Below, in pieces: positions 1 to 35,620 of a DNA stretch of 35,620 nucleotides. Origin of the DNA: a virus; IMG/VR virus record IMGVR_UViG_3300016457_000123, positions 1 to 35,620 of that record; one strand, 5' to 3'. The notes under the pieces were generated by a model. The model was given only the letters and a program-made list of their open reading frames with translations, did no database searches and was not told where the DNA came from. Every line of letters begins with the position of its first letter. Positions within the stretch are counted from its first letter, which is position 1. Both the position numbers and the translations under genes were made by a program.

Positions 1-20
1 TTAAGAGCTTTTTAAAATCG

Positions 21-94
21 CGGTCTGGACGGGACTCGAACCCGCGACCCCCTGCGTGACAGGCAGGTATTCTAACCAACTGAACTACCAAACC
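21..94 (-). tRNA. tRNA-Asp (anticodon GTC)
   Basis: A full cloverleaf reads on the minus strand from 94 to 21. The 7-bp acceptor GGTTTGG pairs with CCAGACC (one G-U), the D arm is GTTC/GAAT, the anticodon stem CCTGC/GCAGG encloses loop CTGTCAC (anticodon GTC), and the T arm is GCGGG-TTCGAGT-CCCGT. CCA is not encoded. The sequence resembles Bacteroidota tRNA-Asp genes. It may be host DNA beside the phage or a phage-carried tRNA. Confidence 0.95.
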
Positions 95-129
95 GTTTTT
101 TCAATGTACTTGCTTTGTGTAAAGCGTTG

Positions 130-160
130 CAAAAGTACATTATTTTTAATTATCTCCAAA
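130..160 (-). promoter_or_regulatory. Bacteroidota-type promoter of the tRNA
   Basis: On the minus strand TTTG (160..157) is followed after exactly 19 bases by TACTTTTG (137..130). This matches the Bacteroidota primary-sigma consensus TTTG / TAnnTTTG, whose spacing is about 19 to 21. It lies about 35 bases before the tRNA 5' end, as expected for its promoter. The phage genes further right instead use sigma70-like boxes and strong Shine-Dalgarno sites. Confidence 0.6.
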
Positions 161-188
161 TGTTTTTTATCTTTTTTGATTTTATTTT

Positions 189-2564
189 TTAGAAAAAAAT
201 ATAACTGAAAATGATGGCTTGCTTATTCCTCATAAAATTAAAGAAGGTTTGAAACGGAAGTGGCATAGAATTTATAAAAACATCAGCCATCACTTCTCCA
301 TAAGATTTGCCCTGTCTTTTTGCTATTCTTTCTATTTCTTCATTCATCCATCCCACAAAATCTTTTATAGCATCTGCTATAGGCTGGAACATTACTAGAA
401 AACCAGATCCAAATCTTTTACCTAATATCTCTAGTTGCTTTCCTAGACTATCCAATCTCTTCTCTTCTATCTCGGTAGATTTTACTAGCTCATCTCTAGC
501 TTCTCTTTCTGCACGTTTAATATCGTCCCAGTTTTCGATAAGTATTCTAGTCAGTGGAGTAGCTCTAATTCCTAGATTGCTAAATGCAACTTCTAATTCC
601 GCAACACTGGCTGTACCATCCTTTATTCTTCTGTGAAGTTCACCAAATATTTTGTCTAAATCTAGAACACCATGAACATCTATTTTATCAAGACCAAATT
701 CCCTAGCAAATTTGTCGGAATCTCTTGCCATTCTTGATAACATGGTAGTAAAAGCTCTACCTGCTCGTGGACCTTTAAGCATATGGTCATTAGCTACTGC
801 CAAAATAGCACTGAGTTTATCAAAGCTCACACCTGCCATTTTTGCAGCAGTGCTAGCATATTTGTATCCGTCAACTAGCTCACTTATTTCTACTTGGTGT
901 TTTTGCCATACAGTAGAGATAGTGTTTATGATATGTTCAAATTTTCTAGCATCTGTTGTATATTCTTCCATCTGGTCAGCAAAGTTGTTATACAAACCAG
1001 CAACAGCTTTTGTAACTTCTCTAGCATCTCCCTCTGTTGCTACAACTAGGGAAAGGACTTTATCAAATGCAGCTAAATTCTTTTCTGCTGTCAATCCTGC
1101 CGAACCTAATTGGTATAATGTCTCTCCAACATCTTTAAAATCAACACCATGTTGTGCAACAGCTTCTCTAATAGCTTTTCCATATTTTTCTATTATTTCA
1201 GTGTTGGACATAAATTCAGATCTAGCAGTCCGCATAGCTCTTGCAAGCTGGTCTTGATATTCAACCATATCTCTCACAATTTGTGTAGCTCCACGGTACA
1301 CAGCCCAATAACCACGTAACTGGAGAAACCAACCAGCTCGCATCTTAAACCATTCAGGACTGAACATTCCGTCTCTAGCTTTTACTTTAGCAGCTTCTTT
1401 TGAAAGAAGTCTTAATTCTCTAGCTCTTTCAACATCTAATCTTCCTAAAAGAGCTTGCTGTCTAGCTAGATTCTTATATAAAGTGAGTCTGTTTGCTTCT
1501 ACATCAATATTGAGCTTGATTTCGGTTCTAAGTCTGGCTTCTTCAATACGGAGTTGTCTTATTGCTGACCATCTACGCTTTTCTGCTTCTGCTACATTTC
1601 TAGCATTAGATAGTTCGGCTTCATAGCGGGATTCAGCTAATGGCATACCTCTAAATTTAGGAAGTTTTAATTGCTGAGAATATAGTTGTTTGTAGAGTCT
1701 GATTTCTTTCTCAGTAAGTTCTATTCCTATCTTCTCTTTTTCTTCTATCTTTTTCATCAAAGCTAGACGATTCTGTTCTACATCTATGCCAGCTTTCAGC
1801 TCTGTCTGAAGTCTAGTCATATCCACAGTTAACTGGTTGACACGTTCATCTCTTCTTTTAAGAGCTAAAGCCATGTCTCGTTCTTGTTTGATAGCATTTT
1901 TTAGCTCTAATCCTGCCTGTTTCTTATATGCTTCTTCCAGTTTCACTGCAAAATTTTCAAGAACAGGTCTAATGTCTTCTCCTAAATCTTTCTTGATTGC
2001 CACAGCAAGCATATCAAGTTCTTTTTCTATTTCTTTAGTGGTCATTTTGGTGTTCTTGAGTATTCCACTCATATCAAATACTTTGTTCAGTTCTTTCGAA
2101 ACACCAGACCTGCGTATAGCAGCAACAGTTCTTTCTATAGCAGTATATACACCTTCGGTAAGTTTCTCTTTTGCTGGAAGAGTCCCTTCAGCTATAGATA
2201 TATCTTGAAATAAATTCAATAGCTTACTACGGGCATCTTTTTGTATTTGTTTAAACGCTCTATTCCATTCTTTAGTAAGTCGTACTGCATTTTTCTCTGA
2301 ATCATCAACTGCTTTGCCGAGATTTACTTTGATATTATCTGCAAAGACATTTAGTTTTCTATTGAGTAGATCAAGCTGTTTCCTTGAAGCTTGTATGGAC
2401 TTAGTAGCTGCACCAAAAGGATCTCCTTTGATAATATTTTCCAGCTTCAGAGCACCGACTTGTTTTCTGAAACTCTTTATATCAACAAGAGCCTTTTTGA
2501 TCCCTGCTGATATAGCAGAGGTGTCTACTCCAATTGCTACATTAAGTCCACCAATCTGAGGCAC
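189..2564 (-). CDS. Tail tape measure protein, probably truncated
   Basis: This 791-residue protein would set tail length and be packed inside the tail tube. The first 400 residues are charged, coiled-coil-rich and repetitive. Around residues 430 to 640 is a TP901-type tape measure core (blocks such as YQLGSAGLTAEKNLAAFDKV and STAAKMAGVSFDKLSAILAV). The start is GTG at 2564, overlapping the last base of the upstream stop (TAGTG), so translation is probably coupled. The C-terminus ends abruptly in a short low-complexity tail right beside the tRNA region, and no tail-tip, baseplate or fibre gene follows. The length is modest for the family, so loss of the 3' part is likely, though a natural end cannot be excluded. 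Confidence 0.88.
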   Translation of the reverse strand: MPQIGGLNVAIGVDTSAISAGIKKALVDIKSFRKQVGALKLENIIKGDPFGAATKSIQASRKQLDLLNRKLNVFADNIKVNLGKAVDDSEKNAVRLTKEWNRAFKQIQKDARSKLLNLFQDISIAEGTLPAKEKLTEGVYTAIERTVAAIRRSGVSKELNKVFDMSGILKNTKMTTKEIEKELDMLAVAIKKDLGEDIRPVLENFAVKLEEAYKKQAGLELKNAIKQERDMALALKRRDERVNQLTVDMTRLQTELKAGIDVEQNRLALMKKIEEKEKIGIELTEKEIRLYKQLYSQQLKLPKFRGMPLAESRYEAELSNARNVAEAEKRRWSAIRQLRIEEARLRTEIKLNIDVEANRLTLYKNLARQQALLGRLDVERARELRLLSKEAAKVKARDGMFSPEWFKMRAGWFLQLRGYWAVYRGATQIVRDMVEYQDQLARAMRTARSEFMSNTEIIEKYGKAIREAVAQHGVDFKDVGETLYQLGSAGLTAEKNLAAFDKVLSLVVATEGDAREVTKAVAGLYNNFADQMEEYTTDARKFEHIINTISTVWQKHQVEISELVDGYKYASTAAKMAGVSFDKLSAILAVANDHMLKGPRAGRAFTTMLSRMARDSDKFAREFGLDKIDVHGVLDLDKIFGELHRRIKDGTASVAELEVAFSNLGIRATPLTRILIENWDDIKRAEREARDELVKSTEIEEKRLDSLGKQLEILGKRFGSGFLVMFQPIADAIKDFVGWMNEEIERIAKRQGKSYGEVMADVFINSMPLPFQTFFNFMRNKQAIIFSYIFF

Positions 2565-2986
2565 TATTTTTCAGCTCCCTTTTTCTTCTTTTTTAGTTTC
2601 TTAGGATCTATAATAGGTATTCCAGCAGCTTGAAACATCTTAGTAATATCTTTAGGTTTGGTTAGATAGTCATAGTCTAGTTTGTTGATAAACTCTGTCC
2701 ATTCTCTACTCTTTTTAGAAGCATCTTTTTTAGCATAACTAGGAGACATACAGTAAAGAGATTTACCTAGTATGATAGCTCTCATCTTATGTTCGTCTAG
2801 CTCTATCTTTTTAGCTTTTTCGTAGAACAGGTAAACTTGATCTACAGTATATGTGTGTGCAAGGTCATAGAAAGAATGGCCTCGTTGCATAAGAAATTGA
2901 AACATTTCGCTGATAGAGAACTTGTCTTTCTTTCTCTTTACTTTTACTAAACCTCCTTGGGAAGGTCTTTCTACTTTTTGTCGTTC
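2564..2986 (-). CDS. Tail assembly chaperone, -1 frameshift extension (gpT-like)
   Basis: This is the second half of a lambda gpG/gpGT-type chaperone pair. The frame stays open from the slippery site GGGAAAG (2992..2986) to the stop at 2564. Slippage by -1 would add 140 residues to the first 125 residues of the upstream chaperone, giving a 265-residue fusion. An internal ATG at 2905 would give a 113-residue product, but it has no good Shine-Dalgarno site, which favours the frameshift. The C-terminus is very lysine-rich. Position directly before the tape measure gene is diagnostic for this pair, which in lambda binds the tape measure and recruits tail-tube subunits. Confidence 0.8.
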   Translation of the reverse strand, partial: ERQKVERPSQGGLVKVKRKKDKFSISEMFQFLMQRGHSFYDLAHTYTVDQVYLFYEKAKKIELDEHKMRAIILGKSLYCMSPSYAKKDASKKSREWTEFINKLDYDYLTKPKDITKMFQAAGIPIIDPKKLKKKKKGAEK

Positions 2987-2999
2987 TTTCCCAAGGAGG
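2952..2999 (-). promoter_or_regulatory. Programmed -1 frameshift site with hairpin
   Basis: The slippery heptamer G GGA AAG (2992..2986) is in the correct phase with the upstream frame and is identical to the lambda G-T site. A perfect 12-bp inverted repeat (CCTCCTTGGGAA at 2999..2988 and TTCCCAAGGAGG at 2963..2952, minus-strand reading) surrounds it. Most of the heptamer therefore lies inside the 5' arm and the zero-frame stop in the loop. This differs from the usual stimulatory hairpin, which sits downstream of the slip site. Confidence 0.85.
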
Positions 3000-3360
3000 C
3001 GAATGCGTTTTTTATGGTTTCTTTGTTCTGGTTGAAGATAGTAAAAGCCAGCTTTATTCCTGTTTCCATATCAAGTTTTTCTATATCTTCTTGTGATATA
3101 TCAACTGAAATTTTAATAACTTCAAGCACTTCCTCTGCCATTATCGCAAACATACGAGCGATTGTAGTATAGGATATAACGTCCTTTTGCATCAATCCTT
3201 CTATATCTATTCCAGCAGCATCAAGTTTGGTTATGGCTGAATCTAGTATTGTTGCAAGTTGAAACAGTTTGCCAAATGTCCACGGCTTTACATTGATTCC
3301 ATTTATTTCAACTTCAGGAAACAGGATTGCTTCCTCTGGCTTTTCTTTTTGATCTGCCAT
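2971..3360 (-). CDS. Tail assembly chaperone (gpG-like)
   Basis: This 129-residue, mostly helical, acidic protein sits just before the tape measure gene and carries the frameshift site nine codons before its end. A GGAGG site lies upstream of the ATG at 3360. In lambda-type phages the short product is made in excess, and a few percent of ribosomes shift to give the longer fusion. Assignment rests on gene order and the exact slippery sequence, since chaperone sequences of this class diverge strongly. Residues 1 to 30 (with INGINVKPWTFGKL) look like the folded N-terminal part common in these proteins. Confidence 0.8.
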   Translation of the reverse strand: MADQKEKPEEAILFPEVEINGINVKPWTFGKLFQLATILDSAITKLDAAGIDIEGLMQKDVISYTTIARMFAIMAEEVLEVIKISVDISQEDIEKLDMETGIKLAFTIFNQNKETIKNAFASLGKNDKK

Positions 3361-3383
3361 AGGATTTCCTCCACTTTAGTGTT

Positions 3384-3542
3384 CTACATTTCATCATTCA
3401 ATTCTTCAGTTTCTTCGTCCAGTGATTCTTGAGGTTTGTGTTCGTGTCTGGTAACGCATTTGTCACACACCCATATAAAAGCATCTTTTTCTGTAAAAGG
3501 AACTTTTGCTGTTGCTCCGCATCGTCTACATTTAACTACCAT
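3384..3542 (-). CDS. Small zinc-ribbon protein
   Basis: This 52-residue protein has two CxxC knuckles (CRRC near residue 5 and CDKC near residue 26) and an acidic tail. It probably binds one zinc ion. The ATG at 3542 was chosen because GGAGG lies seven bases before it, whereas an in-frame ATG at 3566 has no such site. It lies between the tail-tube-like gene and the tail chaperones, where small accessory zinc proteins are occasionally found. Its function is unknown. Confidence 0.7.
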   Translation of the reverse strand: MVVKCRRCGATAKVPFTEKDAFIWVCDKCVTRHEHKPQESLDEETEELNDEM

Positions 3543-3598
3543 AGTACATCCTCCATTTTTATGCATCTGTGACCAATTAAGGCCACAGATGCTTTCTT

Positions 3599-4792
3599 TT
3601 AACTAAAGCTGACCAGCCCGTATGGGGCTGAGATTGATGTAGCGTTAGGTGTTGCAATATTGGAAGGATTCCAAGAATGATGCAACACTTCTAATACTAA
3701 CGGACCACTCCACCAATCTTCTGCGCTCATTGTCATGTTCCCATCTGGTCTAATCGTACATTTGGGAATCATGTAGACAAAATCATTACCAACATCTGTT
3801 CTGAAATACAACTGTGCTGATCCATAGGTCAGTGCAGCAGACATTGGAGTAAATACAGGAGTTCCCACTTTGGCATTTGAAGACCTGTCAGTTCCAAGCA
3901 GGAATTTCCTGAAGTTGGCTACATTGATTTCATCAAAAGTGAACGGTATGGTTAGTGTTTTCTGAGAAACTACTACATGGTCTTTAATTCGAGCACCGGC
4001 TGTATCAGTAATATAGTGCTCTAAATATGTCACGTCTGGAGCAATTTCACTTGTAGTGATGTTACCGAATAGACGTGAGGGTGTTCGGAAAGCAGACCCG
4101 ACACCGTTTGTCGTACCGGCGTCTAGGGAGGCATGTGCGCTATGTTGGACTATATCATCATCCAAATCCTTGGATGTCGGGCGCTCTAGTGAGAGTTATT
4201 GACTGGCCTGTCTCATCTCATAAGTCTCTGAACCTTCCCCATACTGAGTGGCCATTCAGGGGCTTGGCTGCTGATTGCTCTGTCTTCTTTCTTTTTACAC
4301 CATCACGCTTGCCGTTTCCAGCTACGTTGTGGTGAAAGAAGATTAAAGAGGTTCCCAGCAATTCACCCGATTTTCACTTAACTGTTACCAGCTAAGGGCG
4401 CCGCTGTTGACGCTTGCCTCAAAATAAAGCAGTTTTGTTACCGTGAAGCCGTTTAAACTTCACTTCTTACAGTTTCCCGTAAGCTCAGACCATATCATCC
4501 TCAAAAGAGGTCGGGCACTCGTGGCTTGATTATTGACTGGTCTGTCTCACAAGCTGGCCGTTGAACCTTCTCCATACTTTTATGACCTTTCAGGAGCTTG
4601 GCTGCTGATTGCCCACATCCAAGAAACTTTTCAAACCGTCACGCTTGCCGTTTCCAGCTACGTTGTGGTGTTCTTGGCTCTAAGGGTGTTCCAGCAATTC
4701 ACCCGATTTAAAGCGGACCTTTGCTAAATTATTGAAATTGTTAAAAAATCCGCTTGGCCTACCGTATAGTTATTCGCGCTAATGACCGTCAT
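3599..4792 (-). CDS. Tail-tube-like protein split by two group I introns
   Basis: The gene is three exons: 4792..4748 (45 nt), 4429..4410 (20 nt) and 4139..3599 (541 nt). Joined they give 606 nt and a 201-residue protein. The restored N-terminal part YTVGQADLYFEASVAH aligns with LTVGKAELYFRDGVAS in the adjacent paralog (4857..5429), and the similarity continues through PDVTYLEHY and FTFDEIN. A Shine-Dalgarno AAGGAG precedes the ATG at 4792. The open frame that starts with an ATG at 4165 begins inside intron B and is not the native start. Position before the chaperone and tape measure genes suggests a major tail tube or tail sheath-less tube protein; this is inference from order and tandem duplication. 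Confidence 0.85.
4140..4409 (-). ncRNA. Group I intron B (270 nt, ORF-less)
   Basis: P1 pairs GCGU (exon end) with GCGC, and the preceding GCG pairs with exon start CGC as P10. A P2-like hairpin CTTAGCTG-gtaa-CAGTTAAG follows. The core GCAATCAGCAGCCAAGC lies at 4278..4262, followed by GGTTCAGAGAC and a closing GATGATATAGTCC. The intron ends in G at 4140. It lacks the 3' hairpin extension present in introns A, C and D. It shares with intron A a P5-region insert (CCACAACGTAGCTGGAAACG). Confidence 0.9.
4410..4429 (-). other. 20-nt internal micro-exon
   Basis: Sequence CTTTATTTTGAGGCAAGCGT encodes LYFEAS plus two bases of a valine codon. It is bounded by intron A and intron B. Both P1 and P10 pairings and the match to LYFRDG in the neighbouring paralog fix its ends. 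Confidence 0.88.
4430..4747 (-). ncRNA. Group I intron A (318 nt, ORF-less)
   Basis: P1 pairs exon end AAGCGGAU with GUCCGCUU with the expected U-G at the splice site. The bases just before the guide (AAAG) pair with the first bases of the next exon (CTTT) as P10. Core signatures are GAATTGCTGG, the R-type segment GCAATCAGCAGCCAAGC (4612..4596) and the S-type GGTTCAACGG. The intron ends in G. Near the 3' end is a hairpin GTGAAG-tttaaacg-GCTTCAC that introns C and D also carry in variant form. Confidence 0.92.
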
Positions 4793-4856
4793 TATTATTC
4801 ACACTCCTTTTAGCTAATCATAGCTAAATATAACTAAATCTAACTTATTTGCTTAC

Positions 4857-5429
4857 TTAAAACTCACTCCCGTTAATTATTGTAGATGAAAAATCTACAT
4901 AACCCCAAGGAGCAAGAGATGCGTTACTATCATTTCCTACGTGATAGGTATTATGATACATTATGTCAAGTCGCATATCACCTTTTACCCAGTCTGTGCC
5001 ACGGAGTGGTAATCCACCATCAGATTTCATAACACATTTCGGAATCACGTATTTGAACTGTGTTCCTACATCTGTTATGAATCTCAACACAGCTCTACCC
5101 CTAATGCCTTCTTTTAGCATTACGGGCATTCTGCTAGCAGATGTATCAATACTACCACCAAGTAGGAAGTGTTGAAGGTTAGTCTTATCTATCTCATCAA
5201 AGGTAAACGTAACTGAGATACCATTAGTTACGGTAAACTCTTCATCCTTTACACGTTTACCTTTGACAGCACTGTAGTGAGTTACATAACTAACATCAGG
5301 ATTAATATTAGAAATGTCAATATTTCCTAAACTTACCACTGCTGGTAAAGTTCCAAAAGCTGGAGAAGCTACCCCATCTCTGAAATACAGTTCTGCTTTC
5401 CCAACAGTAAGTTTGGCAGTATCAGTCAT
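4857..5429 (-). CDS. Tail-tube-like protein, intact paralog
   Basis: This 190-residue protein is the uninterrupted relative of the split gene next to it. Shared blocks include LTVGKAELYF, PDVSYVTHY, TFTFDEID and a C-terminal pair of KFVIPKC-like and WGYVDFSS-like segments. Beta-rich composition fits the tail-tube fold. The ATG at 5429 is preceded by AAGGTGGG. Two tandem tube-like proteins could be tube plus a decoration or terminator variant, or two tube subunits. No intron signature is visible in this copy. Confidence 0.7.
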   Translation of the reverse strand: MTDTAKLTVGKAELYFRDGVASPAFGTLPAVVSLGNIDISNINPDVSYVTHYSAVKGKRVKDEEFTVTNGISVTFTFDEIDKTNLQHFLLGGSIDTSASRMPVMLKEGIRGRAVLRFITDVGTQFKYVIPKCVMKSDGGLPLRGTDWVKGDMRLDIMYHNTYHVGNDSNASLAPWGYVDFSSTIINGSEF

Positions 5430-5448
5430 TTATGCAACCCACCTTAAT

Positions 5449-6561
5449 TTAACAAGCATTTCTCAATTCTCCAAAAGTACATCCTGCCTGCTGATGCACT
5501 TCCTTATGACACTTCTTACAAAGCGTGATGCAGTTGTCTACATCAGCACTTTCTATAGGTTCAAGTTTAACTGGGAGAATGTGGTGACACTGAAGGTCTT
5601 CAGTGCTTCCGCACTTTTGACAAGTCCAGTTATCACGTTCAAATACTATCTCCCTCAATTCAGGCTGGAGTTCTCTGGTTAAATCATTAGACTCAATATT
5701 AAGTTTGCTATTTGGATGTTTTCTATATATTGAACATTTGCTTTTACATTCATCAGAACAATAAAGATGGTATTCTCCCAATGTATTTCCTTTAAGAGCT
5801 TGTATTCTGTGACTCACTTGAGTCAGTGTGGGCGTAAACCATTTTCTACAGCTAGATTCATAGCATCTAACCTGCAACAAATCTTCATTATCTGGATCTC
5901 TTCTAACCTCTTCACACCAGTCTAGTTGGTGAGCATATGTGTCGTAAAGGGGTATATTCCTTTCTCTTATTCCACCTTTCCATCTAGGAGGTTTGCCTGT
6001 TATTCCTTTCATTCTCAATTTCCAACAGACTGGACATCTTGATCCTTTTCTAAAACTAACAAAAGAAGTTGAATAAATATGTCCTTCTGGACATTGGATG
6101 CGTAGTTTAGCCCATACATTGAGATATTTTTTTGACAATAACTTATATCCTGCTGATTCAATATGTTGCTTTACTTCTGAAAATTCATACTTCTTTACGT
6201 TTTTGCAGATCGCACATCGTTTACCGTTTTTGAAATTACTAAATTTCACATAGTATCTATGTCCCATAGGACATTCAACTAAAATCTTCTTTTCATCTTT
6301 TTCGTATCTTGAAAGAAGCTTGTACCCGCTCTCTTCAATAAACTGCCTCACTTCAGATTCTGACCTTCTATTGTTTATATACATACACTTTTTACATCTA
6401 CAGCCACGCAAAAATGTTCGAAAGGATACAGAATATACGTGCCCTTTGGGACATTTTAGAGTTATCTTAGAAGTGTCGAATGGAGTATCTGAGTTTCTAA
6501 GTAACTCATACCTATATTTTTCAACATACTGTGAGACAGTTTCCTCAGTCCATTTTTTCAT
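5449..6561 (-). CDS. HNH endonuclease with three zinc-binding repeats
   Basis: This 370-residue protein has three tandem modules (about residues 1-65, 66-125, 126-185), each with CPxGHxY followed by CxxC, likely small zinc-binding DNA contacts. The C-terminus is a canonical HNH/McrA-type nuclease: CQKCG, then CHHILPV, then the asparagine-bearing DNCITLC and CKKCHKEVH (about residues 315-360). A middle part carries further cysteine pairs. The start ATG overlaps the upstream stop by ATGA. The gene sits with a glycosyltransferase and a LAGLIDADG gene in the middle of tail genes, typical of a free-standing homing endonuclease. Its target could be an intron-less site; this is inference. Confidence 0.85.
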   Translation of the reverse strand: MKKWTEETVSQYVEKYRYELLRNSDTPFDTSKITLKCPKGHVYSVSFRTFLRGCRCKKCMYINNRRSESEVRQFIEESGYKLLSRYEKDEKKILVECPMGHRYYVKFSNFKNGKRCAICKNVKKYEFSEVKQHIESAGYKLLSKKYLNVWAKLRIQCPEGHIYSTSFVSFRKGSRCPVCWKLRMKGITGKPPRWKGGIRERNIPLYDTYAHQLDWCEEVRRDPDNEDLLQVRCYESSCRKWFTPTLTQVSHRIQALKGNTLGEYHLYCSDECKSKCSIYRKHPNSKLNIESNDLTRELQPELREIVFERDNWTCQKCGSTEDLQCHHILPVKLEPIESADVDNCITLCKKCHKEVHQQAGCTFGELRNAC

Positions 6562-7745
6562 AGAATATACCTTAGAGATTCATTATCTTTACCATATTCA
6601 AATTCATAAAGCTGTTTTATCTTTGGGGGGATTCTTTTCTTTGGTAAGTTTAGAAGAAAAGAAAAGAGCCCTTCCAGCGACCAGACGAAGTTTTCCATCA
6701 CAAGTTCTTTACGTTTCTGCTCAATATTCTCCATCACTTCATAATATTTATTCTCAAGCTGGAGAGTATCTTTGACATCTTCTATATCATCAAATGTAAA
6801 CCCAATCTTGTGCCTCCGCACATAGTCTTCAGATTGTCTACACCAAACTGCTAAAGATGGTAATCCACACTGCAAGTATTCTTGCAGTTTGTTGGTCATG
6901 GTAAGATTTACCTGTCTTTCAGTTGCTTCTTTATTGTTGAAAATGTGTATACCATATTTGAAATTCACCATAGCCTTCATCATTTCATCATAGTCTGTAG
7001 GTGGATAAAGAACAGCACCTATAAACTGTAATGTATTGAAAGCTGTCATATTTCCACAGAACAGGTGAACTTCATTACCCATCTCAACAAGTCTACGAAA
7101 GATCCATCCAAGATTTCTATAAGGGAAAGTCTTGTTAGCCAATTCATCATCAGGTGGATTGATACCACCTTCATAGACCAATCCCCTTCTTTTGGGAATG
7201 TCTTCTTTGTTGTATTCAATTATTCCTCTGTTACAGTAAGGATAAAGAACCATCGTGGGCTTGTTGAGTGCGTGCAATCGCTCCGTTCTCTGGCGGATAG
7301 GTTCCGATACGTAGATAAGAGCATCTGCTGCGAGGAACATTTCCCGTTCGTCGATGGGAATCACTTCAGACTTCAATCTGCAACTATCAAGATCATGGCA
7401 ATCTACCACCAATTTTACTCTGTCTTGAACTCCCATTTCATTGATGACTTGACGAATCCAAACTGCTGGCATTTGTGGCTCATTATTGTATGTTATGCCA
7501 CGTACACCTAGATCTATCAGATCTTTTACTGCCCTCTTGAATTGTTCTTCGGTCTTGTAAACCATAAAATTATCAAGAACATCTGTTCCATAGGGTACTC
7601 TGTTTCCAAGACCATATACTTTATACCCAACCCTTTTTAGAGCTTTTGCCTTTTTTTGGCATCTTATACACCAGTGCATTCCTACCTCTGCGAGTTTGAG
7701 AGGCTCACCATTTTCATCCAGTATCGGCTTATCATAATCAATCAT
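6558..7745 (-). CDS. GT-B glycosyltransferase-like protein
   Basis: A 395-residue protein with a GT4-like architecture: an N-terminal Rossmann-type half with the central switch at YPYCNRG and RGLVYEGG (about residues 190-215), and a C-terminal half containing the donor-site-like run MTNKLQEYLQCGLPSLAVW (about 310-330), matching the KLxEYLACGLPVVA pattern of family 4 enzymes. It presumably transfers a sugar from a nucleotide donor. The ATG at 7745 has AGGAG six bases upstream, and a TTG at 7751 is an alternative. It lies between two homing endonuclease genes and away from the main glycan cassette. Confidence 0.75.
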   Translation of the reverse strand: MIDYDKPILDENGEPLKLAEVGMHWCIRCQKKAKALKRVGYKVYGLGNRVPYGTDVLDNFMVYKTEEQFKRAVKDLIDLGVRGITYNNEPQMPAVWIRQVINEMGVQDRVKLVVDCHDLDSCRLKSEVIPIDEREMFLAADALIYVSEPIRQRTERLHALNKPTMVLYPYCNRGIIEYNKEDIPKRRGLVYEGGINPPDDELANKTFPYRNLGWIFRRLVEMGNEVHLFCGNMTAFNTLQFIGAVLYPPTDYDEMMKAMVNFKYGIHIFNNKEATERQVNLTMTNKLQEYLQCGLPSLAVWCRQSEDYVRRHKIGFTFDDIEDVKDTLQLENKYYEVMENIEQKRKELVMENFVWSLEGLFSFLLNLPKKRIPPKIKQLYEFEYGKDNESLRYIL

Positions 7746-7754
7746 ATTCAACTC

Positions 7755-8540
7755 CTAATAATCAAATTTATATCCATAAATATGTTCTATTTCAGAAGGA
7801 CACGGACCTATGAAATCCAAAAAATCTCCTGTTTTTGCAGTAGCAAATCTTATCGTATTACAAGAAGGCTGTCTTGTACATTTAAGTCCCATTCTAGTGA
7901 ACTTCTCTACAGCAAATTCTACATCTTCTACTGGAAATCCTTCTGTGCAGATTCTAACATACTTTTTGTTGCTAGAACACTCGCTCAAACTACCATCACC
8001 TATATACCAGTGGAGGACTATGGTTGGTGTAAATTCCAAATCTCTTGGGATTATTTTCCTTCCATCTCTATACATATAGTTTCTAATAGCCAGTAATTCT
8101 TCATAGTGTTTTGTCCAGTATTGATAATAAACTGCTTTATTCTTTTTATGAACAAATTTATTGATTTTTCCCATACTCTCTATATTATTTTTCTCAAAAA
8201 CATCTTTTATATATGAAATTACATCTAGATACTTAGATGAATGTGCATAAGCAGCAGTACGCTGCTTATTCTTTTTATCATTAACACTAAAAATCCCACC
8301 ATCTCCTAGAACATTTCCCTGTATAAATTCCAGCATTTCATCGGAAATTATTACTGGAGGATTCTTTCTACAGAGAAACAGAGTTTCAGACAAACTTCGT
8401 ATTGGAATATCATACTTTACCAAATATCTACGAATTGAAGAGGAAGTCACACCTACTAACTTTGCTATCTCGGTTTGATTCAGCTTCTCCACAACATATT
8501 TCTGATACAACCAATCTTTATCTTTCCAATTTTCATTCAC
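7755..8540 (-). CDS. LAGLIDADG homing endonuclease
   Basis: This 261-residue protein has two LAGLIDADG-type motifs, LEFIQGNVLGDGG (about residues 68-80) and VLHWYIGDGSLS (about 170-181), so it could act as a monomer. Each ends in an acidic residue in GDG, as needed for metal binding. The N-terminal 45 residues form a helix-turn-helix (LNQTEIAKLVGVTSSSIRRYL). It is free-standing, not inside an intron, and has an AAGGAG site before the ATG. It is a candidate for mobilising one or more of the ORF-less group I introns in the window. That link is inference only. Confidence 0.88.
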   Translation of the reverse strand: MNENWKDKDWLYQKYVVEKLNQTEIAKLVGVTSSSIRRYLVKYDIPIRSLSETLFLCRKNPPVIISDEMLEFIQGNVLGDGGIFSVNDKKNKQRTAAYAHSSKYLDVISYIKDVFEKNNIESMGKINKFVHKKNKAVYYQYWTKHYEELLAIRNYMYRDGRKIIPRDLEFTPTIVLHWYIGDGSLSECSSNKKYVRICTEGFPVEDVEFAVEKFTRMGLKCTRQPSCNTIRFATAKTGDFLDFIGPCPSEIEHIYGYKFDY

Positions 8541-8622
8541 AATATCTCCTTCTACTCAGGATCAAGCTGGGTGGAGTGGAGTAGGCACTCTATTCAGAGC
8601 TAATCAGACTCTTCCCAGCTAT

Positions 8623-9039
8623 TTATAATTTCACGTATTTGCAACGATAGTTCCCCACCACAATAATATATTCATTCTCTTCCCACCCAAGGGGTATGGG
8701 AGATGATTGTATAGCAAACACCTTTCCTGGCGTGCTAGCACACACACTTTCATTTGTATGCAGTAAATTTATCATTGCTTGAGATGCTTTCAGAGAAGAA
8801 TGAATGTTTTTTCCTTTCACTCGTATCTGGAAGAAAGACTCCCGTTTGTAATTATCCATATCTGGTGGTGCTCCACCGTAGGGAATTACAGTAACAGTAG
8901 TAGCAGTAGTTTGAGGTTCATAGACTATAAAGAGATTATTCCCTAGACTCAGAGTTGTGCCCAGTGCTACATTTACTTCCTGAGTAGCATTTAGATTATC
9001 TAGGTATTTAGCCACTTCATTTACTATAACTTCAGCCAT
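8623..9039 (-). CDS. Minor capsid / tail terminator-like protein
   Basis: A 138-residue protein in the slot after the HK97 gp10-like protein and before the tail tube genes, where tail-terminator or minor-capsid proteins are usually encoded. The middle has a beta-strand-rich region (TTVTVIPYGG, FFQIRVKG), and a helix with SSLKASQAMINLLH resembles the helix of DUF3168-type terminators. GGAGAATAA precedes the ATG. Sequence similarity is weak, so the assignment is mainly positional. The adjoining 8541..8622 gap holds no gene. Confidence 0.55.
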   Translation of the reverse strand: MAEVIVNEVAKYLDNLNATQEVNVALGTTLSLGNNLFIVYEPQTTATTVTVIPYGGAPPDMDNYKRESFFQIRVKGKNIHSSLKASQAMINLLHTNESVCASTPGKVFAIQSSPIPLGWEENEYIIVVGNYRCKYVKL

Positions 9040-9047
9040 TTATTCTC

Positions 9048-9734
9048 CTAGAAAATAAATTGGTTGTTAAGTGTGAGTTTATTCCATCCTATTGCATCTA
9101 GTTCAGCTTGGACAAGTTCTACCACATCAACAGTGTACTGTGTATATTTTCTCTTTCTTATCTTTGAAAGTCCAGCTACATCACTTTCTATATCATATAT
9201 ATTGACTATATTCTGTATAAGTCGTTTGTATTCAGGCAGTCTTGAGTTCCAAGCATTTTCAAGGTATTTTGGTCCAGTATAAGGTTTAGTAGCTACAGGA
9301 ACTCCTATAAGATGTGCAGGTTTTGGTCTTGGAACGTAAGGTAATAGGTCTTCATGTGTCCAAACTGCTATATCCTGCCCACTGTCATTCATTCTGTGAA
9401 ATGAAACATTTCCTATTATTTTAGACATACGTCTAAAGTTAGCACTTCTAGAACTAATTCTACCCAAATCTGCTGCTACAGTATCATATGGTTCAGCATT
9501 AGAAGTTCTACCAACTATTGTAGGTCTACCCCAATCTAGATATACTGTAGCAGTACCACTCTTTCTCAACTCTCCTGTATCCATAGGAGTTCTTGGAAGT
9601 GCATGTGCCAGAGTATCATTTACTATAACTGCTATAGTTCTGGCTACCTTTAGAGTCAAATATGCCGACAGTGTCAGCAAATTCTTCTCTAATATATTGA
9701 GTTCCTGTAGCTTTATACCACCCTTTTTTCTCAT
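9048..9734 (-). CDS. HK97 gp10-like head-tail / tail component
   Basis: A 228-residue protein with motifs typical of the HK97 gp10 family: TPMDTGELRKSGTATV (about residues 50-65), AEPYDTVAADLG and GPKYLENAWNSRLPEY near the C-terminal helix. These proteins take part in joining tail to head or completing the tail. The ATG follows directly after the TAG of the preceding gene. The start lacks a clear ribosome site, so it may be coupled or the true start may lie slightly inside. Downstream spacing of eight bases to the next gene fits one operon. Confidence 0.7.
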   Translation of the reverse strand: MRKKGGIKLQELNILEKNLLTLSAYLTLKVARTIAVIVNDTLAHALPRTPMDTGELRKSGTATVYLDWGRPTIVGRTSNAEPYDTVAADLGRISSRSANFRRMSKIIGNVSFHRMNDSGQDIAVWTHEDLLPYVPRPKPAHLIGVPVATKPYTGPKYLENAWNSRLPEYKRLIQNIVNIYDIESDVAGLSKIRKRKYTQYTVDVVELVQAELDAIGWNKLTLNNQFIF

Positions 9735-10472
9735 CTACTCAACCAACCTTGTTCCACAGTTTGGACAGTATTTGTTAGAAGACTTATTCATCTTTCCACA
9801 AGTTTTACATTTTATTTTATCTTTCGTTGTTACTGGTATCTTAACAGGACCATCTGTTGTCTTTCCTTTCAATTTGATTGTAATCACGTGCTTTGTTTGT
9901 TCTAGTAACGGTGAAGTAGTTTCTACAAACTTTTGGTCAGTATCAGAACCATCTACTGTTATTCCTTCATCATTATTCAAATTAGAAGTTGAATAGGTGT
10001 AAGAATATCCACTGGAAGTACACCATATCTTAGAAGTTCCGTCAGTATATTCAATAGTTCTTGTAGGGTAGATCGTGTATGTCCATTGTGGTTTTATCCA
10101 TCTATTCCAATCAATCCAGTACCAACTATCATCTTCGTACTGGTATTCTATCCTTATAATACCATCATCAATACGATCACCACATTCTTCAACCACATCT
10201 TCAGTTTTTTCAATGAACTTGAACTTATGTCCAACAACATTATCTTTTATTCTACCTTTTAGCTCAAAAGAAGAATTACCGTTTATAAGTATCTTCCCAT
10301 CAGTTACATTCTTGCCATCAATATCAATACTTACTGCTACACGTCTTGAGTCTAAGTTTTTCATTAAGATTGAATATTCTGAACCAAACGGTAGTCTTAC
10401 TACACCATCAATTTCTCTTAGAATTTTCCCATCACATTTTACCACAGCTACAAAATTATCTTTGAATACCAT
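9735..10472 (-). CDS. Beta-rich virion-cluster protein with C-terminal zinc ribbon
   Basis: A 245-residue protein. The N-terminal half (residues 1-85) resembles a protein type seen in phage head-tail clusters, with VRLPFGSEYSILMKNLDSRR and INGNSSFELKG. The middle is aromatic and tyrosine/serine rich. The C-terminal 30 residues form a zinc ribbon, CKTC followed by CPNCG. A strong site AAGGAGAT lies before the ATG. A hairpin separates it from the upstream gene. The function is unknown; a virion-associated role is suggested by location. Confidence 0.7.
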   Translation of the reverse strand: MVFKDNFVAVVKCDGKILREIDGVVRLPFGSEYSILMKNLDSRRVAVSIDIDGKNVTDGKILINGNSSFELKGRIKDNVVGHKFKFIEKTEDVVEECGDRIDDGIIRIEYQYEDDSWYWIDWNRWIKPQWTYTIYPTRTIEYTDGTSKIWCTSSGYSYTYSTSNLNNDEGITVDGSDTDQKFVETTSPLLEQTKHVITIKLKGKTTDGPVKIPVTTKDKIKCKTCGKMNKSSNKYCPNCGTRLVE

Positions 10473-10490
10473 AGTACCTATCTCCTTTTA

Positions 10491-10509
10491 AGGTTTTCGA
10501 CTAAAACCT
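10491..10509 (-). other. Intergenic hairpin
   Basis: A perfect 7-bp inverted repeat AGGTTTT/AAAACCT with a 5-base loop lies between two connector-region genes, directly before the ribosome site of the 9735..10472 gene. There is no clear U-tract. It could be a processing or weak termination element. Confidence 0.45.
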
Positions 10510-10535
10510 GAGATTTAAAGTCAATGGATCAGATA

Positions 10536-10850
10536 CTAGACAACGTAAATTTTTGTATGATCATGCTCCCCTGAGAGAGTGTATCTCTTTTCAATGCCTA
10601 CTATCTTATAAGTTTCTGAATCTTTTACTATTTCATATGTACTCTGCACTTCATATTCTGGTAAAATCCACACTTCTGCACGAACCTGTCTCAATCGAGC
10701 ATCTCTGTCTGTAATCACTTTTACAGAGTCTACCCATCTACACGGCACGTCAGAATATACTACCGATGCTGTTGTATCACCATAACCGTCTAGTGAGACA
10801 GATTTGATATAATCTATTGTGTGATTTAAGAGTCCTGAGATAAGACTCAT
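10536..10850 (-). CDS. Head closure / head-tail connector protein
   Basis: A 104-residue beta-rich protein of the size and style of SPP1 gp16-type head closure proteins: the N-terminal ISGLLNHTIDYIK, DVPCRWVD in the middle and the C-terminal YKIVGIEKRYTLSGEHDHTKIYVV. Such proteins stack below the adaptor and close the portal channel. It starts one base after the stop of the 67-residue gene before it, so translation is likely coupled. Order adaptor, small basic protein, closure protein, gp10-like protein supports the call. Confidence 0.65.
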   Translation of the reverse strand: MSLISGLLNHTIDYIKSVSLDGYGDTTASVVYSDVPCRWVDSVKVITDRDARLRQVRAEVWILPEYEVQSTYEIVKDSETYKIVGIEKRYTLSGEHDHTKIYVV

Positions 10851-11054
10851 TTAGCGTCCCTTTCTCCTGTTTCTGTATTTTCTGAATGTTCTTGCTAGGT
10901 TAGCCATACGTCTTACTCTTGTACTTCTTGACTTCAATCCTGCTTGTATACATCTATTTGTTACCTTATTTCCAAAACCATGGGTAGAACACCAACGTCT
11001 AAAAGCTCCCGGTCTCTTAACACTTGATTGCATCCATTTCTTTTTTCTAGCCAT
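10851..11054 (-). CDS. Small arginine/lysine-rich protein
   Basis: This 67-residue protein is strongly basic (for example KKKWMQSSVKRPGAFRRWC at the start and RTFRKYRNRRKGR at the end). Similar short basic proteins with a W-x-K-x-PGA-R signature occur in head-tail regions of uncultured phages. It may bind nucleic acid or be packaged with the capsid. A clear AAGGAGG site precedes the ATG with a somewhat long spacing. No enzymatic motif is visible. Confidence 0.7.
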   Translation of the reverse strand: MARKKKWMQSSVKRPGAFRRWCSTHGFGNKVTNRCIQAGLKSRSTRVRRMANLARTFRKYRNRRKGR

Positions 11055-11071
11055 TTACATAATTCGCCTCC

Positions 11072-12091
11072 TTATGCTCTTGCATATCGTTGACGTTTGC
11101 GAATAAAAGCTGAAACCAGCTTCTTAGCTACTGGGGATATAGGTAGTTTTGTTAGATTACCTGTATCAAAATCTACTCTAGTATCTCCAATCTTAATAAC
11201 TCTAGCTCCTATTTCCTTGTAACTAAGTACAGAATCCAGATTAGAGCTTCTAACCAGAAATTCAGCCTGCTCACATTGTGCGTTCTTTATTTTTTTGTCA
11301 ATAGGTGCAAATACAATAAATTCTGTGTTAGTGGTAGGAGTAGCTGTAAATGCAGGATCAACAACAATTCTTCCGTTAGATGAATCAGATGAGCTGATCT
11401 GTCTAATATCATTGAGAGGTGTTCCGGTTGTTATATGAACAGCACCGTATTTCCAATAATTGTCTGGATAAACTCCATAGGTATCTGAATATAAACTTGT
11501 ATTTTGAAAAGCAGTGGCAGTGATAGGCGTAGCAGGATTTCCAGTTACAGTCTCGTGATCGTCTCTAGGAAACTGCATTGATTGAGAGTCGTAGTATTTA
11601 TCTCCATTGAAATTGAATGTATCAATCACACGAGCTGCTTCTATCAGAACTCTTTTCTTTCCTTCTATTGTGAGTGTATCCCAAAGGTTAGAATGGCTAA
11701 ACTTATTCCTTATATATTTTGTAGCTTCTTCCAGTGTCACATAAGAATTAGCATTTGGATCTGCCACCTTAGCATTTAGTGTAAGATTTCCTATCACTTC
11801 GCAGGTTATCTTCTTCACCCGTACTGAACCACCACTCATGGTTCCTTTTAGTGTGATAGTATAGAACGTATCAGCAGTTCCATCAGCTATTGTGAATGTT
11901 ACATTTGGAGATGATATAGAAACTCCTGAAATCATTACAGAAGTTTTATCATTTCCTGCATCATCTGATATAGTAACATCACAAGAACTAAGAGTTTCAC
12001 CAGACGGAATTACTGATGAGAATGAAAATGTTATATCATAAGTCTCATCAGAATACTTATATATATAATCGGTATTGTAATCTATCTTCAT
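11072..12091 (-). CDS. Head-tail adaptor-like protein with N-terminal Ig-like domain
   Basis: A 339-residue protein in two parts. Residues 1-105 look like an immunoglobulin-type beta domain rich in Ser, Thr and Val. Residues 110-339 contain ANSYVTLEEATKYI, WDTLTIEGKKRVLIEAARVID and MQFPRDD, which match the DnaT-like/adaptor family found in the connector region of many phages, and a C-terminal basic RKRQRYARA. The second part probably contacts the portal, and the Ig part may be surface-exposed. A domain fusion of this kind is plausible but unusual. Confidence 0.65.
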   Translation of the reverse strand: MKIDYNTDYIYKYSDETYDITFSFSSVIPSGETLSSCDVTISDDAGNDKTSVMISGVSISSPNVTFTIADGTADTFYTITLKGTMSGGSVRVKKITCEVIGNLTLNAKVADPNANSYVTLEEATKYIRNKFSHSNLWDTLTIEGKKRVLIEAARVIDTFNFNGDKYYDSQSMQFPRDDHETVTGNPATPITATAFQNTSLYSDTYGVYPDNYWKYGAVHITTGTPLNDIRQISSSDSSNGRIVVDPAFTATPTTNTEFIVFAPIDKKIKNAQCEQAEFLVRSSNLDSVLSYKEIGARVIKIGDTRVDFDTGNLTKLPISPVAKKLVSAFIRKRQRYARA

Positions 12092-12102
12092 TCAATACTC
12101 AC

Positions 12103-12240
12103 CTATTTCTCTACCTGCATTTCTGATGGTGGTTCTGGAATACCTGGTGTAGCTTTGGCATGAACCACAGCTAATGCATCACTCGATATTGATACTACTA
12201 GGAGGAGACAACCTAAAATAAATCCTAAATATTTTACCAT
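12103..12240 (-). CDS. Small secreted peptide
   Basis: A 45-residue product with a typical Sec signal peptide: charged start MVKYLGF, hydrophobic core ILGCLLLVVSIS and probable cleavage after SSDALA. The mature part is only about 20 residues and proline-rich (ATPGIPEPPSE). AGGAGATG lies eight bases or so before the ATG. Its first 62 bases overlap the end of the upstream gene in another frame. Too short for a family call. Confidence 0.5.
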   Translation of the reverse strand: MVKYLGFILGCLLLVVSISSDALAVVHAKATPGIPEPPSEMQVEK

Positions 12241-12586
12241 TCTTTACATCTCCTGAATTTGTAGATTCTATCCATCTACTACAACCATACTGGTTGCAAC
12301 TTCTGATCTGGATAGAAAAATGTCCAACTTTAGGTTTTGAGATCGTAATTCGTGTTTCAGAAGTTCTCCCTATATTATATATTACAGGACCAGATTTAGG
12401 ATCTAACCATAAAAGTCTTATTTCGTACCACTCCGCTCGTTCTGCTGCATCCCAAGCTACTGTTATATTATCTTCTGCTATATATAGTGTTCCATTCCAC
12501 TCAGCTATAATATCTGCATTAACATTAACATTATAAAGAATGAGTAGAATTAGAAACAGAGCTGAGAAAAAAATCTTGAGCTTCAT
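12179..12586 (-). CDS. Secreted fibronectin type III-like protein
   Basis: A 135-residue protein with an N-terminal signal peptide (MKLKIFFSALFLILLILYNV, likely cleaved after VNA). Residues 40-110 form an Fn3-like beta sandwich: ITVAWDAAERAEWYEIRL and HFSIQIRSCNQYGCSRW. The last 20 residues overlap the next small gene and may not be important. No strong ribosome site is visible. Secreted Fn3 domains suggest surface or carbohydrate binding; this is inference. Confidence 0.65.
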   Translation of the reverse strand: MKLKIFFSALFLILLILYNVNVNADIIAEWNGTLYIAEDNITVAWDAAERAEWYEIRLLWLDPKSGPVIYNIGRTSETRITISKPKVGHFSIQIRSCNQYGCSRWIESTNSGDVKNGKIFRIYFRLSPPSSINIE

Positions 12587-12597
12587 CCATATCCATT

Positions 12598-12903
12598 TTA
12601 GATAACGGATAAACCAGCAGGAGGGCGAGGTGGAGTTAGATCGAAAAAATGGTTTATCACCATTGGATCACTTTCATTTCCTTGCCCATCTACAGCAGTA
12701 GCCTGAATTACATAAGTGCCTTCTTCATCAAATGTTCCATCAGGAAAGTCATCTGGTGCAATAACTTCTAAAGACGTAGTTTCAACCATAATACCTTCAT
12801 AAGGATTTGCTGTCTCTCCTTTTGAGACATACACTCTATATTTTACTACATCTTGATCAGGAGATGGATCAATTTTGATTGTATGAGATTGTATTCTTGC
12901 CAT
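12598..12903 (-). CDS. Fibronectin type III-like protein without signal peptide
   Basis: A 101-residue protein that resembles a single Fn3 domain: VVKYRVYVSKGE, SLEVIAPDDFPDGTFDEEGTYVIQATAVDGQGNES and a proline-rich end LTPPRPPAGL. Such DGxGNES/DLTPP segments are common in virion proteins and adhesins. An AAGGAGG site lies before the ATG. It is likely a virion-associated accessory domain. Confidence 0.65.
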   Translation of the reverse strand: MARIQSHTIKIDPSPDQDVVKYRVYVSKGETANPYEGIMVETTSLEVIAPDDFPDGTFDEEGTYVIQATAVDGQGNESDPMVINHFFDLTPPRPPAGLSVI

Positions 12904-12917
12904 ATATTCCTCCTTAA

Positions 12918-13370
12918 TTAGTCTCCTACTAACAGTGCTTTAATTTCTTTTTCTGGAAACATTCCACCAAATTCTTCAGTAGATATTCCACTCACTTTAC
13001 AAATTGCAGGTATGATATTTTGTAACACCGGAACAGATTGGTAGTATACTTTTTCATAACCCGAAATCATCATCATTAGCTGTAGACTTATAGTCAATTT
13101 CTCAATGTCTATACAATCATTATCATATCTTAGATTGTACAACTTCTTTACACCTAGATGTTTTCCAACTCTAAGCAGGTCATATTTCCGCTGGGCATAT
13201 CTGGCTTCTTCACATAAGATAAATCCATATCTTTCTTCAATCTGCATAGGTATTGAGTTGTCATTACACACAACCACCACTTCATATATAGCTTTATCTT
13301 TCTTGATTTTGTGAGATAGATTGTAAATCCAGCTATAGGTATTGAAAGATATTACAAGTATTCTTCTCAT
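12918..13370 (-). CDS. Possible degenerate PIG-L-like protein
   Basis: A 150-residue protein whose order of segments recalls GlcNAc-PI deacetylase (PIG-L) proteins: a first strand RRILVISFN, then YEVVVVCND, RYAQRKYDLLRVGKHLGVKKLYNLRYDND and a later helix and strand EKVYYQSVP. The metal-binding HPDDE expected after the first strand is absent (NTYSW here), so catalysis in the usual way is doubtful. It ends the methyltransferase/glycan cassette. The family assignment is tentative. Confidence 0.4.
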   Translation of the reverse strand: MRRILVISFNTYSWIYNLSHKIKKDKAIYEVVVVCNDNSIPMQIEERYGFILCEEARYAQRKYDLLRVGKHLGVKKLYNLRYDNDCIDIEKLTISLQLMMMISGYEKVYYQSVPVLQNIIPAICKVSGISTEEFGGMFPEKEIKALLVGD

Positions 13371-13373
13371 ACA

Positions 13374-14036
13374 TCACCTATACATTTTCATTAGTTTACC
13401 GTTCGGAAATAACGATTCATCAATAACGTAATCAATCTTATCTTCCCAGAAGAACCGTATCTCCCATATAAATCTAGCACCTTTACAATAATGGCTTTCA
13501 AGATGATTTGCTAATTCTGGTATTCCCCAATAAACCTTAGTCATCAATTCTGCTAGAAAATCATCATATTCATATTCTTCTCTCTTTCTTATATGAAGAA
13601 TATCATTTTGGTAGGATATAAACCAGATATGACCATCTCGCTTCGGTCTGAGTAATACTTCCCACTCATAAGATGGACAGGCTACAAATCCTCGTTTTCC
13701 AACCCTGCTAATTTCTTCCAGTGCCTTTGGTAGATTCTCTATATGTTCAATGGTGTGGTTTGTGTAGATAAAATCAAATTCATTATCTTCAAACATTGAC
13801 ATATCATCAGCAGAACCATTCACAAACACTTTTCCTTCTGGTGTAACTACTTTATCTCCATATCTTTCTTGAAGTGGATTTCCTTCTTTCATATCAAGAA
13901 GATGAGTAGCAAGTGGAAAAGGTCTATCTCCAGAACCTATATCAAGAATTTTATCTCCTTCTTTGATACCAAAATCTAATTCCCATCTTCCTGCATAGGA
14001 TGCGTCTGAACGGAAACATCCGATTTGGGTCATCAT
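13374..14036 (-). CDS. Class I SAM-dependent methyltransferase
   Basis: A 220-residue protein with the nucleotide-binding motif DKILDIGSGDRPFP (about residues 28-41), an acidic motif before NGSADDMSMF, and the post-motif FDFIYTNHTIEHIENLPKAL typical of UbiE/type 11 methyltransferases. It may methylate a sugar made by its neighbours. The start overlaps the stop of the 852-residue gene (ATGA), indicating coupling. The substrate cannot be read from the sequence. Confidence 0.85.
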   Translation of the reverse strand: MMTQIGCFRSDASYAGRWELDFGIKEGDKILDIGSGDRPFPLATHLLDMKEGNPLQERYGDKVVTPEGKVFVNGSADDMSMFEDNEFDFIYTNHTIEHIENLPKALEEISRVGKRGFVACPSYEWEVLLRPKRDGHIWFISYQNDILHIRKREEYEYDDFLAELMTKVYWGIPELANHLESHYCKGARFIWEIRFFWEDKIDYVIDESLFPNGKLMKMYR

Positions 14037-16591
14037 GATTTAATTTCCTCTAACCAGTTAATTCCTTCAGCTTTGAATATTTGAATGGCTCTGCGTAGCC
14101 GTGGGTAGTCGCACCAGTTCGTCATACCATGAAAATTACATTTCAACTGTTCGATATTTTCGATAGGTTTGAAGTTCTTTATATCACAAATGGGTTGCTT
14201 GTCATAATACATTCGATAGTGGCAATGGTATATTCTTCCAGCAGGACTGACAAGTAAACACATCAAAGCATGTGGACAATATACTGTCTTAGGTTCTGAC
14301 TGACCACACCATTTTCTATAAAGGTCATAGTCATCTATCCCACATTGTTTCAAAGCCATTTCTTGGTCATGATATTTTTCATTAGGCATTAGATTTTCAG
14401 GACAAGGTTTGGCTTTGTATCTATCTTTATCATTCCAAAATCCTAAGTATGGCGGAGATTCAAGCTCTAGCTCTTCTTGTACCTTCTTTATTCTATCTCC
14501 CCACTTGTCCATCACTTCTGGCGTGTAGACAAACATTGTCTGGCCTACATAAAATCCAGCATCTCTGAACCTTTTTATCCTTTCAATGTACTTTTCTGGT
14601 TCCAAAGCGTGTGGATGGTAGCTGGTATTTATTCTCAACTTGGTTGAAGGTTGTGGTTTGAATCGTTTTTCAAATCCTTTAGTATAGAATGAACCAACAC
14701 AATTGGTAGTAAGTGTGACATAGTATCCATCTATATTGTTTATTATTTCAACAATATCAGGATGCATTGTCGTTTCACGTGCCATGAAAGAGAGAGGCCA
14801 TCCATTAGGATGCTCTATATTATTCCACCATTCTAAAATTCTCTTTCCACTCAGTTCAATCTGCCTTTTATGTGGACCACGACCATTTACCAAGCAATAT
14901 TCACACTCAGCATTACATTTACTGGTTATCATGTGTGCCCAGTAATTGTTGTTCTGGTAATAGTAATCAGGCAACTTGAGATATTTAGATGTTGGTTTCC
15001 AGTCTGCATCACTATTATCTACATCTACATAACCAAAGTCTCTAACAATCGGCTGGAGAATCTTGGTGATGTGATCAACTAAATTCTTCTTATTCTTGAA
15101 GAAGCCATCGTATGCAGTATCTAAGTGTCTCCTAATTTCTGCCTGTTTCTTATCCAACTTCTTGTTGTATCTCTTTTCATGGTGTGGATTCCTACTATAT
15201 TTGTATGCTTCTAACATCTTAGAATTTTTAGGTATTTCTAAGAACTTACATATCTTATCTACTTCACCTTCAGTATCTTCAATGAGATCTTCTAACTTGA
15301 CTACCAAAACTCTATCATTGTATTTTTCCTTCAAGAAATCTAATATCATCTGAGAATATTCAATGTCTTTGATTGCACCAATTCGTGTTCCTGTTGGGTG
15401 GTAGTCAATCCAGTTTCCACTAAATTTTTCATTTTCTTCCGCTGGTGCTGCTCGATAAATCATTGATAGACAATTATCTACAGGGTGTCGCATTGTATAG
15501 ATTATCTTCAGATTCGGATTAGCCTTGAGAAGTCTATCCAAGTTCTTGATATTTACAAAATAGTTTTCAATAGCCAGCTTTGTTCCGTATCTATCTGGAA
15601 GAACATTATAAGAGAAAAGATTTCTATCTTCTACTGCTTCAGTAAACTTATACTCTCCTGAAAGGTTTACTATCTCTGTAACCCAGTTTCCTCCACTATG
15701 TCCTGTACCTGTAATCAATACCTGACCTTTAGTAGTAGGTGCTAGATCAAAGTATCTCAACAAATCTTGTCTGTGATTTTCCCAATTTTTTATTTCTGTA
15801 AGTGGTGAATCGTTACCAGCAATATGTACGTTTCCGAATAGTGGAATAGCTTGATGAACAGGAGTGCATAGAAATATTGCTAACAGATCTTTTCTGAAAG
15901 CACCAGCAATGTGCATCACAACACTATCAATTGCACAGACCTGATCTGCTATACTGATAAGTGCTTTGGTAAAGTTGAAATCATCTTCTGGAACTTCAAT
16001 TGAATGAGATGTGCTTTTCTTTCCAAACTCCAAAACAGTAAACTTGGAATATGTGTCATTCACTATCTTCTCAAGCACGTCTTCTGGAATCTCTTTAGGC
16101 GGATTCCCAGCTTTGTTATGCAGAACTAATAAAGGTCTGTCATAATCTTTTACAAACTCCTGTGCTTTAAGTAAGTATTCATCATCTATTGCAAGCTCAG
16201 TAGCTAGCTCATCTATTGAATCAAAATTAACTCCTAACTCAAAAGCTGTTCTGAATATCTTATGATGTAAAAATCCTTCTCTAGGTTTATGTAAAATTAG
16301 TTTAACTTCGTCAAATTTACCTATAAAATTATATACAATACGTTGTTTTATAAACTTGATTCCTTCTTCATAAGATTTGAAATCATTCCAAGGATCAGGT
16401 AAATCTGGTAGAAAACCGTGTATGTAAGGTAATCCACCAAGAAGTTGTTCTACTTTAGGTCCAAAACGACTGAGACTAGCTATAGTTATTTTAGTGTCTG
16501 GATGTAGCTTTGAGTATTTTCTCAAGGCTGGTGTGAGTAACACGTGATCTCCTAAGCCATGAGGGTAAACTACTAACAGAGATTGTTCCAT
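14033..16591 (-). CDS. GT9-like / sulfotransferase-like / radical SAM fusion
   Basis: An 852-residue protein made of three modules. Residues 1-285 resemble ADP-heptose-type GT9 transferases (LVVYPHGLGDHVLLTPALR at the start, QVCAIDSVVMHIAGA near 217-231). Residues 290-520 resemble PAPS sulfotransferases: a phosphate loop ITGTGHSGGNWV and RHPVDNCLSM near 368-377. Residues 550-852 form a radical SAM domain with CNAECEYC (C559, C563, C566) followed by C-terminal cysteines (about 730, 750, 762, 772, 778, 790, 818, 827) that could bind further Fe-S clusters, as in SPASM proteins. The three parts lie in one uninterrupted frame. The chemistry and substrate are unknown. Confidence 0.8.
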   Translation of the reverse strand: MEQSLLVVYPHGLGDHVLLTPALRKYSKLHPDTKITIASLSRFGPKVEQLLGGLPYIHGFLPDLPDPWNDFKSYEEGIKFIKQRIVYNFIGKFDEVKLILHKPREGFLHHKIFRTAFELGVNFDSIDELATELAIDDEYLLKAQEFVKDYDRPLLVLHNKAGNPPKEIPEDVLEKIVNDTYSKFTVLEFGKKSTSHSIEVPEDDFNFTKALISIADQVCAIDSVVMHIAGAFRKDLLAIFLCTPVHQAIPLFGNVHIAGNDSPLTEIKNWENHRQDLLRYFDLAPTTKGQVLITGTGHSGGNWVTEIVNLSGEYKFTEAVEDRNLFSYNVLPDRYGTKLAIENYFVNIKNLDRLLKANPNLKIIYTMRHPVDNCLSMIYRAAPAEENEKFSGNWIDYHPTGTRIGAIKDIEYSQMILDFLKEKYNDRVLVVKLEDLIEDTEGEVDKICKFLEIPKNSKMLEAYKYSRNPHHEKRYNKKLDKKQAEIRRHLDTAYDGFFKNKKNLVDHITKILQPIVRDFGYVDVDNSDADWKPTSKYLKLPDYYYQNNNYWAHMITSKCNAECEYCLVNGRGPHKRQIELSGKRILEWWNNIEHPNGWPLSFMARETTMHPDIVEIINNIDGYYVTLTTNCVGSFYTKGFEKRFKPQPSTKLRINTSYHPHALEPEKYIERIKRFRDAGFYVGQTMFVYTPEVMDKWGDRIKKVQEELELESPPYLGFWNDKDRYKAKPCPENLMPNEKYHDQEMALKQCGIDDYDLYRKWCGQSEPKTVYCPHALMCLLVSPAGRIYHCHYRMYYDKQPICDIKNFKPIENIEQLKCNFHGMTNWCDYPRLRRAIQIFKAEGINWLEEIKS

Positions 16592-17524
16592 TTAAGACCT
16601 CGTTCTTTCCACACAATCAAGTATTCTTTTCACCACTTCTTCCCAAGTGTACATTCTATTTACTTTAGAAAACGCTTCTTCACTTATTTGTTTCCTTAGA
16701 GAAACATCATCTAAATATTTCTGGATCTTATCTGCACATTCTGATAGTGTCTCAAATGTATCTAAATGTTTTCCTATGTCAAAGAACACAGACAAATCAT
16801 TGCAATGTTCTGAAAGAATGAAAGTCTTACAGGCCATTGCAGTCACAACACGATCTGAGAAAATATTAGAATGAACTAGATTCAGTACAATCTTAGCTTT
16901 GTTTATCTCTTTTCTTAAATCGTGTAGATATACTGGTTCATTAGCTTCGAGAAATTCAGGATACCCACCACCAAATATTTTGATATTGATACCTTTGTCT
17001 TTCAATTCTTTGAGATAAGTAACCCTTTTGCTGGTAGCATTTCCAAAGAATAGAACTTCTGTTTCTTTTTTAATCTCTTCAGGATAGAATATCTTCTGAG
17101 AAAATCCTTCGATTATTTGATAAATGTTATCATGTTTGACATGCTTAATGAATAAATCACTTATGACTTCACTAGATGTAGCACTGACAAACTTGCATCT
17201 TTTAGCATATTCTTCAGCTCTCATAGCCTGTGCTACTGAGATATTATCCATGAACCAGTACCATGTATTAGTTTTGCTAGAAGCCATTTCTACCACATCA
17301 GGAGCAACACCACTAATCTTACAGAAGATAAGCAGTTCAGGTTTGTTATTTTCAAGAATGAATTTAGTGTAATTAAAGAGATATTCTCTACCTTTTTCCT
17401 GAAGAGTATTTCTGTAATTTATTGGAATTATTTCAAATTTAAGTTTCCTAAATGCTTCTGCCATCCAAACATTGGTAGATGTAGGATCATCTAACACTCC
17501 CATTATAGCAACTGTTCTATTCAT
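16592..17524 (-). CDS. CgeB-like glycosyltransferase
   Basis: A 310-residue protein resembling the CgeB/DUF3880 group of GT-B transferases: an N-terminal half with NTWYWFMDNISVAQ and FVSATSSEV, a linker IIEGFSQKIFYPE, and a C-terminal half with EVLFFGNATSKRVTYLKEL, KIFGGGYP and the donor-binding region SDRVVTAMACKTFILSEH. It ends one base before the next ATG, so it is coupled to the fusion gene. It probably adds a sugar to the same product as its neighbours. Confidence 0.75.
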   Translation of the reverse strand: MNRTVAIMGVLDDPTSTNVWMAEAFRKLKFEIIPINYRNTLQEKGREYLFNYTKFILENNKPELLIFCKISGVAPDVVEMASSKTNTWYWFMDNISVAQAMRAEEYAKRCKFVSATSSEVISDLFIKHVKHDNIYQIIEGFSQKIFYPEEIKKETEVLFFGNATSKRVTYLKELKDKGINIKIFGGGYPEFLEANEPVYLHDLRKEINKAKIVLNLVHSNIFSDRVVTAMACKTFILSEHCNDLSVFFDIGKHLDTFETLSECADKIQKYLDDVSLRKQISEEAFSKVNRMYTWEEVVKRILDCVERTRS

Positions 17525-18492
17525 TATACACCCTCAATTATAGAGTTGAGTTTTGCACAGGAATTTGATAGAGTTTCAACATATTCTGCTGTTTCTTCCT
17601 GTCTTGCCTTTTCTAACAAATTAAGCATTTCAGCTACATCATTTAGTATTGTTTGAGAATCTATAGCTCTATAATCAACTACGGTTCTGAAAGACACAGG
17701 CACATCAAATTTATTTTCAAACTTTACATGTCTTTCTTTCTCATGTCCTATTATATATGAAGGACAACCAGCATGTAAACTGACATGAGTCAGTCCAGAT
17801 TGGCTACTGATTGAACACACAGCAGAATTTAAGTATCTGACTATCAGGTCCATCTTATCTTCTTTGTTGTAGTCAATCAGATTTATGACATTATCTGCTG
17901 TATATCCTAAAAGAAAAGAACCAGAAGGAGTGCCACAAAGTACCACAGTAAAATACTTTCTCAACTCTTCTACAACTTCTCTCCATATAAATTCTGGAAC
18001 GTTTCTCTGTGGTGCTCTACTTCTACCTCGTGGCATTACACATATAATATCTCGATCAGATTTGATAGGCTCTTCCTTCTGCAATCTGAACAATTGTGGT
18101 AGAAATGTCACAAAAGGGTTACATCCCCTAGGTGGAAATATCTCTATACACTTTTCATAGTCATAAAATCCACGCATATATTCTATCATTCTGGAATATA
18201 CATGGGGTGGTGTCAAAGAACCCGGTTTTGAATCTGGTAAAACAGCTTCATAACAATCTCTTTCTAGTTCTAGTTTGTAAAACCATTCTGGTAGCTCTAT
18301 TGAATATTTAACGAAATCTTTTACAAATATATGGTAATCTAAGTCTATAAAGGCTACAAAAGGTTTATCCTTATATACTTCCTTATGTAGATATCTCATA
18401 TGTCCAAACCAACGGCTTAGGCCCCAACCAAGCTCTCCAAAATGAAAAAAAGCTACACACGGTTCATCAATATATAAATTATCACTTTCCAT
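17524..18492 (-). CDS. GT9/GT-B-like glycosyltransferase
   Basis: A 322-residue protein. The C-terminal half has a strand-helix pattern with RYFTVVLCGTP-like segments (about residue 190) and AVCSISSQSGLTHVSLHAGCPSYIIG (about 228-253), matching the DSGxxHLAAxxGxP donor-site pattern of heptosyltransferase-like enzymes. The N-terminal half begins VAFFHFGELGWGL. It overlaps the neighbouring genes by one and eleven bases. Substrate unknown. Confidence 0.65.
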   Translation of the reverse strand: MESDNLYIDEPCVAFFHFGELGWGLSRWFGHMRYLHKEVYKDKPFVAFIDLDYHIFVKDFVKYSIELPEWFYKLELERDCYEAVLPDSKPGSLTPPHVYSRMIEYMRGFYDYEKCIEIFPPRGCNPFVTFLPQLFRLQKEEPIKSDRDIICVMPRGRSRAPQRNVPEFIWREVVEELRKYFTVVLCGTPSGSFLLGYTADNVINLIDYNKEDKMDLIVRYLNSAVCSISSQSGLTHVSLHAGCPSYIIGHEKERHVKFENKFDVPVSFRTVVDYRAIDSQTILNDVAEMLNLLEKARQEETAEYVETLSNSCAKLNSIIEGV

Positions 18493-18871
18493 TCTGTGAA
18501 CTCCGCTCCAAGAGTCTTTTTATGTCCTTGCGAGTTTCATCGGACAATGTTTCTAATTTATTCAGCTTTTTAATTATCTGAGAATATCTTTCTTCTAATA
18601 TCTGTAATCTTGTCTCATGTAATGCTAAACTACGTTTGGTAGCGTATTTTAAAGCATTTGACTGATTGTCTGCCCATAATTTTACGCCTATTGAGAGAAG
18701 AGGGATACCAAATATAGCAATGAAGTAGAATATCCACTTCTTAGGAATCTTATCCTTCAAACAACCTACAACTCCGCCTGTTCCTGTCTCTCCATACAAT
18801 GTCTTTCGCATCCCTTCTACATTGGCATGACAATCAGGATTAGGACAAGTATTATTAGCCAATGCAACCAC
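18482..18871 (-). CDS. Membrane protein with coiled coil, holin-like candidate
   Basis: A 129-residue protein with a Cys pair near the start (CPNPDC), one strong membrane segment (IFYFIAIFGIPLLSIGVKLW, about residues 47-66) and then a long amphipathic coiled coil (residues 80-125). The start is GTG with AAGGGTAAG upstream. Size and layout allow a holin or XhlA-type lysis accessory, but no endolysin gene is nearby, so this remains a guess. An alternative is a membrane-anchored component of the glycan cassette. Confidence 0.6.
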   Translation of the reverse strand: MVALANNTCPNPDCHANVEGMRKTLYGETGTGGVVGCLKDKIPKKWIFYFIAIFGIPLLSIGVKLWADNQSNALKYATKRSLALHETRLQILEERYSQIIKKLNKLETLSDETRKDIKRLLERSSQNGK

Positions 18872-18887
18872 CTTACCCTTCTGTTAA

Positions 18888-19358
18888 CTATTTTTTCTTT
18901 AGATGCCATTCTTTAGGATTAGAAGTAACATCAACCACTACATATCCGTGGTTTTTTATAAGGGCTTCAGCAACAAATAGATTCTTAACAGTCAACTTTT
19001 CAGGACCGGCAAGTTTATTGGCTTGTATTTCTCCACTACGTACTTTACTATAGAGATTGTTTAAAATTGATTGAGCTTGCGTTTCTACATTTTCTTGTTT
19101 GGAACGTCCAAGTCTATCATCTAACAGTTTAACTAATTTATCTAAAGATATTCCATGTTTTTCTAAAACTTTCTCAATCATACTAACTGAAACTTCTTCT
19201 GTGTCTTTTGGATTTACAATCTCTTCTGCTGTATCAACTTCTTGGGGAGATTGTTCTACATCTAACTCTTCATATTCTACTTTTTTCAATCCATGAACTC
19301 TATGAACATGAAGCCAAAATCCTTTACCAACTTCCTTGCCACAAATCTTACATTTCAT
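18888..19358 (-). CDS. Zinc-finger protein of unknown function
   Basis: A 156-residue protein starting with a C2H2-type finger (CKICG ... HVHRVHG, residues 3-23), followed by an acidic linker and a helical segment MIEKVLEKHGISLDKLVKLL. The C-terminal half is beta/helical with KLTVKNLFVAEALIKNHGYVVVD. GGAGTGAAAT precedes the ATG. The finger suggests nucleic-acid or protein contacts. Nothing links it to a known family. Confidence 0.65.
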   Translation of the reverse strand: MKCKICGKEVGKGFWLHVHRVHGLKKVEYEELDVEQSPQEVDTAEEIVNPKDTEEVSVSMIEKVLEKHGISLDKLVKLLDDRLGRSKQENVETQAQSILNNLYSKVRSGEIQANKLAGPEKLTVKNLFVAEALIKNHGYVVVDVTSNPKEWHLKKK

Positions 19359-19367
19359 ATTTCACTC

Positions 19368-19625
19368 CTATATAACTCTTTTTTTGTACTTCTTGAGCTG
19401 TTTACCAATCGGCTTGAACGTATCAACATATATATCCTTTTCATCACCAGATTGAACAGCTCTCACTATATCTCTTATATATTCTCTGGCATATACAGAA
19501 CTGCCAGCTTGTGTACCATATATTTCATCACCATATTGCCATTTGAACAATTCAGAGAAATCATCAGTAGTAGTAGGCACATCATCTATGTTGACTTTAG
19601 ATTTAGTCTTTGTGCTGAGAGCCAT
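19368..19625 (-). CDS. Small protein of unknown function
   Basis: An 85-residue protein with a basic N-terminus, an acidic middle (DDVPTTTDDFSELF) and a basic C-terminus (KQLKKYKKRVI). The motif SSVYAREYIRDIVRAVQSGDEKDIY suggests one long helix. AGGAAG precedes the ATG. It lies between a fibre-like gene and the zinc-finger gene in the same operon. No family is recognised. Confidence 0.6.
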   Translation of the reverse strand: MALSTKTKSKVNIDDVPTTTDDFSELFKWQYGDEIYGTQAGSSVYAREYIRDIVRAVQSGDEKDIYVDTFKPIGKQLKKYKKRVI

Positions 19626-19642
19626 TACAATTCACTTCCTAA

Positions 19643-20668
19643 TTATTGTAAGTTATTTATTGTGTTTACTAGGTAAAGAGTTGAAGCATTATACGCTTCA
19701 AACTCTAATAAATCTACTGCATTAGCTGTAGCAGTTAACGATGGAGATGTACCACTTGGAAATTTGAAATTCGTATCAAACGACAAAGTCCTACCTCCAG
19801 TTGTATCTTGAACTACTTTTAGAATATATCTCGCTCCAGCTTGAACATTTGTTGGATTAGATAAAGTTCTATTTCCACCCAGTGTAACGTAAGCAAATCC
19901 ACCAGAAGATACATCCCAATTTATATTTGTTTCATCTGTTAATTCCTGAATGTTCTGACTAAACTGGTTACTATTTACTATTCCCTGAACACTCAAGTTT
20001 CCTGTCATAATATCTCCAGATTTATTTACATAAGCATTGTCAAGAATTTCTGTATTAGTAGGTATTTCCCAATGAGAATCTGAATTTCCTTCATAATAAA
20101 GAATAACTTCGGGAGCATTACCTGAACCCGATACATCTGCATAAATCTTACCTACAACATAACTATCGCTAGCAAGATCGTGGTCCGAAGACAAAGTTAA
20201 CGGAATAATATAAGAATTTTTGTCTGTTATGACTTCATTACTAACAACAGAAGTTCCAATAACCACTTCTGAATTATCACTTTTCCTCTCTACTAATTTC
20301 CAATAAAACCTTAATGTCTTCTTTCCACCACCCTTTTCCGCATATATCCCCCAGTTATATACTCCTCTAATCAATTTATCGGGTTCATTTTGATTAGGAC
20401 TAATCCATCCTGCTAGATACTGACCATCTACAACATCTGTTTTGCTAATACTCTGTTCTGCACCTGTTGAAGCATCAAGAGAACACAATTTGTAATCAGA
20501 GATACCAGAATCTGTATCAATCATATAGTATCTTGCACCTAATGAAGTTACTATTTCATCTACATACTTCTTATCAACCAAGTGACAGAGATTAGATATA
20601 ATTCTACTAGAATCATATGAAACTACACTAGCTAGTTTAGTTCTGTTGCTGAGCCCAATGTGTCCCAC
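19643..20668 (-). CDS. Tail-fibre-like protein
   Basis: A 341-residue Ser/Thr/Asn-rich protein. Around residue 215 it has YVNKSGDIMTGNLSVQGIV, the DxMTGxLxV repeat seen in many tail fibre and receptor-binding proteins. The C-terminal 80 residues look beta-rich (YVTLGGNRTLSNPTNVQAGARY ends with RTLSFDTNFKFPSG), like a fibre tip or an exposed binding domain. The start is GTG with GGAGATG upstream. It probably forms part of a receptor-binding structure. Confidence 0.65.
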   Translation of the reverse strand: MGHIGLSNRTKLASVVSYDSSRIISNLCHLVDKKYVDEIVTSLGARYYMIDTDSGISDYKLCSLDASTGAEQSISKTDVVDGQYLAGWISPNQNEPDKLIRGVYNWGIYAEKGGGKKTLRFYWKLVERKSDNSEVVIGTSVVSNEVITDKNSYIIPLTLSSDHDLASDSYVVGKIYADVSGSGNAPEVILYYEGNSDSHWEIPTNTEILDNAYVNKSGDIMTGNLSVQGIVNSNQFSQNIQELTDETNINWDVSSGGFAYVTLGGNRTLSNPTNVQAGARYILKVVQDTTGGRTLSFDTNFKFPSGTSPSLTATANAVDLLEFEAYNASTLYLVNTINNLQ

Positions 20669-20682
20669 TTACTATACATCTC

Positions 20683-20973
20683 CTACTCTAAAAGAATAAC
20701 TTCTAAGATAGTATCTGAAGAACTTGTCTGAACATAGAACAGGGTCTCTCCACTTGATTTTGCTATATCTAAAGATAATGTACCATTAACAGTAAAATAT
20801 CTAGTACCATCAGACATATTAGATATTTTAAAAGAAGTTCCATCTCTCAAACCAGCAAGTATGGAGAAACAACTACTACCAACAGGAACTGTTATTTCTT
20901 TCCAAGTTGTTGAATTAACACTTTCATTTATTATACTTCGTACAGTATTTCCGCCTATTGTAATCTGACTCAT
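20683..20973 (-). CDS. Small beta-rich virion-cluster protein
   Basis: A 96-residue protein of alternating strands (TWKEITVPVGSSCFSILAGL, TRYFTVNGTLSLDI, TILEVILLE). The size and composition fit a small capsid or fibre accessory domain. It directly precedes the fibre-like gene and follows a hairpin. Similar short Ser/Thr/Val-rich proteins often decorate phage particles. No specific family is recognised. Confidence 0.6.
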   Translation of the reverse strand: MSQITIGGNTVRSIINESVNSTTWKEITVPVGSSCFSILAGLRDGTSFKISNMSDGTRYFTVNGTLSLDIAKSSGETLFYVQTSSSDTILEVILLE

Positions 20974-21002
20974 GACTAGTTACCTTTTTGGCTGTGATTT
21001 AC

Positions 21003-21034
21003 ATAGTTGGGAAATACTACCATCTCCCAACTAT
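21003..21034 (-). terminator. Hairpin after the 21042..21341 gene
   Basis: A perfect 10-bp inverted repeat (ATAGTTGGGA / TCCCAACTAT, 12-base loop) follows the stop of the gene at 21042. No long U-run follows, so it may be a weak terminator or an RNA-stability element. Confidence 0.5.
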
Positions 21035-21041
21035 AATTAAA

Positions 21042-21341
21042 TTACTTCACTTTAGTAGCTGCATTATCGGCAGTAAATAGCCACATACTACCGGCTGAAG
21101 AAAGCGTTATAGAACCTTTTACTGAAGCATCCACTGCTGTAGCTTCTGCAACAATAGTAGCAGCAGTATTAGCAGTAGAAATAAATATATACTGATGATC
21201 TCCTATCTTTATACGACCACTAGAATGAAGTAGTGGAGAAGTGACAGAAGTATTTCCAGTTAAGGTCGTTGCTGTTACAGAATTAGCTGTTATGTTTTTC
21301 CCTTGTGCAACTATATGACTTTTAAAATGAGTTGTACCCAT
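21042..21341 (-). CDS. Small Ser/Thr-rich virion-cluster protein
   Basis: A 99-residue protein with a repeated short pattern (NSVTATTLTGNTSVTSPLL) and a C-terminal beta segment (HQYIFISTANTAATIV). This low-complexity style is common in capsid-decorating or fibre-linker proteins of uncultured phages. The ATG at 21341 was chosen over GTG at 21353, which overlaps the AAAGGAGGTG site. It is flanked on both sides by hairpins. Confidence 0.6.
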   Translation of the reverse strand: MGTTHFKSHIVAQGKNITANSVTATTLTGNTSVTSPLLHSSGRIKIGDHQYIFISTANTAATIVAEATAVDASVKGSITLSSAGSMWLFTADNAATKVK

Positions 21342-21371
21342 AGTTTTTAACACCTCCTTTTTAAGTCTTTA

Positions 21372-21425
21372 CTTCTGGAACTATGGCAAACCAGAAGCAA
21401 AGTTTCACACCGGATGCCGTGTGAA
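21372..21425 (-). other. Pair of intergenic hairpins
   Basis: Two inverted repeats lie one after the other: TTCACAC/GTGTGAA (21404..21410 with 21419..21425) and CTTCTGG/CCAGAAG (21372..21378 with 21391..21397). They fill the gap between the beta-helix-like gene and the next gene. They could limit read-through or stabilise mRNA ends. Confidence 0.45.
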
Positions 21426-21434
21426 TCTTATTAT

Positions 21435-23438
21435 TTACCAATCATTAGTTCCCCACTTAGCTTTGCCCCATGGGCCTTTTTGAGGTGGGTCGTAGACTAA
21501 TGTTCCATTTTGTACTTTTGGAGAAATAAATCTCCCATCTATCATAACTGCAGGGTCAATGAGCACATATGCTCCTGATTCGTATTTTGTAAGCACTAGA
21601 TTGAAGTAAACGTTTCCTTCTTGAGCATTTGTAAATGTAACGCTGAGATCTTGCCAGTTCTCATTGGTGAAAGATGTAGTAGATGTAGTTACTTTGATTG
21701 TGCTTACGTCTGAAGATGAACTTGGATACCAAGCTTCAATGTAGATGTCATCTTGGTCTAATGAGGTCCAGCCATAAGGGTAGATTTTAAATGTGATAGT
21801 GTGTTGTTTGGTTGATGGAAAGTAGTAGGACATATAGTCATTATCATAAACAAGCTTAAGTTTAGTAGCGTCTCTGCCAGCAGAACAATATGAATTTGGT
21901 GTAGCCTGTAATATCCAGTCACTACCAGATGGAGGATATTGCCAGTCTGTATCACCATAAACAAGCGGCAAGATATTTCCTTTAGTTGTATAAATTCGTA
22001 GAGGACGTATTGTGCCAACAATGTTACAATTTTCCATATAAAGGCTAGCGGTTCTTTCAGAAACAGAAGCAACAAAAACCGAAGGTGTCGGATTGATTAT
22101 TGAATTAACTATTATAGATGTATTACCTGGATTCCAAGAATCCATTATTCTGTAAACATAGGATATATTACAACTTTGTAGTTTCTGTGGGTTACTGCTG
22201 CGGAAGATAGAATAACATCTTCTTATTTCAGAGTTCTGGACTTGTTGTGTACTCCCATGTCCTACGACTTTACATCCTATGATTTTGACATTCTGAACAG
22301 TTGTTAGATGTGTACCAGAAAGCGCACACTCTATACCAACAAAATCTAAACTGAGATCGCTGTGGGCTATTTCTCTACATAATTTATAACAAGAATACAG
22401 CAAGCCAGACCAGTTCATATTCGTAAGTGGTCCACTATGTCCTACATAATGACAATTCCAAAAAACACAATCAGCATTTATCCATCGACCATCTTCTTTG
22501 GAAAAGCAATATTCCCATCCCTTCATAACAACTTCGTTAAAATTTATGAGATCATTGTTTAGTTGGCTGATGCATCCTCTAATCACTTCACTGTAGCTAT
22601 TATACCCATATAATGCTGTAGGACTATTTGGATCAGACCACTCAATATTTCTGCTCAGCATCCATACGTAGCCACCCTCATAGAATGTAGCATCTGCAAT
22701 GCTGGCATCGTAGGTCAACGTGATTGGAGTTCTGTCATTTCCTGAATCATAGCTTCCAACTGAAGAGATTTCAAAGTTGGGAACATCGGTCTGGTAGTCT
22801 GTTGAGCTAGGAACAGAAGGAATGTTCTTGTCCACTGCGATCCTTTGTCCTGCCTTCCAGCCAGTACAATCACCTGTTACATACAAGGTAAGTGAAGTAG
22901 AAGAATAGCTCCAATCGGCTGCTAGTGTAGTTCTGGCTACTCCACCATAAAAGTCTGGATCACCATATAAGTTGATCTTGGCTCCATCATACGTATATAC
23001 AGAGTCTCCAGCAGCAGAACGTTGGAAATAAAACCTACAATGATAAGCTGCATCTATGGGAGTAGTGCTAGTGCCTGCTCGTAGCTCTCCACCAGCCTCA
23101 ATAGTCAGCACTGCGTTGTTGCTACCACTGGTGTCGCCTATGTAGATAGTAGAGTTGGCATTGGCAGGGAACTCTAAGATACCAGAACTCTTGATAGTGA
23201 TGTTGCCAAAGGTCGCAGTGGAGTCTTCCAAGTTGTAAGTGACATGATGGCCTATTGTGGCCGTATCACCATCGGTTCCTGGGTAGTCCGTCCCAGCCAC
23301 ACCGGGTGATGTATTGCCCCACGTAGCTCCGTCTGCCCAGTTGCCATCTTGAACGCTAGTGAATGATGCAGCAAAAGCTGCTGAGACAGATACCAATAAT
23401 ATAGTGATTACTAGACAGGCTACTTTTAATAACTTCAT
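21435..23438 (-). CDS. Secreted beta-helix-like surface protein with G8-like repeats
   Basis: A 667-residue protein. Residues 1-24 form a signal peptide (MKLLKVACLVITILLVSVSA, cleavage near AFA). Residues 30-130 have a G8-type pattern: GNWADGATWGN, GDTATIGHHVTYN, FGNITIKSSGILEF and LTIEAGGELRAG. The middle contains many short strand-turn units (VKIIGCKVVGHGS, CNISYVYRI) suggesting a right-handed beta helix, like polysaccharide-binding or tailspike proteins. The C-terminus has a carbohydrate-binding-like beta sandwich. Its ATG overlaps the upstream stop (ATGA). A receptor-binding or glycan-degrading role is a fair inference. Confidence 0.65.
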   Translation of the reverse strand: MKLLKVACLVITILLVSVSAAFAASFTSVQDGNWADGATWGNTSPGVAGTDYPGTDGDTATIGHHVTYNLEDSTATFGNITIKSSGILEFPANANSTIYIGDTSGSNNAVLTIEAGGELRAGTSTTPIDAAYHCRFYFQRSAAGDSVYTYDGAKINLYGDPDFYGGVARTTLAADWSYSSTSLTLYVTGDCTGWKAGQRIAVDKNIPSVPSSTDYQTDVPNFEISSVGSYDSGNDRTPITLTYDASIADATFYEGGYVWMLSRNIEWSDPNSPTALYGYNSYSEVIRGCISQLNNDLINFNEVVMKGWEYCFSKEDGRWINADCVFWNCHYVGHSGPLTNMNWSGLLYSCYKLCREIAHSDLSLDFVGIECALSGTHLTTVQNVKIIGCKVVGHGSTQQVQNSEIRRCYSIFRSSNPQKLQSCNISYVYRIMDSWNPGNTSIIVNSIINPTPSVFVASVSERTASLYMENCNIVGTIRPLRIYTTKGNILPLVYGDTDWQYPPSGSDWILQATPNSYCSAGRDATKLKLVYDNDYMSYYFPSTKQHTITFKIYPYGWTSLDQDDIYIEAWYPSSSSDVSTIKVTTSTTSFTNENWQDLSVTFTNAQEGNVYFNLVLTKYESGAYVLIDPAVMIDGRFISPKVQNGTLVYDPPQKGPWGKAKWGTNDW

Positions 23439-23827
23439 TTTGTTATCTCCTCAATCTTATTATCACACAATTTTTTCACTGGTAATAAATCATCAAGAGT
23501 CTGTCCTTTCTCAAGATAACCTAGCTTATACAGCCGTTTAAGCACTTCTTTCAAGGAAACCATACGTTCTTTATGCTCAACAGGAGAAACAGCAGTTGGA
23601 TCTTTGTCCCGTACTTCTTTGAGAATATCAATAATTTTCTTCTTTCTAACAGGCATCACTACATTATCTGCTAATATCTTACCTTTATCATCTAATACCT
23701 GAACCCAAACTTCTGTTCTGCCTTCTCTTTTAACTTTTCTTAGTATCTTGAACTGTTTTGCTAGACAGATCCCTGTGGTAGAAAATAAGAATAAAATCAG
23801 TAATATAGACGTTAAAAAACGTTTCAT
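23435..23827 (-). CDS. Secreted small protein
   Basis: A 130-residue protein with a signal peptide (MKRFLTSILLILFLFSTTG, cut probably after CLA). Residues 25-70 are beta-rich and basic (KILRKVKREGRTEVWVQVLDDKGKI), and the rest is helical and charged with a motif resembling a small binding domain (LYKLGYLEKGQTLDDLL). A perfect AGGAGG site lies before the ATG. It is translationally coupled to the beta-helix gene. Function unknown. Confidence 0.65.
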   Translation of the reverse strand: MKRFLTSILLILFLFSTTGICLAKQFKILRKVKREGRTEVWVQVLDDKGKILADNVVMPVRKKKIIDILKEVRDKDPTAVSPVEHKERMVSLKEVLKRLYKLGYLEKGQTLDDLLPVKKLCDNKIEEITK

Positions 23828-23838
23828 TTTCTACCTCC

Positions 23839-24285
23839 TTAATTAGTACATAAAGCTGCACTAAAGCTAGGAGAACCGGTACCACCCGTCTCAGTAGCTT
23901 TTATCTTCATCCACATATGAGGTCCACCAGGATCAAATGTAATGGTATCTGTAGTGCTACTATCAATTCCTGTTGCTATTACAGTTCCACTATCCCAATG
24001 ATTAGTCGGGTCGGGAAAATTTGACCAGTACACGGTAAAAGTAAAGGTTCCGGTGGAGACTTTAGGTTGAAAGCTAAATATTCCATCAGAATTTACTTGC
24101 CAAGCTGAAGTGAAAGAAGTAGGACCAGGTGTCAGCTTGATAGGATCACTTTCCACAGATCCACTAGCAGCCACACTTTGATTAGAGAATATTTCTATAC
24201 ATTCAACCTGATTCGCTGCAAAAGCTGGGATAGCTATTAGAAGCAACAATAAGATGATAGAAATATATTGTTTAAAGATTTTCAT
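23839..24285 (-). CDS. Secreted beta-rich protein
   Basis: A 148-residue protein with a signal peptide (MKIFKQYISIILLLLLIAIP, cut after AFA). The rest is Ser/Thr-rich beta strand (GTFTFTVYWSNFPDPTNHW, PHMWMKIKATETGGTGSPSF). GAGGAGG lies before the ATG. It is the third of three consecutive signal-peptide proteins in this block, directly downstream of the major head gene. Function unknown. Confidence 0.65.
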   Translation of the reverse strand: MKIFKQYISIILLLLLIAIPAFAANQVECIEIFSNQSVAASGSVESDPIKLTPGPTSFTSAWQVNSDGIFSFQPKVSTGTFTFTVYWSNFPDPTNHWDSGTVIATGIDSSTTDTITFDPGGPHMWMKIKATETGGTGSPSFSAALCTN

Positions 24286-24311
24286 GGTTCCTCCTCATAT
24301 ACTGATACTTC

Positions 24312-24394
24312 TAACCTCATTCGTAGAAAAGGATGAGGTTAAGGTTAGAAGAAGAATATTGAGAATTTAGATTGGGGAAGATATCCCCAATCTA
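24312..24394 (-). terminator. Two hairpins after the major head gene
   Basis: An 11-bp inverted repeat TAGATTGGGGA/TCCCCAATCTA (24368..24378 and 24384..24394) lies just after the head-gene stop, followed by TAACCTCAT/ATGAGGTTA (24312..24320 and 24333..24341). U-runs are short. They probably attenuate transcription or protect the abundant head-gene mRNA. Confidence 0.55.
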
Positions 24395-24411
24395 ATTATT
24401 CTCTATCATGT

Positions 24412-25912
24412 TTAGCTAGAAGCAATATTATTAGCAATAGCATAACGCCAATTGGTTACACAACCACCGTACCGGCAGTTGATGGAGAGATAGTAAGACA
24501 AATTCACTTCGTCTCTCCATGTATCGAGAACGGGATCTTGCCTCTGAGTTGCCATTAGACCTTCTCGTCTGGTAATCAAGAACCACCCATCGGTATCGGT
24601 CAAATAGGACCACTCTAAAGGTTCTACCAACCCTTTGAGGACATTGATGTCGTTATCTGCACTCCCAGGAATCAAAGTAGAGTTTAGCAACACCTGTGCA
24701 GTAAACTTCAATGCTGGAGGAATCAAAAGGGTATCAGGTTGCAGTTCAATCACATTTCCTCTTTCATCCCTGTTGTTCACTGAAGTGAACGTAACATACG
24801 CACTTTGGAGATTTGTCTCAGTAAGTGCATTTGCAGCATTGTAGTTAGAATAGGTATTGCCCACTTTGTCAGGATGTGCAGTGGAAAAGTAGGGTTTACC
24901 ATCATATATTAGATTCCCAGTCGGGTCGTCAACGACATTGGCAATTGTGTTATTAAACACATCATTACCAGCAGTCATAGCACCGTAATTGAAGAACTTG
25001 GCATAAAATTTCTCTTTAGTCCTTCGATAAGACTTACCCCAAGAGGCCACAGTCTGCTGAATGAGATTAGCCTTTTGGTTGTCTTCAATGGACTCTTTAG
25101 AGAAACGAACCAATTTTCCGAAAGTTCGGTTCTTGCAAATCACAGTGTACCCTTCCATAGGAGCATCTGCCTGAAGATCTTCATCTTCTGGTTTCTCTTC
25201 AAGATCTCCCATCCCGATGGCCGTTGTAAACTTAGTATAGGCTTCAGTAGAGGGAATTACTTCAAATATCTCTTCGTATACTGGAGGCGTTTCATCATAT
25301 GCTTCCCAGAAATATCCGTCATCACCTTATGTAGAGCCGTTTAAACTCTACCTCACCGTTTCCAGTGAGAATCGGGTCATATCATCACCCAACAGTTTGG
25401 GTGTCCCGCGCTCATGGGAGAGATTATTGTTGGGACTCACTCTCCTGACCTCCGAACCTTCCTTGCTACCTTCGCCCAGCAAGGCTTGGCTGCTGATTGC
25501 CAATATCCCTAAAAGGGACTTAGGTTTCCAGCAATTCACGGGATTTTCAACTATCTGTTACCAGATAGTGGCGCAGCAGATCTACGCATCTTTTTTCATC
25601 GCCTCAGTAAAATCATCACGTCTTCATCACCTTATGTAGAGCCGTTTAAACTCTACCTCACCGTTTCCAGTGAGAATCGGACCATATCATCATCCAATTT
25701 CTTATTGGATGCCCTGCGCTCGTGGGGAGAATTACCCTCCTCAGCATTATCTGTTAGAAGTCGCTCCCTGGCCTCTGAACCTTCCAGAATGTTTCCACTC
25801 TGGCTTGGCTGCTGATTGCCAATATCCCTAAAAGGGACTTAGGTTTCCAGCAATTCACAGGGTTTTTCACTACCCGTTACCGAGTAGTGGCGCAATTCCT
25901 TACGCCTGCCAT
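24412..25912 (-). CDS. Major head protein (Mu gpT-like) split by two group I introns
   Basis: Three exons, 25912..25902 (11 nt), 25624..25584 (41 nt) and 25319..24412 (908 nt), join to 960 nt and a 319-residue protein. The joined start, MAGVRRDDFTEAMKKDAYG followed by YFWEAYDETPPVYEEIFEV, matches the usual N-terminus of Mu-like gpT major head subunits. Further blocks are EGYTVICKNRTFGKLVRFSK, LIYDGKPYFSTAHPD and a C-terminal NCRYGGCVTNWRYA. The open frame that starts at an ATG at 25212 lacks the conserved first 50 residues and is not the native start. GAAGGATGG precedes the ATG at 25912. The gene lies between the scaffold/decoration genes and the secreted proteins. Confidence 0.9.
25320..25583 (-). 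ncRNA. Group I intron D (264 nt, ORF-less)
   Basis: P1 pairs GCGU with GCGC. The core GCAATCAGCAGCCAAGC lies at 25500..25484, followed by GGTTCGGAGG and GGTGATGATATGACC. The 3' portion from CCGATTCTCACTGG to GGTGATG is identical to intron C over more than 50 bases, as is the segment from GTGAATTGCTGG to CAGCCAAGCC. It ends in G at 25320. P10 pairing is weak. Confidence 0.9.
25584..25624 (-). other. 41-nt internal exon of the head gene
   Basis: It encodes RRDDFTEAMKKDA between two introns. Its ends were set by matching reading frame and family sequence (DFTEAMKKDAYGYFWEAY) and by the P1 guides of intron D (GCGU with GCGC). Confidence 0.85.
25625..25901 (-). ncRNA. Group I intron C (277 nt, ORF-less)
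   Basis: P1 pairs exon end GGCGU with GCGCC (5 bp including the U-G). A P2-like hairpin CACTAC..GTAGTG follows. The core has GAATTGCTGG, GCAATCAGCAGCCAAGC (25819..25803) and GGTTCAGAGGCC. The 3' part has GATGATATGGTCC, a hairpin CTCACTGGAAACGGTGAG and TAGAGtttaaacggCTCTA. The intron ends in G at 25625. Confidence 0.92.
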
Positions 25913-25940
25913 TAATTTTCACCATCCTTCATAATATCTT

Positions 25941-26420
25941 TTATGCTACATAAGCCGAAGGCTTAATACTAACAAGAACTGCGTCATTATCGGTATCATA
26001 ATCATGAACTAGCAACATTGCACTTGCTTCATTGCCTACCTTGTAAGCCTTCTGAGTAAGGGCATACGTAGCATTTGCTGTCTTGATATTACACAACGCA
26101 CCGACTACAGTAGCATTGGCACTTGCAGATGCCGTATCAAGAGGCATCCAGAACTTGTTTTCAACTCCAGTATAGACAAAGCCTTTTTCATCAGTAGAAG
26201 TCTTGTGCCCGTTCTTACCTGAGTCATCTTTCGGACAATGTGCCCAGCCATACACACCTCCAGCAGCTCCCGTAGGAGTTGCATTGGTATATAGCGTAGC
26301 ACGACCATTAACCATCTTCACAAACCTTCCAGTTTGACGGTTTAGGTATTGTGTATTTGCAAAGGGAACTTCCATACCAGTACCTGGTCCAGAAGCCCAT
26401 CCCATTCTAAATTTAGCCAT
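25941..26420 (-). CDS. Small head/decoration-like protein
   Basis: A 159-residue protein rich in Ala, Thr and Val. It sits just before the major head gene, where decoration, stabilisation or head-vertex proteins are often encoded. Segments WASGPGTGMEVPFANTQYLN and NATPTGAAGGVYGWAHCPKD suggest short beta hairpins. AAGGTGAAAT precedes the ATG. No enzymatic motif is visible. Confidence 0.6.
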   Translation of the reverse strand: MAKFRMGWASGPGTGMEVPFANTQYLNRQTGRFVKMVNGRATLYTNATPTGAAGGVYGWAHCPKDDSGKNGHKTSTDEKGFVYTGVENKFWMPLDTASASANATVVGALCNIKTANATYALTQKAYKVGNEASAMLLVHDYDTDNDAVLVSIKPSAYVA

Positions 26421-26440
26421 ATTAATTTCACCTTCCTTTA

Positions 26441-27325
26441 TTACTCTTCTTCAGGCGGTTTTACCTTACCCAACTTGACATCTCGCCTATAAGCAATTTC
26501 TGCCCAATCTTCTGGTTTGAGACCATGCTCTTCTGCTTCCTTTATAATACGAGGGTCTTTTGGGTTGTATTTGCCTGAATGTGAACCAGTTTTATCTTCA
26601 GTCTCAGTTGACCGAAATGATTCAGTGTTTGCGTCAGAACGAACTAAATTGTCGTTCTCTGGATCGTTGAGAAATTCATTTACGTATTCATCAACTGTCT
26701 TTTCATCAACCATCTTTCCAGATGAATCATAGACTGGGTAGAAGAACTTATCCAAGTTCTCGTCATATTCAAAACCATCTTTTAGCAACTTGACAATCTG
26801 CTTTGGGTTGTATGCCTTCTTAGAGGCGATTTCTAAAATCTCTCTCTCCAGCCTGTACTCACGTAACCGAGAAATACGTTCATCACGTTGTTTAAGCTCA
26901 TTTTCTCGGTCCTCAAGAAGCTTCTTGAACTCGGCCATTTGTTCTTCAAATTGTTTCTGAAGAGATTGTTTCTCCTTTTCGAAGCGAATTTTTAGTCTCT
27001 CCTCCTCTGATTTCTTCTTCAGCTCTTCTTCTTCTTTCTTTCTGTCAAGTTCTTCCTTGAACTCTTTAAGAGCCTTGTATTCCTCCATCATTCTGTCTAG
27101 TTCTTCTTTAGGAGGGATTTCTTTCATCTTACTTTCAAACTCTTTGAGTTTTTCTTGAAGTCTTCGCTTCTCCGACTTTATAGAATCACGCTGAGAGATG
27201 ACTTTTTTCAACTCTTGTTCTAAGTATTCAGGATCTTTAGTCTTTTTCTCTTCTGTGGTTTTGTCTTCATTTTTAGTTTCTTCATCTTTAGTCTCTTGAT
27301 CTTTTAATTCTTCATCTTTAGGCAT
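26441..27325 (-). CDS. Scaffold-like protein
   Basis: A 294-residue, extremely charged and helical protein (long coiled coil of Lys/Glu from about 25 to 170). A C-terminal part includes IIKEAEEHGLKPEDWAEI. This fits an internal scaffold acting before head maturation. The start ATG at 27325 has GGAGGTG seven bases upstream, whereas an in-frame start at 27346 has none. Order portal, scaffold, small head protein, major head protein supports the call. Confidence 0.7.
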   Translation of the reverse strand: MPKDEELKDQETKDEETKNEDKTTEEKKTKDPEYLEQELKKVISQRDSIKSEKRRLQEKLKEFESKMKEIPPKEELDRMMEEYKALKEFKEELDRKKEEEELKKKSEEERLKIRFEKEKQSLQKQFEEQMAEFKKLLEDRENELKQRDERISRLREYRLEREILEIASKKAYNPKQIVKLLKDGFEYDENLDKFFYPVYDSSGKMVDEKTVDEYVNEFLNDPENDNLVRSDANTESFRSTETEDKTGSHSGKYNPKDPRIIKEAEEHGLKPEDWAEIAYRRDVKLGKVKPPEEE

Positions 27326-27358
27326 AATAGCACCTCCGTGCGCCATCCGGCTTTGTTG

Positions 27359-27508
27359 TTAATAATTGTAATTTTCTTCAAGGTATTTAAGTTCCTTGAT
27401 TATCTCCTTAACCTTATCATTGTAACGACAGAGAAGTACATAAAGAACATGACGCTTTTGTTTAGCCTGCTTTAGTTCTTCTAGCAATTCACGTCTCCTT
27501 CTTCGCAC
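27359..27508 (-). CDS. Small basic helical protein
   Basis: A 49-residue frame between portal and scaffold, from GTG at 27508, rich in Arg/Lys at the start (VRRRRRELLEELKQAKQKRH) and helical throughout. A TTG at 27487 with AAGGAG upstream is an alternative start, giving 42 residues. Conserved spacing in the operon supports it, but it is short. Confidence 0.45.
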   Translation of the reverse strand: MRRRRRELLEELKQAKQKRHVLYVLLCRYNDKVKEIIKELKYLEENYNY

Positions 27509-27521
27509 TTCCCCAATTCCA

Positions 27522-29051
27522 TTATTCCACTTTTTCCTTTCTGATATTCTTTACATCCAATGTGTCTTTAGACTGAAAATTATCTTTTTCATTTACACTG
27601 TTTGGATTCCCAGAACCATCATCTATAAGTTTCCTAGTATTTGGCGTTGGTTCAACTTTACCATCACCAGATTCTATCTCTGCTTCTACCTGTCTCATAG
27701 TACTTTGTGGAGCTAAAGGTATAGCCCGTCTAGCAAGATTCTTCATTAATGTCTTGTTTAGAGTCTCAGAGAAGTTCTTTTCCATAATTCTGAAGGTAGA
27801 GTCTATCTCTTCAGATAGTGCTGCTATATCAAAGTTATCTGCATATCTCACTTCTTCAAACTTGGATGGGTCTTTACCTAGTTGCATATAGGCTAACCTA
27901 CTGATTTGGTTCTCAAACTTCTGATATGCAGCAGCCTTGTTAGCCAATGCAGCATTTACTCCTACAAACCCCATTTGTGCAGCTCTACCAGACCTACCCA
28001 TATATATATCATTAGATGTCCCAAGTAGACCAGCTAAACGATAGATTTCTTTTATATGATCCACTACCAAGTTCCATATCACTCGAATGTTATCTGTATT
28101 AGGAGAAATGAACTGTGGTGCATGAGTAGAAGATGCAGGAAAAGTCCATACTGAAGAAGTGCCCACTTTGTAGAGTGGATCATCACCAGATTCTTCTTCT
28201 TCAGCCAGTGAGCCATCATCAGGAATAACTAACTGAGAGAAAGTCTGTCTTTCAATCTGTTCGTCTATACATGAACACCAATTCAGTATTATCCTATTTA
28301 TATATACAATATCTTTCAACATAGACTCACCTATCAGGTTATTGTCTATATCTTCATGATAGAGAGTAGCAAGTGGAATTATACCTAACTTATTTCTCCC
28401 AGAAGCTGGCTCGCCATCATCAAACTGTACTAGATTCCCTTTGTCATCTTCTACACGCCATTCTTCTCGTGTGATGAGAGTGTAGTGTATTTCTTCCGCC
28501 CTATCGACAGAAGGATCAGCATCATGGTAGTATATAGTTTCAATCACTATCCATCTAAGATCACCAAACTTATCAACTGACCAGTCTTTGAGTTGAGTTG
28601 GATAGACTATAGTACAATAAGGTTGTATTTTCTTTTCATCTGCTCTAGTCAAACGTTTCTTGTTAGACGGTGTTATGTCAACCAGTACATGAATAGTTCC
28701 AAGTACGGAAGAAAGGAAACCGCACTTTCGTATGAAGGAAGTTATATCAGTTCCACGCAAATCTACATTTCGCCTGAATTGCTGTAGATTTGGATCGGGC
28801 GGTCTTTCAATTCTTTCCTTAAATATATAGGTGTTGTAGAGCTTTGGAATAGATTCACAGAAATTCAGGAAATATGCTCTATCTACTCTATCATCATAAT
28901 CTGACACTTCTTCCAGTCTGTGGGAAAACAGATTGCTTTCGTTAGCAAAGTTTCTTCCACCTTTGACTGAAGAGAGATAGAGATTCCACAGATCTACATT
29001 ATCTGTATATAAAGGATGTATCCTATCAGAAAGTTTGACTAGCTTAGCCAT
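27522..29051 (-). CDS. Portal protein
   Basis: A 509-residue protein directly downstream of the terminase large subunit. Typical portal features are an N-terminal helical part, beta-rich wing segments (VLVDITPSNKK, YCTIVYPTQLKDW) and a stem/clip region around residues 320-420 with IYRLAGLLGTS and a helix rich in Ala (NAALANKAAAYQKFENQISRLA). The C-terminal 60 residues are charged and disordered. The portal ring is the DNA entry channel and the base for head assembly. Confidence 0.88.
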   Translation of the reverse strand: MAKLVKLSDRIHPLYTDNVDLWNLYLSSVKGGRNFANESNLFSHRLEEVSDYDDRVDRAYFLNFCESIPKLYNTYIFKERIERPPDPNLQQFRRNVDLRGTDITSFIRKCGFLSSVLGTIHVLVDITPSNKKRLTRADEKKIQPYCTIVYPTQLKDWSVDKFGDLRWIVIETIYYHDADPSVDRAEEIHYTLITREEWRVEDDKGNLVQFDDGEPASGRNKLGIIPLATLYHEDIDNNLIGESMLKDIVYINRIILNWCSCIDEQIERQTFSQLVIPDDGSLAEEEESGDDPLYKVGTSSVWTFPASSTHAPQFISPNTDNIRVIWNLVVDHIKEIYRLAGLLGTSNDIYMGRSGRAAQMGFVGVNAALANKAAAYQKFENQISRLAYMQLGKDPSKFEEVRYADNFDIAALSEEIDSTFRIMEKNFSETLNKTLMKNLARRAIPLAPQSTMRQVEAEIESGDGKVEPTPNTRKLIDDGSGNPNSVNEKDNFQSKDTLDVKNIRKEKVE

Positions 29052-29054
29052 TTA

Positions 29055-30953
29055 TTACCAAATCCTTTTCTTGGCTGGTTTGAATAACATCTTAAATTTC
29101 TTAGCTTTTACAAGAGAGAAAGCCATTTCGAGTGCATCTAATACGTCATCTGCATCATTTTTCTCTCCAGTGTATCTCAATATCTGGTCCATAGCTTCTC
29201 TATACCTGACTTTCTTCTCAAATTTATCTCTATCAAAGAGTATGGTTCCATCTCGCATAAAAGGAAAAAGACTCTCAATCCTTAATTGCTTATTGGATTT
29301 ATTGTCTATCTCCTTTATAGGTATTAACATACCAGCTTTCTTCATTTCCAATCTGAGCAGTTCAGAAAGGACATATTGAAAAGCTGTGGTTTCAACTCCA
29401 AACATTGCCCATATATGATGTTCATACGCTCTGAGTATGTCTTTTATCTGTTTATCAACACTTCTCCGTTGCATATCTATGTCTATGACATAAGCAACTT
29501 TATTGTCTTTATCCCAAGCAAGCGTCAATATTACAGATGGATCACCAGTATGAGTATGTTTACCTAAAGATGGATCAATTGCACCAAATCTAGGTAACTC
29601 TTTCACAAAAGCAAAGTCTCTGCTGAGAGAATGAAACCATTTTAGGTCTCTTTCAAGTATCTTAACCTTGGTAGTGTCTAAAGATTCATTTTGCTTCTCT
29701 GTGAGAAATCCTGATGGATCTGTGAGCTTGTGAACCATTAAATCATAGTATGGATCACCTTCAGGCCAAAGCACTTCAACACCACGAAGCATTTCTTCTT
29801 TGTTCTTTTCAAAAAACTCTCTGGCGTGCTGGATTCTATCCTTATCTAAAGGATTGGTATATATCTCAGCCCATTCATCCCATAAAGGAGAATCGGAGAA
29901 TTTTTCTACAGCTTTGAAAACTTTACTGTTCCAATCTGGGTAAATAGCTGGATTTATTAGTCTATTTAGAAGAGCCTCATGCCCTATGATAGTTCCTATG
30001 ACAAATATATCCAGCTTTTCTGCTTCTGCTCCAACAAACATAACGTCTTTGTTGAACCATTCACGGATAGCATCTCGCTGGGCTTTAGAGCGGACCATTT
30101 CGAGGTCTTCTAAATCATCTCCGAGCAGAAGATCAGGTCTTTCAGTTCCGAACCTTCTACCACGAATCTTACTTCCAGTACCAAGTGCCAAGACCTTTAT
30201 ATCATTTCTGGTAATGATCTCGTCTGCACGCCAAGTAGCTCCTTTTCCACAAAGATGTGGAAAATCTCTCATTAACCGCATATTTCCTTCTAGCTCTTTC
30301 TTTATATCTGCTAGAAAATCTACAGCCTGATTTACAGTATTAGAAATCAATATGATAAATTTTTTCTTATTATAAGCCATACACCAGATAGGAAATATGC
30401 AATTGATAATTGTACTTTTTGCTGAGCCCCTTGGTGCTGCTATAGCCCACCTAACTTTTCTCTTATCATGTACTGCTTTAGGTAAGGTCTTGTACAAAAA
30501 ATCATGGAATTTACTATTCGGTCTTTTCAGATAATGTGGGAAATAAAATCTAGCAAAGGCATCAAGTCGATATTCACAGGTTTCTATTATATGTTTTATC
30601 TCAATATTGCCGAATCTTTTTGCATCTTCTTCGTATAGATCTAGCAGGAGTTTATTCTTTTGTTCTGGCGTGTCCTGTTTTATCTTCACCACTTTTAACC
30701 TATACTTGCTCCAAAATTCTTCTGCTCTTTCCTTGTGCCACTTTGAAGCTCTAACAGTCTTGGTAGGAAGTTGCTTGAATTTCTCTTGTCTTATAAGTCT
30801 TTCTTCCCACAAATCGAGAATTTCCCTAGCAAAATCGGGTATTTCTCCGTATTTGTTAAGCAGTCTTTCTCTTTCTTGTTGTATTGCTTCAAGTGTCTTG
30901 AAGTTCCTGTTGAATAATCTGCCTACGCTTGTCTTATTTGTTGTTCTTCCCAA
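29055..30953 (-). CDS. terL: Terminase large subunit
   Basis: A 632-residue packaging ATPase-nuclease. The N-terminal ATPase has a Walker A WAIAAPRGSAKSTIIN (about residues 169-184), DLLLGDDLEDLE as Walker B (about 275-285) and coupling motif VIGTII. The nuclease domain begins with GAIDPSLG and contains the metal-binding aspartates of DVLDALEMAFSL near the C-terminus. It starts at TTG, overlapping the small subunit by 20 bases. It packages DNA through the portal. Confidence 0.95.
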   Translation of the reverse strand: MGRTTNKTSVGRLFNRNFKTLEAIQQERERLLNKYGEIPDFAREILDLWEERLIRQEKFKQLPTKTVRASKWHKERAEEFWSKYRLKVVKIKQDTPEQKNKLLLDLYEEDAKRFGNIEIKHIIETCEYRLDAFARFYFPHYLKRPNSKFHDFLYKTLPKAVHDKRKVRWAIAAPRGSAKSTIINCIFPIWCMAYNKKKFIILISNTVNQAVDFLADIKKELEGNMRLMRDFPHLCGKGATWRADEIITRNDIKVLALGTGSKIRGRRFGTERPDLLLGDDLEDLEMVRSKAQRDAIREWFNKDVMFVGAEAEKLDIFVIGTIIGHEALLNRLINPAIYPDWNSKVFKAVEKFSDSPLWDEWAEIYTNPLDKDRIQHAREFFEKNKEEMLRGVEVLWPEGDPYYDLMVHKLTDPSGFLTEKQNESLDTTKVKILERDLKWFHSLSRDFAFVKELPRFGAIDPSLGKHTHTGDPSVILTLAWDKDNKVAYVIDIDMQRRSVDKQIKDILRAYEHHIWAMFGVETTAFQYVLSELLRLEMKKAGMLIPIKEIDNKSNKQLRIESLFPFMRDGTILFDRDKFEKKVRYREAMDQILRYTGEKNDADDVLDALEMAFSLVKAKKFKMLFKPAKKRIW

Positions 30954-31473
30954 CGATTATATCCGCTATCTTGTCTCTTTGTTCTGGTGTCAACTCACTT
31001 TCTGGAACGTAAGTGTTGTTCTGTGTATTTATCTGTGTAAAGGATTCTATCTTAACTGAATCTAGTCCGTACAATTTGGCTCTATCCATCAGAGTAGAAA
31101 CCCATCTTATGTGAAAATCCCTAGCCAATGATGGTTTTGGGACAAGCACTTCATTGCCATTTTCATCCAAGACAGGTCTGCCTTTCTTATCTCTCAACGG
31201 CACACCATCACGATATTGTTGAAACAACTTCTTGGCTTCTTCAGCAGCTTTGACCAATTCTGCATCAAGCTCTATGCGCTTAGCTGCCACTTCTTCTGGA
31301 GATAGCTCATTTATAGCTATCTCTTTGAGATACTTGTGCGCACGTTTGACAGATGCTAGTGTCATTCCAAGTTGATCAGCTATTTCAACATCTCCCACAC
31401 CAGCATCTGCCAACTTTTTGATCTCGGTAAGTCGCTTTACACGTTCGGCTAAGGTAACGGTCCCTCTAGGCAT
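30934..31473 (-). CDS. Terminase small subunit-like protein
   Basis: A 179-residue protein with an N-terminal helix-turn-helix (DAGVGDVEIADQLGMTLASVKRAHKYL, about residues 22-48) that would recognise the packaging site, followed by a long helical oligomerisation part and a short C-terminal tail. It overlaps the large subunit. The motif RDFHIRWVSTLMDRAKLYGLDSVKIE is frequent in small terminase-like proteins. Confidence 0.75.
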   Translation of the reverse strand: MPRGTVTLAERVKRLTEIKKLADAGVGDVEIADQLGMTLASVKRAHKYLKEIAINELSPEEVAAKRIELDAELVKAAEEAKKLFQQYRDGVPLRDKKGRPVLDENGNEVLVPKPSLARDFHIRWVSTLMDRAKLYGLDSVKIESFTQINTQNNTYVPESELTPEQRDKIADIIVGKNNK

Positions 31474-31479
31474 CTTTTT

Positions 31480-31650
31480 CTACTTCACCCTGTTCATCAG
31501 TTCACGCCTGAGATCAAGCATTTCCCTGCGAATCTTGTCATACTGCTCATTAGCCATTCTCTCAATCTTCATGGCATTGTTCCTGTAGACCAGCACACTT
31601 ACAATAGCACCTACTACAAGACCTGCTGCAAAAATAAGTACAGGATTCAT
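31480..31650 (-). CDS. Small membrane protein with coiled coil
   Basis: A 56-residue protein with one membrane segment (PVLIFAAGLVVGAIVSVLVY, residues 3-22) and a basic coiled coil. The ATG at 31650 overlaps the upstream TGA by ATGA, and GGAGG lies five bases upstream. It lies beside the small terminase. It may be a holin, spanin-like or other membrane factor; the sequence does not decide. Confidence 0.65.
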   Translation of the reverse strand: MNPVLIFAAGLVVGAIVSVLVYRNNAMKIERMANEQYDKIRREMLDLRRELMNRVK

Positions 31651-32264
31651 TTCGTCCTCCTTTTCTTATTAAATAATTTCCATAAGTTGTTACGATCCAT
31701 AGTATCTAAAAAGGCAAAAGCAAACTTGTCCATTGGTTCTTCGATTCCAATTGAAAGCATTGAATTTAGACAGTGTAAAATGTGCATGAAGACATAGGCT
31801 CTTTCAATGGCCTTTTTCTTTATCACATTAGATATATAAATGATACAACTGTCATGATCTACACGTGAAGCATATTCATCCAACTCTTCAAACTGTGCTC
31901 CACACTCTATTATGAACTGGTGACCTAGTATGTTGACCTTACAATCTTTTGGTATGTCCCACTTGTCTGTTTTGAGATTGTCTTGTAAGAATTGGAACAC
32001 CGAATTGCTCAGTGCATTTACATGCTCTTCCTCAAACGTGAAGAGTACATAGCTATAATCTATAGCGTGTATGAGTTCATGGAGAAAAGAAACCAAAAGT
32101 TTACTTTCATTACGTTTCTTTATAAACTCACCAGCTATGCGTAGATCCAGGTCATAGAAAGAGTGTTGAGCTGTCCTATCATCTGCTTCTACGAACTTAT
32201 AAGGAAAAATGACGTTGTAATCGAAGCACCCAACACGAACAGTCTTCGGTAATTTCAGTGACAT
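31647..32264 (-). CDS. Tandem-duplicated zincin with one degenerate copy
   Basis: A 205-residue protein with two similar halves. The first (about 1-97) has FLHELIHAIDYSY, a HExxH metallopeptidase motif, followed by EEEHVNALSNSVFQFL, in the style of ImmA/IrrE or phage-type zincins. The second (about 100-200) repeats the layout (KVNILGHQFIIECG, FMHILHCLNSML, EEPMDKFAFAFLDTM) but its glutamate is replaced, so only the first should be catalytic. It is the first gene of the leftward operon. A regulatory or anti-repressor-type protease is possible; the target is unknown. Confidence 0.75.
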   Translation of the reverse strand: MSLKLPKTVRVGCFDYNVIFPYKFVEADDRTAQHSFYDLDLRIAGEFIKKRNESKLLVSFLHELIHAIDYSYVLFTFEEEHVNALSNSVFQFLQDNLKTDKWDIPKDCKVNILGHQFIIECGAQFEELDEYASRVDHDSCIIYISNVIKKKAIERAYVFMHILHCLNSMLSIGIEEPMDKFAFAFLDTMDRNNLWKLFNKKRRTK

Positions 32265-32284
32265 CCGACAGCTCCAATATTCAG

Positions 32285-32307
32285 TTTTCTATAAATATTA
32301 TAGAAAA
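32285..32307. promoter_or_regulatory. Operator-like perfect palindrome
   Basis: TTTTCTATAA and TTATAGAAAA form perfect 10-bp arms around a 3-base centre. The site covers the -10 box of the leftward promoter, an expected position for a repressor operator. Confidence 0.65.
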
Positions 32308-32324
32308 TTTAGCAGATTTTGCAA
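32297..32324 (-). promoter_or_regulatory. Sigma70-like promoter of the leftward operon
   Basis: On the minus strand TTGCAA (32324..32319), 16 bases, then TATAAT (32302..32297). The -10 lies within the palindrome. The first gene starts at 32264. Confidence 0.7.
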
Positions 32325-32354
32325 GTATTAAGTTAAATATTTATTCAAAAATAC

Positions 32355-32382
32355 TTGACAGCAGGAGATATATACTTATATT
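32355..32382 (+). promoter_or_regulatory. Sigma70-like promoter for the 32407 gene
   Basis: TTGACA (32355..32360), 16 bases, TATATT (32377..32382), then AAAGGAGGTG eight bases before the ATG at 32407. It is divergent from the leftward promoter. Confidence 0.75.
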
Positions 32383-32406
32383 TACCTGTAGAAAGGAGGT
32401 GGAAAT

Positions 32407-32664
32407 ATGATAGATGTAAAAGAACTGACGCTGGAAGAAAAACTGAGATTGTTGAAGGAATTAAAATCTGAAAAGGCTATCATCTCTCAACAGGTCAAAT
32501 CTACTATGGACACATTAGCAGAAAAGATTGTAGGGGTGATAGAGGCAGAAAAGGCTAATGTAGAGAAGAATGTAATTCCAGTGTTGGGAAAGAAAGGCAG
32601 AAGAGCTAAAGTGTCAGTGCCAGTGAACGGTAGAAGAATAGATGTGCAGATAATAGTGAAATAA
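32407..32664 (+). CDS. Small helical protein transcribed opposite to the operon
   Basis: An 85-residue, charged, helical protein (LTLEEKLRLLKELKSEKAIIS, then a basic C-terminus GKKGRRAKVSVPVNGRRID). It has its own sigma70-like promoter, ribosome site and terminator, so it is expressed independently. It could be a regulator of the neighbouring divergent promoter; no helix-turn-helix is obvious. Confidence 0.75.
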   Translation: MIDVKELTLEEKLRLLKELKSEKAIISQQVKSTMDTLAEKIVGVIEAEKANVEKNVIPVLGKKGRRAKVSVPVNGRRIDVQIIVK

Positions 32665-32669
32665 TAGGA

Positions 32670-32706
32670 AAAACCCACCAGTTTAATGAAGCTGGTGGGT
32701 TTTCTT
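32670..32706 (+). terminator. Rho-independent terminator
   Basis: AAAACCCACCAG pairs with CTGGTGGGTTTT, followed by CTTTTT. It ends the 32407 transcript and, with TTTTT on the other strand, could also stop transcription of the converging minus-strand gene. Confidence 0.9.
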
Positions 32707-32724
32707 TTTAACAGAAGATTTTTA

Positions 32725-33303
32725 TTACTTGAGACTTACCTTCTCTATATGGGTGTAAATTTCGGAATACCACTTTTTCATTTCTTCTATTTGTGGTTCT
32801 AACCAGCCTATCTCTGGTGCTACATAAAGAAGCCATTCATGTAAAACTGAAGGTCTGAGTATGTAGAAACAACATACTGAGACATCAAAACCATCATAAA
32901 AAACAATGGAATCTTTATAAAAAAACACTGGGATGTGGAAAGGGTTTATCTGAGAGTGTATAGAAACCTCTTGCTGAGAATAACTTCTCATTTCTCCATC
33001 AGAGTTGAAGAGTGGAGAGATATGTATCCCAAATTTATACTGGGTATGTGACTTGGTAATATAACGATTCCTGAGAGGGATGTGAAAATATACTTCTTGG
33101 TTTTGAGGTTTTTCTTTACACACCAATCCTTCAGGACAACTTTCAAATTCAAACTCGTAATATGTATATGGGGATACTAGTTCCTGCATCCAGTCAAAGA
33201 ACTTAAACTGTTTGCTGCCAACAAGGAAATTGCTAAAAGTACCAAAATAGCCACTTTCCAGAAGAAGGTTTTTAACTTTTCTCGGGTATATTGTATGACA
33301 CAT
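32725..33303 (-). CDS. Aromatic-rich protein of unknown function
   Basis: A 192-residue protein rich in Phe, Tyr and Trp, with beta segments (YYEFEFESCPEGLVC, YKFGIHISPLF, IPVFFYKDSIVFYDGFDVSVC) and a C-terminal helix ending in KKWYSEIYTHIEKVSLK. GGAGG lies before the ATG. Its divergent placement beside the control region suggests an early or accessory role. No family is recognised. Confidence 0.65.
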   Translation of the reverse strand: MCHTIYPRKVKNLLLESGYFGTFSNFLVGSKQFKFFDWMQELVSPYTYYEFEFESCPEGLVCKEKPQNQEVYFHIPLRNRYITKSHTQYKFGIHISPLFNSDGEMRSYSQQEVSIHSQINPFHIPVFFYKDSIVFYDGFDVSVCCFYILRPSVLHEWLLYVAPEIGWLEPQIEEMKKWYSEIYTHIEKVSLK

Positions 33304-33935
33304 GCTAAATTTCCTCCGATTTTCTTTGATTTACTCACTTTTCTAACAATTCCAATACTTTACACTACCAATTTTGAAAAAACACACTAGGGGTTGAATT
33401 GCTACCAAAATCTTAACTAATTGATTTCATTAGTAAACTCCCAATGTCGATTAGAGCCGATTATGGGCGATTATACTGAAATAAGTGCTATAAGCTACAA
33501 TGTAGCTACATCTTTGAAATTCCCTAGTGTTTTTCATTTAGTTTCCTATTATTTTAAAAATATCCAAATTCTTTTCCACTCTTCCTGAAGTTCAATAAAT
33601 TTCTCTATATTTAAACCCTGAACCGTTCAAGTAAATCCATCCTTACCGGAAGTATTTACCATTTTTTCTGATTAGTAAAGTCGTGCATGATATGCTCCTA
33701 ATGTTGAATTTATATAAATCTAATCATCATAGACCTATATGTCAAGTGGTATTTTTATTGATCAAAACACTTATATTTATTAATGGTTGTGGGTAATTTT
33801 GTCAAGAAACGGGACATAAAGGGGTCATATAGAAGTAGAAATTTATAAGTAGAGTTTTGTATATAGGAATAAGGTTTTGCACAATAGGACTTTGCACAAG
33901 GCAAAAAGGTCAATGTTCAGGCTGGGAAAAGAAGG
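33304..33935. other. Gene-free divergent control / possible origin region
   Basis: No convincing gene is seen in over 600 bases. It contains three CGATTA repeats at an exact 10-base period (33448, 33458, 33468), the palindrome AGCTACA-A-TGTAGCT (33493..33507), and outer inverted arms ACACTAGGG / CCCTAGTGT (33384..33392 and 33522..33530). A direct repeat of TTTGCACAA lies near 33870-33900. It lies at the point where leftward and rightward genes diverge. Confidence 0.6.
33448..33473. repeat. Three CGATTA iterons, 10-bp period
   Basis: CGATTA occurs three times, one helical turn apart, flanked by the palindrome at 33493 and the 9-bp inverted arms. The arrangement fits a protein-binding array such as an iteron group or operator. 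Confidence 0.55.
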
Positions 33936-34035
33936 GTGGTTGAGAAATTGGAAAATTTTGTGTGGGGGTTAGTCTTGCGCCCCACTCCCACCCCGCCGGG
34001 CCAACCTATGCCCTATCGGTGCATGGGCCATGCGG

Positions 34036-34196
34036 CTCTACTACAGTGTGACATACCACCATGCAGTACACCACTATGTAACACACTACCAGGTAGCATA
34101 CCACAAAGTGATAGGCCACAAGGTGGCATTGCACATTGTGGTATAACCTACTTATGTCACACTGTAGCACAACCATCTGTCACTTTGTGGCATCCT
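34036..34196. repeat. 15-nt periodic repeat array with nested inverted repeats
   Basis: About eight units of 15 bases share a CACnAnG-type end (for example CACCATG, CACTATG, CACAAAG, CACAAGG, CACATTG). Two inverted pairs are embedded: CTACAGTGTGACATA (34041..34055) with TATGTCACACTGTAG (34153..34167), and CCACAAAGTGA (34101..34111) with TCACTTTGTGG (34180..34190). A long frame crosses it from a GTG at 33936 but has no good ribosome site, so coding is doubtful. Confidence 0.6.
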
Positions 34197-34211
34197 AAAT
34201 CGGTTACTCGA

Positions 34212-34337
34212 TTGGCTAAATCCAGCCAACGTTGGTCGAATTTAGCCAACTAAAATTTGCAAATTAAATCAATAACTTAGCGATGGCGTGCCGATAGAGT
34301 TGGCTGAAAACAGCCAGAATTGGCTAAATTTAGCCAG
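34212..34337. repeat. Four TTGGCT-n6-AGCCAA palindromes
   Basis: Palindromic units lie at 34212..34229, 34232..34249, 34300..34317 and 34320..34337 (the last is TTGGCTAAATTTAGCCAG). They form two close pairs. The 12-bp arms TCAATAACTTAG (34269..34280) and CTAAGTTATTGA (34370..34381) bracket the second pair. Likely operator or initiator sites. Confidence 0.75.
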
Positions 34338-34453
34338 GAATTTAGGGATGTACCAGATACCCAAATTCCCTAAGTTATTGAAAACATTAGGAAAGAGGGG
34401 TTTTGGCATGGAGTATGCTATATAGATAGGCAAAACTTACAGGAGGTATGGGA

Positions 34454-34558
34454 ATGTTTTATTATATGGTCCACGTATGGAGTGATGGAATAAAAACAGG
34501 ATTGAAGCTAAGAACATTGAATTTGCTTAGATACAAGCTTTACACTGCTACCCAATAG
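34454..34558 (+). CDS. Small peptide, 34 residues
   Basis: AGGAGG lies seven bases before the ATG at 34454. The product has aromatic and basic residues (MFYYMVHVWSDGIKTGLKL). It starts the rightward gene set. Too short for family assignment. Confidence 0.5.
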   Translation: MFYYMVHVWSDGIKTGLKLRTLNLLRYKLYTATQ

Positions 34559-34580
34559 CCTTATAGACCTTTGGGAATTT
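34551..34580 (+). other. Leader hairpin element, copy 1
   Basis: CCCAA (34551..34555) can pair with TTGGG (34571..34575), followed by AATTTAACCTTA before the ribosome site of the 34605 gene. A related element occurs at 34801. Confidence 0.45.
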
Positions 34581-34604
34581 AACCTTAGACAGGAGGTGCG
34601 AGAT

Positions 34605-34778
34605 ATGAGATTAGATGACCGAAAGATATGTGACTTTTGTGGAGCTAGTGACAAGCCTGGACGTTTTACTAGACCTGATATGGTTAGACCTATCTACACA
34701 CTTGTTGACCCTAAGAAAAAACTTGTGGACCTTTGCGCTAAGTGCGCGAGGTCTATTGGGATAGAGGTTGAGGAGTAA
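34605..34778 (+). CDS. Small zinc-ribbon protein
   Basis: A 57-residue protein with CDFC (residues 9-12) and CAKC (residues 45-48) knuckles. The ATG at 34605 has AGGAGG eight bases upstream, whereas the in-frame GTG at 34596 overlaps that site. It is a typical small early phage zinc protein; function unknown. Confidence 0.75.
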   Translation: MRLDDRKICDFCGASDKPGRFTRPDMVRPIYTLVDPKKKLVDLCAKCARSIGIEVEE

Positions 34779-34796
34779 AAGCTTACTCCTCCTTTT
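34770..34796 (+). terminator. Terminator overlapping the zinc-ribbon stop
   Basis: GAGGAGTAA pairs with TTACTCCTC around a 4-base loop AAGC, followed by CTTTT. The stop codon of the zinc-ribbon gene lies in the 5' arm. Confidence 0.75.
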
Positions 34797-34800
34797 AATA

Positions 34801-34844
34801 CCCAAATTCCATTGGCCTTTATGGCCTTTGGGATTCAAACCTTA
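34801..34844 (+). other. Leader hairpin element, copy 2
   Basis: CCCAAA (34801..34806) pairs with TTTGGG (34827..34832), enclosing GGCC-tttat-GGCC, then ATTCAAACCTTA before the next gene. It matches copy 1 in the order hairpin, AT-rich run, ACCTTA, ribosome site, and a half copy CCCAAATTCC lies at 34360. Confidence 0.5.
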
Positions 34845-34869
34845 ACCGAAAAAACAAGGAGTACGGAAA

Positions 34870-35058
34870 ATGAAATACAAAATTGATTGGGTAGACAAAC
34901 AGGGTAATGCAGCTAACCTAGGTTTGGATGAAGTAATTGAGGCATCGTCTAGTGAGGAAGCAACCGAAATAGCAGAATACTACTTTTTCCTAGACCGAGG
35001 TATATTGCCGGAAAAAACCCAATACCATGTAGAAGTTTACCAAATTGAGGAGAGATAA
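34870..35058 (+). CDS. Small acidic protein of unknown function
   Basis: A 62-residue protein with a strand-helix-strand layout (KYKIDWVDKQGN, DEVIEASSSEEATEIAEYYF, TQYHVEVYQIEE) of the kind seen in small uncharacterised phage proteins. AAGGAG lies upstream of the ATG. Confidence 0.75.
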   Translation: MKYKIDWVDKQGNAANLGLDEVIEASSSEEATEIAEYYFFLDRGILPEKTQYHVEVYQIEER

Positions 35059-35059
35059 A

Positions 35060-35161
35060 ATGTTTAAGTTATGGATTATCAACCTCTGTACACAAGGATA
35101 CTTGACTGATCTCAACCCCGAAACCCTTGCACTATACGCTTATGCGCGCATAGTGCTATAG
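35060..35161 (+). CDS. Possible small peptide, 33 residues
   Basis: It begins two bases after the previous stop, with GAGGAGAG upstream. The end overlaps a hairpin GCACTAT/ATAGTGC (35129..35135 and 35150..35156). It may instead be an untranslated leader carrying that hairpin. Confidence 0.4.
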   Translation: MFKLWIINLCTQGYLTDLNPETLALYAYARIVL

Positions 35162-35191
35162 GTAACATAAATAAATATGGAGGTGACTACT

Positions 35192-35488
35192 ATGAAAACA
35201 CTAGCAGACATTTTGGAAAACAGAACTAATATTGACCTCTCACCATTTCCTGTACTTCATTATAATGGATACACCGGTGAAATAGATGGAGACCAAGTTG
35301 TATTCTTTATATTCTACGTGCCAAGTAAAAAAGCAGCCAGACAAATTCCTATTCCAGAAAAGGCTCAACTGCACTGGGCAAAATATCATCCTAAATATGG
35401 TTGGGAGGGTACTATCGGAATATGGCAAAGCAATTTGACAGAAAAAGATAGAAAATACTTTCGTAATAACATATTTATACCAGTATGA
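35192..35488 (+). CDS. Protein of unknown function
   Basis: A 98-residue protein, MKTLADILENR at the start, then a beta-rich part (VLHYNGYTGEIDGDQVVFFIFYV) and a WAKYHPKYGWEGTIGIWQ segment. GGAGGTG precedes the ATG at 35192, which is preferred over the in-frame ATG at 35177 that overlaps the site. No family recognised. Confidence 0.75.
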   Translation: MKTLADILENRTNIDLSPFPVLHYNGYTGEIDGDQVVFFIFYVPSKKAARQIPIPEKAQLHWAKYHPKYGWEGTIGIWQSNLTEKDRKYFRNNIFIPV

Positions 35489-35537
35489 TTCAGGTCTTTA
35501 CCTATTACCTTAATCTTTTAAATAGGAGGGAATAGTT

Positions 35538-35620
35538 ATGGCTAATATTACTAAGAAAAAGGAGATTATTTATTTCGTTGACGACTGGGTAAGAGACAAT
35601 TCTGTAAGTGCATACAGAAC
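35538..35620 (+). CDS. Partial gene running off the window
   Basis: AGGAGGG lies before the ATG at 35538. The 27 visible codons begin MANITKKKEIIYFVDDWVRD and stay open to the window end. The full product cannot be judged. Confidence 0.65.
   Translation, partial: MANITKKKEIIYFVDDWVRDNSVSAYR

Follow-up and report, generated by a model that had tools for sequence, protein, structure and literature searches.

The DNA analysed here (the window, 35,620 bp, linear) is IMG/VR virus record IMGVR_UViG_3300016457_000123. Its minus strand carries an ATG-started gene of 852 codons, without internal stop, in which sequences resembling a GT9 glycosyltransferase, a sulfotransferase and a radical SAM enzyme follow one another (Table 1). 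The gene lies in a co-directional, tightly packed cassette with SD sequences, in the order 322-aa protein, glycosyltransferase, fusion gene, methyltransferase and 150-aa protein; the start of the methyltransferase overlaps the stop of the fusion gene. A tail-fibre-like gene on one side and head-tail connector genes on the other flank this cassette, which is within the late structural region. Among the ORFs annotated in the window, none was recognised as a lysogeny gene.

Table 1. Position of the fusion gene, its modules and motifs, and other features of the window. Residues are numbered in the fusion protein.
Feature	Position	Strand	Residues	Evidence
Fusion gene, 852 aa: GT9-like, sulfotransferase, radical SAM/SPASM-like	14033-16591	-		Frame, Pfam, motif positions
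Module 1, GT9-like glycosyltransferase	15737-16591	-	~1-285	PF01075, TIGR02195, BLASTP
GLGDH loop	16544-16558		12-16	
D-S-x3-H-I-A motif			222-229	
Module 2, predicted PAPS-type sulfotransferase	14987-15736	-	~286-535	PF00685, PF13469 above cutoff
GHSGGNW of 5'-PSB loop	15683-15703		297-303	
3'-PB motif RHPVDNCLS	15464-15490		368-376	
Module 3, radical SAM core and SPASM/twitch-like C-terminus	14036-14986	-	~536-852	Pfam, relatives' profile, fold search
CNAECEYC (Cx3Cx2C)	14894-14917		559-566 (C559/C563/C566)	
ARE at GGE position	within 14759-14782			
Cx12Gx4C	14222-14278		C772-C790	
Glyco_trans_1_2 glycosyltransferase, directly upstream of fusion gene	16592-17524	-		PF13524 2.5e-23
322-aa protein, possibly second GT-B-type glycosyltransferase	17524-18492	-		Weak local similarity to module 1; no family match in profile scans
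SAM-dependent methyltransferase (MetW/Methyltransf_11-like)	13374-14036	-		Pfam 9.7e-10
150-aa protein, end of cassette	12918-13370	-		No family match in profile scans
Tail-fibre-like protein, upstream of cassette	19643-20668	-		PHROGs tail fiber 1.1e-6
Head-tail adaptor, downstream of cassette	11072-12091	-		PHROG 477 2.3e-17; Pfam Gp77 1.6e-10
Two late-region proteins with signal-peptide-like N-termini	21435-23438; 12179-12586			By eye
Group I introns (RF00028), first tandem pair	25352-25593; 25657-25961	-		
Group I introns (RF00028), second tandem pair	4127-4419; 4466-4842	-		
Major-capsid ORF	24412-25212			
Tail-tube ORF	4857-5429			
HNH and LAGLIDADG homing endonucleases	5449-6561; 7755-8540			
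ORF between the homing endonucleases	6558-7751			Marginal GT4 match, 0.0074
tRNA-Asp(gtc), at window end	20-94			

Several other features of the window deserve mention in their own right. Two late-region proteins appear by eye to have signal-peptide-like N-termini, which is odd for virion proteins; one of them has a G8 domain (7e-5), the other is small and by eye fibronectin-like. Four group I introns are arranged as two tandem pairs. The first pair lies immediately upstream of the major-capsid ORF, an ORF that is missing its N-terminal portion and has probably been split; the second lies immediately downstream of the tail-tube ORF. Tandem twin introns next to two structural genes in one small phage look unusual. 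Two homing endonuclease genes lie near the tail-tube gene.

Integrity of the reading frame

A first-pass annotation, which gave no strand, had described the gene as one uninterrupted frame joining three modules, each with its own signature motifs. The frame was borne out and every motif quoted was found in it; together with the Pfam and profile evidence, this establishes that the three modules are fused in one protein. The plus strand of the same interval is full of stops. A GAGG SD sequence ('cgaggtcttaaATG') precedes the start codon. At neither module junction is there an in-frame ATG with an SD; a rare-start TTG at codon 292 has only a bare AGG before it, and the ATG at codon 554 is merely five codons ahead of the first cluster cysteine. 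The absence of SD-associated ATG codons at the junctions and the position of the ATG at codon 554 make separate translation of the modules unlikely. The same absence, combined with the 852 stop-free codons and the SD at the start, argues that the frame did not arise by chance.

Only one assembly covers the fusion gene. Of two sister contigs that match positions 24380-35247 of the window, L002 is 99.9% identical and L003 about 97%, and neither extends to the gene. This single coverage, as well as the occurrence of separate genes in relatives (see below), would fit an assembly artefact in which two or three genes were joined through a missed stop. However, the modules are joined in frame through continuous linkers and neither junction contains a frameshift, a stop or an SD-ATG, whereas the other cassette genes have SDs. 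We thus regard an artefact as very improbable.

Assignment of the three modules

When the whole protein was scanned with Pfam, Sulfotransfer_1 (PF00685; 3.1e-17, 63.3 bits, cutoff 22) and Sulfotransfer_3 (PF13469; 3.1e-14, 54.2 bits, cutoff 27) scored above cutoff while Radical_SAM and Glyco_transf_9 scored below. Module 2 has both PAPS-binding loops, the 5'-PSB loop reading TGTGHSGGNW. Sulfotransferases usually have Lys or Arg in the latter loop, where module 2 has His. From its sequence, the module is strongly predicted to be a PAPS-type sulfotransferase.

The assignment of module 1 is the least secure of the three, drawing on a C-terminal motif region and on weak profile matches. Glyco_transf_9 (PF01075, cutoff 22) scored 18.8 bits (1.1e-3) against the whole protein, 20.8 bits in another scan and 23.6 bits with neighbours in frame. 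The heptosyltransferase model TIGR02195 matched module 1, scanned alone, at 2.7e-6, and a single pairwise BLASTP comparison with a GT9 ORF of another phage (L144:9242-10174) gave 4e-6. The module may be a glycosyltransferase of this kind and should be labelled GT9-like, not heptosyltransferase. A single-sequence structure model of modules 1-2 (the N-terminal two thirds of the protein) had a pLDDT of 38, too poor to use.

For module 3, the match of the whole protein to Radical_SAM (PF04055) was 2.2e-4 and 21.9 bits, under the cutoff of 29.5; a profile built from phage relatives restored the assignment. An AlphaFold model of the module (pTM 0.67) placed the Cx3Cx2C cluster motif in a TIM-barrel-like fold and matched radical SAM enzymes with probability 1.00 in Foldseek, including BlsE, CteB, DesII, SuiB, MoaA and EpeE. 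With the relatives' profile and the fold search, the predicted assignment is firm. The Cx12Gx4C segment is followed by Cys 802/818/827; together they resemble the SPASM/twitch pattern (Cx9-15Gx4C plus auxiliary-cluster cysteines) and may bind auxiliary clusters. The relative on contig L150 matched TIGR04085 at 7.5e-5, under its cutoff. An antiviral role of the viperin (pVip) type was considered and dropped (NF038283, 14.3 vs 180 bits; PADLOC pVip, 1e-4 over the core only).

In an alignment of the nearest 35 radical SAM ORFs, the Cx3CxYC, TN and SxH motifs were invariant, and all are kept in module 3. The situation is different for the SAM-binding motif GGE, which reads ARE. Across phage radical SAM sequences ungapped at these sites, G occupies the two positions in 230 of 235 and 230 of 237 cases, and R is found there in module 3 alone among 243 aligned domains (window included). 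The residues for Fe-S and SAM binding are therefore present as regards the cluster cysteines but deviate at GGE, and this change makes the activity of the module uncertain. The module could be dead or repurposed, for example as a binding or scaffold domain, leaving in effect a GT-sulfotransferase. The unique arginine speaks for such a state; against it, the module retains Cx3Cx2C, TN, SxH, the C-terminal Cys pattern and the glutamate of GGE, while loss of the cluster cysteines would be expected in a dead domain. Retention of these residues indicates that the module is not simply eroding, and we hold inactivity to be doubtful, if still a serious possibility.

The substrates of DesII and BlsE are sugars or sugar-nucleosides. 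Since the fold matches of module 3 span both this chemistry and peptide chemistry, the fold does not decide the substrate. The presence of the SPASM peptide maturases CteB, SuiB and EpeE among the top matches, along with low-scoring NCBIfam hits for WgkB and PapB, is consistent with action on a peptide or a structural protein, in the manner of a RiPP maturase, rather than on a sugar. Against this, the nearest relatives of the module reside in nucleotide-sugar operons, the fusion partners suit glycan work, and no precursor peptide gene was identified, albeit without a systematic search. A peptide substrate appears distinctly unlikely.

Distribution of the fusion and its relatives

A first, narrower radical SAM pattern scan had returned eight contigs with weak similarity. 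A broad one returned 120 viral contigs and, with the loci found earlier, yielded 243 other radical SAM ORFs. In none of the 243 could a GT9 or sulfotransferase domain be detected. Only five extend by over 150 residues beyond the domain on one side, and in these five ORFs Pfam found radical-SAM-type, Fer4_12 or SPASM domains only. Sulfotransferase profiles applied to other contigs carrying radical SAM genes gave matches in 3 of 48 (PF13469) and in 1 of 50 further contigs (PF00685); one match was above cutoff and all were short separate ORFs.

Pattern scans of viral and GTDB sequences can reveal close relatives only. Within that reach, searches of viral contigs with the whole protein, with modules 2 and 3 and with the PAPS-loop motif turned up no close relative; four matches to this motif gave no match to the fusion in a protein search. 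Neither the whole protein nor any module was matched in phages, plasmids or GTDB contigs, the GTDB scan again being confined to close relatives, and a search of open-access papers found none on a fusion of GT9-like, sulfotransferase and radical SAM modules. The first-pass annotation had not recognised this combination from phages, and indeed no second copy turned up in the collections searched.

The nearest relatives of module 3 are single genes of two IMG/VR contigs (L150:9232-10077 and L151:7235-8071). Their identity to it is in the range of about 24-33%: individual segments gave 33% and 28%, and alignments of greater length 26% and 25%. Their operons hold genes for GDP-mannose dehydratase, cytidylyltransferase, transketolase, LicD, a TylF methyltransferase and glycosyltransferases. 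Beside the large nucleotide-sugar operon of the first contig is a TCP-1/cpn60-family chaperonin gene (L150:5743-7134; 1.5e-95), by eye like an archaeal thermosome, and a similar ORF is found at L151:5186-6592; the host of the first contig is possibly archaeal. Several viral contigs (L041, L089, L028, L126 and L060) have at least three radical SAM genes close together, which suggests multi-step radical pathways in phages.

Proposed role and comparison with known systems

We propose, with a probability of roughly 60%, that this gene, located among the late structural genes of a tailed phage, encodes a trifunctional enzyme of glycan assembly and tailoring, which would most likely serve virion or host-surface glycans. 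Judging from the families involved, the GT9-like module would use a nucleotide-sugar donor to attach a sugar, host PAPS would supply the sulfate that the sulfotransferase module places on a hydroxyl of the resulting glycan, and the radical SAM module would modify the sugar by a radical epimerisation, dehydrogenation or deoxygenation. The adjoining methyltransferase may add a methyl group. The location of the cassette suggests that the product would decorate a virion protein, most likely one exposed at the surface such as the tail fibre, or else the host surface. Fusion of three steps of glycan assembly and tailoring in one enzyme would be the most economical account of the data.

Channelled modification of a glycan or glycopeptide had been suggested at the outset, and this suggestion is borne out in part. 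Channelling between the modules is conjectural. A role in glycan modification is supported by the neighbouring glycosyltransferase and methyltransferase, by the location beside the tail fibre and by the nucleotide-sugar operons of the nearest radical SAM relatives. In pelagimyophages, radical SAM cassettes and glycosyltransferases are located in the tail-fibre/host-recognition region (PMC7029224), and glycosylation of the capsid and tail tube of mycobacteriophage virions is cited as established (PMC12619734). The same enzyme might instead be directed specifically at LPS or exopolysaccharide on the host cell, changing this glycan at a late stage of infection and thereby preventing superinfection or the re-adsorption of progeny. 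Three points favour this: GT9 comprises the heptosyltransferases of LPS synthesis, signal-peptide-like N-termini occur in proteins of this phage, and O-chain modification is the role favoured for the pelagimyophage glycosyltransferases (PMC7029224). Nonetheless, with the cassette in the late structural region by tail-fibre and connector genes, virion decoration fits at least equally well, and the annotated ORFs include no identified lysogeny genes; restriction to the host surface seems rather unlikely. The readings weighed here overlap, and our confidences in them do not sum to one: the host-surface target and the inactive radical SAM module are variants of the trifunctional glycan enzyme.

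In its most ambitious form, the proposal would have a single polypeptide perform sugar transfer, sulfation and radical sugar modification in sequence, giving a sulfated, radical-modified virion glycan, with a radical SAM site that tolerates ARE. To our knowledge, such chemistry is not known from phages, and we consider this form unlikely. Sulfotransferases and radical SAM proteins encoded by phages recur as orphans in viral metagenomes. The role of phage sulfotransferases has been called unclear (PMC10580990). Here both are physically tied to a GT-like domain beside tail-fibre genes, which argues that all three would act on one glycan; the fusion provides a single expressible protein with which joint action can be tested.

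Module 2 shares with the sulfotransferase superfamily (PF00685/PF13469) the PAPS-loop and 3'-phosphate-loop motifs and above-cutoff scores, but differs from its members in being fused on both sides and in the His of its 5'-PSB loop. Module 1 has the GLGD loop and D-S-x3-H-I-A motif of heptosyltransferases and other GT9 proteins (PF01075); it is however far under the equivalog cutoffs, 285 aa in size and fused. The L150 and L151 genes share with module 3 the radical SAM core and the C-terminal pattern CHxxxY ... C...G.xN.CD, but encode single-domain proteins of 281 and 278 aa with GGE intact and no sulfotransferase or GT9 attached. The best structural match of module 3, the viral BFVD entry A0A516LBT3 (489 aa; 36% identity, E 7e-20), has about 190 residues beyond the matching part, so the fusion may have relatives beyond the reach of our search; this entry was absent from the matches of a fold search with the low-confidence model of modules 1-2 (pLDDT 38), an absence that carries no information. 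The most telling parallel among the contigs with sulfotransferase matches comes from a 194-kb phage (IMGVR_UViG_3300022602_000029, L144), in which tail-fibre/structural genes are followed by GT9-like, carbamoyltransferase and sulfotransferase genes. These are separate ORFs, the radical SAM genes are about 60 kb away from the row, and the sulfotransferase has no significant BLASTP similarity to module 2. The modules thus do occur as separate genes in relatives (L144, L150 and L151), a finding that the first-pass annotation had held would count against the fusion, but which does not undo it in this phage. In conclusion, the module types are known and usually separate; their joining is new in the collections searched.
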